64,000 bases of DNA from Faecalibacterium hattorii (lineage in GTDB: Bacteria > Bacillota > Clostridia > Oscillospirales > Ruminococcaceae): contig NZ_PRLC01000003.1 of NCBI RefSeq assembly GCF_003287455.1, positions 62,001 through 126,000 on the forward strand. The letters run 5' to 3'. The notes beneath the pieces are model-generated. The model did not search any database and was not told the origin of the DNA. It saw only the letters and a program-made list of their open reading frames with translations. Each line of letters begins with the position of its first letter. Positions within the stretch are counted from its first letter, which is position 1. Shown here piece after piece: positions 1-64,000 of this stretch. The position numbers and the translations under genes were made by a program.

Positions 1-9
1 GTGAGCCTT

Positions 10-711
10 ATGGGAAAGAAGTTAAAATGGAACCTCGTGCTGATGAGCATCCTGTATCTGGGGCTGGGCATCTTCTTGCTGCTGGTCCCCGGCACAGCGC
101 TCAACATCGTCTGCTACGCGCTGGGCGGCGTGGTGCTGGCCTGTGCGGCCGTGCAGCTCATCCGCTATTTTGCGGTGGAGCGCGGGGTGTTCCAAAGCCA
201 ACTGACCCTGATCTCCGGCCTTGTGTGTCTGGGGCTGGGCGCGTTCCTCATCATCCGCAGCGACATCGTGGTGCGCATCCTGCCCATCGTGTTCGGCCTG
301 TTCGTCATCTTTGACAGCCTTGGCCGCATCCAGAACGCCTTGGAGCTGCGCCGGTGCGAGTATCCGAGCTGGAAGGGCTTTTTGCTGCTGGCGGTGCTCA
401 GCATCGCGCTGGGTGTCATCATGATCGTGGACCCCTTCGGCACCATGGAAACGCTGGTCATGGCCATCGGCGTCATCCTGATCGTGGAGGGTTCGCTCAA
501 CCTGCTGAGTGCGCTGTACACGGTCATCGCGGTGAAGCGGTTCCTGAAGCTGCACCCGGAGACCCAGTCCATGCTGGAGGCCGTGACGGGCGAGGACCTG
601 AACGGCGACGGCGTCATTGCGCCGGATGTTGCCCGCGCAGACGTAGAAGCTTCCGCCGTGGAACTCGACCATGTGGACGAGAGTGCGGAGGTGGAGCAGG
701 AAAACGATTAA
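10..711 (+). CDS. DUF308/HdeD-like membrane protein
   Basis: This is a multi-pass inner-membrane protein of about 233 residues. Hydrophobic helices run from about residue 5 to 175 in a repeating two-helix pattern, as in the DUF308/HdeD family. They are followed by a hydrophilic tail of about 50 residues rich in Asp and Glu. HdeD is linked to acid resistance in Escherichia coli, but most Firmicutes members have no known role, so no function is claimed. An in-frame GTG lies at base 1. I prefer the ATG at base 10 (MGKKLKWNL), although the window edge hides the ribosome site. The acidic tail is longer than usual. Confidence 0.72.
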   Translation: MGKKLKWNLVLMSILYLGLGIFLLLVPGTALNIVCYALGGVVLACAAVQLIRYFAVERGVFQSQLTLISGLVCLGLGAFLIIRSDIVVRILPIVFGLFVIFDSLGRIQNALELRRCEYPSWKGFLLLAVLSIALGVIMIVDPFGTMETLVMAIGVILIVEGSLNLLSALYTVIAVKRFLKLHPETQSMLEAVTGEDLNGDGVIAPDVARADVEASAVELDHVDESAEVEQEND

Positions 712-776
712 CGGGCTCGCCCTCTCAGGCCGCTGATAAAAGAGAGTAACTGAAATCAATAGTAAAGGAAAACATT

Positions 777-2186
777 ATGAACAACTACGACCTGATCATC
801 GTCGGTGCCGGCCCGGCCGGCATCTTTACCGCTGTGGAGCTGCTGCGCCACGGCAGCAAGAAGAAGATCCTGCTGGTGGAAAAGGGCAAGCCGGTGGAAA
901 AGCGCCACTGCCCCAAGGCAGAGCTGGGCCACTGCGTCAACTGCCGCCCCACCTGCGCCATCACCACCGGCTTCTCCGGTGCGGGTGCTTTCTCGGACGG
1001 CAAGCTGAGCCTCTCCTATGAGGTCGGCGGCGACCTGCCCAGCCTCATCGGCGAGGAGTTCGCGCAGGAGCTCATCAACTACACGGATAAGATCTACCTC
1101 GAATTTGGTGCCGACCCCCATGTGGAGGGCATCTACACCGGCGAGGACATCAAGGAGATCCGCAAGAACGCCATCCACGCGGGCCTGAAGCTGGTGGACT
1201 GCCCCATCCGCCACCTCGGCACCGAGAAGGCCCAGCAGCTGTATCTGGCCATCCAGAACTATCTGGCCGACAACGGCGTGGAGATGCTCTTCTCCACCGA
1301 GTGTGAGAACATCATCCTCGAAAACGAGGTCTGCAAGGGCGTATATCTCCGCAATGGCAGCGAGGAACCCCGCGCCGTCTACGCGGATACCGTCGTCATC
1401 GGCACCGGCCGCCGCGGCGCGGACTGGCTGGAGAAGATCTGCGCGGAGCACCACATCGCCCACAAACCCGGCACCGTGGACATCGGCGTCCGGGTCGAGT
1501 GCCGCAATGAGGTCATGGAGAAGGTCAACAAGGTGCTGTACGAGTCCAAGCTCATCGGCTACCCGAAGCCTTGGAAGAACAAGGTCCGCACCTTCTGCCA
1601 GAACCCCGGCGGCTTCGTGGCGCAGGAAAACTACGACAACGACCTTGCCGTGGTCAACGGCCACAGCTTCAAGGAGAAGAAGAGCGAAAACACCAACCTC
1701 GCCATCCTCGTCTCCCACAATTTCACCGAGCCCTTCAACCAGCCCATCGCCTACGCCCAGAAGGTCGGCGAGCTGACCAACATGCTGGGCGCGGGGCACA
1801 TCATGGTCCAGCGCTACGGCGACATTCTGGACGGCAAGCGCACTTGGGCCAAGGAGCTGGCCCAGTCCAACGTGAAGCCCACCCTGAAGGATGCCGTCGC
1901 TGGTGACATCACCGCTGCCATGCCCTACCGCGCCATGACCAACATCATCGAGTTCATCAAGATGCTGGATATGGTCGTGCCCGGCTTTGCCGCCAACGAG
2001 ACGCTGCTGTACAGCCCGGAGCTGAAGTTCTACTCCAACAAGGTCAAGATGGACGAGAACCTCGACACCAACATCAAGGGTCTGCACTGCCTCGGCGACT
2101 CTTCCGGCTGGACCCGCGGCCTGATGATGGCTTCCGTCATGGGCGTGCTCATGGGCCGGAAGCTGGCCGAAAAAGAAGGCTGCTGA
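777..2186 (+). CDS. FAD-dependent dehydrogenase (COG2509-like)
   Basis: This is a cytoplasmic flavoprotein of 469 residues. The N-terminal dinucleotide-binding motif is GAGPAG at residues 10-15. A cysteine group (C45, C53, C56, C60) precedes FSGAGAFSDGK, the signature I associate with the uncharacterised COG2509 dehydrogenases. The C-terminus has the FAD-contacting GDSSG-type motif (LHCLGDSSGWTRG). The substrate is unknown. An AAAGGAA ribosome site sits upstream of the ATG, and a strong intrinsic terminator follows directly, so the gene is probably monocistronic or the last gene after the membrane protein. The four cysteines could bind metal or be redox active, which is inference. Confidence 0.82.
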   Translation: MNNYDLIIVGAGPAGIFTAVELLRHGSKKKILLVEKGKPVEKRHCPKAELGHCVNCRPTCAITTGFSGAGAFSDGKLSLSYEVGGDLPSLIGEEFAQELINYTDKIYLEFGADPHVEGIYTGEDIKEIRKNAIHAGLKLVDCPIRHLGTEKAQQLYLAIQNYLADNGVEMLFSTECENIILENEVCKGVYLRNGSEEPRAVYADTVVIGTGRRGADWLEKICAEHHIAHKPGTVDIGVRVECRNEVMEKVNKVLYESKLIGYPKPWKNKVRTFCQNPGGFVAQENYDNDLAVVNGHSFKEKKSENTNLAILVSHNFTEPFNQPIAYAQKVGELTNMLGAGHIMVQRYGDILDGKRTWAKELAQSNVKPTLKDAVAGDITAAMPYRAMTNIIEFIKMLDMVVPGFAANETLLYSPELKFYSNKVKMDENLDTNIKGLHCLGDSSGWTRGLMMASVMGVLMGRKLAEKEGC

Positions 2187-2203
2187 TCGAACATTCTACC
2201 TTT

Positions 2204-2233
2204 CCCCGTGCCCTCCGGCACGGGGATTTTTTT
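2204..2233 (+). terminator. Intrinsic terminator after the FAD dehydrogenase
   Basis: A perfect 9-bp stem (CCCCGTGCC / GGCACGGGG) with a CTCC loop is followed by a run of seven T. Confidence 0.9.
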
Positions 2234-2304
2234 CATGCCCGTTTTCGACGATTTTTACAACACGGCGTTTTCCCGGTCTTGTTCCGTTTTCCTTGCGCAA
2301 ATAA

Positions 2305-2333
2305 TTGATTTTTCCCGAAAAAACTGCTACACT
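2305..2333 (+). promoter_or_regulatory. Sigma-A-type promoter for the RpiR regulator
   Basis: TTGATT and TACACT are separated by exactly 17 bp, 46 bp upstream of the regulator start codon. Confidence 0.65.
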
Positions 2334-2379
2334 AAGGAAAAATGAGATCGCTACAGAAACGTGAGGGAGGTTATTTTCT

Positions 2380-3183
2380 ATGCGCGATTCTCCGGGAAGC
2401 GTCGTCACGCTGCTATGTTCGGGCATCCAGCTTTACAGTGCGGAGCGGCGCATTGCAGACTGCATCCTCAAAGATGTCAAGTGGGCGTCGGTGGTCACCT
2501 CAGCCCAGCTTGCCCATGCCAGCCAGTCGTCGGAGGCCACCGTGACCCGGCTGTGCCACAAGCTCGGCTTCGAGAACTACCGCAAGTTCCAGCTCGCCCT
2601 TGCGCGGGACGTGATGGAGCAGCAGGAGGTGGAGGTCCTGCATTCCTCCAGCCCAGACCCCCTGCGGCAGACGCTGCAGTCCGTCCAGTCCAACCGGCAG
2701 GAAGAGATCCGCGCCACCATTCAGGCACTCAATCTGCGCCAATTGCGGAAGGCCATGAGCGTGCTGCGCAGCGCGGAGATCATCGAGATCGAAGCCACGG
2801 ACAACAGTCTGCCCGTGGCCATGGACGCTTCGCTCAAACTGAGCGGCCTCGGCAAGCGCTGCATGACCAGCGCCGTGGCGGCAAAGGCCAAAGCCTTTGC
2901 CGCCACCCTCACCGAGCGGGATGCGCTGCTGCTCATCTCCTGCGACAGCCGCAGCGAGCGGCTGCTGGAAACGGCCCGCACCGCCCGCGAGCACGGGGCT
3001 GCGATCCTGCTCATCACCTGCGACCGCCGCTCCCCGCTGGCCGCACAGGCCGACCACCTGCTGCTGGCCTCCAACCGCGCCCAGCGCATCGTGGATACCG
3101 ATCCGGCCCCCTCACTCCTCTCGTCGGCCCTGCTGGTCGAAGTTCTGTACTACCTGCTCCTGACCGGGGAAGACCTTTCCTAA
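2380..3183 (+). CDS. MurR/RpiR family transcriptional regulator
   Basis: This is a sugar-phosphate-responsive DNA-binding protein of 267 residues. The N-terminal half is an RpiR-type helix-turn-helix (about residues 5-80; core SSEATVTRLCHKLGF). The C-terminal half (about 115-250) is an SIS phosphosugar-binding domain with the LLLISCDSRSER strand-turn. Regulators of this family usually control amino-sugar or hexose-phosphate genes. The nearest such set here is the nag operon about 27 kb away, so the target cannot be assigned. GAGGGAGG lies nine bases before the ATG. The gene has its own promoter and a shared terminator, so it stands alone. Confidence 0.85.
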   Translation: MRDSPGSVVTLLCSGIQLYSAERRIADCILKDVKWASVVTSAQLAHASQSSEATVTRLCHKLGFENYRKFQLALARDVMEQQEVEVLHSSSPDPLRQTLQSVQSNRQEEIRATIQALNLRQLRKAMSVLRSAEIIEIEATDNSLPVAMDASLKLSGLGKRCMTSAVAAKAKAFAATLTERDALLLISCDSRSERLLETARTAREHGAAILLITCDRRSPLAAQADHLLLASNRAQRIVDTDPAPSLLSSALLVEVLYYLLLTGEDLS

Positions 3184-3189
3184 CAGCAA

Positions 3190-3226
3190 AAACAGCCCGT
3201 CCCCCTTCGGAGACGAGCTGTTTTTT
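3190..3226. terminator. Bidirectional terminator between rpiR-like and malY-like genes
   Basis: An 11- to 12-bp stem (AACAGCCCGTC / GACGAGCTGTT, with one wobble) has T runs on both strands. It serves the convergent genes on either side. Confidence 0.85.
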
Positions 3227-3232
3227 ATGCGG

Positions 3233-4441
3233 TCAGGCGTTGAAAACGTATCGATCCATCCGGCGGAACGCTTCCTCGATGCGGGAGCGGGGCGACGCCA
3301 GATTCATCCGCAGATGGCAGGGGCCGTGGAACATCCTGCCATCCTGAATGGCGACACCGACGTCCCAGCAAGCTTGTTCGACGTCCTCGATGGTCTTGCC
3401 GTGGGCGGCGCACCAGTCGGTGCAGTCCACGAAGAGCATGTAGGTGCCCTCCGGCTTTGCCACCTTGACGCCCTCGAAGTGGTTGGCGATGTAGTCACAG
3501 GCGAAATCGATGTTGCCGGTCAGCACCTCGCACAGTTCATCAGTCCACTCGTAGCCTTCCGGCTTGTATGCGCCGATGAGGGCGTGCATAGACAGCACGT
3601 TCATCATGTTGTAGTGGTTCAGGCTGGACTCCTTCAGGATGCGGTCCCGCCACCAGTCGTTGTACACGATGTGGTAGCTGCCCACGAGGCCCGCCAGATT
3701 GAAGGTCTTGGAGGGGGCATAGAACGCCGCCGTCCGCATCCGGGCATCCTCGCTCACCGACTGGGTGGGGGTGTGCTTGTGGCCGGAAAGGATGATGTCG
3801 GACCAGATCTCGTCGGAGATCACATAGACATCGTACTTTTTGTACAGTTCCATGGCCTTTTCCAGCTCCCAGCGCTCCCAGACGCGGCCGCAGGGGTTGT
3901 GGGGGTTGCACAGGATGGCGGCATGGATGTGTTCTTCCTTCAGGTGCTTTTCCATATCGGCGAAATCCATCCGCCAGACGCCGTTCTCATCCTTCACCAG
4001 CGGGGAGTGGACGGCCTCGTAGCCGTTGTTCTTCAGGCTCTTGGTGAAGCCGATGTAGGTGGGGCTGTGGATCAGCACTTTGTCGCCCCGGGAGCAGACG
4101 CAGTTCAGCGCGCTGATGACGCCGCCCAGCACACCGTTCTCGTAGCCGATGTGCTCCGGCTTCAGGCCGGTGACGCCGTTGCGGGTCTCGTGCCAGCGGA
4201 TGATGCTGTCAAAGTACTCCGCCGGGGCCTGAAAATAGCCGAAGGCCGGGTGCTTGGCGCGCTCAATGATGGCTTCCTGAATGGTGGGCACGGTGGGGAA
4301 GTTCATGTCCGCCACCCACATGGGGATGGCATCGAAGCCTTCCTTCGGGGGAGCGGGAGAAAAGCCGTCGCCCTTCAGGCCGTCCACCGCAATGGCGTCC
4401 CTGCCGCGGCGGTCAATGATCGAAGTGAAATCGTATTTCAT
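3233..4441 (-). CDS. MalY/PatB-type aminotransferase (cystathionine beta-lyase-like)
   Basis: This is a PLP-dependent fold-type I enzyme of 402 residues. The PLP-binding lysine lies in APSKTFNLAG, and the family blocks CNPHNPCGR and SDEIWSD are present. Members of this family cleave the C-S bond of cystathionine or cysteine to give pyruvate, ammonia and a thiol, and some also modulate regulators. The start at MKYDFTS is chosen because AAGGAG lies seven bases upstream; the longer open frame has no such site. It is a single-gene unit ending in the shared bidirectional terminator. The product is cytoplasmic. The exact substrate is not decided by sequence. Confidence 0.88.
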   Translation of the reverse strand: MKYDFTSIIDRRGRDAIAVDGLKGDGFSPAPPKEGFDAIPMWVADMNFPTVPTIQEAIIERAKHPAFGYFQAPAEYFDSIIRWHETRNGVTGLKPEHIGYENGVLGGVISALNCVCSRGDKVLIHSPTYIGFTKSLKNNGYEAVHSPLVKDENGVWRMDFADMEKHLKEEHIHAAILCNPHNPCGRVWERWELEKAMELYKKYDVYVISDEIWSDIILSGHKHTPTQSVSEDARMRTAAFYAPSKTFNLAGLVGSYHIVYNDWWRDRILKESSLNHYNMMNVLSMHALIGAYKPEGYEWTDELCEVLTGNIDFACDYIANHFEGVKVAKPEGTYMLFVDCTDWCAAHGKTIEDVEQACWDVGVAIQDGRMFHGPCHLRMNLASPRSRIEEAFRRMDRYVFNA

Positions 4442-4558
4442 AAGTGCGCTCCTTCTCAAAAAATCGTTCGTCTTCACCTTAACATATTTTTGCGTCCCAT
4501 GCAACCACTCGCCGCAAAGTCGAAAAAATCCTGCGGAAAAATCACGAATTTTTACGAT

Positions 4559-4596
4559 AAAAAAGAGCTTTCCACCCAGCGGCGGAAAGCTCTTTT
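4559..4596 (-). terminator. Terminator of the cyclophilin gene
   Basis: The stem AAAGAGCTTTCC / GGAAAGCTCTTT is followed by T6 on the minus strand. Confidence 0.85.
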
Positions 4597-4607
4597 GCAA
4601 AGCAGGT

Positions 4608-5084
4608 TCAGCCCTCGATGATCTCGACGGTCTTCATCTTGACCGGGGTCTTGGGCTTATCGTTCCAGTCGGTCGGGACAGCAGCGATCTTGTCCACCAC
4701 GTCCATACCGGCGACGACCTTGCCGAACGCGGCATACTGGCCGTCCAGATGGGGGGCGTCTTGGTGCATGATGAAGAACTGGCTGCCCGCGCTGTTGGGG
4801 TTCATGCTGCGGGCCATGCTGATGACACCGCGGGTGTGCTTGAGCGGGTTGTTCACGCCGTTGGCGGTAAACTCACCCTTGATGTTCCAGCCGGGGCCGC
4901 CGGTGCCGTTGCCCAGCGGGCAGCCGCCTTGGATCATAAAGCCGGGGATGACACGGTGGAAGGTCAGGCCGTTGTAGAAGCCCTGACCGACCAGCTTCTT
5001 GAAATTCTCACAGGTGATGGGGGCAACTTCCTCATTCAGCTCAATATCGATGATGCCGCCGTCTTCCATAGTAATGCGAACCAT
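4608..5084 (-). CDS. Cyclophilin-type peptidyl-prolyl isomerase
   Basis: This is a single-domain cyclophilin of 158 residues that catalyses cis-trans isomerisation of Xaa-Pro bonds. Visible catalytic blocks are FHRVIPGFMIQGG, GSQFFIMH and LDGQYAAFGKVV. There is no signal peptide, so it is cytoplasmic. Translation starts at MVRITMEDGG. TAAAGGAG lies upstream of that ATG, while the upstream in-frame codons have no ribosome site. A promoter 75 bp upstream and a terminator directly downstream make it monocistronic. Confidence 0.92.
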   Translation of the reverse strand: MVRITMEDGGIIDIELNEEVAPITCENFKKLVGQGFYNGLTFHRVIPGFMIQGGCPLGNGTGGPGWNIKGEFTANGVNNPLKHTRGVISMARSMNPNSAGSQFFIMHQDAPHLDGQYAAFGKVVAGMDVVDKIAAVPTDWNDKPKTPVKMKTVEIIEG

Positions 5085-5159
5085 AATGTTCCAATGCTCC
5101 TTTAAATCATGCCCCGTTCCGGGGTGTTTGCGGCAGAAGTTCTGCCAGAGTTCCCTTAT

Positions 5160-5187
5160 AGTATACCATACCTTTTGCCTTGTGCAA
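5160..5187 (-). promoter_or_regulatory. Promoter of the cyclophilin gene
   Basis: On the minus strand, TTGCAC and TATACT are separated by 16 bp. Confidence 0.6.
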
Positions 5188-5254
5188 CGGCATAGTTGCA
5201 ACGTTTTTGTAAATTCGGGCCGGATTTTTACAAGTTCCCGTCAAAAAGAATCCT

Positions 5255-6328
5255 TCAATCCACCTCGACCCACTCCGTGACAGGCTGGCCCTCCAACTGA
5301 TTGCCGTCGGCACGGTAATACCGGGTCTCGGTCGTACCGGCCCGGTTCAACAGCTCTACCATAAAAACCTGTCCCGTTTCGACGGCCATCGGATAATTGT
5401 TACAGCCCATGACCTCTCCTGTGGTCGGCAAGTCCTTGAAGTCCTGATACGCATTTTCCAGCCGCCAAAACTTCCGGGTCTTGTAACCCGATATCTTGGA
5501 GATATCCTCCTCCCCAAAGTAAGAGGCCGTATAGCGTTTTCCGTTCACAGTGATTGTTTCCGTCGCAAGCGGCTCTGTCAGCATTGACAAATCTTCCGTA
5601 TGCACCCGGCCTCCGTAGGTTTCGCTGAGCTGCCCGGCCATATAATCGGGTCGGCTATACGACGACGCAATATGTGCCGAGCCATAGATCCCCATGATGT
5701 CGGCCCTGCGTTCGGCTTCCAGTTCCTGATAGCTGCGCTCAAAATTTTCAACCATCTTGTTTTCCCGGTAAGCGTCTGCGGCATCCGAATCGGTTTGTTT
5801 GGTTGCATAGTAGGTTTTGCCTTGTTCGATATTTTCCAGCACACGCTGATACTCTGCCGTATCGTTCTGCCCATTGGCTTCCAGATAGGCCAGATACCGC
5901 GCACCGGTGCTTTCCCATGTATGTCCGACATCCGTACCATGGAACACCGTTTCAGGATACCGTTCCTTGATCTGCTTCAGAAAGTTTTTCATGACCTCCG
6001 TGCCGCCCTGCGTTCCCTGCCAATCTTGAAATTGCAGGTTCAGCAGCTCGTCATCATCCGCTTTCATCCAAAGGTTTAAAAACTGCGCATCGAAGTAGGG
6101 AAACTCCACAAACAGGTCCCGCATTCCCCGCGCGTAATAACCGCCCCAGATTTCAAGCTCTTCGTCGAGGATGCGCTGCTGGCTGTGTTCTTCACCATAC
6201 AGATAGATCTGGCTTGTCAGCCCTCTTTGAATGTTGGCCACAGTCATCCCGGCCAGTAAAATCATGAGGAGGCCTAACAAAACGAGTTTCCACCTCTTCG
6301 GTTTTTCCTTTTCCGTTGTCTGGTTCAT
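5255..6328 (-). CDS. Membrane-anchored TraB/ChaN-like (EreA-ChaN fold) protein
   Basis: This protein of 357 residues has a basic N-terminus, one hydrophobic anchor (about 13-31), then a soluble domain. The domain holds GEEHS (45-49), a strand ending VEFP (74-77), HGTDVGH (130-136) and IYGSAH (near 215). This spacing of GxxH, acidic and second GxxH motifs recalls the TraB/TIKI/ChaN/erythromycin-esterase superfamily, whose members are metal-dependent hydrolases or haem binders. That placement is from memory of the motifs. The anchor suggests the domain faces outward. AAGGAAGG precedes the ATG. It is 54 bp downstream of the DNA-repair pair with no terminator seen between, so it may be read from the same transcript. 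Its base composition is visibly less GC-rich than its neighbours. Confidence 0.6.
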   Translation of the reverse strand: MNQTTEKEKPKRWKLVLLGLLMILLAGMTVANIQRGLTSQIYLYGEEHSQQRILDEELEIWGGYYARGMRDLFVEFPYFDAQFLNLWMKADDDELLNLQFQDWQGTQGGTEVMKNFLKQIKERYPETVFHGTDVGHTWESTGARYLAYLEANGQNDTAEYQRVLENIEQGKTYYATKQTDSDAADAYRENKMVENFERSYQELEAERRADIMGIYGSAHIASSYSRPDYMAGQLSETYGGRVHTEDLSMLTEPLATETITVNGKRYTASYFGEEDISKISGYKTRKFWRLENAYQDFKDLPTTGEVMGCNNYPMAVETGQVFMVELLNRAGTTETRYYRADGNQLEGQPVTEWVEVD

Positions 6329-6382
6329 TTTTATCCTTCCTTTACGTCTTGCTGTAAACTTTTGTTGACAAATCCCGCCCCG

Positions 6383-7174
6383 TTACAATTCTTCCCGCAG
6401 CTCCGTCATATCGGCCCAGAAGCGTTTGGGGCAGTGGGTCATGCGGCCGCGCTCATTGTGGCGGGCCTTGATCTCCAGCGTCTTGTAAAATTGCTTCCAG
6501 AGGGTTTGGAACTGCTGTTCCCGCGCGCTGGGCGGGGGAAGCACCAGCGGCTCAGCCAGTTCCAGAAGCTGCGGCTTATGGTCCTGATACAGCAGCACCG
6601 CTTGGTGCACTGCATCGTAGATCATGAAGTTCTCCTCCGGGAAGCGGCCGCAGAAATGCCCCCGCAGCAGCGGCAGGATGTAGTTTTTCGGGTGGATGAC
6701 CGCCCCCAGCATCCCGTCGTGTTCCTCAAAGCGGACAAAGCCCTGAAACTTGTCCACCTCCCAGTCGAGGCTCTTTTTCATCTCGTAGAGCGGGGCCACG
6801 TCCGGGTGGCCCGCCCGCTTGACGGTGCCCGGCCCCAGCGCAAAGGCCAGATGCAGAAACCGGATGAGGAGCAGTTCCTTGTCCTCCCGGCCGGAGAGGA
6901 AGTCCCGCGTAACAAGGTACTCCGTCTCCGCCCCCAGCTTCCGGCCAAAGCTCGCAAAGACACGCCGGGCCTTTTCGTGGTCGGTGGCAATGTCTTTGAA
7001 CGGGTAGAGGGTGGCCGTCTCCCGCTCCGGCGTCCAGACCGCGAAGGGGATCTCGTGCTGGGCAAAGCTCTCGAAGACGCAGCAAAGGAAGCCCTCGAAG
7101 CTGCCGTCGTAGAGGTAGACCACATCGGCATCGTGGAGCTTGCGGGCGGGGGTCACAGTGCTTTCGCCAGACAT
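6383..7174 (-). CDS. TIGR03915-type DNA-repair partner protein (DUF4130)
   Basis: This protein of 263 residues resembles the TIGR03915/DUF4130 family, which is almost always encoded next to a radical SAM protein of the TIGR03916 type and is predicted to act in DNA repair or modification. The body contains the characteristic opening YLYDGSFEGFLCCVFE and the C-terminal FWADMTELRE. The start MSGESTVTP is supported by GGGAGGAGG eight bases upstream. That start lies 22 bp inside the preceding gene, giving translational coupling. The biochemical activity is not established. Confidence 0.85.
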   Translation of the reverse strand: MSGESTVTPARKLHDADVVYLYDGSFEGFLCCVFESFAQHEIPFAVWTPERETATLYPFKDIATDHEKARRVFASFGRKLGAETEYLVTRDFLSGREDKELLLIRFLHLAFALGPGTVKRAGHPDVAPLYEMKKSLDWEVDKFQGFVRFEEHDGMLGAVIHPKNYILPLLRGHFCGRFPEENFMIYDAVHQAVLLYQDHKPQLLELAEPLVLPPPSAREQQFQTLWKQFYKTLEIKARHNERGRMTHCPKRFWADMTELREEL

Positions 7175-8511
7175 TGCACTGCCTCCTCCCGCACCAATTT
7201 CTGTGCCGTGCGGGGCGGCACACCCTGCGCCACCAGCTTGTCCACAGCGGGCGGGGAGAACATGCTCAACTGCTCGACCCCGCCGCTGAATACGTTCGGG
7301 TCGATGAGGGCGTTGGTGATCCGCTCCCGGCCCGCGCTGCCGCGCCCCGGATGCGCCCCCGCAAAGCCCCGGCAGGTGATGAAATACTGGGCCCGCTTGA
7401 GCACCACGCCCATCCGTTTCAGCTCGTCCAGCCCCAGCGACGCCTGTTTGCGGGCGTGCCAGATCCGCCGGGCGCTCTTGGGGCCGATGCCCGGCACCCG
7501 CAGCAGCATCTCGAAGGGAGCCTTGTTCACATCCACCGGGAACAGCCCGTAATGCTGCACGGCCCAGTTGCACTTGGGGTCAAGGTAGGGGTTGAAGTTC
7601 TGGTTATGCTCGTCCAGAATCTCGTCCGCCTTGAACTGGTAGAACCGCAGCAGCCAGTCCGCCTGATAAAGCCGGTGCTCCCGCAGCAGCGGGGGCTTGG
7701 TATCCAGCGCAGGGAGGCGGGTATCCTCGGTGACGGGGATGTAGGCAGAGTAAAACACCCGCTTGAGGCTGTACTTCTGGTACATCCCCTCGGTCAGCTT
7801 CAGGATATGGTAATCCGTCTCCGGCGAGGCTCCCACGATCATCTGGGTGCTCTGCCCGGCGGGGGCAAACTTGGGCGCTTTGCGGTAGAGGGTCAGCTCC
7901 TCCCGGTTGGCGGCCCCCTCCGCCGCGATCTGCTTCATGGGGCGGAAAATGGAGTGCCGCCCCTTGTCCGGGGCCAGCAGCTTCAGGCTGTTCTCGCTGG
8001 GCAGCTCGACATTGACGCTCAACCGGTCGGCCAGAAAGCCCAGTTGTTCCAGCAGCTCCGGGCTGGTGCCGGGGATGGCCTTGGCGTGGATGTACCCGCC
8101 GAAGTGGTACTCATTCCGCAGCAGCCGCAGGGTCTTGAGCATCCGCTCGGTGGTGTAGTCCGGGGTTACCAGCACCGCACTGGACAAAAACAGCCCCTCG
8201 ATGTAGTTGCGGCGGTAGAATTCGATGGTCAGCTCGGCCAGCTCCCGCGGCGAAAAGGTCGCGCGGGGGACATCATTCGACTTGCGGTTGACGCAGTAGC
8301 TGCAATCAAAGGCGCAGCAGTTGGTCATCAGCACCTTCAGCAGACTGACACAGCGGCCATCGGCGGTAAAGGCGTGGCAGCAGCCCGGCGCGTAGCAGCT
8401 GCCGAGACTTCCCGCCTTCGCCGTGTGGGAAGCGCCGCTGGACGTACAGGCCACATCATATTTTGCACTGTCCGCTAAAATGGTCAGCTTCTCCATCAGC
8501 GACTGTTCCAT
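7153..8511 (-). CDS. Putative DNA modification/repair radical SAM protein (TIGR03916)
   Basis: This is a radical S-adenosylmethionine protein of 452 residues. Its cluster motif CxxxCxxC is C66/C70/C73 (CAFDCSYC). The N-terminus adds a further cysteine group (C39, C44, C45, C54). Towards the C-terminus lies a helix-hairpin-helix (VPGIGPKSARRI, about residues 335-346), as in DNA-binding repair proteins. The family is predicted to repair or modify DNA with the partner encoded immediately downstream. The start at MEQSLMEKL has GGAGG six bases upstream, and the 13 extra codons of the open frame lack one. An interspersed repeat lies just upstream of the gene. Confidence 0.88.
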   Translation of the reverse strand: MEQSLMEKLTILADSAKYDVACTSSGASHTAKAGSLGSCYAPGCCHAFTADGRCVSLLKVLMTNCCAFDCSYCVNRKSNDVPRATFSPRELAELTIEFYRRNYIEGLFLSSAVLVTPDYTTERMLKTLRLLRNEYHFGGYIHAKAIPGTSPELLEQLGFLADRLSVNVELPSENSLKLLAPDKGRHSIFRPMKQIAAEGAANREELTLYRKAPKFAPAGQSTQMIVGASPETDYHILKLTEGMYQKYSLKRVFYSAYIPVTEDTRLPALDTKPPLLREHRLYQADWLLRFYQFKADEILDEHNQNFNPYLDPKCNWAVQHYGLFPVDVNKAPFEMLLRVPGIGPKSARRIWHARKQASLGLDELKRMGVVLKRAQYFITCRGFAGAHPGRGSAGRERITNALIDPNVFSGGVEQLSMFSPPAVDKLVAQGVPPRTAQKLVREEAVQCLAKAL

Positions 8512-8533
8512 ACCGCACCTCCGTTTCAAAAAA

Positions 8534-8688
8534 ATCAGACTGCCGCACAACTCCTTCCGTCATCGCTGACGCGATGCCACCTCCCTCAATGAGGGAGGCT
8601 TTCACAGCTTGCCGTTACGCCAAGGCTCCCTCTGAGAGGGAGCTGGCACGGCAAAGCCGTGACTGAGGGAGTCATACAGCAGTCTGAT
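8534..8688. repeat. Interspersed palindromic repeat, copy 1
   Basis: This about 155-bp element is bounded by 10-bp inverted ends (ATCAGACTGC / GCAGTCTGAT). Its core is shared with copies at 13.3, 29.4, 39.9 and 55.7 kb. The core has internal palindromes such as ATCGCTGACGCGAT, CCTCCCTCAATGAGGGAGG and CACGGCAAAGCCGTG. It lies between two minus-strand genes and follows the S24 regulator stop codon by three bases. It has no coding capacity. Confidence 0.85.
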
Positions 8689-8691
8689 CGT

Positions 8692-9321
8692 TTACCACTT
8701 GGCCTTTGTTTCGACCACACGGCCCGCAATGTGAAGATTGTTCAGGTCCTCACCCTTGATGACCATTTCCTTATAGGTGGGGTTGAAGGGCTGCAGCACG
8801 ACGCAGTTGCCCCGCTGCAAATACCGCTTGAGGGTGCCCTCCCCCTCGTCGCCGTAGATCAGCACGCCCAGATCGCCGTTTTCCAGCGTATCCTGCTTGT
8901 GCACCAGCGCCAGATCGCCGTCGTGGATGCGGGGCTCCATGCTGTCGCCGCGCACCACGAGGTAAAAGTAGTTGGACGGATCCTTGACGCGGGCATACTC
9001 CCTGCCGTAATCCTCTTCAAAGGCCAATGCGCCGTAGCCGGCCTTCACCGTGCCGATAACGGGGATCAGGCTGTACACATAGCTGCCGAAGAAGCGCTCT
9101 TCGGTCTGGCCCTCGTCGGCCGGGTCGAACAGGCCCAGCAGATAATCTGCAGTGGTGTCAAGGATCTCGGCCAGCTTCGCCACTGTGGTGGGGTCCGGCG
9201 AGCTTTTTCCGCTCTCCCACTTGCCCACTGCCTGCTGGGTAACGCCCAAAAGGGATGCAAGTTCCGCCTGACTCATATGCTTTTGCTTGCGGCATTGCCG
9301 TAACAGTTCCGGAAACGACAT
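8692..9321 (-). CDS. XRE-S24 (LexA/CI-like) transcriptional regulator
   Basis: This regulator has 209 residues. An N-terminal XRE helix-turn-helix (about 5-60; MSQAELASLLGVTQQAVGKW) is joined to a C-terminal S24 peptidase domain. The catalytic serine is in GDSMEP and the lysine in EGTLKRY, so it may inactivate itself by self-cleavage after a stress signal, as LexA and phage CI do. No phage genes lie nearby, so it looks like a chromosomal stress regulator. GAGGAG precedes the ATG and a consensus-like promoter lies 52 bp upstream. Target operators are not identified. Confidence 0.88.
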   Translation of the reverse strand: MSFPELLRQCRKQKHMSQAELASLLGVTQQAVGKWESGKSSPDPTTVAKLAEILDTTADYLLGLFDPADEGQTEERFFGSYVYSLIPVIGTVKAGYGALAFEEDYGREYARVKDPSNYFYLVVRGDSMEPRIHDGDLALVHKQDTLENGDLGVLIYGDEGEGTLKRYLQRGNCVVLQPFNPTYKEMVIKGEDLNNLHIAGRVVETKAKW

Positions 9322-9372
9322 CGTTCAACACTCCTCTGCTTTCGTCCGTTGGGTTGGTTTCTTGGTGTTTTT

Positions 9373-9401
9373 ATTATACAACAAAAGGATGTGCAAGTAA
9401 A
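9373..9401 (-). promoter_or_regulatory. Promoter of the XRE-S24 regulator
   Basis: On the minus strand, TTTACT and a perfect TATAAT are separated by 17 bp. Confidence 0.65.
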
Positions 9402-9483
9402 GAGAAATTTTCGTTTTTCTTCGAAAAAAAGTTGTCGCCTCACAAAAAGCCCCTCGTCCCATGGAGAAATTTTCAATTTAGGG

Positions 9484-9512
9484 TTGACAGCACGCCGGAA
9501 ATCTGGTAAATT
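9484..9512 (+). promoter_or_regulatory. Promoter of the tRNA-Ser pair
   Basis: A perfect TTGACA, a 17-bp spacer and TAAATT end 38 bp before the first tRNA. Confidence 0.75.
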
Positions 9513-9550
9513 AAATAGGCATTCGGTACGGCGTGTGCGAGTGCCCACGA

Positions 9551-9638
9551 GGAGAGATGTCCGAGTGGTTTAAGGAAGCAGTCTTGAAAACTGCCGTGCG
9601 GCAACGCACCGTGGGTTCGAATCCCACTCTCTCCGCCA
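9551..9638 (+). tRNA. tRNA-Ser (UGA anticodon)
   Basis: The acceptor arms are GGAGAGA / TCTCTCC with an encoded CCA end. The anticodon stem GCAGT / ACTGC encloses the loop CTTGAAA (anticodon TGA). A long variable arm and GGTTCGAATCC in the T arm are typical of a class II serine tRNA. Confidence 0.96.
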
Positions 9639-9670
9639 TTTTTTTGAATAAGTGTAACACACTTTGCTCT

Positions 9671-9764
9671 GGAGTAGTACTCAAGAGGCCGAAGAGGCGC
9701 CCCTGCTAAGGGCGTAGGTCGTCTAAACAACGGCGCGAGGGTTCAAATCCCTCCTACTCCGCCA
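9671..9764 (+). tRNA. tRNA-Ser (GCU anticodon)
   Basis: The acceptor arms GGAGTAG / CTACTCC have an encoded CCA. The anticodon stem CGCCC / GGGCG holds loop CTGCTAA (anticodon GCT). The large variable arm and GGTTCAAATCC fit serine tRNA. It is co-transcribed with the upstream tRNA-Ser. Confidence 0.96.
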
Positions 9765-9766
9765 AG

Positions 9767-9804
9767 AAAAAGCTCGATGATTCTTTGAAATCACCGGGCT
9801 TTTT
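9767..9804. terminator. Terminator shared by the tRNA-Ser pair and the TraX gene
   Basis: A roughly 16-bp stem (AAAAAGCTCG... / ...CGGGCTTTTT) with one mismatch has T runs on both strands. Confidence 0.75.
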
Positions 9805-9808
9805 CCAT

Positions 9809-10558
9809 TTATAGCACCCAATTCGTCACCACCGCCAGAATGCTCAGATGGACGGGGTAGAACCCATAAAACGCCCACTTGACCCACTGGGGGCAGCGGC
9901 CCCGCTGGCCGTTATAGAACCAGATGAGCACAAAGGCCAGCGGGGCGGTCAGCTCGAACAGCATCATCACCGCACCGATGATGCACTGGTACTTCCGGTT
10001 GTTCCGGGTCAGGTAGAGCGCCACGATGAGCGCCACGCCGATGGCTCCGTAGTCCGTTTGCAGAAGCTGGGCAAGGACGACGCAGCCCAGCGCAGCAAGG
10101 CGGCCCTTCCATGCAATGTTCCCCTCGGCGTCCTGAAACTTCTGCATCAGCGCCATGGCCAGCACGCCCAGCGCCAGCGTCCAATAGACATTCTGGTTGC
10201 CCCAGTGGAAGGGCGTCCGGAAGAAGGCCATGTCAAAGGGGACCTCGCTGAGTAGTCCAAACAGGAACAGCCGCTCCACATAACGCTTCACATCGTGGGT
10301 GTGGAGGAAGCCCTCCACCAGCAGGAAGCAGAAGATGGGGAAAGCCAGCCGCCCGATGTAGCGCAGAACACGGTCCAGCTGGAGCAGCGATGCCGCAGCG
10401 GGGTCAGTCGAAAACGTACCGGACGCGATCAGCGGCACCAGAAGCCCTGCTTCAAGGCAGGAAGCCCCGATATGGTCGATGAGCATGGTGATGCAGGCAA
10501 TGAGCTTGAGCGTGGTCCCGCTCAGGCCCTGTCGTTTCTGTACTGGAAGTGTTTCCAT
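9809..10558 (-). CDS. TraX-family membrane protein
   Basis: This is a polytopic membrane protein of 249 residues. The early motif LKLIACITMLIDHIG is the hallmark of the TraX/acyltransferase-like family named for F-pilin acetylation. About seven hydrophobic segments follow and there is no signal peptide. Chromosomal Firmicutes copies are common and their substrate is unknown, so this does not imply conjugation. GTAGGAGGG lies seven bases before the ATG. It diverges from the LysR gene across a 164-bp gap and ends in the terminator shared with the tRNAs. Confidence 0.82.
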   Translation of the reverse strand: METLPVQKRQGLSGTTLKLIACITMLIDHIGASCLEAGLLVPLIASGTFSTDPAAASLLQLDRVLRYIGRLAFPIFCFLLVEGFLHTHDVKRYVERLFLFGLLSEVPFDMAFFRTPFHWGNQNVYWTLALGVLAMALMQKFQDAEGNIAWKGRLAALGCVVLAQLLQTDYGAIGVALIVALYLTRNNRKYQCIIGAVMMLFELTAPLAFVLIWFYNGQRGRCPQWVKWAFYGFYPVHLSILAVVTNWVL

Positions 10559-10599
10559 TCAAAATCCCTCCTACTGCCCCGAAATCAGGCCGAAAATGC

Positions 10600-10628
10600 T
10601 TGACAGAACGGACGCAGAATAGTAAAAT
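10600..10628 (+). promoter_or_regulatory. Promoter of the LysR regulator
   Basis: A perfect TTGACA, a 17-bp spacer and TAAAAT lie about 95 bp before the start codon. Confidence 0.75.
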
Positions 10629-10722
10629 CAAGAAGATAATTGAACTATCTCAAACGAAAGATGAAAAAGATTCACAGAGAATGAAGCGTCTCCGAACGAG
10701 AAAACGGAAGGAGGCATGGGAT

Positions 10723-11598
10723 ATGACGCTGTTTTCCTATGAAATTTTTGACGCAGTTGCGCGGCAGGGCAGTTTCAATAAGGCCGCCCAGCAGCTGCAC
10801 CTGACCCCGTCCGCCATCAGCCACGCCATTGCGGTGATGGAGGCAGAACTCGGCTTCACCTTATTCAACCGCGGCAAAAACGGCGTCACCATGACCAGCT
10901 ACGGCTCATCCATCTACCCGTCCATCCGTGCCGTCCTGAACAGCGACGAGGCGCTGCAGCAGAGCATCGCGCGGCTGAACGGTCTGGAGAAGGGCAAGGT
11001 CAAGCTGGGCGTGTTCAACTCCGTCTGTGCCGGGTTGCTGCCGGATATCCTCAAGGGCTTTTCCGCCCAGTTCCCCCAGATCGAGATCGAGGTCTATCAG
11101 GGTACTTACGACGACGTGAAGGAGTGGCTGCGCACTGGGCAGGTGGATATGGCATTCCTGTCCAACAACTGCCGGGATGAATTCACCCTGACCGAGCTGT
11201 TCCGCGAGCCTCTGCTCTGCATCACCCCGATGGACTGGCCCGAACCGCCCCGCGGCGTGATGACGCCGGAGCTGATGAACGGCCAGAACTTTGTCGTCCA
11301 GTGGGACGCCACCGACGCCGAGATGCGCCAGTTCCTCAAGAAATACTCCATCGCCACCGAGCGCCGCTGCCACGTCATCGACGACCAGTCCAACATCGCC
11401 ATGGTGGAGGCCGGCCTCGGCATCTCCATCATGCCCCGGATGCTGCTGCGCAAGTGCACTGCCGCCGTCAAGATCTACCCCATCCAGCCGGAGGAAGACC
11501 GCGTGGTCGGCTTGGCTGTCCAGCGCCCCACCGCGATGGCACCGGCTGTGGAGCAGATGTTCCACCACATTGTCGAGTATTGTCAGAACCTCGACTGA
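10723..11598 (+). CDS. LysR family transcriptional regulator
   Basis: This is a 291-residue LysR-type regulator. The winged helix-turn-helix is at about residues 4-62 (GSFNKAAQQLHLTPSAISH), followed by a periplasmic-binding-like effector domain (about 88-285). I chose MTLFSYEIFD because AAGGAGG lies nine bases upstream; the longer frame has no comparable site. LysR proteins often control a divergent neighbour, here the TraX gene, but that is only positional inference. A leader of about 90 bp separates the promoter from the start, and a terminator follows. Confidence 0.87.
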   Translation: MTLFSYEIFDAVARQGSFNKAAQQLHLTPSAISHAIAVMEAELGFTLFNRGKNGVTMTSYGSSIYPSIRAVLNSDEALQQSIARLNGLEKGKVKLGVFNSVCAGLLPDILKGFSAQFPQIEIEVYQGTYDDVKEWLRTGQVDMAFLSNNCRDEFTLTELFREPLLCITPMDWPEPPRGVMTPELMNGQNFVVQWDATDAEMRQFLKKYSIATERRCHVIDDQSNIAMVEAGLGISIMPRMLLRKCTAAVKIYPIQPEEDRVVGLAVQRPTAMAPAVEQMFHHIVEYCQNLD

Positions 11599-11617
11599 AC
11601 TTTATCATAACATACTG

Positions 11618-11646
11618 AGCCGGTGTTTACAACATCGGCTTTTTTC
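11618..11646 (+). terminator. Terminator of the LysR gene
   Basis: The stem GCCGGTGTT / AACATCGGC with a TAC loop is followed by T6. Confidence 0.88.
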
Positions 11647-11656
11647 TTTTTGCGGA

Positions 11657-11685
11657 TTGTATCCCACCCGGAGATACGGTATACT
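11657..11685 (+). promoter_or_regulatory. Promoter of the lipase-like gene
   Basis: TTGTAT and TATACT are separated by 17 bp, 26 bp upstream of the start codon. Confidence 0.65.
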
Positions 11686-11711
11686 AAGGGTGCAATAAGG
11701 AGGGAACGACC

Positions 11712-13268
11712 ATGAAACGACGGGATTTTTGCAAAGCACTGGGGCTTTCGGCGGCGTGCGGGGCGCTCTGGCCACAGTTGAGTGTCCGCGCAGCGGCGCA
11801 GCCGGTGGGCCGCGCCGTTCCGGACGGGAACTACACCCTGCCGTTCCTCAGCATCCTGAGCAATACGGACGTCAGCCACGATTTCTATTATTCGGAGAGC
11901 TTCTTCGACCACCCCGCCACCGAGTATGACCACAAACTCGCCTTGGTGACGCTGGGTATGGTCATGGCGGCCTTCAACTCCGCCGTCAGCGCCTACCGCT
12001 ACTGGGTCAACGGCGAGGCGGGCCGGGAGCTGAATCTTGCCGCCTCCTACGAACTGCTGGGCTTTGGGGATGCGGTCTACTACAACTACGACATCGACAC
12101 CGGCAAGGCGGGGGATTTCGTCGGCTACTCGCTGGCCCGCAAGAGCTTCGACTACAACGGCCAGAAGCGCACCCTCGTGGCGCTGATGCTGCGGGGCGGC
12201 GGCTACGGCGGCGAGTGGACCAGCAACCTGCACACCGGTGCCACCAACGCCCACTACGGCTTCACCACCCCCGTGGCGGCGGTGTACGCCTCCCTGAAAG
12301 CCTACCTCGCCAAGATCGAGGCGGAGGGGGAGCCGGGCGAAGTCAAACTCTGGGTCGGCGGGTACAGCCGCGGTGCCATTGTGGCCAACATGACCGCCGC
12401 CAAAGCGCTCCGTACCCTGCCGCTGCTCCAGAAGGAGAACTGTTTTGTCTACACCTTCGCCACCCCGGCTGCGCTGACCGCCGCCGACCAGCCCGACTTG
12501 CAGCAGGACTTCGACAACAACCACGCTGCTGACGGCTCCCTGCGCACGACGTGGGCCGAGAGCAACATCTTCAACCTGATCTCCAGCGGCGATCTCGTGC
12601 CCCGCGTCCTCCCCGCCGACTGGGGCTATTACCGCAACGGCAACGACCGCTTCCTGCCCGCTTCCAAAAACAAGGACGAGCTGGCCGGCCTTGACGCGCT
12701 GGGCGCGTCCTACGGGCCGGTGCCGCTCCAGATCAGCGAGCTTGCCACCGCCGAGGACACCAGCGCCGTCATCGCGGCGGTGGAGAAGTTCTGCGGCACC
12801 AAGGAGAACTTCCACGAGAAATACGAAGCCGCCCTGATGGACATGGTGCAGTGCGCCTTTATCCGCACCGAGGACGAGGTGCTGGCCGGGAAGATCCTCT
12901 CGGACGAGGAGATCATCACCCGGCTGGAGAGCCTGTCCAATATGCACCAGTTTGACTTCTGGCGGATCACCACCTGCGTCTTCGCGGCGTCCAAGATGAG
13001 CCGCCCCATTTTGGAGCGGTTCGGCCAGAACGTGCCGCTGATGGCCCAGCAGATCATCATCCCGGTGCTGGCAGTCGGCCTGTGCTACGACATCGAGACC
13101 GACATCGTTAAGGTAGTGGCCCAGTACATCGTGAAGCTCGTCTCCATGCGGGGCGAGCTGGACAGCGTCCTCCGCGCCGCCTACTGCCACGAGGGCGAGA
13201 ACTACTTGGCTCTGATGGAATATTACGCGCCGGAGGAGCACGGCATGGAGCCCTTCACCCGGACCTGA
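11712..13268 (+). CDS. Exported lipase-like alpha/beta hydrolase
   Basis: This is a probable secreted serine hydrolase of 518 residues. The N-terminus (MKRRDFCKALGLS, ending near AAA-QP at about 31) is a signal peptide with a twin-arginine-like RRDF. The nucleophile elbow is GGYSRGA (near residue 218), matching GxSxG of class 3 lipase-like folds. The following FATPAAL and later acidic and His-containing blocks fit the rest of such a fold, but I cannot place the Asp and His with certainty. The substrate is unknown. It has its own promoter, and an interspersed repeat serves as terminator. Confidence 0.72.
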   Translation: MKRRDFCKALGLSAACGALWPQLSVRAAAQPVGRAVPDGNYTLPFLSILSNTDVSHDFYYSESFFDHPATEYDHKLALVTLGMVMAAFNSAVSAYRYWVNGEAGRELNLAASYELLGFGDAVYYNYDIDTGKAGDFVGYSLARKSFDYNGQKRTLVALMLRGGGYGGEWTSNLHTGATNAHYGFTTPVAAVYASLKAYLAKIEAEGEPGEVKLWVGGYSRGAIVANMTAAKALRTLPLLQKENCFVYTFATPAALTAADQPDLQQDFDNNHAADGSLRTTWAESNIFNLISSGDLVPRVLPADWGYYRNGNDRFLPASKNKDELAGLDALGASYGPVPLQISELATAEDTSAVIAAVEKFCGTKENFHEKYEAALMDMVQCAFIRTEDEVLAGKILSDEEIITRLESLSNMHQFDFWRITTCVFAASKMSRPILERFGQNVPLMAQQIIIPVLAVGLCYDIETDIVKVVAQYIVKLVSMRGELDSVLRAAYCHEGENYLALMEYYAPEEHGMEPFTRT

Positions 13269-13269
13269 C

Positions 13270-13434
13270 AAAAAAAGAGGCTGCTGCACAGAACTCCCTC
13301 AGTCACGGCTTCGCCGTGCCAGCTCCCTCTCGGAGGGAGCCTTGGCGTAACGGTAAGCTGTGAAAGCCTCCCTCTCAGAGGGAGGTGTCATCGCGTCAGC
13401 GATGACGGAAGGAGTTGTGCAACAGCCTCTTTTT
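13270..13434. repeat. Interspersed palindromic repeat, copy 2, acting as a bidirectional terminator
   Basis: The outer arms AAAAAGAGGCTGCTGCACA and TGTGCAACAGCCTCTTTTT would close a long hairpin with T runs at both ends, between two convergent genes. The core carries CACGGCTTCGCCGTG, GCTCCCTCTCGGAGGGAGC and ATCGCGTCAGCGAT and matches the other copies. Confidence 0.88.
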
Positions 13435-13446
13435 CGTATTCAGAAA

Positions 13447-14388
13447 TTACAGCATCTCGTGGACGGTCTTGCAGATGGTGGCTGCATCGAGACCGTACAG
13501 CTTCAGCAGATCCCACGCGGGGCCGGAGCAGCCGAACTTGTCCTGCACGCCGATGCGGCGGACGGGGGTGAGCTGCTTCTCGCTGAGCAGGGCGCAGACG
13601 GCCTCGCCCAGACCGCCGATGACGCTGTGCTCCTCGGCGGTGATGACCTTGCCGCATTCCTTGGCAGCCTTGAGGATGATCTCCTCGTCCAAGGGCTTGA
13701 TGGTGTGGATGTTGATGACGCGGGCGTGGATGCCCTCGGCGGCCAGCTGTTCGGCGGCCAGACGGGCTTCGTTGACCATCAGGCCGGTGGCGATGATGGC
13801 GATATCATCGCCCTCGGTGAGCTGCTCGCCCTTGCCGATCTCAAAGTGGTAGTTGGCTTCGTCGTGGAAAACGGGAACCGCCAGACGGCCAAACCGCAGA
13901 TAGACCGGGCCCTGCATCGCGTAAGCGGCGCGGACCGCAGCGCGGGCCTCCACGTCATCGGCGGGGCAGATGACGGTCATGCCGGGCAGACTGCGCATCA
14001 GCGCGAAGTCCTCGCAGCACTGGTGGGAAGCGCCGTCCTCGCCGACGGAGATGCCGCCGTGGGTCGCACCGATCTTGACGTTCAGGTGGGGGTAGGCGAT
14101 GGAGTTGCGGATCTGCTCAAAGGCACGGCCCGCAGCAAACATGGCAAAGCTGGAAACGAAGGGGGTAAAGCCCATGGTGGACAGGCCGGCGGCCACGCCC
14201 ATCATGTTGCCCTCGGCAATACCGCAGTCAAAGTGGCGGTCCGGGTAAGCCTTGCGGAACATGCCGGTCTTGGTGGCGGCTGCAAGGTCTGCATCCAGCA
14301 CCACGATGTCGTCGTGACCCTCGGCGGCCAGTTCCTTCAGCGTGTTGCCGTAGCTGTCACGGGTTGCGATCTTCTTCACATCTGCCAT
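13447..14388 (-). CDS. Transketolase, C-terminal subunit
   Basis: These 313 residues correspond to the pyrimidine-binding and C-terminal domains of transketolase. Visible blocks are the pyrimidine-domain GIAEGNMMGVAAGL, which holds the catalytic Glu for thiamine diphosphate, and the ATGLMVNEA / EEHSVIGGLG C-terminal domain. With the N-terminal subunit it transfers two-carbon units between sugar phosphates in the non-oxidative pentose phosphate pathway. Its ATG is one base after the stop of the upstream half, and GAGGAGG lies inside that gene's end, so the two are translated together. Split transketolases are common in Firmicutes and archaea. Confidence 0.93.
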   Translation of the reverse strand: MADVKKIATRDSYGNTLKELAAEGHDDIVVLDADLAAATKTGMFRKAYPDRHFDCGIAEGNMMGVAAGLSTMGFTPFVSSFAMFAAGRAFEQIRNSIAYPHLNVKIGATHGGISVGEDGASHQCCEDFALMRSLPGMTVICPADDVEARAAVRAAYAMQGPVYLRFGRLAVPVFHDEANYHFEIGKGEQLTEGDDIAIIATGLMVNEARLAAEQLAAEGIHARVINIHTIKPLDEEIILKAAKECGKVITAEEHSVIGGLGEAVCALLSEKQLTPVRRIGVQDKFGCSGPAWDLLKLYGLDAATICKTVHEML

Positions 14389-14389
14389 C

Positions 14390-15241
14390 TTACTTGTCCT
14401 CCTCTTCCAGCGCGGCGTAGGCTGCGTTCAGTTCCTTCATGGCGATCTCATATTCCTCGTCATTGGGACCCTTGCCGTGCCAGTCAACGGCGTTCTCCAT
14501 AAAGGAAACGCCCTTGCCCTTGAGGGTATCCATCACGATGCAGGTGGGCTTTTCGGTCTCTGCGTGGAAGGCCTTGATGGCGGCTTCGATCTGGTCGTAG
14601 TCGTGGCCGTTGATGGTGATGACGTTGAAGTTGAACGCCTTCAGTTTTTCCTCCAGCGGTGCGCTGTTCATGACCGTCTCGGTGGTGCCGTCGATCTGCA
14701 GGTGGTTGCGGTCAAGGAAGACGCAGAGGTTCGACAGGCCGTAGTGGGCGGCGAACATGAAAGCCTCCCAGCACTCGCCCTCTTCCACCTCGCCGTCGCC
14801 GACGATGGCGTAAACGCTCAGGCCCTTGCCCGCGTGCTTGGCGCCCAGCGCCATACCGGCGGCGGCGCTGATGCCCTGACCCAGACTGCCGGTGGACATA
14901 TCCACACCCGGCACGCTGTTCATGTTGGGGTGGCCCTGCAGATAGCTGCCGATCTTGCGCAGGGTCTTGAGGTCCTCCACCGGGAAGAAGCCGCGCTCAG
15001 CCAGTGCTGCGTACAGGCCGGGGGCTGCGTGGCCCTTGGAGAGCACCAGACGGTCCCGATCCGGAGCCTTCGGAGCCTTCGGATCGACGTTCATCTCCAC
15101 GAAATAGAGGTAGGACAGCACTTCCGCGATATCCAGACTGCCGCCCGGATGGCCGCACTTGGCGCTGTGAGTGCCCTCGATCACGCCCATGCGGATGTGA
15201 CAGGCGTGCTTTGCTAGGGTGAGTTTTTCTGCATTTGTCAT
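14390..15241 (-). CDS. Transketolase, N-terminal (thiamine diphosphate-binding) subunit
   Basis: These 283 residues form the diphosphate-binding half of transketolase. The GDGEVEEGECWEA segment (near residue 150), followed by LDRNHLQIDG, is the metal/thiamine diphosphate motif. HIRMGVIEGTHSAKCGHPGG near the N-terminus carries substrate- and cofactor-contacting histidines. It is the first gene of a two-gene operon with the C-terminal half. GGGAGG precedes the ATG, and a consensus-like promoter lies about 90 bp upstream. It diverges from the ECF transporter gene. Confidence 0.93.
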   Translation of the reverse strand: MTNAEKLTLAKHACHIRMGVIEGTHSAKCGHPGGSLDIAEVLSYLYFVEMNVDPKAPKAPDRDRLVLSKGHAAPGLYAALAERGFFPVEDLKTLRKIGSYLQGHPNMNSVPGVDMSTGSLGQGISAAAGMALGAKHAGKGLSVYAIVGDGEVEEGECWEAFMFAAHYGLSNLCVFLDRNHLQIDGTTETVMNSAPLEEKLKAFNFNVITINGHDYDQIEAAIKAFHAETEKPTCIVMDTLKGKGVSFMENAVDWHGKGPNDEEYEIAMKELNAAYAALEEEDK

Positions 15242-15329
15242 GATGGTCCTCCCGTATGAACCTCAGCGTTTGCATCGGAGTGTGTGCGCAGGGAGGCCGT
15301 TACGCCTCGATGCGCTATTTTTCAATTCT

Positions 15330-15358
15330 ATATTATCTATTCTGTGCAAAAACGTCAA
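15330..15358 (-). promoter_or_regulatory. Promoter of the transketolase operon
   Basis: On the minus strand, TTGACG and TAATAT are separated by 17 bp. Confidence 0.65.
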
Positions 15359-15444
15359 GGTTCTTTCGTGAAAATGTACATCACTTGGCAAAACCGCTTT
15401 CAAATTCGCCGGTTTTTGTGGAAATTGCGGCCCGTTCCTTCCCC

Positions 15445-15473
15445 TTGACATCCCCCTTACCATCTGCTATAAT
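15445..15473 (+). promoter_or_regulatory. Consensus sigma-A promoter of the ECF S-component gene
   Basis: A perfect TTGACA, a 17-bp spacer and a perfect TATAAT start a leader of about 150 nt that contains the attenuator described below. Confidence 0.88.
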
Positions 15474-15479
15474 TTTCAC

Positions 15480-15631
15480 AATTCCGGCAGGAAGCCGGGC
15501 TGAGGGGCTGAAGCCCATTTTTTCCATCGCTTTTTTGAAACAGACACCATGAAGGGGTCTGCCTTTGGCGTACCATGCCAAGGGCGGGCCTCTTTTTTGT
15601 TGTGTTCTGTCACCAGAAGGAGGAACCATTG
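15480..15631 (+). promoter_or_regulatory. Attenuator-type leader (riboswitch candidate, class unknown)
   Basis: The leader has two small hairpins: CCGGC/GCCGG at 15484-15498 and GGGCT/AGCCC at 15505-15516. The loop bases GGAA of the first could pair with TTCC near 15522-15525. Downstream, CAGACACC at 15541-15548 can pair with GGGGTCTG at 15554-15561. That competes with a 17-bp terminator stem at 15553-15593 (the right arm pairs with wobbles), which is followed by T6. The two pairings exclude each other, so the layout fits transcription attenuation of the transporter gene. I do not recognise a known aptamer consensus. Confidence 0.6.
15553..15598 (+). terminator. Conditional intrinsic terminator inside the ECF leader
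   Basis: Arms of 17 nt (AGGGGTCTGCCTTTGGC / GCCAAGGGCGGGCCTCT) close on a seven-base loop and are followed by T6, upstream of the ribosome site of the transporter gene. Confidence 0.8.
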
Positions 15632-16168
15632 ATGAAGACCAAACCCAACTCTCCCGCACGGAACATCGTGCTGGCCGCGCTGTTTCTGGCGCTGGCCTTT
15701 GTCCTACCCATGATCACCGGCCATGTGCCCCAGATCGGCAACATGCTCTGCCCCATGCACTTCCCGATGCTGCTGGCGGGCTTTGTGCTGGGCGGGCCGT
15801 GGGGCCTTGCCCTCGGCTTTATCGCGCCGCTGCTCCGCTCGGTGCTGTTCGGGATGCCCCCCCTGTACCCCATCGCCATCTCCATGGCCTTTGAGCTGGC
15901 CACCTACGGCGCCGTCAGCGGCTGGATGTACAAAAAAGTCCGGCACACTCTGCCCATGATGTATGCCGCCCTCGCCACCGCCATGGTGGCGGGCCGCCTT
16001 GTCTGGGGCGCAGTGCGGTTCGTGCTGGCGGGCCTGTCCGGCTCGGCCTTCCCCTTCTCGGCCTTCCTGTCCGGTGCGCTGCTCACCGCTGTGCCCGGCA
16101 TCATCGCCCAGCTCATCCTCATCCCGCTCATCCTGACTGCTTTGCAGAAGGCAAAGTTCATGGACTGA
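15632..16168 (+). CDS. ECF transporter S component (vitamin/cofactor uptake)
   Basis: This is a small membrane protein of 178 residues with about six hydrophobic segments. It matches the size and texture of substrate-binding S components that work with the shared EcfT-EcfA-EcfA' energizing module, which is not encoded here. Conserved-looking blocks are the helix-one end LPMITGHVPQIG, the loop PMHFPMLLAGF and LLRSVLFGMPP. The sequence resembles S components sometimes called PanT-like, but the vitamin is not proven. AGAAGGAGG precedes the chosen ATG. The attenuator leader suggests control by the transported cofactor or a derivative. Confidence 0.8.
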   Translation: MKTKPNSPARNIVLAALFLALAFVLPMITGHVPQIGNMLCPMHFPMLLAGFVLGGPWGLALGFIAPLLRSVLFGMPPLYPIAISMAFELATYGAVSGWMYKKVRHTLPMMYAALATAMVAGRLVWGAVRFVLAGLSGSAFPFSAFLSGALLTAVPGIIAQLILIPLILTALQKAKFMD

Positions 16169-16185
16169 GCCGTTTTCCCCGAAAC

Positions 16186-16231
16186 AAAAAAGGGGCCGCC
16201 GCAAGTTTTCGCTTGCAGCGGCTCCTTTTTT
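16186..16231 (+). terminator. Terminator of the ECF S-component gene
   Basis: A near-perfect stem around GCCGCCGCAAG / CTTGCAGCGGC is flanked by A6 and T6. Confidence 0.85.
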
Positions 16232-16266
16232 CTATCATCAAAGCGATTTGCTTTTTATTTGCTCAG

Positions 16267-16306
16267 AAAAATCCGTTCCACTTTCCCACAGGAACTAGGA
16301 TTTTTT
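16267..16306. terminator. Terminator of the 26-codon peptide gene
   Basis: The paired arms AAAAATCC / GGATTTTT and GTTCC / GGAAC (2-nt bulge) start three bases beyond the peptide stop codon. T runs occur on both strands. Confidence 0.75.
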
Positions 16307-16308
16307 CA

Positions 16309-16389
16309 TTAGCCAGCGTAGAAATCGATACCAGCGTTGACAGAGCAAACCTCACCGATGATCTTCGCGATGTTCTTCAGAATCTTCAT
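16309..16389 (-). CDS. Small peptide gene, 26 codons, unrecognised
   Basis: The peptide reads MKILKNIAKIIGEVC followed by SVNAGIDFYAG. Its first half is a basic amphipathic segment with Lys at 2, 5 and 9 and aliphatic residues between. Its second half has one cysteine (C15) and ends in two aromatic residues and Gly. GAAGGAG lies about eight bases before the ATG, and a terminator directly follows the stop. The strong terminator of sstT upstream isolates it from that gene, so it seems to be its own transcript. The layout recalls signalling, toxin or leader peptides, but no modifying enzyme, transporter or receptor lies beside it. No function is assigned. Confidence 0.6.
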   Translation of the reverse strand: MKILKNIAKIIGEVCSVNAGIDFYAG

Positions 16390-16626
16390 AATTTTTATCT
16401 CCTTCCCTCTTGGGATGGCCATATTATGCCATTCATTTATGAAGAAGAAGCAAATAGATTATGAATATTTCGTGAATTCAGCGTTATATTTTTGACGTTC
16501 TCGCGTCGATTGTTCAGCTCGCACAAAAGGTTTTTCCTCGTCAGCAAAGTTCTTGTATACATGAACAAGTACATGGTCATTCCATTATTCTGAGGATAAA
16601 TCGCCTTCCTGTCCGGTCTTTTTCGC

Positions 16627-16664
16627 AAAAAGGGCTCCCGCAAAATCGCCTTTTGCGGGAGCCC
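16627..16664 (-). terminator. Terminator of sstT
   Basis: The stem GGGCTCCCGCAAAA / TTTTGCGGGAGCCC is followed by T5 on the minus strand. Confidence 0.9.
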
Positions 16665-16683
16665 CAATGGTTCAATCTTCGGT

Positions 16684-17937
16684 TTACTTTTTACCACCCA
16701 AGAACTCCGGCAGGGACTTGCCCTCCTTGAGCCACTGGTGATACTCGGCGGTGGCAGCGAACTCCACGTCGCCGGCGGAGTTCAGGGCCGTTTCCACAGA
16801 GTCCTGCACCACGCCGATGATGAAGCCGACGCCAACGACCTGCATTGCGATATCATTGGAGATACCGAACAGGGAACAGGCCATGGGGATCAGCAGCAGG
16901 GAGCCGCCCGCCACACCGGAAGCACCGCATGCGCCCAGCGCCGACATGACCGACAGCAGGATGGCGGCGGGCAGGGAGACCTGCAAGCCCAGCGTGTTGG
17001 CTGCGGCCAGCGTCATGATGGTGATGGTGATGGCCGCGCCGTCCATATTGATGGTCGCGCCCAGCGGGATGGAGACGGAGTACATATCCTTATCCAGCCC
17101 CAGCTTTTCGCACAGGGTCATATTCACAGGGATATTCGCCGCCGAACTGCGGGTGAAGAAGGCGGTCAGGCCGGACTCCTTCAGGCAGCGGAACACCAGC
17201 GGATAGGGGTTGCAGTGCAGATAGATGAAGATGATCAGCGGGGAGACGATCAGCGCCATGAACAGCATGGTACCGACAAGCAGTGCCAGCAGTCTGCCGT
17301 ACTGGGTGAAGATGGACAGGCCGTTGCTGACCACATTGGTATAGACCAGACCCATGATGCCGAAAGGCGCCAGATTGATGATCCAGCGTACGATCTGGGA
17401 CACCGCGTCCGCCGTGTTGGCAAGGAAGACCTTGGTGCTCTCCGCACCGTACTTCTTCATAGCCAGACCGAACAGGCACGCCCAGAACAGGATGCCGATG
17501 TAGTTGCCATTGAGCAGCGCGCTCACGGGGTTGGCCACAAAGTTGGTCAGCAGGGTGTTCAGCACCTCACCGAGGCCCTGCGGCACCACTTCCGACTCCG
17601 CAGCCTCTGCCAGAACGATGGTCTGGGGGAACAGAAAGCTCGTAATGACCGCAATGGCTGCCGCCAAGAAGGTGGTGAGCATATACAGCCAGATGACCGT
17701 GCCGAACCGGCGGTCCAGCTTGGAGGTGCCCTGCGCCAATGCGCTGGCCACGATGACGAAGACCAGAACCGGCGCAATGCCTTTCAGGGCACCCACGAAC
17801 AGGTTGCCGAATTCTTCCAGCCAGCCCGCACCGGGGACCAGAACCGCCAGCACTGCGCCGACGATGAGGCCCACCAAGATCCGCAGGATCAGGCTGGTGG
17901 CATTGTACTTTGCCACGATTGCCTTCAGCGTTTTCAT
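16684..17937 (-). CDS. sstT: Serine/threonine:sodium symporter
   Basis: This is a 417-residue dicarboxylate/amino acid:cation symporter (DAACS) family carrier with about eight transmembrane helices and two re-entrant loops. The serine-rich loop TRSSAANIPVN (about 265-275), the NMDGAAI motif (about 297) and the C-terminal GVVQDSVETALNSAGDVEF place it with SstT rather than glutamate carriers. It imports serine and threonine with sodium. GAGGAG precedes the ATG. It stands alone between its own promoter and terminator. An inverted repeat overlaps the expected transcription start. Confidence 0.92.
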   Translation of the reverse strand: MKTLKAIVAKYNATSLILRILVGLIVGAVLAVLVPGAGWLEEFGNLFVGALKGIAPVLVFVIVASALAQGTSKLDRRFGTVIWLYMLTTFLAAAIAVITSFLFPQTIVLAEAAESEVVPQGLGEVLNTLLTNFVANPVSALLNGNYIGILFWACLFGLAMKKYGAESTKVFLANTADAVSQIVRWIINLAPFGIMGLVYTNVVSNGLSIFTQYGRLLALLVGTMLFMALIVSPLIIFIYLHCNPYPLVFRCLKESGLTAFFTRSSAANIPVNMTLCEKLGLDKDMYSVSIPLGATINMDGAAITITIMTLAAANTLGLQVSLPAAILLSVMSALGACGASGVAGGSLLLIPMACSLFGISNDIAMQVVGVGFIIGVVQDSVETALNSAGDVEFAATAEYHQWLKEGKSLPEFLGGKK

Positions 17938-17994
17938 ATCAAAACACTCCTCTACCTAAGTTGTACGCCCATTGCGCACACATTTTCCTATCCC

Positions 17995-18041
17995 TCTACA
18001 CGGAACATGTAGATTATAGCCCTTATTCTTCAAAAAGTCAA
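17995..18041 (-). promoter_or_regulatory. sstT promoter with an operator-like inverted repeat
   Basis: On the minus strand, TTGACT and a perfect TATAAT (18013-18041) are separated by 17 bp. Directly downstream, TCTACA and TGTAGA form an inverted repeat with a 7-bp gap, overlapping the likely start site. It may bind a repressor (inference). Confidence 0.7.
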
Positions 18042-18151
18042 AGACTTTAGCCGATTTTTCTGGCTTTTCATCTAACAATGGGGAAGCACGAGGATTTTTC
18101 ACTGTCCGCATACAAAGCACAGATTCCAAAAAATCGCTGTAGTATGTCAAG

Positions 18152-18224
18152 AAAAAAGGCCCTGTCCGAAAATCGGGCGGTGCGCCATACGGCGCAGACG
18201 CTTTTCCGATTTTCGGGCAGGGCC
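18152..18224 (-). terminator. Large terminator of the dipeptide epimerase operon
   Basis: Nineteen-base arms (CCGATTTTCGGGCAGGGCC and its partner) enclose a second hairpin TGCGCC/GGCGCA. T6 follows on the minus strand. Confidence 0.85.
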
Positions 18225-18233
18225 GATTTTCAA

Positions 18234-19331
18234 TCAGGCCAGATAGTTCACTTTACCGGGCACGAATCCCTCAATGCCCATACCGGGGGCATCGGAGACG
18301 GTGATGTTCTTTTCGTTGAAAACGGCACCGCCGAGGATGTGGTCCTCGCTGCACAGCACCGGGCCGTCGAGGTCGATCTTGGTGATGATCTTCTTGGCGC
18401 ACGCCAGTTCCACGGCGGCGTTGACCGAGACCTTCGCTTCCAGCATGCAGCCGATCATGCACTCGACGCCGTAGACCTCCGCCGCCGCCGCGATGCGCAG
18501 GGCGTTGGTGATGCCGCCGCACTTCATCAGCTTGATGTTCACGAGGTCGGCCGCGCCGGTCTGCATGATCTTGAGGGCATCCGCCGGGCTGAACACGCTC
18601 TCGTCCGCCAGAACGGGGACGTCGGCGTGGCGGGTGACGTACTGCATCCCTTCAAGGTCGGCGGCGGGGACGGGCTGTTCCACGAACTCGATGTCCAGCC
18701 CCGTATCCTGCATCTGGTTCAGGATACGGACGGCCTGTTTCGCGTTCCACGCCTGATTGGCGTCGATGCGGATGCAGACATCCTTTCCCACAGCCTCGCG
18801 GACGGCGGCCAGCCGGGCCACATCCAGCTCCGGGTCGATGCCGACCTTGACCTTCAGGCAGTCGTAGCCGCGGGCGATGGCAGTGCGGGCATCCCGCGCC
18901 ATCTCCTCCGGCGGGTTCACACTGATGGTGACGTCGGTGACGATGTTCTTCCGGGCCCCGCCCAGCATCCGGTAGACGGGGGCGTTGTACTTCTGGCCCA
19001 GCAGGTCCCACAGGGCCATATCCACCGCCGCCTTGGCGCTGGTGTTGTGGACGAGGGCCTTCTGCACGGCGGCGGTCAGGTCCTCGAACTCGTCGAGGTC
19101 GCGGCCCAGAATCGCCGGGGCGATGTGGTCTTGGATGGCCCCGATGATGGCCCCGGCGGTGTCGCCGGTGATGACGCCGGTAGGAGGTGCTTCGCCGTAG
19201 CCCACAGCACCAGTATCGGTGTGGAGCTCCACGATGACATCTTCGACGCTGTTCACCGTGCGCAGCGCCGTCTTGAACGGCACCCGCAGCGGGGTGGAAA
19301 TGCGGCCCAGCCGCACCTGCGTGATCTTCAT
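18234..19331 (-). CDS. L-Ala-D/L-Glu (dipeptide) epimerase, enolase superfamily
   Basis: This enolase-superfamily enzyme has 365 residues. The catalytic lysine pair is in CLKVKVG. The metal ligands are in RIDANQAW, FVEQP and ADES, and the second acid/base lysine is in KLMKCGG. Dipeptide epimerases invert the D-Glu of L-Ala-D-Glu from peptidoglycan to give L-Ala-L-Glu. The dipeptidase encoded 16 bp upstream would then split the product, so the pair fits murein peptide salvage. The start MKITQVRLG has GAGGAGG upstream. Substrate choice within the family varies, so the peptide is inferred from the neighbour. Confidence 0.85.
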   Translation of the reverse strand: MKITQVRLGRISTPLRVPFKTALRTVNSVEDVIVELHTDTGAVGYGEAPPTGVITGDTAGAIIGAIQDHIAPAILGRDLDEFEDLTAAVQKALVHNTSAKAAVDMALWDLLGQKYNAPVYRMLGGARKNIVTDVTISVNPPEEMARDARTAIARGYDCLKVKVGIDPELDVARLAAVREAVGKDVCIRIDANQAWNAKQAVRILNQMQDTGLDIEFVEQPVPAADLEGMQYVTRHADVPVLADESVFSPADALKIMQTGAADLVNIKLMKCGGITNALRIAAAAEVYGVECMIGCMLEAKVSVNAAVELACAKKIITKIDLDGPVLCSEDHILGGAVFNEKNITVSDAPGMGIEGFVPGKVNYLA

Positions 19332-19347
19332 AGTTCGCAGCCTCCTC

Positions 19348-20736
19348 TTATTCCAACGGCAGATTGGCCAGCTTGACCATTGCCTGTGCGATGATCTGGG
19401 CGTTCTGCACCAGACGATCCAGATCGATGAACTCATCCGGCTGGTGCTCCGTCACGGGGTCGCCCTCGAACAGGGGGCCGAAGGCCACCGTGTTGGGCAG
19501 CACTTTCGCATACGTACCGCCGCCGATGCACTTGGGCGGGGCGTGGTCTGCGGTGGCCGTGCGGTAGGTCTCCAGCAGAGCCTTCACCAGCGGGGCCGTC
19601 TCCGGGTAGTAGAGCTTTTCCTTGTGGACGGACTGTTCCAGCTTCCAGCCCGCATTCTCAAATGCGGCCTTCACGGCGGGCTGGCAGTCCTCCACGGTCT
19701 TGGTGACGGGATAGCGGTAGTTCAGCTTGACCCGGATGCTGCCGCTGTCGCCCTCGATCAGGCCGAGGTTGCAGCTCATAGGGCCGGAGAGGTCATCTTC
19801 CAGCCGCTTCCCCAACAGCCGTGCGCCGTAGGGATCCAAGCCGAACTTTTCGGCAAGGAAGCTCACCACCCGCCGGGTGCTGCCCGTCAGCGGGAGCCGG
19901 TTCAGGTAGAGCATCAGCAGCCCGATGGCGTTTTTGCCCTGTTCCGGATGGCTGCCGTGGGCCGAAATGCCCTCGGCCTCCACCTTCCAGCCGTCCTCCG
20001 TCCGGGTGACGGTGATGCCCTCAGCTTCGGGCAGGGAAATGCACGCCGGGCCGGTCAGCTCCGCCTCCGCATGGGCGGGCACCACATTGCCCGCCACGCC
20101 GCCGCGCACCGACTTGATCTGCAGCTTGCCGTCCTGCCGGAGCGAGATGCCATACCACTCGTTCAGGATGCCCTTTTCTCCGTTGATCAGCGGGTACTCG
20201 CCGTCGGGCGTGAAGCCCAGCACCGGCAGCTCCCCGCCGTGCTCGCGGTAATAGAAGACGTCGCGGTCGTTCGTCTCCTCGTTCAGGCCGAAGAGGAGGC
20301 GCACCCGGCGGTCCAGCGGGATGCCGAGATCCCGGATGGCCTTCAGCGCAAAGAGGCTGGCCACCACCGGGCCCTTGTCGTCGATGGCGCCGCGGCCAAA
20401 AAGTTTGCTGCCCACGATCTCCGCGCCGTAGGGCGGGTGATGCCAGCCCTCACCTTCGGGCACCACGTCCAGATGGCCCAGCACCGCCACCATCTCGTCG
20501 CCGGAGCCGATCTCGCACCAGCCGATGTAGCGGTCAAGGTCGGTGGTCTCAAAGCCGAGTTCATGGCAGAGGGTCAGCGCCTCGGTGAAACAGGCGTCCA
20601 CGTCCGCGCCAAAGGGTTTGCCGGGCAGGGGAGAAGCCTCCACGCTGGGCTTGCGGATCAGCCGCTGCAATGCTGCGATCATCTCCGGCCGCAGGGCGGC
20701 AACGGCATCATCCAGCTCCTTGTTCCATTTGCTCAT
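19348..20736 (-). CDS. M20 dipeptidase (PepV/Sapep-like)
   Basis: This is a 462-residue zinc dipeptidase. Metal ligands are in VLGHLDVVPEG (His and Asp), GRGAIDDKG and the Glu pair in GLNEETND, with a late His in TEHQPDEFID. The lid domain lies at about residues 180-310. PepV-type enzymes cleave unblocked dipeptides with broad range. It lies between a GNAT gene (its ATG overlaps that stop by 4 bp) and the dipeptide epimerase, indicating one operon for dipeptide salvage. The product is cytoplasmic with no signal peptide. The start MSKWNKELD is fixed by the overlap. Confidence 0.9.
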   Translation of the reverse strand: MSKWNKELDDAVAALRPEMIAALQRLIRKPSVEASPLPGKPFGADVDACFTEALTLCHELGFETTDLDRYIGWCEIGSGDEMVAVLGHLDVVPEGEGWHHPPYGAEIVGSKLFGRGAIDDKGPVVASLFALKAIRDLGIPLDRRVRLLFGLNEETNDRDVFYYREHGGELPVLGFTPDGEYPLINGEKGILNEWYGISLRQDGKLQIKSVRGGVAGNVVPAHAEAELTGPACISLPEAEGITVTRTEDGWKVEAEGISAHGSHPEQGKNAIGLLMLYLNRLPLTGSTRRVVSFLAEKFGLDPYGARLLGKRLEDDLSGPMSCNLGLIEGDSGSIRVKLNYRYPVTKTVEDCQPAVKAAFENAGWKLEQSVHKEKLYYPETAPLVKALLETYRTATADHAPPKCIGGGTYAKVLPNTVAFGPLFEGDPVTEHQPDEFIDLDRLVQNAQIIAQAMVKLANLPLE

Positions 20737-21236
20737 CGTGCCGCTCCTTCCCGCGAAAGGCGCTGGTAAGCGATGCGGGGCGTACCGTCGGCCACATGGA
20801 TGATGCCGCACTTCGTGAAGCCGTTCTTCTCCAGAATGTGCTGCATGATCTTGTTATCAGCGTGGGTGTCGGCCCGCAGACTCTCGCAGTGCTCCAAGCA
20901 CCAGTTAATGATGTCCGATGCCACACCGGGGCGCTTGCCCGCCGAGGCCAAGCGGTGAATGGTGCCGTAAGGCAGGGTGTCGTTCAGCCACTGGCCGTCC
21001 TCGATTTTGGCATAGGTCGGGTCTGGGCCAAGGATGAAGGCGAACGCACCCTCCAGCACGCCGTTGTGCAGATACACGAACAGGCGGTTGGTGTCGATGT
21101 CCTCCTCGATCAGCTCCTGCGGGGGGAAGTTCCGGCCCCATTGGGTCGGGTTGCCGCTGTCGGCCATGGTTTGCCGGGCGCGGGCATAAATTTGCATGAT
21201 AGCGTCCAGATCAGAGCGTCTTGCTCCACGAAACAT
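20733..21236 (-). CDS. GNAT family N-acetyltransferase
   Basis: This 167-residue acetyltransferase has the GNAT core. GKRPGVASDIINWCLEH is the acetyl-CoA loop and helix, and ILEKNGFTKCGIIHV closes the fold. The family transfers acetyl groups from acetyl-CoA to amines. The target may be the amino terminus of a peptide or amino acid, given that the operon encodes a dipeptidase and an epimerase, but this is positional inference. Two ATG codons (21242 and 21236) follow AGAGAGG, and I prefer the second because of spacing. Confidence 0.75.
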   Translation of the reverse strand: MFRGARRSDLDAIMQIYARARQTMADSGNPTQWGRNFPPQELIEEDIDTNRLFVYLHNGVLEGAFAFILGPDPTYAKIEDGQWLNDTLPYGTIHRLASAGKRPGVASDIINWCLEHCESLRADTHADNKIMQHILEKNGFTKCGIIHVADGTPRIAYQRLSREGAAR

Positions 21237-21337
21237 GTTCATCCACCCTCTCTTTGGATGCGCGAAAACCGACACATCCAGTCTATTGGTCTCATTTTAT
21301 CACAATCCGCACCGAAATTCCAGTTTTTGCCGCACAC

Positions 21338-21374
21338 AAAAACGGCCCTCTCCGCCCGAAAGCGGAAAGGGCCG
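21338..21374 (-). terminator. Terminator of the AraC-type gene
   Basis: The stem CGGCCCTCTCCGC / GCGGAAAGGGCCG, with wobble, is followed by T5 on the minus strand. Confidence 0.82.
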
Positions 21375-21386
21375 CAAGCGTCAGCT

Positions 21387-21770
21387 TCACGCGCGGGTGC
21401 GGCTCGCGCGGGTATTGCGGTACTCGCGGGGGCTCTGGCCGTAGCGCTCATGGAACAGGCGGTAAAAATAGCTCGTATTTTCGTACCCTACCTGCGTGAT
21501 GATCTGCTGGATATTCAAATCACTGCGGCGCAGCAGCCGCGCCGCCGTCTCCATCCGGTGCTTCTGGAGCAGCTCCTTATAGGTCTTGCCGGTCTGGGCG
21601 CGGACGCACTCGCTGACATAGGCCAGCGAAACGCCGTAAGTACGCGCCACATTGGAGAGGCTTGCTTCGCGATAGTTCTGGGTGATCTCCTGTAAAGCCG
21701 CTTGGACCAGCGCTTCCCGGCTGACCGTTTCGCCGCGGGATTCCAGCGGAAAATTCTGCATCTGTTTCAT
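21387..21770 (-). CDS. Single-domain AraC/XylS-type regulator
   Basis: This 127-residue protein is little more than an AraC-type DNA-binding domain. Two helix-turn-helix units are visible (ASLSNVARTYGVSLAYVSEC and LNIQQIITQVGYENTSYFYR), ending in the usual FHERYGQSPREYR. No sensory domain is present, so it resembles stand-alone members such as SoxS or MarA, whose activity is set by their amount. GGAGG precedes the ATG. It is monocistronic with its own terminator. The target is unknown. Confidence 0.85.
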   Translation of the reverse strand: MKQMQNFPLESRGETVSREALVQAALQEITQNYREASLSNVARTYGVSLAYVSECVRAQTGKTYKELLQKHRMETAARLLRRSDLNIQQIITQVGYENTSYFYRLFHERYGQSPREYRNTRASRTRA

Positions 21771-21900
21771 AAGACTCCGATCCTCCGTATTCAGCCTTTC
21801 TGACTATAATACGGTCCAGTGCCCCGAAACATTGCAGGGGAAACTTAAATTTTCGAGCAAAATGAAATTTCACAATTGGGGCGGTACAACGCCGCAAAAC

Positions 21901-21934
21901 AAAAAGCTGCCCTCGGCTGGGAGGACAGCTTTTC
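21901..21934 (-). terminator. Terminator of the pst-phoU operon
   Basis: The stem AAGCTGCCCTC / GAGGACAGCTT is followed by T5 on the minus strand, 39 bp after the phoU stop. Confidence 0.85.
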
Positions 21935-21972
21935 CGGAAAAAGTGAGGAAAACACGAACTTTCCGGGGAAAC

Positions 21973-22641
21973 TCAGAACATGGCTTCGTTTTGGTAGCGG
22001 CCGGTGCGGAGGAACTCGACCCACTCGGCGAGGTTCACGGCGTGGTCGCCGATCCGCTCCAGATACTTGATGACCATGAGCAGGTCAAGGGCGGCATCCA
22101 CCTTGGCGGGGTCGGCGGCGATCTCGGCGGCGAGGGTGCGCTTGATGGCGTTGAAGTCGTAGTCCACTTCATCGTCGGCGGCGATCACCTTCTGGGCGGC
22201 GGGCTCGTCCTCGCCGGTCAGGGCGTCGAGGGCGTCAAGGAGCATTTTGTGGGCCTTCTGGCCCATCCGAATGGCGTCGCTTACGGCAGGGTCGCCCGCC
22301 TTGCGGGAGGCCGCAAGGTGGGGGATGATCTCGGCGATGTCGGCGGCATGGTCGCCGATGCGCTCGATGTCGGTGACGGTCTTCATCGCCGTCGAGATGC
22401 GGCGCAGGTCGCCCGCCACGGGCTGCTGGCGGAGCAGCAGGGTCATGCAGCGGTGCTCGATGTCCCGCTGCATACTGTTGATGCGGCCGTCTCCCTTGAC
22501 GACCGCCGCGGCCGCGTCGGCGTCGGCGGTGCAGAGCGCTTCCAGTGCGGCCTCCACGGCGTCGGCGGCGCACCCGCCCATCTCGGCCACGGCCGTTTTC
22601 AGTGCGGCGAGGTCTGCATCATATTGTGCGCGAATGGTCAT
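21973..22641 (-). CDS. phoU: Phosphate transport regulator PhoU
   Basis: This 222-residue protein is made of two similar three-helix bundles. Each carries the acidic ExxxD metal-binding signature (TVTDIERIGDHAADIAE and VIKYLERIGDHAVNLAE). PhoU represses the phosphate regulon under high phosphate and modulates PstSCAB. It is the last gene of the operon and lies 15 bp after pstB with GGGAGG upstream. No PhoR/PhoB pair lies in the window. Confidence 0.94.
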   Translation of the reverse strand: MTIRAQYDADLAALKTAVAEMGGCAADAVEAALEALCTADADAAAAVVKGDGRINSMQRDIEHRCMTLLLRQQPVAGDLRRISTAMKTVTDIERIGDHAADIAEIIPHLAASRKAGDPAVSDAIRMGQKAHKMLLDALDALTGEDEPAAQKVIAADDEVDYDFNAIKRTLAAEIAADPAKVDAALDLLMVIKYLERIGDHAVNLAEWVEFLRTGRYQNEAMF

Positions 22642-22656
22642 GTGAAAACCTCCCTC

Positions 22657-23418
22657 TCAGCCGAACCGGCCGGAAATATAATCCTCTGTGCGTTTGTCCT
22701 GCGGCGTGCTGAAGATCTGCGCCGTGGGGCCCGCCTCCACCAGCTCACCCAGCAGGAAGAAGGCCGTTTTGTCGCTGATGCGGGCCGCTTGCTGCATATT
22801 GTGGGTGACAATGACGACGGTGTAGTTCTCTTTCAGCTCGCTCATCAACTCTTCCACCTTCATGGTAGAGCCGGGGTCAAGGGCGCTGGTGGGTTCGTCC
22901 ATCAACAGCACTTCGGGCTGGACCGCCAGCGCACGGGCGATGCACAGCCGCTGCTGCTGGCCACCGGAAAGGCCCAGCGCACTCTTTTTCAGGCGATCCT
23001 TCACCTCGTTCCAGAGCGCCGCGCCCCTCAGCGAGCGCTCCACCAGCTCGTCCAGCTCGGCTTTGTTCCGCACGCCGTGGAGCTTGGGGCCGTAGGTGAT
23101 ATTGTCGTAGATGCTCATGGGGAAGGGGTTGGCCTTCTGGAACACCATGCCCACGCGGCGGCGCAGCTCGGTGGGCTGCATCTCGCGGGCAAAGATGTCC
23201 TGCCCGCGCAGCCGCACGTCACCCTCGATCCGCACGCCGGGCACGAGGTCGTTCATCCGGTTCAGCGTCTTGAGGAAGGTGGACTTGCCGCAGCCGGACG
23301 GGCCGATCAGCGCGGTGATCTCCCGCTCGCCGACATCCATCGAAATATTTTTCAGAGCTTTGAAATCGCCGTACCATAGGTTTAAGTTTTGGGCGGTGAT
23401 GATCGGAGCATTCTCCAT
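22657..23418 (-). CDS. pstB: Phosphate ABC transporter ATP-binding protein
   Basis: This is a 253-residue ABC ATPase. Walker A is GPSGCGKST, the signature is LSGGQQQRL, Walker B is [11 protein letters not shown] and the switch is VTHNMQ. The [13 protein letters not shown] opening and the EYISGRFG-like end (EDYISGRFG) are typical of PstB. It energises phosphate import through PstC/PstA. It lies 10 bp after pstA and 15 bp before phoU. Confidence 0.96.
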
Positions 23419-23428
23419 AATAATCCTC

Positions 23429-24286
23429 TTATTGTTTTTGTTTCAGCTTATTCTTCGCCAGCCGGGCGGCAAGGTTGATGGCCAGCACCAGCACCAGCAG
23501 CACGGCACCGATGGCCCACGCGGAGTCGAAATCGCCGTCCTCAAAGGCCCGCAGATAGAGCAGGACAGAGAGGGTCGCGCCGTTGGAGGTGTAGGCTTTG
23601 GCCACACTCTTGGCGATGACCTCGGCAGCACCGGCGGTGAAGAGCAGCGCGGCGCTCTCGCCCACGATACGGCCCACAGCCAAGATGCAGCCGGTCACGA
23701 TGCCGTCGATGCTGCAGGGCAGCACGATGGTGCGGATGATGTGCCATTTGCCCGCGCCCAGCCCCAGTGCGCCTTCGCGGTAGCCCTGCGGCACCGTTTT
23801 CAGCGATTCCTGCGTGGTGCGGATGATGGTGGGCAGGTTCATGATGACCAGTGTCAGGCTGCCGGAGAGCAGACAGGTCTGGAAGCCCAGCGTCTGCGCG
23901 AAGACCAGCATACCCACCAAGCCGTAAATGATGCTGGGGATGCCCGCCAGCGTCTCGTTGGTGAACTCGATCACCGCGATCAGGCGGCGGTTGGAGGCGT
24001 ATTCGGTCAGGTAGACCGCCGCCCCCACCCCCAGCGGCAGCACGATCAGCAGGGTGAGCAGGATGACGTACAGGGTGTTCAGGATGGCGGGCAGGATGCC
24101 GTCGGTGCCCTTCAGCACGCTGGCGGTGGTGGTCAGGAACTTCCAGCTGATGTGGGGGATGCCCCGCACCAGAACCATCCCGATAATGCCCGCCACCAGC
24201 ACCATCACGAGGATGGCGGCGGCCCAGACGGCGGCGGTGAAGAAGCGGTTCCATGCCCGGCGGGCCGGGGAGAGATCAGCGTGCAT
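23429..24286 (-). CDS. pstA: Phosphate ABC transporter permease PstA
   Basis: This 285-residue permease has six predicted helices. The ABC-permease EAA-like loop contains [24 protein letters not shown]. It forms the channel with PstC. Its start overlaps the end of pstC by 11 bp and GGGAGG is upstream, which implies translational coupling. Confidence 0.94.
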
Positions 24287-25193
24287 CGCGGTCGCCTCCC
24301 TTCAGGATCACGTTCAGCACCACATTGATGCCCATGATGAAGACGAACAGGACCAGCGCGATGCTGAACAGCGCCTGTTTCTGCAAGCCGCTGGCGTAGC
24401 TCATTTCCTTGGCAATGGCCGTGGTCAGGAAGGTGACGCTGCGGAACAGGCTGTCCGGCATATTGGGGCTGTTGCCCGCCACCATCATGACGGCCATGGC
24501 CTCGCCGATGGCGCGGCCGATGCCCAGCACGATACCGGCAGCGATGCCGCTTTTCGCGGCGGGGACGCTGATCTTGAACCACGTTTCGGTATCGGTGGCC
24601 CCCAGCGCGAGGCTGCCCTGCTCATACTCCGGCGGCACGGCGTTCAGGGCCGTTACCGACACGGAGACGATGCTGGGCAGGATCATGATGGCCAGCACGA
24701 CGATGGCGCTCAACAGGCACGCACCCGACGCCTTGCCGAAGGCCTTGGCCACGGCGGGCACCAGCACCTGCATACCCAGCAGGCCGAACACGACGCTGGG
24801 GATGCCGCTCAGCAGCTCAATGGCGGTGACCACCACGGTGCGCACGCGGGGCCCGGCTGCCTTTGAGAGAAAGACCGCCGTCAACAGTCCCACCGGCACA
24901 CCGATGAGGGTGGCCCCCAGCGTGCCGTACACGCTGGAGAGGATGAAGGGCAGGATGCCGTACTTCGGGTCGGCGGCGGTGGAGGCCCACTCGGTGCCGA
25001 ACAGGAAGCGGAACAGGCCGATCTTGCGGATGGCGGGCATGCCCGATGCGATCATGTACACCGAAATGAGGATCACGCAGCCCACCGCCAGCATTCCGCA
25101 CAGGAAGAACAGGAAGTTCATCACGGCCTCCAGCCATTCGGCGGGGGTGCGGGGCAGCTCGATCTTTTTCAGAAACGATTTGTTCTGTTTCAT
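24276..25193 (-). CDS. pstC: Phosphate ABC transporter permease PstC
   Basis: This 305-residue permease has about six helices, a long cytoplasmic N-terminus, and the EAA loop EYEQGSLALGATDTETWFKI. No good ribosome site precedes the ATG, which follows the pstS stop by 12 bp, so translation is probably coupled to pstS. It is the partner of PstA. Confidence 0.93.
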   Translation of the reverse strand: MKQNKSFLKKIELPRTPAEWLEAVMNFLFFLCGMLAVGCVILISVYMIASGMPAIRKIGLFRFLFGTEWASTAADPKYGILPFILSSVYGTLGATLIGVPVGLLTAVFLSKAAGPRVRTVVVTAIELLSGIPSVVFGLLGMQVLVPAVAKAFGKASGACLLSAIVVLAIMILPSIVSVSVTALNAVPPEYEQGSLALGATDTETWFKISVPAAKSGIAAGIVLGIGRAIGEAMAVMMVAGNSPNMPDSLFRSVTFLTTAIAKEMSYASGLQKQALFSIALVLFVFIMGINVVLNVILKGGDRDAR

Positions 25194-25205
25194 AGATTCA
25201 GGTCA

Positions 25206-26096
25206 TCACTCATTCACAGGGACGGCACCGGCAGTACGGATGAGGTCGGCGGCGTCGGTGCTGGTGGCAAAGTCGAAGAAGGCCTGTGCCTGTTCGGACA
25301 GGGTGACGGACTTGTTGGTGACGAAGACGAAGGGGCGCTGGACCTCATAGCTGCCGTCCTTGACGGTCTCTTCGCTGCACTCCACGCCGCCGACAGTGAC
25401 CATCTTCACGGTGTCGCCCACGGCGGAGAGGGAAGCGTAGCCGATGGCGAGGGGGTTGGCCTCCACCGCGCTGATGACGGCGCCGGTGGCGGTCAGCTCC
25501 TGCGCATACTTGCAGGAATCCTTCACGTCCACGATGCTCTCGAAGCCGTCGCGGGTGCCGGAACCGGCCTCACGGCCGATCAGAACGATCTCGCCGTCGT
25601 CGCCGCCCACATCGGCCCAGTTGGTGATCTCGCCGGTGAACATCTGCTTGAGCTTGTCCACGGTCAGGTCCTCGACCTTGCTGGCCTTGTTCACGATGAT
25701 GGCGATGCCGTCCAGTGCGATAACGGTGCCGTCCACATCGTTCTTCTCCTCGTCCTTCAGGCCACGGGAGGACAGGCCAATGTCCAGCGTCTTATCGGTG
25801 GCACCGGTGATGCCGGCGCCGGAACCGGTGGGGTCATAGCTGACGGTGACGCCCGGCTCCACTTCTGCAAAGCCTTCGGTCAGGGCAGCGATGACGTTCT
25901 TCATGGAAGTGGAACCGCCGGTGGCCACATTGCCGGACAGGCTGCCAGAAGCCGTGGAAGCCGCCGCAGAAGAAGCGGTGGATGCCACGGAAGAGGCAGC
26001 GGCGGAAGAAGCGGAACCGCCGCAGGCGGTCAGGGCAGCGGCAGCAGCGGCTGCACCACAAACGGCAAGGAACGAACGACGCGTGATCTTTTTCAT
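25206..26096 (-). CDS. pstS: Phosphate-binding lipoprotein PstS
   Basis: This 296-residue solute-binding lipoprotein has the N-terminus MKKITRRSFLAVCG followed by the lipobox LTAC at about residues 24-27. An Ala/Ser linker (about 30-55) precedes the binding domain. Phosphate-contact blocks include GSTSMKN, DPTGSGAG and REAGSGTRDGFE. The RRSFL motif before the lipobox looks twin-arginine-like. It is the first gene of pstSCAB-phoU. GGAGG lies before the ATG at 26096; an earlier in-frame ATG overlaps that site. Confidence 0.93.
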   Translation of the reverse strand: MKKITRRSFLAVCGAAAAAAALTACGGSASSAAASSVASTASSAAASTASGSLSGNVATGGSTSMKNVIAALTEGFAEVEPGVTVSYDPTGSGAGITGATDKTLDIGLSSRGLKDEEKNDVDGTVIALDGIAIIVNKASKVEDLTVDKLKQMFTGEITNWADVGGDDGEIVLIGREAGSGTRDGFESIVDVKDSCKYAQELTATGAVISAVEANPLAIGYASLSAVGDTVKMVTVGGVECSEETVKDGSYEVQRPFVFVTNKSVTLSEQAQAFFDFATSTDAADLIRTAGAVPVNE

Positions 26097-26175
26097 GATG
26101 TTTTCCTCCAAAATAACACCGGAGCTTTTGCCCGGTCTCGATTTTCTTTTTTGTGTTTTCCCTTGGAACGCCTTG

Positions 26176-26233
26176 ATTATAGCGCCCCGCCATTCCGGCT
26201 GCGACCATGATGGAGCAAAATCGAAGTAAAATC
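26176..26233 (-). promoter_or_regulatory. pst promoter with candidate Pho box
   Basis: On the minus strand, a perfect TATAAT (26176-26181) has a poor -35. Just upstream are two direct repeats, GATTTTAC and GATTTTGC, with an 11-bp period (26215-26233). A weak -35 plus 11-bp direct repeats is the usual arrangement for activation by a PhoB/PhoP regulator. The exact consensus for this organism is unknown to me. Confidence 0.5.
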
Positions 26234-26252
26234 TTTGTGCAGATCGGCAAAG

Positions 26253-26293
26253 AAAAAACGCCGGAGCTGTGCAAACCGCACAACTCCGGCGTC
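26253..26293 (-). terminator. Terminator of the two-lipoprotein operon
   Basis: The stem CGCCGGAGCTGTGC / GCACAACTCCGGCG is followed by T6 on the minus strand. Confidence 0.88.
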
Positions 26294-26307
26294 GATATTT
26301 TTTGTTT

Positions 26308-26847
26308 TTACTGGGTGATAATAATGGTATTGGCTTCTTTCCGATAGACCTTGCAGCTCAGATAAGTTTTGTTATCCTGCGGATTCGGGAAGAACAAGAT
26401 CTGCACATAATCAAACGAGATATCCTTGCCCGTTCCGCACAGATGACCCTTCTCATACTGGCCGCGATTCAGCGTGCGCTTTTCCATCGCATTCCAGCTC
26501 TTGTTTTTCTTCAGGAACGCCATCGTCCCCGAATCCATCGTCAGATCTTTCGAGCCATTCACCCGCAGCTTGAAGCTGCCATTGGCCGGGTCGATGGGAA
26601 TGCCCGCAGCGCTGCCATTATTGATAAGCACTTCCGGAACCAAATAGAACGTACCGTCCGAAGCATACCCATAGGACAGCGAACGAACCGTCATTTTGAT
26701 CTCTCTCAGTTCGGCAGTATCATTCAACCCCTTTGCATTTGCAACCAGATCCCCACTGCCACAAGCCGTCAGCCCCGCCGCCGAAACAGCCAGCGCCGCG
26801 GCCGCAGCACTCTTCAGAAATACACGGCGGGAAAATTTCAGTTCCAT
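26308..26847 (-). CDS. Putative lipoprotein with DUF4352-like beta domain
   Basis: This 179-residue protein has a twin-arginine-like start (FSRRVFLK) and the lipobox LTAC near residue 28. The remainder is strand-rich (TVRSLSYGYA, LVPEVLINNGS, SFKLRVNGSK, YLSCKVYRKE) and resembles the immunoglobulin-like DUF4352 or telokin-like domains of Firmicutes lipoproteins. The role is unknown. It lies 28 bp after a related lipoprotein gene in the same direction, so the two form an operon, perhaps after duplication. AGGAGAG precedes the ATG. Confidence 0.68.
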   Translation of the reverse strand: MELKFSRRVFLKSAAAAALAVSAAGLTACGSGDLVANAKGLNDTAELREIKMTVRSLSYGYASDGTFYLVPEVLINNGSAAGIPIDPANGSFKLRVNGSKDLTMDSGTMAFLKKNKSWNAMEKRTLNRGQYEKGHLCGTGKDISFDYVQILFFPNPQDNKTYLSCKVYRKEANTIIITQ

Positions 26848-26875
26848 AAAATCGCTCTCCTAGGTTTTGGTTCTA

Positions 26876-27469
26876 TTATTTCCGGGCAGAGGTAACGCTT
26901 CCGTCTGCATTCCGGTTCATCACAAAGGTGGAAGTATTGCCTTTCAGGTTGAAGGTGAACTCCAAGCTGCTCCAGTTTTTGTTGACATGGGCTTCGCCCT
27001 CGGGCTGGAAACAGATATAACCCGCCTCTGCCTTATTCAGATCCTTGCCCGGCCCATAGGTCTTGGTGCCGTTTGCATCGAACAGCGGGGTGTACTTGCC
27101 CAAACCGCTCACATTTGCTGCCTTTTTCGGGTCCAGAACGACCTTTGCCTTGTGGCCGTCGATCGTTGCGCTGGTGATGTCGCTTGCCTTGAAGGTGACC
27201 GTCTCATTGGTCAGATTCTTGACTTGGAATTCGACAGCCAGCAGCACCAGCTCTTCCCCATACGACCACGGCTGGTACTGATTGCTCAGGGCATACATAA
27301 AAGAGCCTGCGCTGTCTGCCGCATGGCCCTTCTGGTCACCGTACTGCTGGAAGAACGAGCCGAGCGCATTATCGACCGCATCGCAGCCGCTCAGTGCACC
27401 CGCTGCACCCACAGCCAGCGCCATCGCGCCGGTGATCTTCAAGAACGAACGCCGAGTCATCATTTCCAT
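26876..27469 (-). CDS. Putative lipoprotein, DUF4352-like
   Basis: This 197-residue lipoprotein has a MTRRSFLKITG start and the lipobox LSGC near residue 29. The mature part has the strands LVLLAVEFQVKNLTNETVTF and YICFQPEGEAHVNKNW. The first of these is the conserved core I associate with DUF4352 domains. The start MEMMTRRSF is chosen because AGGAGG lies eight bases upstream; the open frame extends far further without a ribosome site. It is the first gene of a two-lipoprotein operon. No ligand is known. Confidence 0.7.
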   Translation of the reverse strand: MEMMTRRSFLKITGAMALAVGAAGALSGCDAVDNALGSFFQQYGDQKGHAADSAGSFMYALSNQYQPWSYGEELVLLAVEFQVKNLTNETVTFKASDITSATIDGHKAKVVLDPKKAANVSGLGKYTPLFDANGTKTYGPGKDLNKAEAGYICFQPEGEAHVNKNWSSLEFTFNLKGNTSTFVMNRNADGSVTSARK

Positions 27470-27575
27470 TGTTTTTTTCCTCCTGTTGATCTGTGCCCCA
27501 GCGGGCACTCCGCAAATGATCTCTCTGTCAAGAATACCCATATTCTTTCGTTCTGTCAAGCCTCTTTTTTTCAGC

Positions 27576-27613
27576 AAAAACCGCCCGTCTGTACACAGCG
27601 TACAGGCGGGCGG
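27576..27613 (-). terminator. Terminator of the nag operon
   Basis: A perfect 14-bp stem (CCGCCCGTCTGTAC and its complement) is followed by T5 on the minus strand. Confidence 0.9.
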
Positions 27614-27635
27614 CGGGGGATTTAGGATTTCGGGG

Positions 27636-28238
27636 TCAGAACTGCGCCGTAGACCCATCGGGGCGGTAGAAGGTGACGTACTTTCTCCACTGGGGTTCTC
27701 CCATGGTGCGGCGGTAGCAGTCCACGAGGCCCTGCACGGTGGTTTCGGCGTCCGGAGTGCGGGAGCCGCAGGGCAGCACCAGCACCCGGAACCATGCGTC
27801 GAAGAGGTGTTCGGTCCAGCCGACGTCCTGTGCGCCGCAGCGGGCGTAGAAGCCCAAGCGGCGGACGGCCATGGCTTCGTCCTCAGCCTTTTCGGGACAC
27901 TCAGCCTCAATGAGGATGGCGGACGCGCCGTTTTCGTGGCTGGGCAGCTCGGCCAGCAGGGCCGCGCCGAGCCCTGCCGCCCGGTATTGGGGGAGAACGG
28001 CGAAATAGTCCAACTGACTCATGGCACAGCCCACAGGCCGCACCATCAACAGATACGCCGCCAGCGCCTCGCCGTCAAAAACGCCCCATGTGTGGGCAGT
28101 CCCGGCGGCTTCGCTCGTCAGGATCATACTCAGCGGCTTCCGCTCGCTCTGGGGAAAATCCCGGCACATCTCGTGGAGGTACACGCGGGTCAGTTCGTCA
28201 GCGGTCAGCAGCCGCCATGTCAGGGTCACGGGGTTCAT
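27636..28238 (-). CDS. GNAT family N-acetyltransferase in the nag operon
   Basis: This 200-residue protein has a GNAT core. YFAVLPQYRAAGLGAALLAEL is the acetyl-CoA-binding stretch, and EAECPEKAEDEAMAVRRLGFYARCG closes the fold. Its ATG overlaps the nagA stop by 4 bp, and AAAGGAA lies inside nagA, so the two are co-translated. The acceptor is unknown. An amino-sugar-related substrate is possible from context only. Confidence 0.82.
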   Translation of the reverse strand: MNPVTLTWRLLTADELTRVYLHEMCRDFPQSERKPLSMILTSEAAGTAHTWGVFDGEALAAYLLMVRPVGCAMSQLDYFAVLPQYRAAGLGAALLAELPSHENGASAILIEAECPEKAEDEAMAVRRLGFYARCGAQDVGWTEHLFDAWFRVLVLPCGSRTPDAETTVQGLVDCYRRTMGEPQWRKYVTFYRPDGSTAQF

Positions 28239-29362
28239 AGGATGCGGATTCCTTTCTGGATGACAGCCTTGACGTTGAGCGCTTCGTCCGCCAGAATCAC
28301 GTTGCCGTACCGTCCGGCGCTCAGGCTGCCATAGTCGTTGTCGATGCCAATGCTCTTGGCGGGGTTTTCGCTGGCGGCGCGGACAGCGCTTTCCAGCGGG
28401 ACGCCCATTTCCAGCACGGCACGCTTCATGCAGTCGTACAGGCAGGTGGCGCTTCCGGCGATGGTGCCGGGCTGTTCGGTCAGGGTGGCACGGGGGCCGC
28501 AGACGGTGACCGCCTGTCCGCCCAAGCTGTACTGGCCGTCAGGCAGACCGCAGGCCATCATGCTGTCGGCGATCAGGATCACGTGGTCATCGCCGAAGGT
28601 GTTGAAGGTGAAGCGGACCATGGCCGGGTGGATGTGGACGTGATCGGTGATAAGCTCCACTTCCGCGCCCCGCTCCAGCGCCGCAATGATGGGGCCGGGC
28701 TCCCGGTGGGTGATGCCGGGCATGGCGTTGTACAGGTGGGTCATGTGGGTGGCACCGGCGTCAAAGGCCGCGAGGGCGGTATCGTAGCTGGTGCAGGTGT
28801 GGGCGATGGAGATGCGCACTTCCTCGTGGCACTCCTTGATGAAGTCCAGCGCGCCCGGCTCCTCCGGGGCAACATCCACCAGCTTGATCAGGCCGCCCGA
28901 CCGCTCCTGCAAGCGGCGGAACATCCCCACATCGGCGGGGTGGAGGTACTCCGGGTTCTGGGCGCCCACCTTCTTCGGGCTGATGAAGGGGCCTTCCATG
29001 TTGATGCCCACAAGGTCCGCGCCCTTGCCGTTTTTGTGGGCGGCGGCGGCATCCATGACGTTGTTCAGGATCTCTTCCGAGAAGGTCATGGTCGCGGGGC
29101 AGATGGCCAGCACGCCTTTGCTGGCCTCGAAGTCAGCGAGGGTCTGGATGGCTTCTTCGCTGCCGTCGCAGAAGTCCTTGCCCATAGCCCCGTGGAAGTG
29201 GATATCCACCAGACCCGGCAGGGCATAGGCCCCGGCCGCGTCCACGACTTCCTCGCCCTCTTCGGGCTGGGCGAACGGCACGATGCGGCCATCGCGGATG
29301 AAGAGGTTCCCCTCCTCAAAGGTGTGGCGGGGGGTATAGATTTTTGCGTTCTTGATGATCAT
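28235..29362 (-). CDS. nagA: N-acetylglucosamine-6-phosphate deacetylase
   Basis: This 375-residue amidohydrolase removes acetate from GlcNAc-6-phosphate. Visible active-site blocks are DIHFHG, NMEGPFI, ISIAHT, HLYNAM and the late Asp in IADSMM. It acts between the PTS importer and NagB in amino-sugar catabolism. An interspersed repeat separates it from nagB, and only a weak AGAGGA precedes the ATG, so its expression relative to nagB may be lowered. Confidence 0.94.
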   Translation of the reverse strand: MIIKNAKIYTPRHTFEEGNLFIRDGRIVPFAQPEEGEEVVDAAGAYALPGLVDIHFHGAMGKDFCDGSEEAIQTLADFEASKGVLAICPATMTFSEEILNNVMDAAAAHKNGKGADLVGINMEGPFISPKKVGAQNPEYLHPADVGMFRRLQERSGGLIKLVDVAPEEPGALDFIKECHEEVRISIAHTCTSYDTALAAFDAGATHMTHLYNAMPGITHREPGPIIAALERGAEVELITDHVHIHPAMVRFTFNTFGDDHVILIADSMMACGLPDGQYSLGGQAVTVCGPRATLTEQPGTIAGSATCLYDCMKRAVLEMGVPLESAVRAASENPAKSIGIDNDYGSLSAGRYGNVILADEALNVKAVIQKGIRIL

Positions 29363-29377
29363 ATGCTCGTTCCTCTA

Positions 29378-29503
29378 AGAAACAACTCCCTCAGTCACGG
29401 CTTTGCCGTGCCAGCTCCCTCGGTGAGGGAGCCTTGACGCAGCGGGCAGCTGTGAAGCCTCCCTCCGGGAGGGAGGTGGCGCGACAGCGCCGGAAGGAGT
29501 TTC
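29378..29503. repeat. Interspersed palindromic repeat, copy 3
   Basis: This is a shorter copy of about 126 bp between nagB and nagA inside the operon. It has CACGGCTTTGCCGTG, GCTCCCTCGGTGAGGGAGC and CCTCCCTCCGGGAGGGAGG, and ends ACTCC / GGAGT. Unlike copies 2 and 6 it has no T run, so it should not stop transcription completely. Confidence 0.85.
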
Positions 29504-29504
29504 A

Positions 29505-30233
29505 TTACAACAGGCTCAGTGCCTCTTCATCGGCGACCAGAATGCAGTCGGGGTGCATCTGGAGAATGGAACCCGGACACTCCGGGGTGACGGGGCCGGA
29601 CACAACGGCCTTGACGGCCTTGGCCTTGGCCAGACCGTTGGCCACCACCAGCACCTTGCGGGCCTGCATGATGGTCTTGATGCCCATGGTGTAGGCCTGT
29701 TTGGGCACAAGGTCCTCGTTGCCGTCAAAGAAGCGCTTGTTGGCCTCGATGGTGGCGGTGGTCAGGTCAACGCAGTGGGTCTCCAGCTCAAAGGCTTCGC
29801 CCGGCTCGTTGAAGCCGATGTGGCCGTTGGGGCCAAGGCCCAGCAGCTGCAGATCGATGCCGCCGACGCTGTGGATGATCTCGTTGTACTTGGCGCAGGC
29901 GTCTGCCGCGTCGGGGTTGGTGCCGTCGGGCAGGTGGATCGCTTCGGGGCGGATGTTCACATGGTCGAACAGGTTCTTGTGCATGAAGCTCCAGTAGCTT
30001 TCCGGGTGCTCCTTGGGCAGACCGCGGTACTCGTCGAGGTTGACGGTGGTGACTTCGGAGAAGTCGATGTCGCCCTTGTTGTACCACTCCACCAGCTGTG
30101 CATACGCGCCCACCGGGGTGCCGCCGGTCGCCAGACCCAGCACGCAGTTCGGCTTCATAATGACCTGCGCGGAGATGATGTTGGCAGCCTTGCGGGACAT
30201 ATCCTTATAATCCTTTGCACGAATGATCTTCAT
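29505..30233 (-). CDS. nagB: Glucosamine-6-phosphate deaminase
   Basis: This 242-residue isomerase/deaminase converts GlcN-6-phosphate to fructose-6-phosphate and ammonia. Family blocks are LGLATGGTPVGAYAQL, NLDEYRGL, GLGPNGHIGFNEPG and TMGIKTIM. The length matches the short Firmicutes NagB, which lacks the allosteric C-terminus of the enteric enzyme. CAGGAGG precedes the ATG. It lies between the PTS gene and nagA. Confidence 0.96.
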   Translation of the reverse strand: MKIIRAKDYKDMSRKAANIISAQVIMKPNCVLGLATGGTPVGAYAQLVEWYNKGDIDFSEVTTVNLDEYRGLPKEHPESYWSFMHKNLFDHVNIRPEAIHLPDGTNPDAADACAKYNEIIHSVGGIDLQLLGLGPNGHIGFNEPGEAFELETHCVDLTTATIEANKRFFDGNEDLVPKQAYTMGIKTIMQARKVLVVANGLAKAKAVKAVVSGPVTPECPGSILQMHPDCILVADEEALSLL

Positions 30234-30310
30234 AATCGGAACCTCCTGATTTTTTTCATTGACCCTAGTATAACACGCTTTCGGTTTCCAGAAAACGCTT
30301 TTATGTGAAC

Positions 30311-30360
30311 AAAAAAGAGGGCCGCCGGGGATGGGCGTAAACGCCCGCCCTCAGCGGCCC
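30311..30360 (-). terminator. Terminator after the GlcNAc PTS gene
   Basis: The outer stem GGGCCGC / GCGGCCC and inner stem GGGCGT / ACGCCC are followed by T6 on the minus strand. It should separate the PTS gene from nagB, unless read through. Confidence 0.8.
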
Positions 30361-30416
30361 ATGGGAACAGATGCGGAATCAACCAGACTTCCGCAGGTTA
30401 CAATTCAGAAATGCAC

Positions 30417-31889
30417 TTACAGCATCTTCTTCAGCTCATCGTACACGAACTGAACCTTGGTGCCGATGATGACCTGACAGGTGTTCTTGTCGGGGCGGAT
30501 GACGCCGGCAGCGCCAGCAGCCTTGACAGCCTTTTCATCGACCTGCGTGTAGTCCTTGATGGTGAAGCGCAGACGGGTAGCGCAGTAGTCCACGCTGGAG
30601 ACGTTTGCCTTGCCGCCGATGGCCTTCAGCACACCAGAAGCAACTTCGGTGTAGTTGTTGTTGGCCAGCGTCACCTTCTTCTCGGCCTCTTCGGCGTCCT
30701 CGTCCTCACGGCCGGGGGTCTTCAGGTCGAACTTGGTGATGGCGAAGTAGAACACGAAGTAGAACACGAGGAAAGCAGCGATGCCCAGAGGAATGATCAT
30801 CCAAGTCTTAGCAGCTGCGGGCAGGGAAGCGGAGAACACGAGGTCGGTGGCACCGGCAGAGAAGCAGAAGCCAGCACGGAAGCCGGAGTAGTAGGTGATG
30901 ACGGTGAAGATGCCGTACAGAGCAGAGTAGACAACGTACAGCGGGAAGCACAGGAACATGAAGCCGAACTCGAACGGCTCGGTGACGCCGCAGACGAAAG
31001 CGCAGATGGCAGCGGACAGAACCAGACCGATGGCAGCCTTCTTGTTCTTAGCGGTGCGGACCATGGCCAGCGCAGCACCGGCGATACCGAACATCATGCA
31101 GGGGAAGAAGCCGGACATGTACATGCCGAGGCTCCAGCCCACATCCGCAGAGGTCTCGCCAGCCCAGAAGTGGGACAGGTCGCCCAGACCGATGGTGTCG
31201 AACCAGAACACGTTGTTCAGAGCGTGATGCAGGCCGGTGGGGATCAGCAGACGGTTCAGGAACGCGTAGATACCAGCGCCGATGCCGTCCATGTTTGCGA
31301 TGGCCTCGCCCAAAGCGACCAGTGCACCGAAGATCAGAGGCCAGACGAACAGCAGGACAACGGAGACCGCGATGGAGATCAGGCCGGTGGCAATTGCGAC
31401 GAAGCGCTTGCCGGAGAAGAATGCCAGCCAGTCAGGCATCTGGGTGTTCTTGAACTTGTTGTAGCAGGTCGCGCCCACCACAGCGGCCAGAATGCCGATG
31501 AACGAGTTGCCAGCGACCTTCTGGAAAGCGATGTAGGTAGCAGTGCCCTCTTCGAGGGTGCGGACTGCACCGACGACGGCGGGGTTCAGCAGCTGCTGCA
31601 TCATCAGGAAGCTGACGAGGCCAGCCAGACCAGCGGTACCGTCGTGGTCATCCGCCAGACCGACTGCTGCACCAATTGCAAACAGCCATGCCATGTTGTC
31701 GATCAGAGCGCCGCCTGCCTTGACCAGCAGGAAGCCAACGGTATAAGCTGCGCCGGAAGTTGCTGCACCGGGCACACCCATAACGCCCGGAGCAAAGGCA
31801 TAGCCAAGACCCATCAGGATGCCGCAGATCGGCAGGACCGCGACGGGAAGCATCAGTGCCTTGCCCAGTTTCTGGAGATACTTCATCAT
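30417..31889 (-). CDS. nagE: PTS transporter EIICB, N-acetylglucosamine/glucose type
   Basis: This 490-residue fusion has EIIC (about 1-385, about ten hydrophobic segments) and EIIB (about 410-490). EIIC contains the sugar-site-like GVTEPFEF and LIPTGLHHALNNVFW. EIIB has the phosphorylated cysteine in DYCATRLRF. No EIIA domain is fused, so a separate EIIA is needed. Placement beside nagBA supports GlcNAc as substrate. AAGGAGG fits the ATG at 31889; an earlier ATG sits almost on the ribosome site. An operator-like palindrome lies upstream. Confidence 0.88.
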   Translation of the reverse strand: MMKYLQKLGKALMLPVAVLPICGILMGLGYAFAPGVMGVPGAATSGAAYTVGFLLVKAGGALIDNMAWLFAIGAAVGLADDHDGTAGLAGLVSFLMMQQLLNPAVVGAVRTLEEGTATYIAFQKVAGNSFIGILAAVVGATCYNKFKNTQMPDWLAFFSGKRFVAIATGLISIAVSVVLLFVWPLIFGALVALGEAIANMDGIGAGIYAFLNRLLIPTGLHHALNNVFWFDTIGLGDLSHFWAGETSADVGWSLGMYMSGFFPCMMFGIAGAALAMVRTAKNKKAAIGLVLSAAICAFVCGVTEPFEFGFMFLCFPLYVVYSALYGIFTVITYYSGFRAGFCFSAGATDLVFSASLPAAAKTWMIIPLGIAAFLVFYFVFYFAITKFDLKTPGREDEDAEEAEKKVTLANNNYTEVASGVLKAIGGKANVSSVDYCATRLRFTIKDYTQVDEKAVKAAGAAGVIRPDKNTCQVIIGTKVQFVYDELKKML

Positions 31890-32232
31890 AAGACACATTC
31901 CTCCTTAAAGAATGTTGTTGTTATGGCGGCCTCTGGTTGCAGACCGTCCATAATTGCGTAACAATATCTTAACACATGTTAAGAAAAAAGGAAAGGGGGT
32001 TTCCGCCCTTTTTTCCACAATTGATACAAAAATCCTTGATTTTGCATTTTTTAGTCAAAAGTTTTTGGGGTTTTTGATGGGATACAAGTTTTTTCTCTGA
32101 AAAGAATTTTCTTATTTGTGAATTTTCTATGTTCTGCCGCCTCTGCCGCGCACTTCTTGCGCCGTGGCGGCGTCTATGTTACTATATAGGTATTCCCGAA
32201 CCGTGTACAACATCCCGAAGGAGGTTTTATCA
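31890..32232. promoter_or_regulatory. Intergenic control region between nagE and prmA
   Basis: This 343-bp AT-rich region holds a palindrome CTTAACA-CA-TGTTAAG at 31968-31983, about 80 bp before nagE, that could be an operator overlapping a weak -10 on the minus strand. Next to it a hairpin, AAAAAAGG / CCTTTTTT with inner GC pairs (about 31984-32016), looks terminator-like on both strands. A possible -10 (TATATA) for prmA lies near 32182. I see no convincing open reading frame here. Confidence 0.4.
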
Positions 32233-33150
32233 ATGGAATGGACTGATATCCGCCTGACCGTGGCCAAGGCCGACGCTGACAACGCCGAAGCCGTCGCCAC
32301 CATGATTGCCGAAGGCGGCATCTATATCGAAGACTACAGCGACATCGAACAGCAGGTGGCCGAGATCGCGCATGTGGACCTCATCGAGCAGGAACTGCTG
32401 GACAAGCCCCGCGATCAGGTCATCATCCACCTGTATCTGGAGCCGGGCGCTTCCCCCGTGGAGACGCTGGCCCTCATCGCGGCCCGGATGGAGGCGGCGG
32501 GCATCGCCTACACCGTCGAGACCGAAGGCGTGGAACAGGAGGACTGGCAGAACGGCTGGCGCAAGTATTATCACCCGATGGAGATCGGCCAGCGCCTTGC
32601 CGTGGTGCCCTCTTGGCAGGAGTACGACACCGACCGCGTCAAGCTCATCCTCGACCCCGGCCTCGCCTTTGGCACCGGCGGCCACGAGACCACCAGCCTC
32701 TGCTTGGAGGCGCTGGACGAGCGGGTCAAGGGCGGCGAACGGGTGCTGGACATCGGCACCGGCTCCGGCATCCTTGCCATCGCAGCGCTCAAGCTGGGCG
32801 CTGCCTCCGCCGAGGGCGTGGACATCGACCCCGTGGCCGTCCGCACCGCTGGGGAGAACGCCGCCCTGAACGGCACAGCCGACAAGCTCACCGTCCTTGT
32901 GGGCGATTTGTCCGACAAGGCCAGCGGCACCTACGACATCATCACCGCCAACATCGTTGCCAACGCCATCCTGTCGCTGGCCCCCGCCGTACCCGGCCTG
33001 ATGGCCGAGGATGCCGTCTTCATCGCCAGCGGCATCATCGACAGCCGGAAGGATGAGGTCATCGCCGGGCTGGAAAAAGCTGGGCTTACTGTACAGGAAG
33101 TTAAGGAAAAGCGCGGCTGGGAGTGCATTGTCTGCAAAAAAAGCAAGTAA
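32233..33150 (+). CDS. prmA: Ribosomal protein L11 methyltransferase
   Basis: This is a 305-residue SAM-dependent methyltransferase that modifies lysines of ribosomal protein L11. Motif I is VLDIGTGSGILAIAALKLG, preceded by the PrmA-specific DPGLAFGTGGHETT. Post-motif blocks GVDIDPVAV and ITANIVANAI are present. Translation starts at MEWTDIRL after GAAGGAGG. It lies 46 bp upstream of rsmE, a gene pair found in many Firmicutes. Confidence 0.95.
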   Translation: MEWTDIRLTVAKADADNAEAVATMIAEGGIYIEDYSDIEQQVAEIAHVDLIEQELLDKPRDQVIIHLYLEPGASPVETLALIAARMEAAGIAYTVETEGVEQEDWQNGWRKYYHPMEIGQRLAVVPSWQEYDTDRVKLILDPGLAFGTGGHETTSLCLEALDERVKGGERVLDIGTGSGILAIAALKLGAASAEGVDIDPVAVRTAGENAALNGTADKLTVLVGDLSDKASGTYDIITANIVANAILSLAPAVPGLMAEDAVFIASGIIDSRKDEVIAGLEKAGLTVQEVKEKRGWECIVCKKSK

Positions 33151-33196
33151 GGCCAGCTCCCCCGGAGGGGGAGCTTCAGTTGAAAAGGATTAGAAA

Positions 33197-33940
33197 ATGC
33201 CGCACCGTTATTTTACTACCGAGATCGCCGACGGCACCGCAACGCTGCGGGGTGCCGACGCCCATCATCTCGCCCGCGTGATGCGGGGCAAGCTGGGCGA
33301 TACCGTCATCCTCTGCGACGGCAACGCCGTGGAGTACACCGCCACCATCACCGGCTTCGGCCCGGAGACGGTGGAGTTCAGCGTGGAGCCGGGCTACCCC
33401 AGCGCCGCCGAACCCAGCGTAGAAGTCACCCTTTTTGTGGGCTATCCCAAGCAGGACAAGCTGGAGCAGGTCATCCGCCACGGCGTCGAGCTGGGCTGCG
33501 CCCATTTTGTTCCCTTCTTCAGCCGCTACTGCGTGGCAGCCCCCAAGAAAGAGGAGCAGAAAAACGAGCGCTACAACCGCATCGCCTTTGAAGCCGCCAA
33601 GCAGTGCGGCCGGGGCGTTTTGCCGGATGTGGCCCTCCCGCTGCCCAACTTCGGCGCGCTCTGCCGCAGTCTGGAAGGGTACGACCTCGTGCTCTTCTGC
33701 TACGAGTGCGGCGGTGCTCCCCTCCGGGAGCTGCTGGCAGACCTCCAGCCCGCCGACGGCCAGAAGCGGAAGATCGCCGTTATCACCGGCGCAGAGGGCG
33801 GTTTTGCCGCCGAGGAGGCCGAGATGGCCGCCAAAGCCGGTGCCAAGACCGTCGGCCTCGGCCCCCGCATTCTCCGCTGTGAGACGGCCCCGCTGGCCGT
33901 CCTCTCCGCCGTCATGACCCTGACGGGGAATCTGGAATAA
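33197..33940 (+). CDS. rsmE: 16S rRNA (uracil-1498-N3)-methyltransferase
   Basis: This 247-residue SPOUT-type methyltransferase has an N-terminal PUA-like domain (HHLARVMRGKLGD) and a knotted C-terminal domain. The SAM-site blocks are ITGAEGGFAAEEAEMA and GLGPRILRCETAPLAVLS. It methylates U1498 of 16S rRNA in the assembled small subunit. It follows prmA in one operon and ends in a strong terminator. Confidence 0.95.
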   Translation: MPHRYFTTEIADGTATLRGADAHHLARVMRGKLGDTVILCDGNAVEYTATITGFGPETVEFSVEPGYPSAAEPSVEVTLFVGYPKQDKLEQVIRHGVELGCAHFVPFFSRYCVAAPKKEEQKNERYNRIAFEAAKQCGRGVLPDVALPLPNFGALCRSLEGYDLVLFCYECGGAPLRELLADLQPADGQKRKIAVITGAEGGFAAEEAEMAAKAGAKTVGLGPRILRCETAPLAVLSAVMTLTGNLE

Positions 33941-33954
33941 CACTCTTTCAAACA

Positions 33955-34006
33955 AAAAGGGGCTGCTGCACGTTCGGCTAAAACGATGTGCAGCAGCCCC
34001 TTTTTT
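33955..34006. terminator. Bidirectional terminator after rsmE, with repeat-like arms
   Basis: Arms AAGGGGCTGCTGCAC / GTGCAGCAGCCCCTT with a 16-base loop are followed by T6 on the plus strand and A/T on the other. The arms are nearly the same as the ends of repeat copies 2, 5 and 6, but the repeat core is absent. Confidence 0.88.
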
Positions 34007-34046
34007 ATGCTTCAGTAGTACATAGTGCTACAGTTTATTCTTTCTG

Positions 34047-35660
34047 TCAATCCCGGCTGTCTGCTTCCAGCAGTGCGCGCTTCACGCCGATGAGGCTCTG
34101 GGGGCTCATGGAGAAGCTGCGGAGGCCGAGTTTCAGGTACTGGATCGTATTGGCCGGGTTGCCGACGGCCATGCCGCAGATGGTCACGGGGATCTGCCCC
34201 GCGTCGGCGGCTTCCATGACCATGGCGATGAGCTTTTTCATCGCATGGCTGGCGGGGCGGTAGTAGCGCTCCGCAATGGAGAGGTCCCGGTCAACGGCGT
34301 GGGTGTACTGGGTCAGGTCGTTGGTCTCGATGACGAAGAAATCGCACCCGCGAGCTACGAATTCTTCCGCCGTCAGGCAGGCTGAGGGCACGCTGAACAT
34401 GACGCCGAAGGGGGTCTTCTCGTTGAACCGCTCGCCCCGCTCCCGCAATTGCTGGCGGCAGTGCTCCACCCGCTTCATGGCTTCGTCCCAATCTTCAAGG
34501 TTGGTCACCATCGGGAACATGATCCGCAGCGGGCCGTCCGCCGCCGCGCGGAGCAGCGCACAGATCTGGGTCTCGAACTGGTGGGGGCGGCGCAGACTGC
34601 TGCGGATGCCGCGCAGCCCCAGCTTGGAGGATTCCGGCCCTTGATGCGCATCGGCCATGGTGCGGTCTGCGCCAAAGTCGAAGGTGCGGACCGTGACGAC
34701 GCCGCCCTTTGCCGCAGCAAGGCAGGAGTGATAGAACACATACTGCTCCTGCTCGTCCACCGGGCGGCCCGGCAGCATCATGTAGCCGCTGCGCAGCAGA
34801 CCCACGCCGCTGGCACCGGTTTGGAGGGCCGTTTCGATGTCCTCCTGCCCGAAGCAGTTGGCCAGCAACTCAAAGGCCTCGCCGTCCTTGGTGCGGTTCG
34901 GCAGGGCACAGATGCGGTTCATTTCCTCGTTTTCCCATTGTTTTTCGCAGATGTGGGCCATGGCCTGTTGGCGGGTGACGGCATCCGGGTCAAGGATGCA
35001 CTCGCCGTTGTCGGCGTCGAGGACGACGATGCGGCCGTCGCAGTCGTCCAGAAAATCGCTGCCCACCTGCACGATGCAGGGGATGTGCATGGCCCGCGCG
35101 ATGATGGCGGCGTGGCTCTGCTTGTTGCCCTCGGACGTGATGATGCCCAAGATCATCCCCGCCGGGACGCTGAACAGGTCGCTGGGCATCAGCATCTCCG
35201 CCGCGAGGATCACCGGATGATCCAGCGCCAGCCAGACGCGGGGCCGGTTGGCAAGGATATTCACCACCCGGCTGGCCGCGTCGAGGATATCCACGCTGCG
35301 CAGCTGCATATAGGCGTTGTCCTCCATGTGGGCCAGCTGGTCGGCATAGCGGTGGCCCACGCGGTCCATGGCTTCGGCGGCACCGATGCCCGCCTTGATC
35401 TGGAAGCGGACCTCATTCATGAAGCCCTCGTCCTCCAGCATCATGCTCTGGAACAGAAAGATGGCCTGTTCGGTAGGGCCGCTGCGCTCCGCCATGGAGT
35501 CCAGTTCGGTCTGGGCCGTTTTCACGGCGTTGTCCAGCAGCCGCTGCTCCCGCTCCGGGCTGAAAGGGCCGGGGCGGAAGATCTCCGTCCGGCGCTCCAC
35601 CCGGCTTACCTGCCCCAGCACGAGGCCGGGAGAAGCGGAATGTCCCTGATAGACTTTCAT
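34047..35660 (-). CDS. Divergent PTS enzyme I-like protein
   Basis: This 537-residue protein aligns by eye with PEP-protein phosphotransferase (enzyme I). The phosphohistidine is kept (SHAAIIAR). So are the PEP arginines in GVGLLRS and VRTFDFG, the Asp and Arg in TNDLTQYTHAVDR, and the active cysteine in TICGMAVGN. The metal-binding Glu of the usual GIMxExPAA block is replaced by Ser (GVMFSVPSA), and RTEF is RSGY. Enzyme I starts the PTS cascade by phosphorylating HPr from PEP. With these changes normal activity is uncertain. The start MKVYQGHSA overlaps the patatin stop by 4 bp, so the two are co-translated. Confidence 0.78.
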   Translation of the reverse strand: MKVYQGHSASPGLVLGQVSRVERRTEIFRPGPFSPEREQRLLDNAVKTAQTELDSMAERSGPTEQAIFLFQSMMLEDEGFMNEVRFQIKAGIGAAEAMDRVGHRYADQLAHMEDNAYMQLRSVDILDAASRVVNILANRPRVWLALDHPVILAAEMLMPSDLFSVPAGMILGIITSEGNKQSHAAIIARAMHIPCIVQVGSDFLDDCDGRIVVLDADNGECILDPDAVTRQQAMAHICEKQWENEEMNRICALPNRTKDGEAFELLANCFGQEDIETALQTGASGVGLLRSGYMMLPGRPVDEQEQYVFYHSCLAAAKGGVVTVRTFDFGADRTMADAHQGPESSKLGLRGIRSSLRRPHQFETQICALLRAAADGPLRIMFPMVTNLEDWDEAMKRVEHCRQQLRERGERFNEKTPFGVMFSVPSACLTAEEFVARGCDFFVIETNDLTQYTHAVDRDLSIAERYYRPASHAMKKLIAMVMEAADAGQIPVTICGMAVGNPANTIQYLKLGLRSFSMSPQSLIGVKRALLEADSRD

Positions 35661-36823
35661 GGTTCCACTCCCTCCTCCACCGGCGCGGTCAGGGTGCGGT
35701 AGACCAGCGCCTGTAAGAATGTATTGGGCAGCAGCGCCGCCCACGCGGCCTGTGCCGCATTGCCGCTGCCGTCAAACAGGGGCGCAAAACTCTCGATGCG
35801 GCTGCGGTCGCATTGTTCCAGAAAGGCTCTGCCGAGCTGCTCCACCGTGTAGTAATGGGCGGGGTCCACCCCCACGTCCTCGGCGGCAGCTTCCAGCGGG
35901 GCGGTCTCGGCATCTTTCATGTTGGCCAGCCGGAGGGCGAGGTCTGCCGTCAGAGTGACCGGGTACTTCGCCTTGACGGCCTTCTGCACCGCGTCGAAAC
36001 GTTTCCGGAACGCAGCTGCGTCCGCGTCGGAAGCGCCGCTCTTCGCGATGGCGTAGGCACAGCCTCGCAGCCGCCCGAAGGCCCGAAGGGTGTCGTAATA
36101 GCCCAGCTCGATGTTTCGCTTGGCGGTGTCGGGGTCAAAGTGGAGGATATCGCCCAGCTCCCAGTAGCTGCGCACCATGGTGGTGGGCAGACCGGTGCGG
36201 TTGGGCAGGGTGATGCCCACTCCCTCCAAATCCACACAGACCAGCTCCTCCGCGCCCATTTTTTGTGCCAGCGCGGTGGGCATGTTGTCCCGGTAGCCGC
36301 CGTCGAGGAACTGCACCCCATCGATCTGCTTGGCCCGCAGCGCGGGAAAACAGGCCGCCGAGGCCAGCAGGTAGTCCTTCACTTTCCCTTGCGGGATCTC
36401 TTCCAGCGGCAGCTCGCGGGGTTTCAGGCCCCGCTTTTCCACGGTGACGAGGCCGAACCGGATGGGCGACGCGCGGAGGGCGTCTTCGTCCAACACCCGC
36501 TCCACGATCTCTTCCAGCGGGGTGACGTCCATGCCGCCCTCCCGCACGATGTCCCGCAGGAACTGATGCAGCTCCGTCAGATTCGTTTCTTCCGGCAGCT
36601 CCATCACGTCCTGACTGCGGATGCTCGTCCACATATCCCGCGCCGTCTCGTACAGGTCCAGCGCGAACATTGCGCCGTTCAGGCTGCCGACGCTGGTGCC
36701 GGTGATGATCTGCGGGTGCCAGCCCAGTTCTGTCAATGCCCGCCAGACGCCAACCTGATAGCTGCCGCGGGCTCCGCCGCCGGCCAGCACCAGCGCCTTT
36801 TTGGGGGTCTCGTTCTGCGCCAT
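35657..36823 (-). CDS. Patatin-like phospholipase
   Basis: This 388-residue protein has an N-terminal patatin domain with oxyanion motif GGGARGSYQVG, nucleophile GTSVG (near residue 47) and the catalytic aspartate in DGGYRDN. Patatin-like enzymes hydrolyse acyl ester bonds of lipids with a Ser-Asp dyad. The C-terminal 150 residues are helical and unassigned. The start MAQNETPKK has AAAGGAGG upstream. It is the first gene of an operon with an enzyme I-like protein, an unusual pairing. It diverges from the HAD gene. Confidence 0.85.
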   Translation of the reverse strand: MAQNETPKKALVLAGGGARGSYQVGVWRALTELGWHPQIITGTSVGSLNGAMFALDLYETARDMWTSIRSQDVMELPEETNLTELHQFLRDIVREGGMDVTPLEEIVERVLDEDALRASPIRFGLVTVEKRGLKPRELPLEEIPQGKVKDYLLASAACFPALRAKQIDGVQFLDGGYRDNMPTALAQKMGAEELVCVDLEGVGITLPNRTGLPTTMVRSYWELGDILHFDPDTAKRNIELGYYDTLRAFGRLRGCAYAIAKSGASDADAAAFRKRFDAVQKAVKAKYPVTLTADLALRLANMKDAETAPLEAAAEDVGVDPAHYYTVEQLGRAFLEQCDRSRIESFAPLFDGSGNAAQAAWAALLPNTFLQALVYRTLTAPVEEGVEP

Positions 36824-36953
36824 CCCAACCGCCTCCTTTGTGCTCCGAATCAAATCTGCACAAAGTATAACATATTTTCGGGAAAATTTCTCTCTGTTTT
36901 TGGAACAAAAAGCGTGGTATAATTTAGTAAAATCTGACTGTGAGGATGGCAAT

Positions 36954-37595
36954 ATGAACTGCAAGCAATGGATCTTTGATATGGACGGCACCCTGACCGA
37001 CAGCATGACCGCCGTGTGGGAGAACGCCCCGCTGGCGCTGCTGCGCCGGTATGGCCGCGAACCGAAGGCCGACCTGCGCACCACCCTGCTGAGCATGGGG
37101 ATGGCCGACGGCGCGCAGTACCTCATCCGGGAGTATGCGCTGCCCCTAAAGCCGGAGGATTACTTCAGCGTGATGCGGTCGGTTATTGCGGAGCTGTACG
37201 AGAGCGTAGAGCTCAAGCCCGGCGTGCGGGAGCTGCTGGCCCGGCTCAAGGCCGAAGGAGCCCGGATGTGCATCTGCTCAAACACATGGAGCGACCAGTG
37301 CAAGGCCGTGCTCACCCGGCTGGGGCTGGACGATCATTTTGAGTTCTACGTCGAGGCGCAGGGCCCGCTCCACAAGAGCCGCCCGGACGTCTTCTTCGAG
37401 GCGCTCCACCGCCTTGGCGGCACCAACCCCCGTACCTGCGCCGTCTGCGAGGATTCCGTTTACGCCGCCCGCACCGCCCACGACGCGGGCTTCTACGTCA
37501 TCGGCATCGCCGACGCCGCCAGCGCCGCCGACGAGCCCGCCCTCCGCCAAGTCAGCAACCAGTTCCTGCAGGAGTGGGGGGAGCTGAAATTATAA
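36954..37595 (+). CDS. HAD-superfamily hydrolase (beta-phosphoglucomutase/phosphatase-like)
   Basis: This 213-residue HAD protein has the nucleophile motif DMDGTLTDS (residues 9-17), motif II in CSNTWS, the lysine in HKSRPDVF and acidic motif III in CEDSVYAA. A helical cap (about 18-85) puts it in subfamily I. The family contains phosphatases and phosphoglucomutases, and the substrate cannot be told from sequence. GAGGATGG lies before the ATG, and a perfect TATAAT lies at 36918-36923. Confidence 0.85.
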   Translation: MNCKQWIFDMDGTLTDSMTAVWENAPLALLRRYGREPKADLRTTLLSMGMADGAQYLIREYALPLKPEDYFSVMRSVIAELYESVELKPGVRELLARLKAEGARMCICSNTWSDQCKAVLTRLGLDDHFEFYVEAQGPLHKSRPDVFFEALHRLGGTNPRTCAVCEDSVYAARTAHDAGFYVIGIADAASAADEPALRQVSNQFLQEWGELKL

Positions 37596-37666
37596 AGCCC
37601 TGCGCTACCATCCGTGTCCTTGCCTTCGCCTTATGGTACGCCGTGCTAAACAAAGGTACAAGGTTC

Positions 37667-37884
37667 CCTCTGCCGGGCTTGCCCTCTCAGGCGCTTCGCG
37701 CCAGCTCTCCCAAAGGGAGAGCCATTGGCAAAGGCGTGAAGTCTGAGCACAGCGCCTGACGGCTCCCCTTGCGGCAGCAGGGCGTAAAGATTCTAAATCG
37801 GGAACTTTGCGGACTGCCAAGGCCTCTCACTTTGGGAGAGGTGGCATCGCGAAGCGATGACGGAGCGGGCAAGCCCGGCAGAGG
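37667..37884. repeat. MITE-like repeat with perfect 18-bp terminal inverted repeats
   Basis: The 218-bp element begins CCTCTGCCGGGCTTGCCC and ends with its exact complement. Internal palindromes include GGCGCTTCGCGCC, GCTCTCCCAAAGGGAGAGC and ATCGCGAAGCGAT. Its right half (GGTGGCATCGC...GCGATGACGGA) resembles the interspersed repeat, so it looks like a related subfamily. It has no coding capacity. Confidence 0.8.
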
Positions 37885-37937
37885 CGAGACTCCGCGTAAG
37901 TTTAGATTGCACCTTCGAGGAGGGCATTTCAAAACCC

Positions 37938-37965
37938 TTGACAATGCGTCCAAAATAGGTATAAC
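37938..37965 (+). promoter_or_regulatory. Promoter in front of a possible small RNA
   Basis: A perfect TTGACA, a 16-bp spacer and TATAAC lie in the 512-bp gap between the HAD and LytTR genes. The next plus-strand feature is a terminator, not a gene. Confidence 0.55.
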
Positions 37966-37971
37966 GAAAAC

Positions 37972-38065
37972 AGAAAAGGTGCTGCCCCGCAATGGTCAGC
38001 TCCCTTGCCCGCTAATCAAAAAGATTGACCGTGAGTTTGGAAGACTTGGGCGGTCAATCTTTTTT
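37972..38065 (+). ncRNA. Candidate small RNA, about 94 nt
   Basis: A good promoter and a strong terminator (38018-38065) face the same way with no long reading frame between, so transcription would give an RNA of about 94 nt. It includes a seven-codon frame ATGGTCAGC...TAA with a weak AAAGG ahead of it. It has no SRP RNA, 6S or tmRNA features that I recognise. The terminator could simply serve the convergent LytTR gene, so this stays a candidate. Confidence 0.33.
38018..38065. terminator. Bidirectional terminator (small RNA candidate and LytTR gene)
   Basis: The stem AAAAAGATTGACCG / CGGTCAATCTTTTT has T runs on both strands. Confidence 0.85.
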
Positions 38066-38107
38066 ATTTTATCATGGGTTTCGACGAATTACAACCAATT
38101 TTTCCCT

Positions 38108-38830
38108 TTACCGTTCCAGAAACTTCCGGAACGCGGCCCTTACGGCGGCCTCACGGCTGCGGGGGATGGGCACGCGGGCGCCGCTGCGCATCCACAGTTC
38201 ACCGGCGGAGAGCTGGGACGCGGCGGCGAGGTTCACCACATAGGAACGGTGGGGCTGCAAAAAGCGTTCGTCGGCCAGCAGAGGCTTTGCCACCTCGGAA
38301 AAGGGCACCCGCAGCGAAAGGGAGGCCACGTCCTCGCCGCTGGCAAGGTGGAAGTGGACGATGTGGTGGGTGCACTCCAGATATTCGATGTCCGCGAAGG
38401 GCAGGGCCCGCAGCCCCGCCGCCGTCGTGACCGGGATGACCGGGCCATACTCCGGCTCGGTGGCGCGGTCAAGCAGGGCGGTGAGCTGTTCGGGCCGGAA
38501 GGAAATTTGCAGATACTGCATCGCGTCCACCCGGAACGCCTCGTAAGCGTAGGCCGGGGTGCGGGCGAAGAAGGCCAGCGGAGCGCGCACCCCGTGCTGG
38601 CGCAGCTGGGCCGCCGCCTGTAAGCCCTCCGCCGGGCCGGAAGCCGTCAGCTCGATGAGATACAGCTCGTACCGGGTGCCGCCGGCTTCCTGACGCAGCA
38701 AGTCGGCAGCGCTTTCCAACTGCTCCACGATGCACGCATCGGCGCGGCGGGCATAATATTCAAGGCAGTGCCGCTGCACCCGCCCCCGTAGCACCGGGTC
38801 CGGGCTGCAAATCGCAATATGAAAGATCAT
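38108..38830 (-). CDS. LytTR-family regulator with degenerate receiver domain
   Basis: This 240-residue protein has a receiver-like N-terminus (about 1-120) and a LytTR DNA-binding domain (about 135-240; IEYLECTHHIVHFH and FLQPHRSYVVNL). The residue expected to be the phosphorylated aspartate is Glu60 (LYLIELTAS), and the usual lysine of the KPF motif is replaced (YLQISFRPEQL). It is therefore probably not controlled by a normal histidine kinase. None is encoded nearby. The start MIFHIAICS has GAAGGAGGG upstream. It diverges from a glycosyltransferase gene, its most likely target by position. Confidence 0.82.
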   Translation of the reverse strand: MIFHIAICSPDPVLRGRVQRHCLEYYARRADACIVEQLESAADLLRQEAGGTRYELYLIELTASGPAEGLQAAAQLRQHGVRAPLAFFARTPAYAYEAFRVDAMQYLQISFRPEQLTALLDRATEPEYGPVIPVTTAAGLRALPFADIEYLECTHHIVHFHLASGEDVASLSLRVPFSEVAKPLLADERFLQPHRSYVVNLAAASQLSAGELWMRSGARVPIPRSREAAVRAAFRKFLER

Positions 38831-38926
38831 TTTCCAAGCCCTCCTTCGGCGAGCGGCCCCCGGCGCTTGCATTTTGCGCCGCGGGGGAGTATAGTTACAA
38901 CAAAAACGATGAAAGGAGACTCCTCT

Positions 38927-39874
38927 ATGAATCAGCCTCTCGTCAGCATCATTCTGCCCGTTTACAATGCCCAGAGCCATCTGGCCCGGTGCGTGGGGAG
39001 CATCTGTGCCCAGACCTACCGGAACATCGAGATCATCATCCTGAACGACGGTTCCAAGGATCAGAGCCTTCCCGTCTGCGAGGAGTTCCGCCAAAAGGAT
39101 CCCCGCATCCTGCTGGTGGACAAGGCCAATTCCGGCGTATCGGACACCCGCAACCTCGGCCTGAAGCTTGCTTCCGGCAAATACGTAGAGTTTGTGGACA
39201 GCGACGATTACCTTGACCCGGACTTCACCGAGCGCCTTGTGGCCGCTGCCGAGGAGAACGAAGCCGATTTCGTCATCGCCCCCTACAAGATGGTCATCCC
39301 GGCAGGAGCCTCCAAGCCGGAACAGGTGCTGGATAAGATCCAAGACGAGCTGGGCGTCATGAGCGTTGCCCGCCCGCCGGAAGTGCGGGAGTATGGCTTC
39401 CTGCCCGCCGGGGTCTACGACAAGGATACCTTCGCCCTCCGCCTGATGGACAAGCCCGCCTCCTATTTTTACAGCGTGCTTTGGAACAAGCTCTACCGCC
39501 GCGATATCCTGACCGGCAACGACATCCAGTTCGTCAGCGAGATGCGCTGGGCCGAGGACCTCGTGTTCAACCTGCGGTACATCCAGTATGCCGAGCGGTT
39601 CGTCGCCATCGACAAACCCGGCTATTACTACGTCCAGAACCCCCAGAGCATCTGCCACACCCAGATCAACGCAGCCACCATCGTGCAGAACAAATTACAA
39701 GTGTTCCGCTATTACAAAGACCTCTACACCCGCCTTGGGATATACGAGGAGGTGCGGCCCCAGCTCTACAAGTTCCTTGTGGACATCGCCGAGAGCACCT
39801 ACCCCTCCGGCCCCTTCAAAAAGGCCATCGACGAAGCAAAGGCTTACTGGAAAGAACATCAATCGGAGAAATAA
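38927..39874 (+). CDS. Family 2 glycosyltransferase
   Basis: This 315-residue GT-A enzyme has the nucleotide-sugar blocks VSIILPVYNAQSHL and ILNDGSKDQS, the metal-binding VDSDDYLD, and the acceptor-side WAEDLVFN motif typical of GT2. It transfers a sugar from a nucleotide donor, most likely to a surface glycan or lipid. There is no transmembrane segment. GAAAGGAG precedes the chosen ATG. It stands alone between the LytTR gene and a repeat that ends its transcript. The glycan is unknown. Confidence 0.9.
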   Translation: MNQPLVSIILPVYNAQSHLARCVGSICAQTYRNIEIIILNDGSKDQSLPVCEEFRQKDPRILLVDKANSGVSDTRNLGLKLASGKYVEFVDSDDYLDPDFTERLVAAAEENEADFVIAPYKMVIPAGASKPEQVLDKIQDELGVMSVARPPEVREYGFLPAGVYDKDTFALRLMDKPASYFYSVLWNKLYRRDILTGNDIQFVSEMRWAEDLVFNLRYIQYAERFVAIDKPGYYYVQNPQSICHTQINAATIVQNKLQVFRYYKDLYTRLGIYEEVRPQLYKFLVDIAESTYPSGPFKKAIDEAKAYWKEHQSEK

Positions 39875-39881
39875 CAAATAG

Positions 39882-40096
39882 AAAAAGAGGCTGTTGCACA
39901 ACTCCTTCCGTCATCGCTGACGCGATGCCACCTGTCCTCCCTTTGTCGCTTACGCGACATCTCCCTCCGGCCGGAGGGAGTCTTTCTCTAAGAGGGAGGC
40001 TTTCACAGCTTGCCGTTACGCCAAGGCTCCCTCCGAGAGGGAGCTGGCACGGCAAAGCCGTGACTGAGGGAGTTCTTTGCAACAGCCTCATTTTTG
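39882..40096. repeat. Interspersed palindromic repeat, copy 5, with an internal insert
   Basis: The ends AAAAAGAGGCTGTTGCA / TTGCAACAGCCTC close a hairpin between two convergent genes. Compared with the other copies it holds about 57 extra bases with their own palindromes (GTCGCTTACGCGAC, CTCCCTCCGGCCGGAGGGAG). A T run on the plus strand follows the right arm. Confidence 0.85.
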
Positions 40097-40108
40097 TTAG
40101 AAGTTCAA

Positions 40109-41908
40109 TCAGTCCCCAATGGCTGCGCACTTCTTGGCCAGCCAATCGCGCTCTTCCTCGGTCAGGCGGGGGGCGAGCTTAGTGAAGACCTCCCGATGGT
40201 AGGCGTTCAGCCATGCGATCTCGTCCTTGTTCAGCACGCCGGGCACCACGGGCGAGGTGGCGATGGGCACGAAGGTCAGCGGACGGAAGGCGAGGAAGGT
40301 GCCGTACTGGTTGTCGGCCTTGTGGTAGCACTCCAGCTCGTTCTCAATGCGGATACCGACCACACCGCTTTCGTAAACGCCCGGCTCGTCGGTGACGACC
40401 ATGCCCGGCTGGAAGACGGTGGTGTTGCGGCCGTTCAGCGCGTGGGGGCCCTCATGGACATTGCCCACAAAGCTGACACTGTGGCCGGTGCCGCAACGGT
40501 AGTTGATGAGGTGCTGCCACAGCGGCTCGCGGGCGATGGTGTCCAGCATATGACCATCGCAGTAGTTCAGCCAGACGGCCTTTGCGATGTCGATGTGGCA
40601 CTGCAAAGTCCAAGTATAAAACAGCTTTTCGTCCTCGGTCAGCTCGCCCAGCGGGTAGGTGCGGGTGATGTCGGTGGTGCCGTCCATGTAGGTAGCACCG
40701 CTGTCCACCAGCAAAAAGCCCTTCTTTTCCAGCTTGGCGTGGTCGGCTTCGGTGGCGTGGTAGTGCATCATGGCCGCATTGCCGCCGTAGGCTGCAATGG
40801 TGCCGAAGCTCTCCACGATGAACTTGTCCTGTGCGGAGCGGTACTTGTGGAGGATCTCGTCCACGGTCAGCTCCGTCAGCTCTTCACCGGCGGCAAGGCG
40901 CTCTTCCAGCTCTTTCTGGAACCGCACCATGGCCACGGCATCCCGCAGATGGGTCTCGCGGTTATGGGCCAGCTCCGTCTCGTTCTTGACGCCCTTCATC
41001 GGCAGCAGGGGATCGGCCTCATCCTTGACGGTCAGGGCCGCATTGTTGCTCAAGGTCTCGTAGACGGCGTAGTTGACGGAAGCCGGGTCGGCCAGCACGG
41101 TCTGCGGCTCGGTCTCGGCGGCGAGGAAGCCCAGCACATCGTCGTATTCGGCGATCTCGACGCCGTTCTCCTTCAGCTCAGCCGCAGCCTCTGCGCCCAG
41201 ACGCTTGGTGTTGATAAAGAGGACAGCGCGATCCTCCGTGACGTAGCAGTAGGCCATGGCATACGGGGTGCACTGGATGTCCATGGCGCGCAGGTTCAGC
41301 AGCCATGCCAGATTGTCCAGCTTGCCCACCAGCTGTGCGGTGCGGCCCAGCTCCTTGAGCTTTGCGCGGAGCTGGCCCAGCTTCTCGGCGGGGGAGAACC
41401 CTGCGTACTCCTTGCTCAGGATCCAAGCGGGAGTCTCCGGCAGGGCGGGGCGGCCCTCGGTCCAGAGCTCATCTTCCAGATTCAGGGTCTTGATGGTGCC
41501 GTGCTTGGCGTCCAGCGCCTTCTGGACGCTGCGCACCAGATGGCAGGAAGCGGTCAGACCGCACAGGCCCAGCACCCCGCCTTCGGGCAGAGCATCGGCG
41601 CAGTACTGCTCCACGGTGGGCACACCCGGTTCACCCATCCGCTCCAGCTCGATCTCGGTGCCCGCGATCTCCTTTTCCGCCTGCACGAAATAGCGGCCGT
41701 CGGCCCAGATGGCGCTCTTGTCCTTCGTAACGACGAAGTTGGAGTTCTCGCCATGGAAGCCGGAGAAATAGGTCAAGGAGGTGTAGTGGTCGGGCAGGTA
41801 CTCGCTGGAATGCGGGTCGCCCACCGGAATGAGATAAAGGTCAACGCCGTTGGCGTCCATGGCGGCCCGCAGGGCAGCCAGACGCTCAGGAACCGTGTTC
41901 ATGCTCAT
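40109..41908 (-). CDS. Xaa-Pro aminopeptidase (M24B)
   Basis: This 599-residue peptidase has two creatinase-like N-terminal domains (about 1-310) and a C-terminal M24 catalytic domain. The dimetal ligands are in VDSGATYMDGTTDITRT (two Asp), NVHEGPH with GHSVSF (His), TDEPGVY and IENELEC (two Glu). It removes N-terminal residues linked to proline. The long form is the one usual in Clostridia. AGAAGG lies ten bases before the ATG. It is monocistronic, ending near repeat copy 5. It has no signal peptide. Confidence 0.93.
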   Translation of the reverse strand: MSMNTVPERLAALRAAMDANGVDLYLIPVGDPHSSEYLPDHYTSLTYFSGFHGENSNFVVTKDKSAIWADGRYFVQAEKEIAGTEIELERMGEPGVPTVEQYCADALPEGGVLGLCGLTASCHLVRSVQKALDAKHGTIKTLNLEDELWTEGRPALPETPAWILSKEYAGFSPAEKLGQLRAKLKELGRTAQLVGKLDNLAWLLNLRAMDIQCTPYAMAYCYVTEDRAVLFINTKRLGAEAAAELKENGVEIAEYDDVLGFLAAETEPQTVLADPASVNYAVYETLSNNAALTVKDEADPLLPMKGVKNETELAHNRETHLRDAVAMVRFQKELEERLAAGEELTELTVDEILHKYRSAQDKFIVESFGTIAAYGGNAAMMHYHATEADHAKLEKKGFLLVDSGATYMDGTTDITRTYPLGELTEDEKLFYTWTLQCHIDIAKAVWLNYCDGHMLDTIAREPLWQHLINYRCGTGHSVSFVGNVHEGPHALNGRNTTVFQPGMVVTDEPGVYESGVVGIRIENELECYHKADNQYGTFLAFRPLTFVPIATSPVVPGVLNKDEIAWLNAYHREVFTKLAPRLTEEERDWLAKKCAAIGD

Positions 41909-42019
41909 AATAAAAAGCCTTCTTTCTTACATCTGCCGGAAAAACGTCCGGCGGCGGTGATTTGCCGCTTCTTATTGTATCATTCCGGCGCGCGGATTGC
42001 AATTGCTGCGCGGTTTTTC

Positions 42020-43546
42020 TCAGTTGCTGCTGGCGGCCGGCAGTTCCGGCGGGGTGGTGCCGTCACTCTGGGGCGGCTGGCCCTGCGGCATCTGCCCGTC
42101 CGAAGGTGCCCCGTCCGGCGGCGTCATGCCGTCCGGTCTCTGCCCGCCGCTGCCGCCGGGGCCTCCATTGCCGCCGAACTGGGTATCCGCTTCACCGGTC
42201 TTGGCCGTGGCGGTGACGGTGGACTGGACGCTGTAGCGTCCCTCCGCCGTCAGGGCTGGGCTGGAGTAGAAGAGGAAGGCCGCGTCGCAGAGGGCGGTGC
42301 TGTCCAGCACGCTCTTGCCGCTTTCGTCCGCAATGGAGAACGCCGCGCCCCCGGCGAGGGAAAGGCTGCTGTCCCGCCCGCCGCCGAAGATAACGTAGGG
42401 CTGAGACGCGCTGATGGAAAAGCCCATGCCCGCGCTGCCGCCTGCGGCCAGCACCGTGCCGCCCGAAATCGTGATGCGCCCATCGGCATCCAGCGGCTGA
42501 TTGTCGTCGGCGTTGGCGGTCCAGACCGAGATGTCGCCGCCCGTGATGGTCAGGGTGCCGTTGGAGTCAAAGCCGTCGCCCTCGGAGGAATAGGCTTTGA
42601 TGGTGCCGCCGGAGATGTTTATCTCGAAGGCATAGTCGCCAAGGTCGGAGTTGGCGGCGTTCAGGCAGTCGTCGGTGGAGGTGATGTCCATATTGCCGGA
42701 GTATATGTTCAGGACGGCCCCCTCCAAGCCCTCGCAGCAGGTGGAAACGGTGATGGCGGGGCCGGTGGTGCCCTCCGCACCGATGTTCAGTTCCATGTCG
42801 CAGTGGATGGCATCTTCCCCCGCCGCGATGGTCAGCTTTCCGCTTTCCACCTTGAGCCGTTGCTCCGCGTTGATGGCATCGTTCACCAGCGCCTCGATGT
42901 TCAGCGTCAGCTCCCGGATGGTCAGGCTGGCGTCCCGGTCATCCACCGCGGTGCCGGATTTGATGCCGTTCTTGCCCCGTGCGTTCACGGTCAGCGCACC
43001 GCCGCCGCAGAGGACGACCTGCGAGCCGTCCTTGCACTTGACCACTGCCTTTTCGGCGTTCTCGTTGTCGGCGGCATTGTCCGGGTCGTTGGCCTCGCTG
43101 TCGGTCAGGGTGTTTTCCGTCCCATCCACCACCGCGATGATCACCCCGGTGGATTCGCCGCAGAGGATGGGGGCGGTGTCGGCGCTGGTCAGGGTCAGGC
43201 CGTCCAGCAGCAGCACGACGTCCTCCGTCTGGGCTTCCACCTTCACCGAGCCGTCCGCACAGCGGCCGGACAGGGCATAGACGCCCGCGCCGCTCACCGA
43301 GAGAGCGGTCCCCTCCACGGCAAGGCCCGCCGCGTCCTCCGGGCTGACCGTGATGCCGCCGTCCGAGAATTCCACCGTCACCACTTCATCCGGCGTGTAG
43401 GCGAGGCTCCCCGCCGCAAGGCAGTCCGATTTTGCCTTTCCCGTGCCGCCGCACGCCGCCAGACTGCCCGAAAGGGTCAGCGCGCCAAGCGCCTGCAAAA
43501 AGCTTCGCCGGGAAATTTTCGTGCTCTCTGTCAAACAGGTCTTCAT
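42020..43546 (-). CDS. Lipoprotein with DUF4353-type carbohydrate-binding domain
   Basis: This 508-residue surface lipoprotein begins with a twin-arginine-like signal (STKISRRSFLQALG) and the lipobox LAAC near residue 32. The main part is a strand-rich repeat region of the type named carbohydrate-binding domain-containing protein (DUF4353). Motifs include EVVTVEFSDGGITVS, INAEQRLKVESGKLTI and GDGFDSNGTLTITGGDISV. A Gly/Pro/Gln-rich tail (last 40 residues) is disordered. Its ligand is unknown. GGGAGG precedes the ATG at 43546. Confidence 0.78.
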   Translation of the reverse strand: MKTCLTESTKISRRSFLQALGALTLSGSLAACGGTGKAKSDCLAAGSLAYTPDEVVTVEFSDGGITVSPEDAAGLAVEGTALSVSGAGVYALSGRCADGSVKVEAQTEDVVLLLDGLTLTSADTAPILCGESTGVIIAVVDGTENTLTDSEANDPDNAADNENAEKAVVKCKDGSQVVLCGGGALTVNARGKNGIKSGTAVDDRDASLTIRELTLNIEALVNDAINAEQRLKVESGKLTIAAGEDAIHCDMELNIGAEGTTGPAITVSTCCEGLEGAVLNIYSGNMDITSTDDCLNAANSDLGDYAFEINISGGTIKAYSSEGDGFDSNGTLTITGGDISVWTANADDNQPLDADGRITISGGTVLAAGGSAGMGFSISASQPYVIFGGGRDSSLSLAGGAAFSIADESGKSVLDSTALCDAAFLFYSSPALTAEGRYSVQSTVTATAKTGEADTQFGGNGGPGGSGGQRPDGMTPPDGAPSDGQMPQGQPPQSDGTTPPELPAASSN

Positions 43547-43686
43547 AACCAAGCCTCCCTCAAAAATGCAACGCGATTTAAGTGTGCTCATTCTACACCG
43601 CAACTATGGAAACTTCGCGGGAAAGCTGTGAAAAAGCAGGAGCATTTCCGTGAAAATGGGGTGAAATCAGGTCCTTCCAGAACGCC

Positions 43687-43721
43687 AAAATGCCCGCCGG
43701 GTTCGTCCCGGCGGGCATTTT
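43687..43721. terminator. Strong hairpin upstream of the DUF4353 gene
   Basis: A perfect stem AAAATGCCCGCCGGG / CCCGGCGGGCATTTT has a five-base loop and short T runs on both sides. It probably blocks read-through from the MarR side. Confidence 0.7.
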
Positions 43722-43740
43722 AATTATGGAGAAACAAGAG

Positions 43741-43768
43741 AAAAAGCCCCGCCATCCGGCGGGGCTTT
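43741..43768 (-). terminator. Terminator of the MarR gene
   Basis: The stem AAAGCCCCGCC / GGCGGGGCTTT is followed by T5 on the minus strand, eight bases after the stop codon. Confidence 0.85.
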
Positions 43769-43776
43769 CGGCGGGC

Positions 43777-44232
43777 TCAATCGTCCGTTTTCTGCTCCAT
43801 ATCCAGCTCCGGCATCAGCTCGTCGCTGATGACCGTCAGCATCTGCTCCAGCTTGTCCACATCCTCGGCGGGGAAGCGGTCCCGCACGCGCTCCACCACA
43901 GTGTGCAGGTAAGAGTAGCTGATGTTGTAATATTCGATATACTTCTTGGTCGGGCGGAGGTGGTATTCGCGCCGATCCTTGGTGGACTGGATCTTCTCCA
44001 CATAGCCCTTCCGAACCAGACTGCCGATCTTATACGCCGCGTTCGGGGTGGAGATCTGCATCATGCGGGAGAACTCCGCGATAGTCGGCTCGCCCATCGC
44101 CATGATTCCCTCCATGCAGAAGGACTCTACCGTGGTCAGCGTGGCCTCGCGGGTGGCGAAGCGCTGAAACACGTTCTGGTAGAAGTGCAGCTTAAATTTA
44201 GTATAGACGTCATTGAATGCTTTTTCCAGCAT
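43777..44232 (-). CDS. MarR family transcriptional regulator
   Basis: This is a 151-residue winged-helix regulator. The recognition region is EPTIAEFSRMMQISTPNAAYKIGSLVRKGYV, followed by the wing IQSTKDRREYHLRPT. MarR proteins are dimeric repressors released by small ligands or oxidation. The start MLEKAFNDV has AAGGGAG upstream. It is monocistronic and lies downstream of the large surface-protein gene but behind that gene's terminator. The target is unknown. Confidence 0.88.
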   Translation of the reverse strand: MLEKAFNDVYTKFKLHFYQNVFQRFATREATLTTVESFCMEGIMAMGEPTIAEFSRMMQISTPNAAYKIGSLVRKGYVEKIQSTKDRREYHLRPTKKYIEYYNISYSYLHTVVERVRDRFPAEDVDKLEQMLTVISDELMPELDMEQKTDD

Positions 44233-44315
44233 GGTGCGGCTCCCTTCGATTCCCTCAATTTCTTTTAGTATATCATATTTTTGCCCGAACGCAAGCGAAA
44301 AAGTGCCCGCCGCGC

Positions 44316-44350
44316 AAAAAGGCCGCACAGTTTTTTGCGCTGTGCGGCCT
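44316..44350 (-). terminator. Terminator of the SLH surface-protein gene
   Basis: The stem GGCCGCACAG / CTGTGCGGCC is followed by T5 on the minus strand. Confidence 0.87.
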
Positions 44351-44418
44351 TGCCGTTTATGGGGGACTTCTTCGCGCCAGCTCCCAGAGGGGGCTGGCCT
44401 CGGAGAGGACTGGGGAAG

Positions 44419-47400
44419 TTACTTCATCAGCTTCTTGAGCTTGAGCCACGCGCCGAACACGTCATACTTGGTAACGTAACGGTCGGGGTCAAAGCGGGAA
44501 GCGTCGCTGTCATCGGCGGGCTTCACAAGGCCGTTGTCGATGGCCCAGCGGGTCGCCTTCTGCAGCTCGATCTCCTCTGCGGGCACATCGCTGTACAGGC
44601 TCGGCAGAGCCGCTTCGGGCTTGCCCGCCGTCTCCCACAGCAGCTTCACCAGCTCACGCCGGTTGGTGGGCACCGCCACACCCTTCGGCAGGTTCAGCTG
44701 CAAGTAGCTGTCCACGCCAAGGCTCACGCCCTGCCACACCAAGATGCCAGCCGCTGCGCCGCCCACGGCCACGGTGGCCATGGTGCCCAGCGTCGAGGGC
44801 CCATCGTCCTCGCCCGGCAGCTCGGAGGAACGGTACTGCGCCTCAATGGTGATGTCCGCTTCCGGCATCGTAAAGCTCATGTGGGGGTCGTGCAGCATCA
44901 CGCTGGGGTCACCCGTCAGCGTGTCCTTGACATCCTCCGGGAAGCGGATGCTCCACACGTCAAAGGTCATGCCCTCCGGCACTTCCGACTCGTCCACATC
45001 CACCGTCAGTTTGGTGCCCTTCTCGGCCTTTACCTCAGTCTCGTTGTTGATCTTGCCGCCCTTGACGGTAACGGTGTAGGTCTTGGGCTGGTCGTCGGGG
45101 TTCGGGGTGGGATTCGGGTCAGGCGTTACGCCCTTGTTCAGCACGACGTCTTCGTCCGACATGGTAAACTTGATCGTCGATGTTTTCAGCCCCGTTGCGC
45201 CTGTCGTTTCACCATTCACATTGTAGATGGACTGACTTGCTTCGACCGTCAGCTCCGTCTCGGCAAAGGCATAAACATTGCTCCAGCCATTCGCACGCGA
45301 TACACCATTGATCGACAGGATCTGTGCTCCCTCCAGCACGATCTTGTGAGCGCCGTTGATTCCTTTCAGCGCCGTTCCTTCATTGAAAATACCGCCGCTT
45401 ATCACATCCGTTTCGCCGCGTTTTACACCGCCAGCGAAAATGCCGCCTGTGATGGTGCTATTATTTGAGTTTATCACCTCGCCCACGAACGTGCCATTTT
45501 CAATCTTACCGCTGTACGGCGTATCGCCGTTGTATACTTTGCCCTTGAAAGTGCCATTCTGAATGGTGCCTCTGTTGTCCACTTCTTCCGCAAACGTACC
45601 GCCAACGATCGTAGCATTCGTATTGTATTCGACAATGATACAGTTTACTGCCTCTAGGGTCCCCGTTTTGCCAATGGGGTCTGTATGAGCGAAATCATAC
45701 TCCGTCAGTTCGTCAGGGCTCAAGTACAGAGCATTTACTTCACTTCCGTCTTCTACACTGAAGTACCACCAGCCGTCACCCACATAACGCCGCCCATTCT
45801 CCTTATACACATGGGTCAGGTCGGGCGTTCCATCAGCCTTCATGACAAGCTTCTTCTCGCAGTCCTTATAAACTGCGGTCAGGGTAACCGCCTTATCCGG
45901 CATCGGGAAGCGCAGAATCGTGAGTTTCTCGTCCATCAGGTCAATGACTTTGCCAGACCAATCACGGAGCGTTACTGCTGTGTCCGTACCGGTTTCTTTT
46001 GCCTCCCAGCCCGCAAAATACTTACCATACGGAACATTGGCCTTTACCGTGACATGAGCGCTCCATTCAACCCTGTTACCGAAAGTGTTTTCGAATGTAC
46101 CGCCAACTACCGTCAACGGATAGCTTCTATAAGTAGATTCTGCTCGAACGCTCAGATTATACCCCGGCATGGTCAGAGTATAAGTACCCTCTGTATCATC
46201 ATTAGGCACAATTGCTTCAAATCCATTCGGATCAATAGACCATCTACTAAATACTTTTTTCGAATCGTTGATCTGCGGTTTGATCTTAACGGTTACGCCT
46301 TCTTTATACTTACCAGTCGTCGCCGTCGAACCGTCATCTTTTACGATCACGGCATCGTTCAGCGTCAGCGTATGCTTTACCTCACTCGGATCAGGGGCAC
46401 CGATTTGGTTCAGCACAAGTTCCTTGTCCTTCTCCTGCACTATGAACTTCTGGAAACCCTCGCTGTCTTTGCCTACCGTCAAACCGCCATAAGTCGTCTT
46501 ACCGTTGACATCGGTAATCGTTTCCTTGTTGCTACCAGAAATTTTCACTTTGACTTCCGGTTCGCCGACAATATACACTTCTGTACCGAACACGACAGCT
46601 TTGATTCCGCTCAGTGTCGCACCAACTGTTTCGCCACTGCTTGCTTTCAGCACATGAACTTTTTGTTCTCCGCTTGGCGAAAAATCAAATACAGCCTCGT
46701 CAATCTTGCCGCTGTTGCTATACGACATTTTACCGTTCCTGTCATCCGTGCGAATGATTGCATTTTTAATCGTTGCACCAGCATTATTGGTCAGTCGCTT
46801 GCAGCAAACAAACGACACGTTTTCCATCGTACCGTTGTTCGTCACATAGCCATAGTCAACATAACAGTTCCTTACCGTACCATAGTTCGTCAAGGTCGGA
46901 TACCCGGAATAGCCGTTGCCCTCTGTATGAAATTTCGGCCCATCAATCACGCCATGGTTTTCGACCGGTCGAGAAAGGAATATCCATCCTTTAACTGTTG
47001 CTTTCTCTCCAACCTCCAACTCACACTTGAGATAACTGCCATTACAGCTCAGGTCAAAAGTTTTTTCTTCCGTCGGGTTCAGCGTCAGCGTCTCGCCGTC
47101 ATACGTCCAGCCGTTGCCATAGTAAATGGTCTTGCCATCAGCGGTCTTCTGCTTTGCGTGTTCCTCACTGGTATCCGGCACACCATCCGCAAGAACCAGT
47201 TCCGGGTCAAGTGTCACAGGCGTTGTGGATACCGTAAACGTCAACGTTGTCCCGCTGATTTTGTCTGGGTTCAGGGTAAAGCTTCCATCCGACTTCAGCA
47301 TTACGCCATCCCAATTTGTAAGCGCATAGGTGTCACTGCCATCCGCAACATCCCAGTTGGAAACGCCATCGCACGCTACTTTGAGCGTATCCGTGTTATT

Positions 47401-48180
47401 GGGTATCACATACACAGACTGGCCCAAGTCAATTTCTTTTCCATTGGCGGCATAAACAAACTTCGACGATGTACCTCTGGTCGTCAGTGTATAACCCTTC
47501 GCAATTGTTCCACTACCGGTAGGTTTTGTTACAAACACACCACCGGTGATCGCTGCACTAGCGGCCTTGTTTTGGACTTTTGCCTTAAACAAGCCACCCG
47601 TAATGCTTGCAGATATTCCTTCATCGCCGGAATCGCCATTCGTCACATTATTCTCAAACACACCGCCAGTGATTTTTCCAGTGTCATAATTGATTACACT
47701 CGTGCTTTCCGAATTAACACCGACAAAAATGCCACCGGTAATGGTGCCTTTATTCGAAACAGTTTCCTTAAAGGTTCCGCCTGAAATTTTACCGCCTGCC
47801 TGATTCCAGACCGTATTTTCGAATGTACCACCGGCTACCGTTGCCTTCTCATCAATCGCAACATAGCATTTTACCGCGTTCTGTTTGGCAAGATTCCATG
47901 TACCACTCATTAAGGTCAGTGTGCCAAGTCCACTACCAGCCCCATCCATATACTTCCAGCCGTTTCCTACCCAATACCCCTCACTATCCGTATGGAGTCC
48001 AGATATCACCGGCTCACCGCTGCTGTCAATTGTAATGGTTCCGGCAGTTTCTTCCGTCTCCCCATTCTCCTCCGCCATCTCCGCAGTCCCTCCGCCGGGG
48101 GTCTGCGCAAGGGCGCTGACGGGGAACAGCGAGATCATCATGCTCAGCGCAAGAACAAGGCTGAGAATGCGCTTTTTCAT
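44419..48180 (-). CDS. Large SLH-anchored repetitive surface protein
   Basis: This is a 1253-residue exported protein. The signal peptide MKKRILSLVLALSMMISLF ends near residue 25 (ALA-Q). Two regions (about 80-230 and 860-980) repeat short strand units such as GGTFENTV and ITGGIFVG, giving a likely beta-solenoid. Between them are Listeria-Bacteroides-type repeats (YGKYFAGWEAKE). Near the C-terminus a hydrophobic helix (GTMATVAVGGAAAGILVW) is followed by S-layer-homology-like units (LVKLLWETAGKPE; YSDVP...WAIDNGLV...FDPDRYVTKYDV). It is probably wall-attached and perhaps adhesive. The middle of the gene is much AT-richer than both ends. GAGGAGG precedes the ATG. Confidence 0.82.
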   Translation of the reverse strand: MKKRILSLVLALSMMISLFPVSALAQTPGGGTAEMAEENGETEETAGTITIDSSGEPVISGLHTDSEGYWVGNGWKYMDGAGSGLGTLTLMSGTWNLAKQNAVKCYVAIDEKATVAGGTFENTVWNQAGGKISGGTFKETVSNKGTITGGIFVGVNSESTSVINYDTGKITGGVFENNVTNGDSGDEGISASITGGLFKAKVQNKAASAAITGGVFVTKPTGSGTIAKGYTLTTRGTSSKFVYAANGKEIDLGQSVYVIPNNTDTLKVACDGVSNWDVADGSDTYALTNWDGVMLKSDGSFTLNPDKISGTTLTFTVSTTPVTLDPELVLADGVPDTSEEHAKQKTADGKTIYYGNGWTYDGETLTLNPTEEKTFDLSCNGSYLKCELEVGEKATVKGWIFLSRPVENHGVIDGPKFHTEGNGYSGYPTLTNYGTVRNCYVDYGYVTNNGTMENVSFVCCKRLTNNAGATIKNAIIRTDDRNGKMSYSNSGKIDEAVFDFSPSGEQKVHVLKASSGETVGATLSGIKAVVFGTEVYIVGEPEVKVKISGSNKETITDVNGKTTYGGLTVGKDSEGFQKFIVQEKDKELVLNQIGAPDPSEVKHTLTLNDAVIVKDDGSTATTGKYKEGVTVKIKPQINDSKKVFSRWSIDPNGFEAIVPNDDTEGTYTLTMPGYNLSVRAESTYRSYPLTVVGGTFENTFGNRVEWSAHVTVKANVPYGKYFAGWEAKETGTDTAVTLRDWSGKVIDLMDEKLTILRFPMPDKAVTLTAVYKDCEKKLVMKADGTPDLTHVYKENGRRYVGDGWWYFSVEDGSEVNALYLSPDELTEYDFAHTDPIGKTGTLEAVNCIIVEYNTNATIVGGTFAEEVDNRGTIQNGTFKGKVYNGDTPYSGKIENGTFVGEVINSNNSTITGGIFAGGVKRGETDVISGGIFNEGTALKGINGAHKIVLEGAQILSINGVSRANGWSNVYAFAETELTVEASQSIYNVNGETTGATGLKTSTIKFTMSDEDVVLNKGVTPDPNPTPNPDDQPKTYTVTVKGGKINNETEVKAEKGTKLTVDVDESEVPEGMTFDVWSIRFPEDVKDTLTGDPSVMLHDPHMSFTMPEADITIEAQYRSSELPGEDDGPSTLGTMATVAVGGAAAGILVWQGVSLGVDSYLQLNLPKGVAVPTNRRELVKLLWETAGKPEAALPSLYSDVPAEEIELQKATRWAIDNGLVKPADDSDASRFDPDRYVTKYDVFGAWLKLKKLMK

Positions 48181-48317
48181 AAAAGTACCTCCTCGTTTTC
48201 CGAAATTTTATCATTCTGCTATCAATATAACACATTTTGACGCATTTCGATAGAGGAGGCGTGCATTCTCAGCCTTGTATATTTTAATCTTTTCTTTTTA
48301 TCGCGGATTTTCCGGGG

Positions 48318-49979
48318 TCAGCGCTTGCGGGCCGCAAACTTGGCGCGGATGACGCTGAGGGCGATCAGCTCCAGCGCAATGGCCACAGCCAGCAGGATCA
48401 GCGAGGTGAAAAGGCTGGCGCTGGCGCCGAGGACGATCTGGCTCAGGCCGGTGACGACGTAGCAGACCGCCGAGATGGCGGCCACGGTGATGGCATAGGG
48501 CAGCTGGGTGGACACATGGTTCACATGGCTGCAATGGGCGCCCGCCGAGGCCATGATGGAGGTATCGGAGATGGGGGAGCAGTGGTCGCCGCAGACCGCG
48601 CCGGACAGGCACGCCGCGATGGAGATGACCAGCATCTCGCCCTGCGGGAAGGCGTGGCAGACGATGGGGATCAGGATGGAGAAGGTGCCCCACGAAGTGC
48701 CGGTGGCAAAGGCGAGGAAGACCGCCACGAGGAAGATGATGGCGGGCAGCAGGTACTGCAGGGCCGCCGCCGAGCCGTTCAGCAGGTTCGCGACGTAGTA
48801 TTTTGCGCCCAGCAGGTTGGTCATGCCGGAAAGGGTCCATGCCAGCGTGAGGATCAGCATGGGGCTGACCATGGCCTTGAAGCCCTCCGGGATGCAGGCC
48901 GCGAAATCTTGGAAGGTCATCACCTCGCGCACGCGGTAGAAGACGAAGGTGAACAGCAGGGCAATGCTGCTGCCCATCACGAGGCCCGCCGAGGCGTTGC
49001 AGTCCGAGAAGGCGGTGATGAAGTCCACGCCGGAGAAGAAGCCGCCGGTGTAGATCAGGCCGAAGATACAGGCCGCGATCAGCACCACCACCGGCAGGAT
49101 CAGGTCGATGACATGGCCGCGGGTGTCGGTGCCGTCGTCCACATCGTCGCCGTAGGGGCGGTCGTCGGTGGTGAAGAGGTCGCCGTTCAGGGCGTTGTCT
49201 TCATTGAGCTTCATGGGGCCGTAGTCGGCGCCCGTGAGCACGAGGAAGAAGATCATCACCAACGTCAGCAGAGCGTAATAATTGTACGGGATGGTGCGCA
49301 GAAACATCGTAAAGCCGTTGATCCCGGAGCCTTCCGGCACCGAGGAGGTGACCGCCGCCGCCCAACTGGACACCGGCGCGATGATGCAGACCGGGGCCGC
49401 CGTGGCGTCGATGAGGTAGGCCAGCTTGGCGCGGGAGACCTTCTGCCGGTCGGTGACCGGGCGCATGACCGAGCCGACGGTCAGGCAGTTGAAGTAGTCG
49501 TCCACGAAGATGACCACGCCCAGCACGAAGGTGGCCAGCTGCGCCCCGGCGCGGGTGTGGATGTGGGTGGACGCCCACCGCCCGAAGGCCGCGCTGCCGC
49601 CCGCCTTGTTCATCAGGGCCACGAGGATGCCCAGCATCACGAGGAAGACGAGGATGCCCACGTTGCTGGAGTCGGCCAGCTTCGCCACCATACCGCCCTC
49701 TTCATTAAAGAACAGGGTGTTCAGCGCCAGCTCCAAGTTGCCGTTGGCGTAGAGCAGCGCACCCGTGGCGATGCCCACCAGCAGCGAGGTGTAGACCTCC
49801 TTGGTGTTCAGCGCCAGCACAATGGCCACCACCGGCGGCAGCAGACTCAGCGCCGTGCTGTACACCGCGCAAGTGTAGTTCGCCGGGTCCGTGATGGTGC
49901 CGGGCGTTGCCGCCGTGCACCACAGCAGCAGCCCGAACACCAGCACCACGCCGGCCCACGATAGATTCACTTTTTTCAT
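48318..49979 (-). CDS. NhaC-family Na+/H+ antiporter
   Basis: This 553-residue carrier has about twelve transmembrane segments. Family blocks are FVDDYFNCLTVGSVMRPVTD, DATAAPVCIIAPVSSW and the C-terminal FATGTSWGTFSILIPI with GDHCSPISDTSIM. NhaC-type proteins exchange sodium, or organic substrates such as amino acids, for protons. A charged insert (about residues 265-290, DDRPYGDDVDDGTDTRG) lies in a cytoplasmic loop. AGAGGAA precedes the ATG at 49979. It diverges from a small gene 67 bp away. Confidence 0.9.
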   Translation of the reverse strand: MKKVNLSWAGVVLVFGLLLWCTAATPGTITDPANYTCAVYSTALSLLPPVVAIVLALNTKEVYTSLLVGIATGALLYANGNLELALNTLFFNEEGGMVAKLADSSNVGILVFLVMLGILVALMNKAGGSAAFGRWASTHIHTRAGAQLATFVLGVVIFVDDYFNCLTVGSVMRPVTDRQKVSRAKLAYLIDATAAPVCIIAPVSSWAAAVTSSVPEGSGINGFTMFLRTIPYNYYALLTLVMIFFLVLTGADYGPMKLNEDNALNGDLFTTDDRPYGDDVDDGTDTRGHVIDLILPVVVLIAACIFGLIYTGGFFSGVDFITAFSDCNASAGLVMGSSIALLFTFVFYRVREVMTFQDFAACIPEGFKAMVSPMLILTLAWTLSGMTNLLGAKYYVANLLNGSAAALQYLLPAIIFLVAVFLAFATGTSWGTFSILIPIVCHAFPQGEMLVISIAACLSGAVCGDHCSPISDTSIMASAGAHCSHVNHVSTQLPYAITVAAISAVCYVVTGLSQIVLGASASLFTSLILLAVAIALELIALSVIRAKFAARKR

Positions 49980-50046
49980 AAAACGATTCCTCTTCTGATT
50001 TTTTTCCCCGGCGCGGGGCAGACTATCCCCAAGAAACACAAAGGGG

Positions 50047-50235
50047 GTGGCCGACGCGCCGGATTATAAAGCGCTGTACTTTGAGCTGTTCCGCGCCAGC
50101 GAACAGGCCGCCCGCATCCTGCTGGAAGCCCAGCAGAAAGCGGAGGAGCAGATTATGGAGGACGACCAGCCGCCGATGCGGCTCAGCCCTTCTTCGCCTG
50201 AGCCTTCGCCGCGAACTTCGCGTCGTTCACGATGA
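50047..50235 (+). CDS. Small conserved-looking protein, 62 codons
   Basis: The first 40 residues (YKALYFELFRASEQAARILL, then EAQQKAEEQIMED) form an amphipathic helix resembling small helical proteins I have seen in Clostridia of unknown function. The start GTG follows AAAGGG with almost no spacing, which is weak support. The last 17 codons run antisense through the 3' end of the thioesterase gene, and their Pro/Ser/Arg-rich product looks like shadow sequence. The real gene may end differently or be decaying. Confidence 0.42.
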   Translation: MADAPDYKALYFELFRASEQAARILLEAQQKAEEQIMEDDQPPMRLSPSSPEPSPRTSRRSR

Positions 50236-50569
50236 AGCGCTCGTGCACGCCGCCGCCCACGGGGCCTTTTTCGTCATGCAGGGATACCTTAAACACCAGC
50301 TTGCGGCCTTCCACGGCGGTCAGCTCGCTCTCGCAGGTCACGGTCATGCCTACGGGGGTGGGGGCGGTGTGCTCCAGCTCCAGCTTGGTGCCCACGGAAC
50401 CGCAGCCCTCGTCCAGCTCACCCGCCACGCTCATCCAGCAGGTCTTCTCGGCCAGCGCCACCAGCGCGGGCGTCGCGAAGACGTCCAGCGTGCCGCTGCC
50501 CATGGTCTTTGCAGTGTTTTCGTTCGTCACGAGCTGGCTCTGCTCGCCCTTGATGCCAACAGTCAACAT
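50183..50569 (-). CDS. Hot-dog thioesterase (FlK-like)
   Basis: This 128-residue single hot-dog domain resembles the fluoroacetyl-CoA thioesterase family. Blocks in order are TMGSGTLDVFATPALVALAE, GTKLELEHTAPTPVGM and HDEKGPVGGGVHERFIV, holding the Thr, Glu and His used by FlK for acyl-CoA hydrolysis. Gut members are not expected to use fluoroacetate; the physiological acyl-CoA is unknown. AAAGGAAG precedes the chosen ATG. Its 3' end overlaps a small plus-strand frame by about 50 bp. Confidence 0.83.
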   Translation of the reverse strand: MLTVGIKGEQSQLVTNENTAKTMGSGTLDVFATPALVALAEKTCWMSVAGELDEGCGSVGTKLELEHTAPTPVGMTVTCESELTAVEGRKLVFKVSLHDEKGPVGGGVHERFIVNDAKFAAKAQAKKG

Positions 50570-50737
50570 AAAAATACTTCCTTTCTTCAATCGCCGCATC
50601 GGCAAACATTTTTTACTACCTTGATAGGATACCACACTTTCCGCGCCGATGCACCTGTTTTGGAGGGATTTCTGCAATTTTCCTCTTCCGCTTTTGCCCA
50701 AAACGCGCTATGATAGGGCCGAAAGGCGGTGTCCTCT

Positions 50738-51481
50738 ATGAGCGACTTCTGGAAATCCTATGATATCACCGCGCTGGAATACGGCGAAGGCTACCAATGC
50801 TATCCTCTTTACGGCAAGATCCATCGAATTGAGCTGGCCCTTTCGCTGCTCTTTATCGTAGGGGTCGCGCTCTGGTACAAGCGCAGCGGGGCGAAGCTGC
50901 GCCGGAAGATCTTGGTCGGTGTCACAGGTCTGCTTTTACTGGACGAAGCTGCTCTGCTGCTGGGCATGGCCTTGACCGGCCAATGGAACTGGAGCTATCT
51001 GCCGCTCCATCTGTGCAGCATCAACGTCTTTGTCTGCCTTTACAACACCCTCTTCGACCAGAATTGGTGCAAAGAGGAGCTGTATGCCCTCTGCATCCCC
51101 GGCGCGGCGCTGGCGCTGCTCTGCCCAAGCTGGCTCGATGTGCCCTCGTGGTGGACGCTCATCAATCTGCACTCCATCTCCATCCACGCTCTGCTGGTAC
51201 TCTACCCGGTCCTCCTCGTCGTGGGCGGCTACCGCCCCAGCGTCCGCCGGGTGCCGCAGGTGCTGGCCTTTCTCTTCGGCTCCGCCCTGCCCATCTACTT
51301 TCTGAACAAACCCCTGTGCACGAACTTCTACTTCCTTAATAACCCCTACGGCAACGTCATCACCACGGCTTTCACCAACCTGCTGGGTGAAAAATACTAT
51401 ATTCTCGGCTTCCTGCCCGCCATTGCGGCGGCGCTGGCGCTGATGTATCTGCCGTGGGTGGCGGCCGCCCGCCGGAAGTGA
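50738..51481 (+). CDS. YwaF/TIGR02206 family membrane protein
   Basis: This 247-residue protein has about seven transmembrane segments. Conserved-looking features are the early YPLYGKIHRIEL, the helix WSYLPLHLCSINVFV and the late NFYFLNNPYGN, which I associate with the YwaF/TIGR02206 family. The function is unknown. AAAGGCGG supports the ATG at 50738 rather than the GTG nine bases earlier. A -10-like TATGAT lies upstream. A 28-bp perfect palindrome starts eight bases after the stop. Confidence 0.8.
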   Translation: MSDFWKSYDITALEYGEGYQCYPLYGKIHRIELALSLLFIVGVALWYKRSGAKLRRKILVGVTGLLLLDEAALLLGMALTGQWNWSYLPLHLCSINVFVCLYNTLFDQNWCKEELYALCIPGAALALLCPSWLDVPSWWTLINLHSISIHALLVLYPVLLVVGGYRPSVRRVPQVLAFLFGSALPIYFLNKPLCTNFYFLNNPYGNVITTAFTNLLGEKYYILGFLPAIAAALALMYLPWVAAARRK

Positions 51482-51488
51482 TATATCC

Positions 51489-51516
51489 AGATTTGGAACA
51501 CGCGTGTTCCAAATCT
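51489..51516. repeat. Perfect 28-bp palindrome
   Basis: Each half is AGATTTGGAACACG, and the whole reads the same on both strands with no spacer; its centre is ACGCGT. No T run follows. It lies between the YwaF-like gene and the metal-efflux operon and could be a protein-binding site or an mRNA 3' hairpin. Confidence 0.8.
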
Positions 51517-51649
51517 CTCCCCGCTTTGAGACGCGGCGTTTTTGTTTCCAAAAACGCACCCCATTTGCAGATTAAAAATGCAGTTTTCTTGCGTATTGCG
51601 GTAAAATTCAAGATTTTTGATTTTGGGGCAAAAATCTTTGCAAAAGCCC

Positions 51650-51709
51650 TTGACAGGGGCTGTTCTGCGTGATACTATGAACACATGAACAGACATTCAT
51701 ATGAATCCA
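51650..51709 (+). promoter_or_regulatory. Promoter and operator of the arsR-type metal operon
   Basis: A perfect TTGACA, a 17-bp spacer and TACTAT (51650-51678) are followed at the likely transcription start by ATGAACAGACATTCAT, an inverted repeat (ATGAA / TTCAT). This is the usual position and style of an ArsR/CadC/CzrA operator, implying autoregulation by the first gene. Confidence 0.62.
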
Positions 51710-51729
51710 CAGCGAAGGGAGATGCCGAG

Positions 51730-52089
51730 ATGGCCGAAGCAAAAGATGCCCTGCCCGCAGCGCAGCCGCAAGCGGTCGCACTGCCGGACGACGAGGTGCT
51801 GTACGAGCTGGCCGACCTGTTCCGGGTGTTCGGCGACTCCACCCGCATCAAGATCCTGTATGCCCTGCACGACAATGAACTCTGTGTGCAGGACATCGCG
51901 AACGCGGTGCAGTTGAGCCAGTCCGCGGTGAGCCACCAGCTCCGGGTCCTCAAGGATACCAAGCTCGTGCGGTTCCGCCGGGACGGAAAAACCGTTTACT
52001 ACGCACTGGACGATGACCATGTGCGCAGCATCCTCTCCTTGGGGATGGAACATATTGAGGAATCGTTGAAAGGCAGGTATTACTTATGA
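51730..52089 (+). CDS. ArsR/SmtB family metal-responsive repressor
   Basis: This is a 119-residue winged-helix repressor. The core DLFRVFGDSTRIKILYAL is followed by recognition helix LSQSAVSHQLRVLKD, the wing FRRDGKTVYYALDD and helix alpha-5 (DDHVRSILSLGMEHIEE). That last helix holds Asp and His at the positions used for zinc sensing by CzrA/SmtB-type members. It should release its operator when zinc, cadmium or a similar metal is high. GGGAGA supports the ATG at 51730; the upstream ATG overlaps the operator. Its stop overlaps the next gene by 4 bp. Confidence 0.88.
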   Translation: MAEAKDALPAAQPQAVALPDDEVLYELADLFRVFGDSTRIKILYALHDNELCVQDIANAVQLSQSAVSHQLRVLKDTKLVRFRRDGKTVYYALDDDHVRSILSLGMEHIEESLKGRYYL

Positions 52090-52307
52090 AGAAGAACTAC
52101 AAGATCGAAGTCGATTGCGCAAACTGCGCGCAGAAGATGGAAGATGCCGCCAACACCGTTGCCGGTGTGGCAAGCGCTACCGTCAGCTTTATGACCCAGA
52201 AGATGAAGGTCGAGTTCGCTGAGGGTGCGGACCCCCACGATACCATGGTCAACGTTCTGGCCGCCTGCAAGAAGGTCGAGGACGACTGCGAGATCTTTGA
52301 TATCTGA
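52086..52307 (+). CDS. Stand-alone heavy-metal-associated (HMA) domain protein
   Basis: This 73-residue ferredoxin-like HMA domain has the metal-binding motif DCANCAQKME (residues 9-18) and a second acidic/cysteine end (ACKKVEDDCEIFD). It resembles the N-terminal domain normally fused to Zn/Cd ATPases, which the ATPase encoded downstream lacks. It probably hands metal to that pump as a separate chaperone (inference). It is co-translated with the ArsR gene by a 4-bp overlap. A perfect hairpin follows the stop. Confidence 0.9.
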   Translation: MKKNYKIEVDCANCAQKMEDAANTVAGVASATVSFMTQKMKVEFAEGADPHDTMVNVLAACKKVEDDCEIFDI

Positions 52308-52318
52308 AACTAAAAACC

Positions 52319-52358
52319 GGATGGAAACGGCTCCCCTGCGGGGGAGCCGTTTCCATCC
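52319..52358 (+). promoter_or_regulatory. Perfect 18-bp hairpin between the HMA and ATPase genes
   Basis: Arms GGATGGAAACGGCTCCCC and their exact complement close a TGCG tetraloop. No T tract follows, so it may be an RNA processing or stability element that sets different amounts of the two products. Confidence 0.65.
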
Positions 52359-52574
52359 CAGAGCATTTCTCTTGTGGAAAGAAAGTGCGGTTTTCAACAG
52401 TTTCCACCGGGTTTTCAACACGTTTTGCGGAAAATCTCAAAAACAAACGGGAAAAAGTCAGATTTCTCCGGGAAAATCTCGTGGAAAACACGGGGGAAAA
52501 CGTGGAAAAAGTTCTTTTCCGGGGAAAACCTGTTGAAACCGCTCCCACCCCTACCCGACAAAAGGAGGATCCCT
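52359..52574. other. Non-coding spacer rich in GGAAAA and DnaA-box-like motifs
   Basis: Within about 170 bp occur TGTGGAAA, TTTTCAACA twice, TTTCCACC, GTGGAAAA twice and TGTTGAAAC in both orientations. They are near matches to the DnaA box TTATCCACA, but none is exact. No coding frame is convincing. Confidence 0.35.
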
Positions 52575-54467
52575 ATGACCAAAAAACAGAAAAAGGTGCT
52601 GTATCAGATCATCGCATCGGTCGTCCTGATCGTGATCCTGCGGCTCCTGCCCGCTTTCCCCACGCCGGTGGAGCTGGTGCTCTACCTGATCCCCTACCTC
52701 GTAGTCGGCTGGGACGTCCTGCGCAAGGCACTTCTCGGCATCAAAAACCGCCAGCCCTTTGACGAGTGCTTCCTGATGGCCGTAGCCACCGTGGGCGCCT
52801 TCGCGCTGGGCGATTACGTTGAGGGCTGCGCCGTTATCCTCTTCTACCAGATCGGCGAGCTGTTCCAGAGCGTCGCCGTGGGCAAGAGCCGCCAGAGCAT
52901 TTCCAGCCTGATGGACATCCGCCCCGACTACGCCAACATCGAGGACGAGGACGGCAAGCTGGAGCAGGTGGACCCCGATGATGTGGAAGTCGGCACCGTG
53001 ATCGTGGTCCAGCCCGGTGAGCGCGTCCCCATCGACGGTGTCATCGTGGAGGGCACCTCGGCCCTGAACACCGCCGCCCTCACCGGCGAGAGCCTTCCCC
53101 GCGACGTCCAGAGCGGCGATGAGGTCATCAGCGGCTGCGTCAACATGACCGGTCTGCTGAAGGTCCGCACCACCAAGGAGTTCGGCGAATCCACCGTCTC
53201 CAAGATCCTCGACCTCGTGGAAAACTCCAGCATGAAAAAGGCTCGTGCCGAGAACTTCATCACCCGCTTTGCCCGCGTCTACACCCCCGCTGTCTGCTAC
53301 AGCGCACTGGCGCTGGCCTTCCTCCCGCCGGTGGTCCTGCTGCTGATGGGCCAGCCCGCCCGCTTCGGCGACTGGATCTACCGCGCCTTGACCTTCCTCG
53401 TCATCTCCTGCCCCTGCGCGCTGGTCATCTCCATCCCGCTGAGCTTCTTCGGCGGCATCGGCGGCGCTTCCGCCTGCGGCATCCTCGTCAAGGGTTCCAC
53501 CTATCTGGAAGAGCTGGCCCGCACCGGTGTCGTGGTCTTTGATAAGACCGGCACCCTGACGCAGGGCACCTTCAAAGTAGTGGGCGTCCACCCCGAAAAC
53601 GGCGTGACCGAAGCCGAGCTGGTGGAAGCCGCCGCACTGGCCGAGAGCTGGTCCAAGCACCCCATCTCCCTGAGCATCAAGAACGCTTACGGCAAGGAGA
53701 TCGACGCCAACCGCGTCACCGATGTGCAGGAGCTGGGCGGCCACGGCGTGACCGCGAAGGTGGACGGCAAGACCGTCGCTGCCGGCAACGCCCGCCTGAT
53801 GGCAAAGCTGAACCTCTCCGCCCCCGAAGTCACCGAGCCGGGCACCATCGTCCATGTTGCCATTGAGGGCAAGTACGCCGGTTACCTCCTCATCGCCGAC
53901 GTGGTCAAGCCACACAGCGCACAGGCCATCAAGGGCCTGAAGGCGGCGGGCGTCCGCAAGACGGTCATGCTGACTGGCGACGCCGAGCCGGTGGCCAAGG
54001 CCGTTGCTGCCGACCTCGGTCTGGACGAGTACCACGCCGGTCTGCTGCCCGGCGACAAGGTGGACCAGATCGAAAAGCTCCTCGCCGCCAAGGGTCCGAA
54101 GGAAAACCTCGCCTTCGTGGGCGACGGCATCAACGATGCACCCGTTCTGTCCCGTGCCGACATCGGCATCGCAATGGGTGCCCTCGGCTCGGACGCCGCC
54201 ATCGAGGCCGCCGACATCGTCCTGATGGACGACGACCCGGCCAAGATCGCCCTCGCCATGAGCATCGCCCGCCGCACCCTCCGCATCGTGTACGAGAACA
54301 TCGTCTTTGCGCTGGCCATCAAGTTCGCGTGCCTCGTCCTCGGCGCACTGGGTCTGGCAAGCATGTGGACCGCCATCTTCGCCGATGTCGGCGTCATGGT
54401 GCTGGCCGTCCTCAACGCCACCCGCGCCCTCTACACCAAGGACCTCGCCCGCAAGAATGAGCGATGA
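52575..54467 (+). CDS. Zn/Cd/Pb-type P1B ATPase (CadA/ZntA-like), without HMA domain
   Basis: This 630-residue P-type ATPase exports divalent soft metals. Blocks in order are the actuator ALTGESLPRD, the metal-site SCPCALVIS, the phosphorylated aspartate DKTGTLTQGT, the HP motif SKHPISLS, and the hinge GDGINDAPVLSRADIGIAMG. The CPC motif and helix layout fit the Zn/Cd/Pb group rather than copper pumps. It has no N-terminal metal-binding domain; that domain is the separate upstream gene. AAAGGAGG lies six bases before the ATG. It is the last gene of the arsR-hma-ATPase operon. Confidence 0.93.
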   Translation: MTKKQKKVLYQIIASVVLIVILRLLPAFPTPVELVLYLIPYLVVGWDVLRKALLGIKNRQPFDECFLMAVATVGAFALGDYVEGCAVILFYQIGELFQSVAVGKSRQSISSLMDIRPDYANIEDEDGKLEQVDPDDVEVGTVIVVQPGERVPIDGVIVEGTSALNTAALTGESLPRDVQSGDEVISGCVNMTGLLKVRTTKEFGESTVSKILDLVENSSMKKARAENFITRFARVYTPAVCYSALALAFLPPVVLLLMGQPARFGDWIYRALTFLVISCPCALVISIPLSFFGGIGGASACGILVKGSTYLEELARTGVVVFDKTGTLTQGTFKVVGVHPENGVTEAELVEAAALAESWSKHPISLSIKNAYGKEIDANRVTDVQELGGHGVTAKVDGKTVAAGNARLMAKLNLSAPEVTEPGTIVHVAIEGKYAGYLLIADVVKPHSAQAIKGLKAAGVRKTVMLTGDAEPVAKAVAADLGLDEYHAGLLPGDKVDQIEKLLAAKGPKENLAFVGDGINDAPVLSRADIGIAMGALGSDAAIEAADIVLMDDDPAKIALAMSIARRTLRIVYENIVFALAIKFACLVLGALGLASMWTAIFADVGVMVLAVLNATRALYTKDLARKNER

Positions 54468-54484
54468 CCCCGTAACCATTCAAA

Positions 54485-54529
54485 CGCCCTAGGACTTTCC
54501 CGCTTCGGCGGCTGTCCTAGGGCGTTTTT
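54485..54529 (+). terminator. Terminator of the metal-efflux operon
   Basis: A perfect 11-bp stem (CGCCCTAGGAC and its complement) with an inner CCGC...GCGG is followed by T5. Confidence 0.9.
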
Positions 54530-54558
54530 GCGGCAAAGAATCTTTTTCCGGGAAAATC

Positions 54559-54586
54559 TTGCAATGTCCGCAGATTCTGCTATACT
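54559..54586 (+). promoter_or_regulatory. Promoter of azlCD
   Basis: TTGCAA and TATACT are separated by 16 bp, 26 bp before the start codon. Confidence 0.65.
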
Positions 54587-54612
54587 ACTACTAAACTAGG
54601 GGGTTAGTGTAT

Positions 54613-55365
54613 ATGAAAGATTCCGAGATCGCATCGCAGCCCACCGGCACCGTGCTCCGGGCGCTGAAAGCAGCCGCCCCCCAGACGGTGCCGGTGTTTG
54701 CCGGGTATCTCGTGCTGGGCATAGGGTACGGCATTTACGTGCAGTCGCTGGGGCTGCCGGTCTGGATGCCCATGCTGATGGGCACCGTCGTCTACGGCGG
54801 CTCGCTGGAGTTCGTGCTGGCAAGCCTTTTGCTGGGGGCTTTTTCGCCGCTGTCGGCCTTCCTGATGGCCTTGATGATCCAAGCGCGGCATCTGTTCTAC
54901 GGCCTTGCCATGCTGGAGCGGTACAAGGGCTACGGGCTGCGCAGCTTTTATATGATCTACGCCATGAGCGACGAGACCTTCTCCATCACCTGCTCCGCCG
55001 AACCGCCGGAAGGGGTGGACCGGGGCTGGTTCATGTTCTTCATCACCCTGCTGGACCAGATCTACTGGGTCGCCAGCGCGGGTCTCGGCGCGGTGGTGGG
55101 CTCGGTCCTGCCCTTCAGCACCGAGGGTGTGGATTTTGTGATGACAGCCATGTTCGTCGTCATCTTCCTGAACCAGTGGGAGAAGGAAAAGCAGCACATC
55201 AGCGCCCTCATCGGCATTCTGGTGCCGCTGGTCTGCCTTGTGGTGTTCGGCTCCGGCAGCTTCCTTCTGCCCGCTATGGCGTGCATTTTGGTGCTTCTGC
55301 TGGCGCTGCGCAAGCCCATTGAGAAGGCTGAAACCGCCCACGGCAAAACGGAGGTGCACTCATGA
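54613..55365 (+). CDS. azlC: AzlC family branched-chain amino acid exporter subunit
   Basis: This 250-residue membrane protein has about seven helices. Family features are AAPQTVPVFAGYLVLGIGYG, YGGSLEFVLASLLL, QARHLFYGLAML and AMSDETFSI. AzlC with AzlD exports branched-chain amino acids or analogues. AGGGGG lies nine bases before the ATG at 54613; a GTG two codons earlier is too close to it. The stop overlaps azlD by 4 bp. Confidence 0.9.
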   Translation: MKDSEIASQPTGTVLRALKAAAPQTVPVFAGYLVLGIGYGIYVQSLGLPVWMPMLMGTVVYGGSLEFVLASLLLGAFSPLSAFLMALMIQARHLFYGLAMLERYKGYGLRSFYMIYAMSDETFSITCSAEPPEGVDRGWFMFFITLLDQIYWVASAGLGAVVGSVLPFSTEGVDFVMTAMFVVIFLNQWEKEKQHISALIGILVPLVCLVVFGSGSFLLPAMACILVLLLALRKPIEKAETAHGKTEVHS

Positions 55366-55691
55366 CTACACTGCAAATGGGCATCACCATGGCGATGTGC
55401 ACGGCGGCGACCATGCTCACCCGCTTTCTGCCCTTTCTGATCTTCTCGTCCAAGGACCAGCAGCCGCCGGAGGTAGTGCGGTATCTGGGCCGCGTCCTGC
55501 CCGCCGCCATCTTCGGGATGCTCATCGTCTATTGCCTGAAGGGCGTGACCCCCTTCGCGGGGAGCCATGGCATCCCGGAGGCCATCGCCATTGCGGCGAC
55601 CATCGCGCTCCACAAGTGGAAGCACCAGACCCTCGTCTCCATTGCGGGGGGCACGGTCTGCTATGTGCTGCTGGTGCAGCTGGTGTTCTGA
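55362..55691 (+). CDS. azlD: AzlD family exporter subunit
   Basis: This 109-residue protein has about four helices. The early MCTAATMLTRFLPFLIF and central RYLGRVLPAAIFGMLIVYCLK are typical of AzlD, the small partner of AzlC. Translation is coupled to azlC by overlap. The transcript ends in repeat copy 6. Confidence 0.9.
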   Translation: MTTLQMGITMAMCTAATMLTRFLPFLIFSSKDQQPPEVVRYLGRVLPAAIFGMLIVYCLKGVTPFAGSHGIPEAIAIAATIALHKWKHQTLVSIAGGTVCYVLLVQLVF

Positions 55692-55697
55692 TACGCA

Positions 55698-55857
55698 AAG
55701 AGGGGCTGTTGCAACGAACTCCCTCCGTCACGGCTTCGCCGTGCCAGCTCCCTCTCGGAGGGAGCCTTGGCGTAACGGTGAGCTGTGAAAGCCTCCCTCA
55801 TTGAGGGAGGTGGCATCGCATCAGCGATGACGGAAGGAGTTGCAACAGCCCCTTTTT
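55698..55857. repeat. Interspersed palindromic repeat, copy 6, acting as terminator
   Basis: The ends AAAGAGGGGCTGTTGCAA / TTGCAACAGCCCCTTTTT with T5 terminate azlCD. The core again has CACGGCTTCGCCGTG, GCTCCCTCTCGGAGGGAGC, CCTCCCTCATTGAGGGAGG and ATCGCATCAGCGAT. Confidence 0.88.
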
Positions 55858-55866
55858 ATGTTATGA

Positions 55867-57381
55867 TTACAGCACGATGAAGGTGCAGGTGGCTGCGGGC
55901 AGGGTCAGTTCCCCAGCCTTGGCCGCCACGGGAGCCATCTCCGGCAGAGCGTTGCCCTCGCCCAGCACCAGAGCCTTGCCGTTGCAGAGCATGGTCTCGG
56001 CACGGAGGGTCTCGGCGGAGAGCTGATACACCTCGGCGTCCTTGGGCAGGGCAACGGTGGTGGTGTAGGTCCGGCTGTTGTTGATGACGAGGTAGGCCTT
56101 GCCGGGCTTGCCGTCGGCGCGGGAATGAGCATAGACGTGGGCACCCTCCCGGATGGGTTCGTTTGCGTCGTAGACCGTGGTGCCCATCAGGCGGTGCCAC
56201 AGCAGCACAGCGAAGTAATTGGGGCGGGGGTCGAAGCTGCCGTGGCTCAGGAAGCCATAATCGCTGGATGCCAGCGTATTGTGGAAGATGATGCCCTTGG
56301 TCACGGTGCAGAATGCCCCCAGCTCGTTGAGGGTACGGAAAACATCCAGATAGGTGGAAGCCCATGTGGTGCCGCCGCCCCCTGCATCGCCGGATTCCGT
56401 GACCCAGATCTCCCCGCCGGGGCAGTAGATGTCCCGCTTCTCGGTGTGGTACTGGATCATGCTTCGGGCAACGTTCAGATAATCCTCGCTGGTGGCCCGG
56501 TCCGGCAGCCAGTAGGAGTTGGGCATCACGGCTCTCAGCCGCTCGGCTACGCCGTTGTAATAATGGTAGCTGTACACGTCCAGCTTTTCCTGCATCCCCT
56601 TCAGCAGAACTTCCAGCGGCACATTCTTCAAAAAGCTGTTGCTGTCCCCGGCCGACTCGTAAGCGGGGTCGCTGTTGGAGGTGCCCTCCGAAGTGCTGGT
56701 ACCCACGAAAAGGCAGTCGGGGTAATTTTCCCGCAGCCAGCGGGCAAAGATATCCTGATTTTTAGCATACAGCTCCGGGGTGTAGCCCTTGGGGCAGCCG
56801 GACATTTCCAGCAGGTTGGGCTCGTTGACGAACTCCACCGCGTCAATGGGCTTGCCGTACTCTTTGCTCAGGGCAAAGATCTGCTGGGCCTGACTGGGGT
56901 TCCACGGCTCGTCCGCGTGGTGCAGACCCTCACAGTCTGCCACGCTGATCAGCAGCTTTGCGCCCATCGCCTTGCAGAAGTCCAGCACTCCCACCCACTG
57001 CTGGCGGTTCAGGACAGCGCCGTAGCCCTCCGGCACCTTGCCGCCGGTATGACCGTCGAAATCGTAGTAGGTCTTGGTGGCCCAGCTGCCGGAGACCCGG
57101 ACCCACGAGGGGCCGATCTCTTTGGCCAGCGTCCGCAGCTTCTCATCGTAGAGGTCGATGGGGTCATAATACTGCATCAGCCCGCCCTCGGCGAAGATAT
57201 CGGCGTTGAGGCCGCCCTTCATTTCAAAGGGCTCCGTGCCTGCGATTTGTTCCGGGGTGTAGGCTTTCCAGAAGGTGCCGCCAGTGACTTCCGCCATCTC
57301 GACGTTGTAAGATACCAGCCGCTCATTGCCAACGTGCAGCTCACGCAGGGCTTCGGGGTCCAGCTTCACGAATTGTGCCAT
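55867..57381 (-). CDS. GH79-like glycoside hydrolase (beta-glucuronidase/heparanase clan)
   Basis: This 504-residue protein has a barrel domain (about 20-400) and a C-terminal beta domain (about 410-504). The likely acid/base Glu is in AVEFVNEPNLLE and the nucleophile Glu in GEIWVTESGDAG, matching the retaining clan GH-A pattern. The overall texture recalls GH79, which cleaves beta-glucuronides. There is no signal peptide, so it would act on imported oligosaccharides. The start MAQFVKLD has AAAGGAG seven bases upstream. It is monocistronic, and the glycan is unproven. Confidence 0.72.
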   Translation of the reverse strand: MAQFVKLDPEALRELHVGNERLVSYNVEMAEVTGGTFWKAYTPEQIAGTEPFEMKGGLNADIFAEGGLMQYYDPIDLYDEKLRTLAKEIGPSWVRVSGSWATKTYYDFDGHTGGKVPEGYGAVLNRQQWVGVLDFCKAMGAKLLISVADCEGLHHADEPWNPSQAQQIFALSKEYGKPIDAVEFVNEPNLLEMSGCPKGYTPELYAKNQDIFARWLRENYPDCLFVGTSTSEGTSNSDPAYESAGDSNSFLKNVPLEVLLKGMQEKLDVYSYHYYNGVAERLRAVMPNSYWLPDRATSEDYLNVARSMIQYHTEKRDIYCPGGEIWVTESGDAGGGGTTWASTYLDVFRTLNELGAFCTVTKGIIFHNTLASSDYGFLSHGSFDPRPNYFAVLLWHRLMGTTVYDANEPIREGAHVYAHSRADGKPGKAYLVINNSRTYTTTVALPKDAEVYQLSAETLRAETMLCNGKALVLGEGNALPEMAPVAAKAGELTLPAATCTFIVL

Positions 57382-57470
57382 AGTGATTCTCCTTTTCATT
57401 TTTTCTGAATCCAGAATAGCACAGCCCCCGAACCTTCCATGAGGAAGATTTCGTGGAAAAATCGTATTAT

Positions 57471-58478
57471 TTAGTGATAAAATGTATCAAAGTTGATCTG
57501 CCGATAGAACCGCTGCTGAAGCTGGTCGAAGCTGTCGCAGTTCTGGGCCAGCAGCCACATCACCTTGGTGACGACGGCTTCAATGGTCATATCGTGGGCT
57601 TCGAGGAAGCGGAAGCGGTTCTTGACCCGTTTGCCGACCTCGTAAATGCCCACGTCGCTGCCCTCGTAGGTGACTTGGGTGGTCAAGATCAGAATTTTGT
57701 GGGTCTTGTCGTAGTCGCCCAGACCCTCGGCAAAGGCGTCCATCAGCCGCTGGGGGATGCCGCCGACGCCAAAGCTTTCCACAATAACGCAGTCGTATTG
57801 TTCAAAGATGGCCGGGATGAGTTCCGGGCCGAGGCCGGGCGTCAGCTTGAGCAGGAAGACCTTCGGGTTCAGGGCGCGGCCAAACTCCACCGGGCCGGTG
57901 GGCCACGGCGAGGGGACATAGCGCACCAGCCGGTCGCCCTGCACCAGCGCCAGCTCCGGGAAGTTGACCGACGCAAAGGCATCGTAGCTGATGGTCTTGT
58001 TCTTCTTAGCGCGGGTGCCCGCGATGACATGGCCGCCGAACACCACCATCACACCCCGGCTGCCTTGGTCGAGGGCGCAGATGACGCTGTCGCGCAGGTT
58101 CTTTTTGGCGTCGGTGATCTCGTTGGAGATGGGCTGCTGGGCACCGGTCAGGATGATGGGCTTGTCCGCGTTCTGGATGAGGTAGGACAGCGCCGCCGCC
58201 GAGTAGGCCAGCGTATCGGTGCCGTGGCAGATGATGAAGCCATCGTAGAGGGCGTAATTTTCCTGCACGGCCTTCGCCATCATCAGCCAGTGCTCCGGGC
58301 CGAGGTCGGTGCTGTCGATGCTGCACAGCGCCAGCGTTTCGGGGCAGCACAGCTCGTTGAGCTCCGGCAGATGGGCCAGCAGTTCCTCGCTGGTCAGGAC
58401 GGGCTTGAGCCCCTGTGCGGTGCGCACGCTGGCGATGGTGCCGCCGGTGGTGATAAAAAGCAGACGCTGCTTGGTCAT
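57471..58478 (-). CDS. L-asparaginase, type I (cytoplasmic)
   Basis: This 335-residue asparaginase hydrolyses asparagine to aspartate and ammonia. The two catalytic threonine motifs are FITTGGTIAS (near residue 12) and CHGTDTLAYSA (near 85). The later GVMVVFGGHVIAGTR and FGVGGIP also fit. The lack of a signal peptide and the size indicate the cytoplasmic type. The start MTKQRLLF has GGAGG upstream. It is monocistronic, 89 bp downstream of the GH79-like gene's start on the same strand. Confidence 0.93.
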   Translation of the reverse strand: MTKQRLLFITTGGTIASVRTAQGLKPVLTSEELLAHLPELNELCCPETLALCSIDSTDLGPEHWLMMAKAVQENYALYDGFIICHGTDTLAYSAAALSYLIQNADKPIILTGAQQPISNEITDAKKNLRDSVICALDQGSRGVMVVFGGHVIAGTRAKKNKTISYDAFASVNFPELALVQGDRLVRYVPSPWPTGPVEFGRALNPKVFLLKLTPGLGPELIPAIFEQYDCVIVESFGVGGIPQRLMDAFAEGLGDYDKTHKILILTTQVTYEGSDVGIYEVGKRVKNRFRFLEAHDMTIEAVVTKVMWLLAQNCDSFDQLQQRFYRQINFDTFYH

Positions 58479-58620
58479 AAATTTCGATACCTCCACGATC
58501 CAATTCAAATCAACTCAGTATAACACACTCCGCCCCGGATGAAAAGTGGGCCGTTTTGGAACTTGGTCACAGATTTTTGCGGGAAAAGGTGTATACTAGA
58601 GAAAAAAGGGGGAGCTATCC

Positions 58621-59478
58621 ATGCCGAACATCGTTATCATCGGTTCCGGCCCGGCGGGGGTGTCGGCGGCGCTGTACGCCGCCCGCGCAGGGGTCGAGAC
58701 CACCGTTCTCACCAAGGGGCCCGGTGCGCTGGACCGTGCCGAGCTCATCCAGAATTACTACGGCTTTGCCGAACCCATCTCCGGGGCCGAACTGGAGCGC
58801 CGGGGCATCGAAGGGGCAAAAGCGCTGGGGGTGCAGTTCGTGACCACCGAAGCCGTGGGCCTGACCTACATGGATAAGCTCACCGTAGAGACGCTGGCGG
58901 GGGATTTCCCCGCCGACGCCGTCATCCTCGCCACCGGAGCCTCCCGCGCCGCCCCGCACATCCCCGGCCTTGCGGGGCTGGAAGGCCATGGCGTGAGCTA
59001 CTGCGCCACCTGCGACGCTTTCTTCTACCGTGGCAGAGATGTGGCCGTGCTGGGCAGCGGCGAGTACGCCCTGCACGAGGTACAGGCTCTGCTGCCCGTG
59101 GTAAAGAGCGTCACCCTGCTGACCAACGGCTCCCCGCTGACGGCCTCCTTCCCGCCGGAGGTGACGGTCTGCCCCGAAAAGGTGAACGCCATCCTCGGCG
59201 AAGAGCGGGTCAGCGGCGTAGAACTGAGCGGTGGCAAAACCGTGGCGCTTTCCGGCGTTTTCGTGGTGCTGGGCGTTGCGGGCAGCACCGCGCTGGCCCG
59301 CAAGCTGGGGGCCGAGGTGGACGGAAACCGCATCCTCGTGGACGAACATATGCAGACCACCCTGCCCGGCCTTTACGCCGCCGGGGACTGCACCGGCGGG
59401 CTGCTCCAAGTGGCCAAGGCCGTTTATGAAGGGGCGCTGGCCGGCACGGAAGCCGCCAAGGCCCTGCGGAAAGGATAA
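58621..59478 (+). CDS. Thioredoxin reductase-like FAD oxidoreductase
   Basis: This 285-residue flavoprotein has the FAD motif GSGPAG (residues 8-13), the redox pair CATC (near residue 127, GVSYCATCDAFF), an NAD(P)-binding LGSGEYALHE and the C-terminal FAD block GLYAAGDCTGG. It is slightly shorter than classical TrxB (about 310), and its NADPH-domain motif departs from GGGDSAxEE, so the partner may be a different disulphide protein. It lies four bases upstream of a Crp/Fnr gene, forming a likely redox-response operon. Confidence 0.87.
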   Translation: MPNIVIIGSGPAGVSAALYAARAGVETTVLTKGPGALDRAELIQNYYGFAEPISGAELERRGIEGAKALGVQFVTTEAVGLTYMDKLTVETLAGDFPADAVILATGASRAAPHIPGLAGLEGHGVSYCATCDAFFYRGRDVAVLGSGEYALHEVQALLPVVKSVTLLTNGSPLTASFPPEVTVCPEKVNAILGEERVSGVELSGGKTVALSGVFVVLGVAGSTALARKLGAEVDGNRILVDEHMQTTLPGLYAAGDCTGGLLQVAKAVYEGALAGTEAAKALRKG

Positions 59479-59482
59479 CATC

Positions 59483-60178
59483 ATGTCGGAAGTGCAACCA
59501 TCTGCCGTCAACCGGAACTGCCTTGCGTGCGCATTCCCGTTCTGGGGCCAGCTCACCCCCGCCGAGCAGGAGCAGCTCTGCCGCTTCACGCGGCCCGTGA
59601 AATACCGGAAAGGGGAGCGGGTCCACAGCCCGGTCGAAAACTGCGTGGGCATCCTGTTGCTGCGGTCGGGCCAGCTGCGGGCCTACCTGCTCTCCGAGGA
59701 CGGCCGCGATATCACGCTCTACCGCCTGTTTCAGGGTGAAGTCTGCATTTTGTCAGCCTCCTGCGTCATGGACTCGGTCAACTTTGACCTTTACATCGAC
59801 GCCGAGGAGGACACCGAGGCCTACTGCATCGGCGCGGGCGTCTTCCGCCAGCTGATGCAGCAGAATGTCTACGTCCGCTGCTACGCCTACCAGATGACCG
59901 CCGAACGCTTTTCCGACACCATGTGGACGATGCAGCAGATCCTCTTCATGAGCGCCGACCGGCGGCTGGCCATCTTCCTGACGGACGAGCTGGCCAAGAC
60001 CGGCGGGGCCGACCTCCACATGACCCACGACCAGATCGCCCGCTATATGGGTTCCGCCCGCGAGGTCGTCAGCCGTCTGCTGAAGTATTTCGCCGGGGAG
60101 GGCCTCGTCCGCCTCTACCGCGGCGGGGTGGAGGTGCTGGATAAGGAGCGGCTGAAACAGATCGCCCACGGCGCATAA
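59483..60178 (+). CDS. Crp/Fnr family transcriptional regulator
   Basis: This 231-residue regulator has an N-terminal cyclic-nucleotide-binding-like domain (about 25-140) and a C-terminal winged helix (MTHDQIARYMGSAREVVSRLLK at about 175-198). An N-terminal C13-x2-C16 pair and further cysteines (EVCILSASC) could sense redox state or hold a cluster, though the spacing differs from Escherichia coli FNR. AAAGGA overlaps the end of the reductase gene, so the two are co-expressed. A shared terminator follows. Confidence 0.87.
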   Translation: MSEVQPSAVNRNCLACAFPFWGQLTPAEQEQLCRFTRPVKYRKGERVHSPVENCVGILLLRSGQLRAYLLSEDGRDITLYRLFQGEVCILSASCVMDSVNFDLYIDAEEDTEAYCIGAGVFRQLMQQNVYVRCYAYQMTAERFSDTMWTMQQILFMSADRRLAIFLTDELAKTGGADLHMTHDQIARYMGSAREVVSRLLKYFAGEGLVRLYRGGVEVLDKERLKQIAHGA

Positions 60179-60180
60179 GA

Positions 60181-60219
60181 AAAGGAGCGCATCATCAAGC
60201 GATGGTGCGCTCCTTTTTC
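60181..60219. terminator. Bidirectional terminator between Crp/Fnr and a hypothetical gene
   Basis: The stem AAAAGGAGCGCATCATC / GATGGTGCGCTCCTTTT, with small mismatches, has T runs on both strands. Confidence 0.85.
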
Positions 60220-60228
60220 GATCTTTTC

Positions 60229-60735
60229 TCAGCTCTTGCAGCCGGATTCCTCTTCCACACCGGTGAAATCGGAAGCCTCGGCGATCTTGGTCACGTCGAA
60301 CTTGCCGTTCTCGTCCTTAGGGGCAACGACGGGGCTGGCCTCCACAGGGTTCACGGACACTTCGCCGGCTGCGGGCTTCTCTTCGGCCGCTTCCGGCTCT
60401 GCGGTGGCCTCAGCCTTCTCGGCCTTGGCTGCTTCCACGGCAGGTGCAGCTTCCGGGGCTTCGGGCTCCGAGGGCTGCCCATTCTCCTTTGCAAAGGCAG
60501 GGGGCCATGCGGCACCCGGCTCCGTGGGGGTGTGCTCCGCTTTCGCCTCGCCCTCGGCGTAGGCCTCGGCGGTCTTGGCGGCCTCTTCGGGGTCCTTTTC
60601 CGCGTCTTCGGGGAACTCCACCTCTTCCACGTGGAGCGAGCCCTTATCGTTCAGCACCTTGTCCAGTGCCACGATGGCGACGCTGGTGACGGCGACGGCA
60701 GCAGCCGCGCCCAGAACACGAAACAACGTTTTCAT
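60229..60735 (-). CDS. Hypothetical membrane-anchored acidic Ala/Glu/Pro-rich protein
   Basis: This 168-residue protein begins with a single hydrophobic segment (about 5-24, VLGAAAAVAVTSVAIVAL). A low-complexity tail rich in Ala, Glu, Pro and Lys follows (about 40-135), and then a short more ordered end (DENGKFDVTKIAEASDF) closing with Cys-Lys-Ser. It is probably anchored with the tail outside. I recognise no domain. GAGGATC lies before the ATG. It sits 28 bp downstream of the CobW-like genes and may be the last gene of that operon. Confidence 0.65.
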   Translation of the reverse strand: MKTLFRVLGAAAAVAVTSVAIVALDKVLNDKGSLHVEEVEFPEDAEKDPEEAAKTAEAYAEGEAKAEHTPTEPGAAWPPAFAKENGQPSEPEAPEAAPAVEAAKAEKAEATAEPEAAEEKPAAGEVSVNPVEASPVVAPKDENGKFDVTKIAEASDFTGVEEESGCKS

Positions 60736-60763
60736 GGTGAGATCCTCCTTAGATGTGTGGTGG

Positions 60764-61726
60764 TCAAGAGAATGTTACGACATCGTTCAGCGGCTTTTCG
60801 GCGGGTTCCACCGAGATGGCGGTCAGCACCGGGCCCTTGCCGCGGTAGATGTTGTGGAACTTGTAATTGACCTTGGCGGTCACGGTGACCCATGCACGCT
60901 GCTCCAGCGCCTTGTAGCCGTCGTAGGAGCAGGGGAAACCGACGAACTGGATGTCCTGCACGCAGCAGGTCATGGCGAAGCGGCCGGGCACGAAGCTGTT
61001 CTTGCCCGCGCGGTTGGTCTGGCAGACCTGCGCGAGGAACTTGACGGTCTTGCCCGCGTACTTCTGGGGCTCGTCCTGACAATCCATATACCAGATGCCG
61101 AAATCGTCATCGCCGATCTCCACCACAGGCTTGTTCAGGTCGAAGGGGAGCGGGTCGGGGATGTCGTCGTAGGCTACGCTGCCGTCGGCGAACTCATAGG
61201 CGATATCGCACTTGCGGGATGCCTGACGCACCAGCTTGTGCAGCTCCTGCCGGGCGGCGTCGTTGTTGACGGCCTCGGCGCGGTTGAAGACGATCAGCTC
61301 GCTGCGGGCGATCTTGTCCAGCAGCAGGGAGCGCATCGAGTTGTCGCGGGCGTAGGTCAGGGCCGTGGTGCCGTCCGCCGTGGCGATGCACTGGTAGACG
61401 ATCCAGTTTTCGGGCAGGTTGTTCGCCAGATCCTGCAGCAGCCACATGCCGTTGTACTCGATGACCACGCGGCCCGCGTCGGCCTCCTTGGCCAGCTTGG
61501 CAAGGTTCTGGGGGTTCAGCTCGGCCTTGTCCTCCAAGTTGTAGAGGGTCACGCCGGGGAAGGCGAACTTCTTCTGGTTATACTCTTCTTCGCCCTCTTC
61601 GCAGACCAGCAGCAGAGTCTTGTCGCCGGAGTCGAAGTTGGGGTCTTCAAACGTTTCCTGAATGAACTTGGTCTTGCCGCTTTCGAGGAAGCCGACAAAC
61701 AGGTAAACGGGGATCTCATTTGCCAT
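60764..61726 (-). CDS. CobW-like GTPase fused to a TIGR03943-like domain
   Basis: This 320-residue protein has an N-terminal G3E/CobW-like NTPase. Its P-loop is GFLESGKTKF (residues 12-21), where most relatives have GFLGAGKTT. The C-terminal part (about 215-320) contains VKFLAQVCQTN, FVPGRFAMTCCVQD and RAWVTVTAKV, which resemble the C-terminus of TIGR03943/YcgQ-type membrane proteins. No cysteine CxCC motif typical of COG0523 is seen. It probably acts in metal trafficking with the CobW gene 25 bp upstream. The start MANEIPVYL has GAGGAG upstream. Confidence 0.72.
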   Translation of the reverse strand: MANEIPVYLFVGFLESGKTKFIQETFEDPNFDSGDKTLLLVCEEGEEEYNQKKFAFPGVTLYNLEDKAELNPQNLAKLAKEADAGRVVIEYNGMWLLQDLANNLPENWIVYQCIATADGTTALTYARDNSMRSLLLDKIARSELIVFNRAEAVNNDAARQELHKLVRQASRKCDIAYEFADGSVAYDDIPDPLPFDLNKPVVEIGDDDFGIWYMDCQDEPQKYAGKTVKFLAQVCQTNRAGKNSFVPGRFAMTCCVQDIQFVGFPCSYDGYKALEQRAWVTVTAKVNYKFHNIYRGKGPVLTAISVEPAEKPLNDVVTFS

Positions 61727-61751
61727 AGTGATTTTTCTCCTCTTTCCGGGA

Positions 61752-62999
61752 TCAGCAGCCGAACAGGCCCGCAATGGCCTTTTCGTCCAGCTTGGAGCCG
61801 ATGACGACCAGCTTGCCGCCCACATCGGCACCGCGGGAGCGGACCTCCCACTCGCCGGGCACATAGTCGAACTCCAGCCAGCCGTCGGCGCCGCCGTCCA
61901 CGATGCCCTTGGAACGCAGGATCATGCCGTACTTGCCGGAATCCAGCTCCGTGAGGGCGTGCTCGATATCCGCCTTGGCGATCTTCTTGGCGGTCTCGAC
62001 GCCCCAGCTCGTGAAGACCTCGTCGGCGTCGTGGCCGTCGTGGTGATGATGGTGGTGATGGCCGCAGCAGCAGTGGCCGTCCTCATCATGATGATGCTCG
62101 TGCTCGTCATCGTCATCATGGTCGTGGTGGTGATGCTCATGCTCATCATCGTCGTCGTGATCGTGATGGTGGTGGCAGCAGCAGTGGTCATCCTCATCCT
62201 CGTGGTCGTGATGATGGTGATGCTCGTGTTCGTCCTCGTCATCATCCCCGTCGTCATCATCGTCGTGGTGATGGTGGCCGCAGCTGCACACGCCGTTCTC
62301 ATCGTAGTGATGGTGATGATGCTCGTGTTCTTCTTCCTCGTCCTCGTGGGCGTGCTCCTCGTTGGCCTTGGCAGCCATGGCGATCAGCTCTGCCTTGAAG
62401 TCGTCCTTGGTGGACATGGCGTTCAGGATCTGCTCACCGGTCAGGGCATCCCATGCGGTCGTGACGATGGTCGCAGTGGGGTTCTTCTCGCGCAGCATGG
62501 CGACAGCGGCAGCGATCTTCTCCTCGCTGGCGGTCTGGGTGCGGCTGAGGATGATGCAGCTTGCGTGGCTGATCTGGTCATCGTAGAACTCACCGAAGTT
62601 CTTCATATACATCTTGACCTTGTTCACGTCGGCCACGGTAACGAAGCTGTTCAGCTGAACATCCAGATGCTCCGCCACACCCTCGACGGCGCGGGTCACG
62701 TCGCTCAGCTTGCCGACGCCCGACGGCTCGATCACGATGCGATCCGGGTGGTACTGCTCCACCACCTGCTGCAGGGCAGCGCGGAAGTCGCCCACCAGCG
62801 AGCAGCAGATACAGCCCGCATTCAGCTCGTTGATCTGGATGCCGGACTCCTTCAAAAAGCCGCCGTCGATGCCGATCTCGCCGAACTCGTTCTCGATCAG
62901 AACGACCTTCTGGCCCGCAAAGGACTCTTTGATGAGCTTTTTGATGAGGGTCGTCTTACCGGCACCAAGGAAGCCGGAGAAAATATCAATTTTGGTCAT
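61752..62999 (-). CDS. CobW/COG0523 GTP-dependent metallochaperone with long His/Asp tract
   Basis: This 415-residue G3E GTPase has the P-loop GFLGAGKTTL (residues 9-18), metal motif CICC (near 63), Walker B-like IEPSGVG and the base-recognition SRTQ in place of NKxD. At about residues 213-325 is a tract made mostly of His, Asp and Glu with CSCG, CCC and CCCG islands. It should store or buffer zinc, nickel or similar metals. The CobW C-terminal domain (about 330-415) follows. The tract is unusually long. The start MTKIDIFSG has AGAGGC upstream. It is the first gene of a metal-handling operon. Confidence 0.9.
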   Translation of the reverse strand: MTKIDIFSGFLGAGKTTLIKKLIKESFAGQKVVLIENEFGEIGIDGGFLKESGIQINELNAGCICCSLVGDFRAALQQVVEQYHPDRIVIEPSGVGKLSDVTRAVEGVAEHLDVQLNSFVTVADVNKVKMYMKNFGEFYDDQISHASCIILSRTQTASEEKIAAAVAMLREKNPTATIVTTAWDALTGEQILNAMSTKDDFKAELIAMAAKANEEHAHEDEEEEHEHHHHHYDENGVCSCGHHHHDDDDDGDDDEDEHEHHHHHDHEDEDDHCCCHHHHDHDDDDEHEHHHHDHDDDDEHEHHHDEDGHCCCGHHHHHHHDGHDADEVFTSWGVETAKKIAKADIEHALTELDSGKYGMILRSKGIVDGGADGWLEFDYVPGEWEVRSRGADVGGKLVVIGSKLDEKAIAGLFGC

Positions 63000-63083
63000 A
63001 ATGCTGTTGCCTCTTTCTTTTTCCAAAGCCCCCGCAAGGGGCCGTCAAGCAATCCGAGCCGCAGAGTGCTGGCTCAAAAATCC

Positions 63084-63112
63084 TTATATTCCTATTATAA
63101 CAAGGCTGTCAA
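63084..63112 (-). promoter_or_regulatory. Promoter of the CobW operon
   Basis: On the minus strand, a perfect TTGACA and ATATAA are separated by 17 bp; a perfect TATAAT sits too close to be the -10. Downstream, GAGCC / GGCTC form an inverted repeat (63055-63074) that could be a metal-repressor site. Confidence 0.5.
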
Positions 63113-63151
63113 TGGGAAAACGCCTTTTTTCATGAGAAAATTGTAACTTTT

Positions 63152-63181
63152 TTGCATCTCCTTCCCCAAATCTGCTATACT
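63152..63181 (+). promoter_or_regulatory. Promoter of the esterase-like gene
   Basis: TTGCAT and TATACT are separated by 18 bp, 35 bp before the start codon. Confidence 0.6.
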
Positions 63182-63215
63182 GGGCTTATCAAAATTTTTT
63201 CGGGAGGATGCCGCA

Positions 63216-63899
63216 GTGACTGCACAGATAATGCAAATCGAAAACAAACCTTGCCGTATTTACGGCGAACCCCATGCAGAATACCTACTGCTCCAAATGA
63301 CAGGCGAACACGAGCTGCAAAGCATGGAAAGCGAGGTTACCGCTATTGCACAGAGTGCGCACCGCTTTCTGTTTGCGGCCATTCCAGTGGAAAGCTGGAA
63401 CGATGCACTTTCTCCGTGGGAAGCCCCTGCTGTGTGGGGAAAGCAAGGGTTCGGCGGCAAGGCTGCGGACACGCTAAGCTTTCTGACGGAACAGGTCATT
63501 CCCACGCTGAAGCAGCAGTATCCTCTCCCGAAAAACGTCAAAATCATTCTGGGCGGCTATTCGCTGGCGGGATTGTTTGCGTTGTGGGCATCCACCCAGA
63601 CTGATCTGTTCTACGGTGTCGCCGCCGCCTCGCCCTCTGTTTGGTTTCCGGGTTGGAAGGAGTTTGAACAGCAGCACCCGATACAGGCACAGCGCGTTTA
63701 TCTGAGCCTTGGCGACAAGGAAGAACACACGAAAAACGCCGTCATGGCTGCGGTGGGCGATAACATCCGTGCCCTGCACAGTCGGCTTGCAGAGCGTGGC
63801 GCAGACTGCACCCTTGAATGGAACAGCGGCGGGCATTTCAAAGACGCCGACCTGCGCACGGCGAAAGCCTTTCGGTGGGTGATGGAGGAACACACATGA
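63216..63899 (+). CDS. Alpha/beta hydrolase, esterase-like
   Basis: This 227-residue alpha/beta hydrolase is cytoplasmic. The nucleophile elbow is GGYSLAG (near residue 115), a candidate Asp is in LSLGDKEEHT and the His in SGGHFKDA. It resembles the putative esterase/YbbA-like group acting on ester-linked substrates. The start is a GTG with GGGAGG eight bases upstream; no in-frame ATG fits. Its stop overlaps the next ATG by 4 bp. It is slightly less GC-rich than the CobW genes. Confidence 0.78.
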   Translation: MTAQIMQIENKPCRIYGEPHAEYLLLQMTGEHELQSMESEVTAIAQSAHRFLFAAIPVESWNDALSPWEAPAVWGKQGFGGKAADTLSFLTEQVIPTLKQQYPLPKNVKIILGGYSLAGLFALWASTQTDLFYGVAAASPSVWFPGWKEFEQQHPIQAQRVYLSLGDKEEHTKNAVMAAVGDNIRALHSRLAERGADCTLEWNSGGHFKDADLRTAKAFRWVMEEHT

Positions 63900-64000
63900 C
63901 CATTTTGATTGATGCGGATGGCTGCCCTGTTCTCATCCGCACCATCTTGCCGCAAAAAAGGCACCAGCCTGAGCCGGTGCCTTTTGTTGGCGGAGATGGT
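63896..64000 (+). pseudogene. Probable truncated UPF0178 (YaiI/YqxD) gene
   Basis: The frame begins MTILIDADGCPV, the start of UPF0178 proteins, and is coupled to the esterase gene by a 4-bp overlap. After about 12 family-like residues the similarity stops, and an intrinsic terminator (63954-63985) lies inside the frame, which stays open to the window end. A deletion seems to have removed the rest of the gene. I cannot see beyond the edge, so a different short gene is also possible. Confidence 0.5.
63954..63985 (+). terminator. Terminator inside the truncated UPF0178 frame
   Basis: The stem AAAAGGCACC / GGTGCCTTTT is followed by T4. Confidence 0.75.

Follow-up and report, generated by a model that had tools for sequence, protein, structure and literature searches.

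The sequence analysed here (the window) is a 64,000 nt stretch of a 2.79 Mb Faecalibacterium hattorii genome, G000 in our set. It contains a gap flanked by a gene for the serine/threonine transporter SstT (NCBIfam PRK13628; 16684-17937, minus strand) and a convergent gene for the S-component of an ECF transporter (ECF-S; Pfam PF12822). On the minus strand of this gap, at 16389..16309 (C36:78312 in the genome), there is an open reading frame that translates to MKILKNIAKIIGEVCSVNAGIDFYAG, 26 codons ending in a TAA stop, with AAGGAG (16404..16399) located 9 nt before the ATG. A sequence-only reading of this DNA had proposed that a ribosome site, an ATG, 26 codons and a stop are packed here and fenced off by the terminators of the neighbours. 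All of these elements are present, and the unit is bounded on both sides by the hairpins of the two neighbouring genes (SstT, 16665..16626; ECF-S, 16195-16222). The peptide gene is absent from the existing annotation and, from the comparisons below, looks real. The features are as follows.

16626..16665, minus strand: terminator-like hairpin of the upstream SstT gene, with a T-run (read from the sequence)
16522..16563, minus strand: upstream conserved blocks CATGTATACAAGAACTTT (16563..16546) and GGAAAAACCTTTTGTG (16537..16522), a possible second regulator site (three-species alignment)
16438..16476, minus strand: direct-repeat array in an 11-bp register, a probable activator site, with half-sites starting at 16476 (TTCACG), 16465 (TTCATA), 16454 (TTTGCT, poor) and 16443 (TTCATA); the same geometry is found upstream of tat operons
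16423..16428, minus strand: -10 box CATAAT within the block TGGCATAATATGGCCATCC, which is identical in G000, G014 and G003
16399..16404, minus strand: ribosome site AAGGAG (read from the sequence; kept in G014, lost in G003)
16309..16389, minus strand: the 26-codon open reading frame with its TAA stop (translation; the G014 copy has 88% protein identity)
16267..16305, minus strand: 3' hairpin with A-run and T-run ends, a probable terminator (folding; two compensatory pairs against G014; absent from the terminator scan)
16195..16222, no single strand: bidirectional terminator-like hairpin closing the convergent ECF-S gene (terminator scan)

There is an alternative in-frame ATG 11 codons upstream, which would give a product of 37 aa. 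This longer start is unlikely because the ATG abuts the -10 box and because, in G014, a 1-nt insertion that follows it breaks the frame. The 26-codon start is therefore the better one.

A matching terminator had also been claimed. The hairpin lies directly after the stop codon and is real as a fold (16305..16267; -12.1 kcal/mol, z -2.0, with 7 of 200 shuffles equally good). In G014 the fold is -14.4 kcal/mol (z -2.7) and the stem is kept by two double-sided changes, A-U to G-C and C-G to U-A. Its role as a terminator is only likely, because the hairpin is missing from the terminator scan and its T-run is taken up in pairing with the A-run of the stem.

The peptide was found in two of the 31 genomes of the genus at E up to 1: G000 and its sister species G014. 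The ECF-S gene is present in 29 of the 31 and is adjoined by SstT (within a flank of about 1.5 kb) in nine. Among these nine, G000 and G014 carry the peptide, G003 has the promoter alone, and the remaining six (G002, G011, G015, G027, G028 and G030) have neither promoter nor peptide despite the SstT/ECF-S pair. In G014 the frame, the ribosome site, the stop and the hairpin are all intact; in G003 the control region persists without the frame or the ribosome site. The sequence-only reading had named as its test that close relatives conserve the frame, the ribosome site and the stop, and this holds in G014 and fails in G003 and in the six species with neither element. In two of those six, G028 and G030, the gap (L009 and L010) contains an inverted-repeat element, GGGCTGTTGCCAA...TTGGCAACAGCCC, that looks like a small mobile repeat.

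An open reading frame of 26 codons is not by itself beyond chance, so the case that this one is more than chance is comparative. The G000 and G014 frames are identical at 74 of 81 nt (91%), as against 79% for the aligned upstream DNA (about 208 bp). There are seven base differences, five of them in third positions; four are silent and three change a residue (I3V, N6K and K9Q, all in the helix part described below). When the seven changes are placed at random, the probability of so few residue changes without a stop is 0.034 and that of at least five third-position changes is 0.008. Three of the four silent changes fall within residues 10-26, which are identical in the two proteins, and this argues for constraint on the tail. 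Because only two sequences carry the frame the coding test is weak (P = 0.03), and we regard the coding evidence as good but not strong. The frame could instead have arisen by chance in a decaying intergenic region, and it was not found in 29 of the 31 genomes (E up to 1). However, the frame, ribosome site, hairpin and promoter are all kept in G014, and we consider a chance frame very unlikely.

The same comparison bears on whether the locus is mainly a regulated small RNA, its frame being either incidental or no more than a leader. In favour of this, three species keep the control region and two the frame. Against this, there is the third-position bias and the kept frame in G014, the fold of 16240-16430 is no more stable than that of shuffled sequences (z -0.06), and Rfam at the gathering score yields two tRNAs only in the window and no family in the gap. 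Additionally, there is no gene in the same direction directly downstream, the next gene being convergent. A small RNA is distinctly unlikely. A known RNA in the gap was also considered and rejected; the nine sub-threshold matches there, of which the best (E 0.035) falls on the SstT hairpin, look like chance.

Searches beyond the genus used the G014 peptide as query in 396 genomes of the family, where 39 had a match at E up to 1 with the source genome included; the best other match (E 0.069) lies inside an 875 aa open frame. In 394 genomes of the order, 88 had a match at E up to 0.5, again including the source genome; the best two after it (1.9e-4 and 6.3e-4) fall within open frames that are 405 and 299 aa long. 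A DNA pattern for the C-terminus matched 19 stretches in the genome_contigs set of species genomes, from which the source genome is possibly absent; one is from a Lachnospiraceae, none is from the genus or family, and going by their titles they were taken as chance. Three patterns gave no match in viral contigs, six Pseudomonas matches of 29 bases in phages were taken as chance, and there was no match in plasmids. The two order-level matches inside long frames aside, the sequence comparisons yield no credible relative beyond G014, and the peptide appears to be lineage-restricted. Neither NCBIfam nor Pfam has a family that matches it (E up to 10), and three fragments of it had no match in a full-text literature search; it may already be in a small-peptide catalogue as a prediction.

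About 140 bp upstream of the frame are conserved in blocks across G000, G014 and G003. The block TGGCATAATATGGCCATCC occurs once in each of these genomes and nowhere else among the 31 at up to two mismatches. Within it CATAAT is a fair -10, and a promoter scan found no -35 box and made no sigma-70-type promoter call at the peptide gene. The direct-repeat array lies upstream, with 9 nt between its last half-site and the -10; of the four half-sites three are good and one, the third, is poor (3 or 4 mismatches). A pair of TTCATA half-sites is not rarer than chance (3 in the window against 1.26 expected). Three such half-sites in the spacing of the peptide promoter (up to three mismatches) occur once in the window, at the peptide promoter itself, against 0.03 expected from shuffles. 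Further upstream, CATGTATACAAGAACTTT (16546-16563, minus strand) is conserved in the three species with two bases changed in G014. It contains the palindrome TGTATACA and is possibly the operator of a second regulator.

Direct repeats of 11 bp close to a -10 are typical of the sites of OmpR/PhoB-type winged-helix activators; such sites take the place of a -35, and the distance from their end to the -10 is fixed. The peptide promoter has this layout: 11-bp direct repeats, a fixed distance to the -10 and no -35. SARP-type activators, which share the winged helix with the OmpR/PhoB type, are another option as binder of the TTCATA array. The likeness to known promoters of the OmpR/PhoB family, such as the PHO boxes of Streptomyces PhoP, described as 11-nt direct repeat units (PMC7866108), lies in the several half-sites and the 11-bp register. 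The difference is that we could match the TTCATA half-site to no named regulator and that a TTCATA array is lacking upstream of the window's pstS-like gene. Control by the phosphate (Pho) regulon had been considered because the repeats are similar to PHO boxes and the window contains pst-like genes; the pstS-like gene without an array speaks against it.

When the three-half-site pattern derived from the peptide promoter (up to three mismatches) was searched in the source genome there were three matches: the peptide gene, the promoter of the tat operon and a stretch after a SARP-like gene, the last of which has no -10 at that spacing. The SARP-like regulator (GAF, winged-helix and BTAD domains; L069:1501-1630 and 1632-2951, minus strand) is encoded on a 14-kb contig, with several TTTCATAACAC-type repeats just after it and an AgrB gene (C24:7836) on the same contig.

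We then extended the pattern to include the -10 (TTCATA-N5-TTCATA-N16-TTCATA-N10-ATA, up to two mismatches) and searched the 31 genomes of the genus, with the reversed pattern as a control. There were seven sites in four of the 31 genomes and none with the control. Three of the sites are in the SstT/ECF-S gap (G000, G014 and G003) and four are upstream of tat operons (G000, G014, G003 and G015), G015 having the tat site alone. TatA and TatC are encoded downstream of the array in all four genomes, preceded in G000, G014 and G003 by a TatB-like first gene. At the tat promoters the half-sites are kept while the surrounding sequence varies.

The tat genes of further species were sought in 20 stretches of 20 kb from G002, G028, G030 and G017, chosen by gene order. 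They fell within the sampled stretches in G030 only, and G002, G028 and G017 are thus uninformative on the array. The tat promoter of G030, a species in which no peptide was found, has a weaker array (4 mismatches over four half-sites) at the same 9-nt spacing. A model of the array plus the -10 run over 464,000 bases (the window and the 20 stretches, from four genomes) gave two hits, which were the peptide promoter, the source of the model and so a hit by construction, and the G030 tat promoter. With tat read in five species (G000, G014, G003, G015 and G030), the tat array is the wider feature, and the peptide gene looks like an addition to an existing tat regulon. The peptide cannot be a general Tat partner, because it is missing from G003, which has the promoter, and from G015 and G030, which have the tat array. 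We found no published account of Tat regulation in the Faecalibacterium group in a full-text literature search.

Four proteins encoded in the window (11712-13268, plus strand; 25206-26111, minus; 26308-26847, minus; and within 26876-27910, minus) have twin-arginine type N-termini (RRDFCK, RRSFLAV, RRVFLK and RRSFLK). One has a class 3 lipase domain and one reads like PstS. By these N-termini all four are possible Tat clients.

There is a related promoter in G003, where the gene of an OmpR-type response regulator (Response_reg and Trans_reg_C) has 11-bp repeats, TTTATC-N5-TTTATC-N8-TATAAT, before its own start (L124:1754-1821). The arrangement looks like self-activation and is similar in geometry to the tat and peptide promoters, and the pair suggests that the same layout is in use in the genus with other half-sites.

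In the peptide itself, residues 1-15 are significantly amphipathic if a helix is assumed (moment 0.67, shuffle P 0.0009 in G000; P 0.0016 in G014), which bears out the basic amphipathic start noticed earlier; the net charge of the whole peptide is +1. The differences between G000 and G014 are confined to this helix part, and the invariant residues 10-26 include the tail SVNAGIDFYAG, the C-terminus being CSVNAGIDFYAG.

The likeness to autoinducers that had been drawn from these traits is not supported for the AgrD kind. The peptide resembles AgrD (TIGR04223) in its shortness, its amphipathic start and a loose SVN..F.A seen by eye. It differs in having no match to the model (E up to 10), with which the AgrD of the same genome scores 42.8 bits as a positive control, no acidic, proline-containing tail after a cysteine core (it ends CSVNAGIDFYAG) and no adjacent agrB. 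The two AgrB genes of G000 are at C36:198108 and C24:7836, as against C36:78312 for the peptide. Co-occurrence with AgrB had been suggested as a check, and AgrB is present in 14 of the 31 genomes, namely both peptide carriers and 12 genomes without the peptide; AgrB therefore does not track the peptide. The AgrD of the source genome (L157:1166-1324, minus strand) is also present in G003 as an identical copy and in G014 as a related one, and its core, SVN..CF.AYQPDVP, bears a loose likeness to the tail of the peptide described here.

A Pfam scan of the 11 neighbouring proteins (window 9809-21770) found LysR- and AraC-type regulators and an M20 peptidase about 3 kb from the peptide gene; one protein (20733-21275) has no Pfam match at E up to 0.001. 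There is no AgrB, Rgg-type receptor, peptide exporter or recognised immunity gene among the 11. These neighbours bear on the possibility that the peptide is an exported signal of the pheromone type, whose basic N-terminus directs export and whose C-terminal 8-12 residues (NAGIDFYAG) are the mature form, which either is taken back up to reach a receptor in the cytoplasm or is detected at the membrane. The length, the basic start, the invariant aromatic tail and a promoter that looks activator-dependent would all suit such a signal. However, no receptor of the Rgg/RRNPP kind and no exporter is encoded among the 11 neighbours, though the M20 peptidase is close by, and the AgrD model that detects the AgrD of this genome does not detect the peptide. 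Signal types often diverge between species, and here the tail is identical in both. We consider a signal of this type unlikely.

In G003 a different gene, of 60 codons, lies under the same promoter as the peptide. Its product has relatives in G003 itself and in G026, with a weak match (0.17) inside a long frame in G017, in the genus search; a search of 297 family genomes gave matches in five (E 0.018-0.1). The family has no Pfam or NCBIfam match. Its proteins have 38-80 residues and a motif like TMM(D/N)AY...E(G/S) (L121:1501-1680, plus strand; L124:1399-1638, minus; L122:1492-1605 and 1694-1810, plus), of which the 80-mer has a leader-like EGG and is divergent beside the OmpR-type response regulator gene. 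The C-termini of the peptide and the G003 60-mer share a VNA..F.AG likeness by eye that is too short for a claim of homology.

That the same promoter stands above another small protein, with a paralogue that has a leader-like EGG, looks as if cargo had been exchanged. This would fit a leaderless membrane-active peptide directed against competitors, as would the basic amphipathic helix without a leader, a trait of leaderless bacteriocins and phenol-soluble modulins (by the moment, with a helix assumed). On the other hand the net charge is only +1, no adjacent exporter or immunity gene was recognised among the 11 neighbours scanned, the helix varies while the tail is fixed, and there is no relative on plasmids or, by the patterns tried, in viral contigs. 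An antimicrobial is in our view improbable. We have kept both the signal and the antimicrobial, because exchange of the product under one promoter is also expected of secreted peptides; any intracellular, signalling or antimicrobial role of the peptide is inferred.

Taken together, we tentatively favour, with a little less than even confidence, a real, lineage-restricted small gene that shares an OmpR/PhoB-type activator with tat and encodes an accessory peptide for envelope or secretion stress at the membrane surface. Since its promoter looks like that of the Tat genes, the product is probably not a signal for quorum sensing but a small peptide of the envelope. In this model a winged-helix activator for 11-bp direct repeats, putatively of the OmpR/PhoB type, would occupy the TTCATA array and recruit RNA polymerase to the -10 without a -35, and the same activator would probably drive the tat operon. 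The transcript, predicted from the -10 and the hairpin, would be about 150 nt long and would end at the hairpin just after the stop. The 26-residue product, once translated, would be helical and amphipathic from about residue 2 to residue 15 and would lie on the inner surface of the membrane, where the invariant tail SVNAGIDFYAG may contact a partner protein. It would be made together with the Tat machinery.

The peptide so described has parallels in known systems. MgrB is a small membrane peptide under two-component control, and ours is likewise very short and, by prediction, membrane-seeking and activator-driven; the likeness drawn here is one of traits. SpoVM is a 26-residue amphipathic peptide of sporulation. 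The peptide described here is equally long and likewise has one amphipathic helix, which may lie on a membrane, with no relation shown between the two.

A bolder proposal, which we regard as unlikely, is a regulon of two operons in which an envelope-sensing regulator makes Tat together with a dedicated 26-residue membrane peptide that tunes or protects it, the place of the peptide being taken by another small protein in one sister species. The tentatively favoured account of an accessory peptide co-regulated with tat turns an anonymous short open reading frame into a testable claim, namely that one activator has two targets and that one of these is the Tat translocase. Small peptides made together with a translocase would be good candidates for its regulators.
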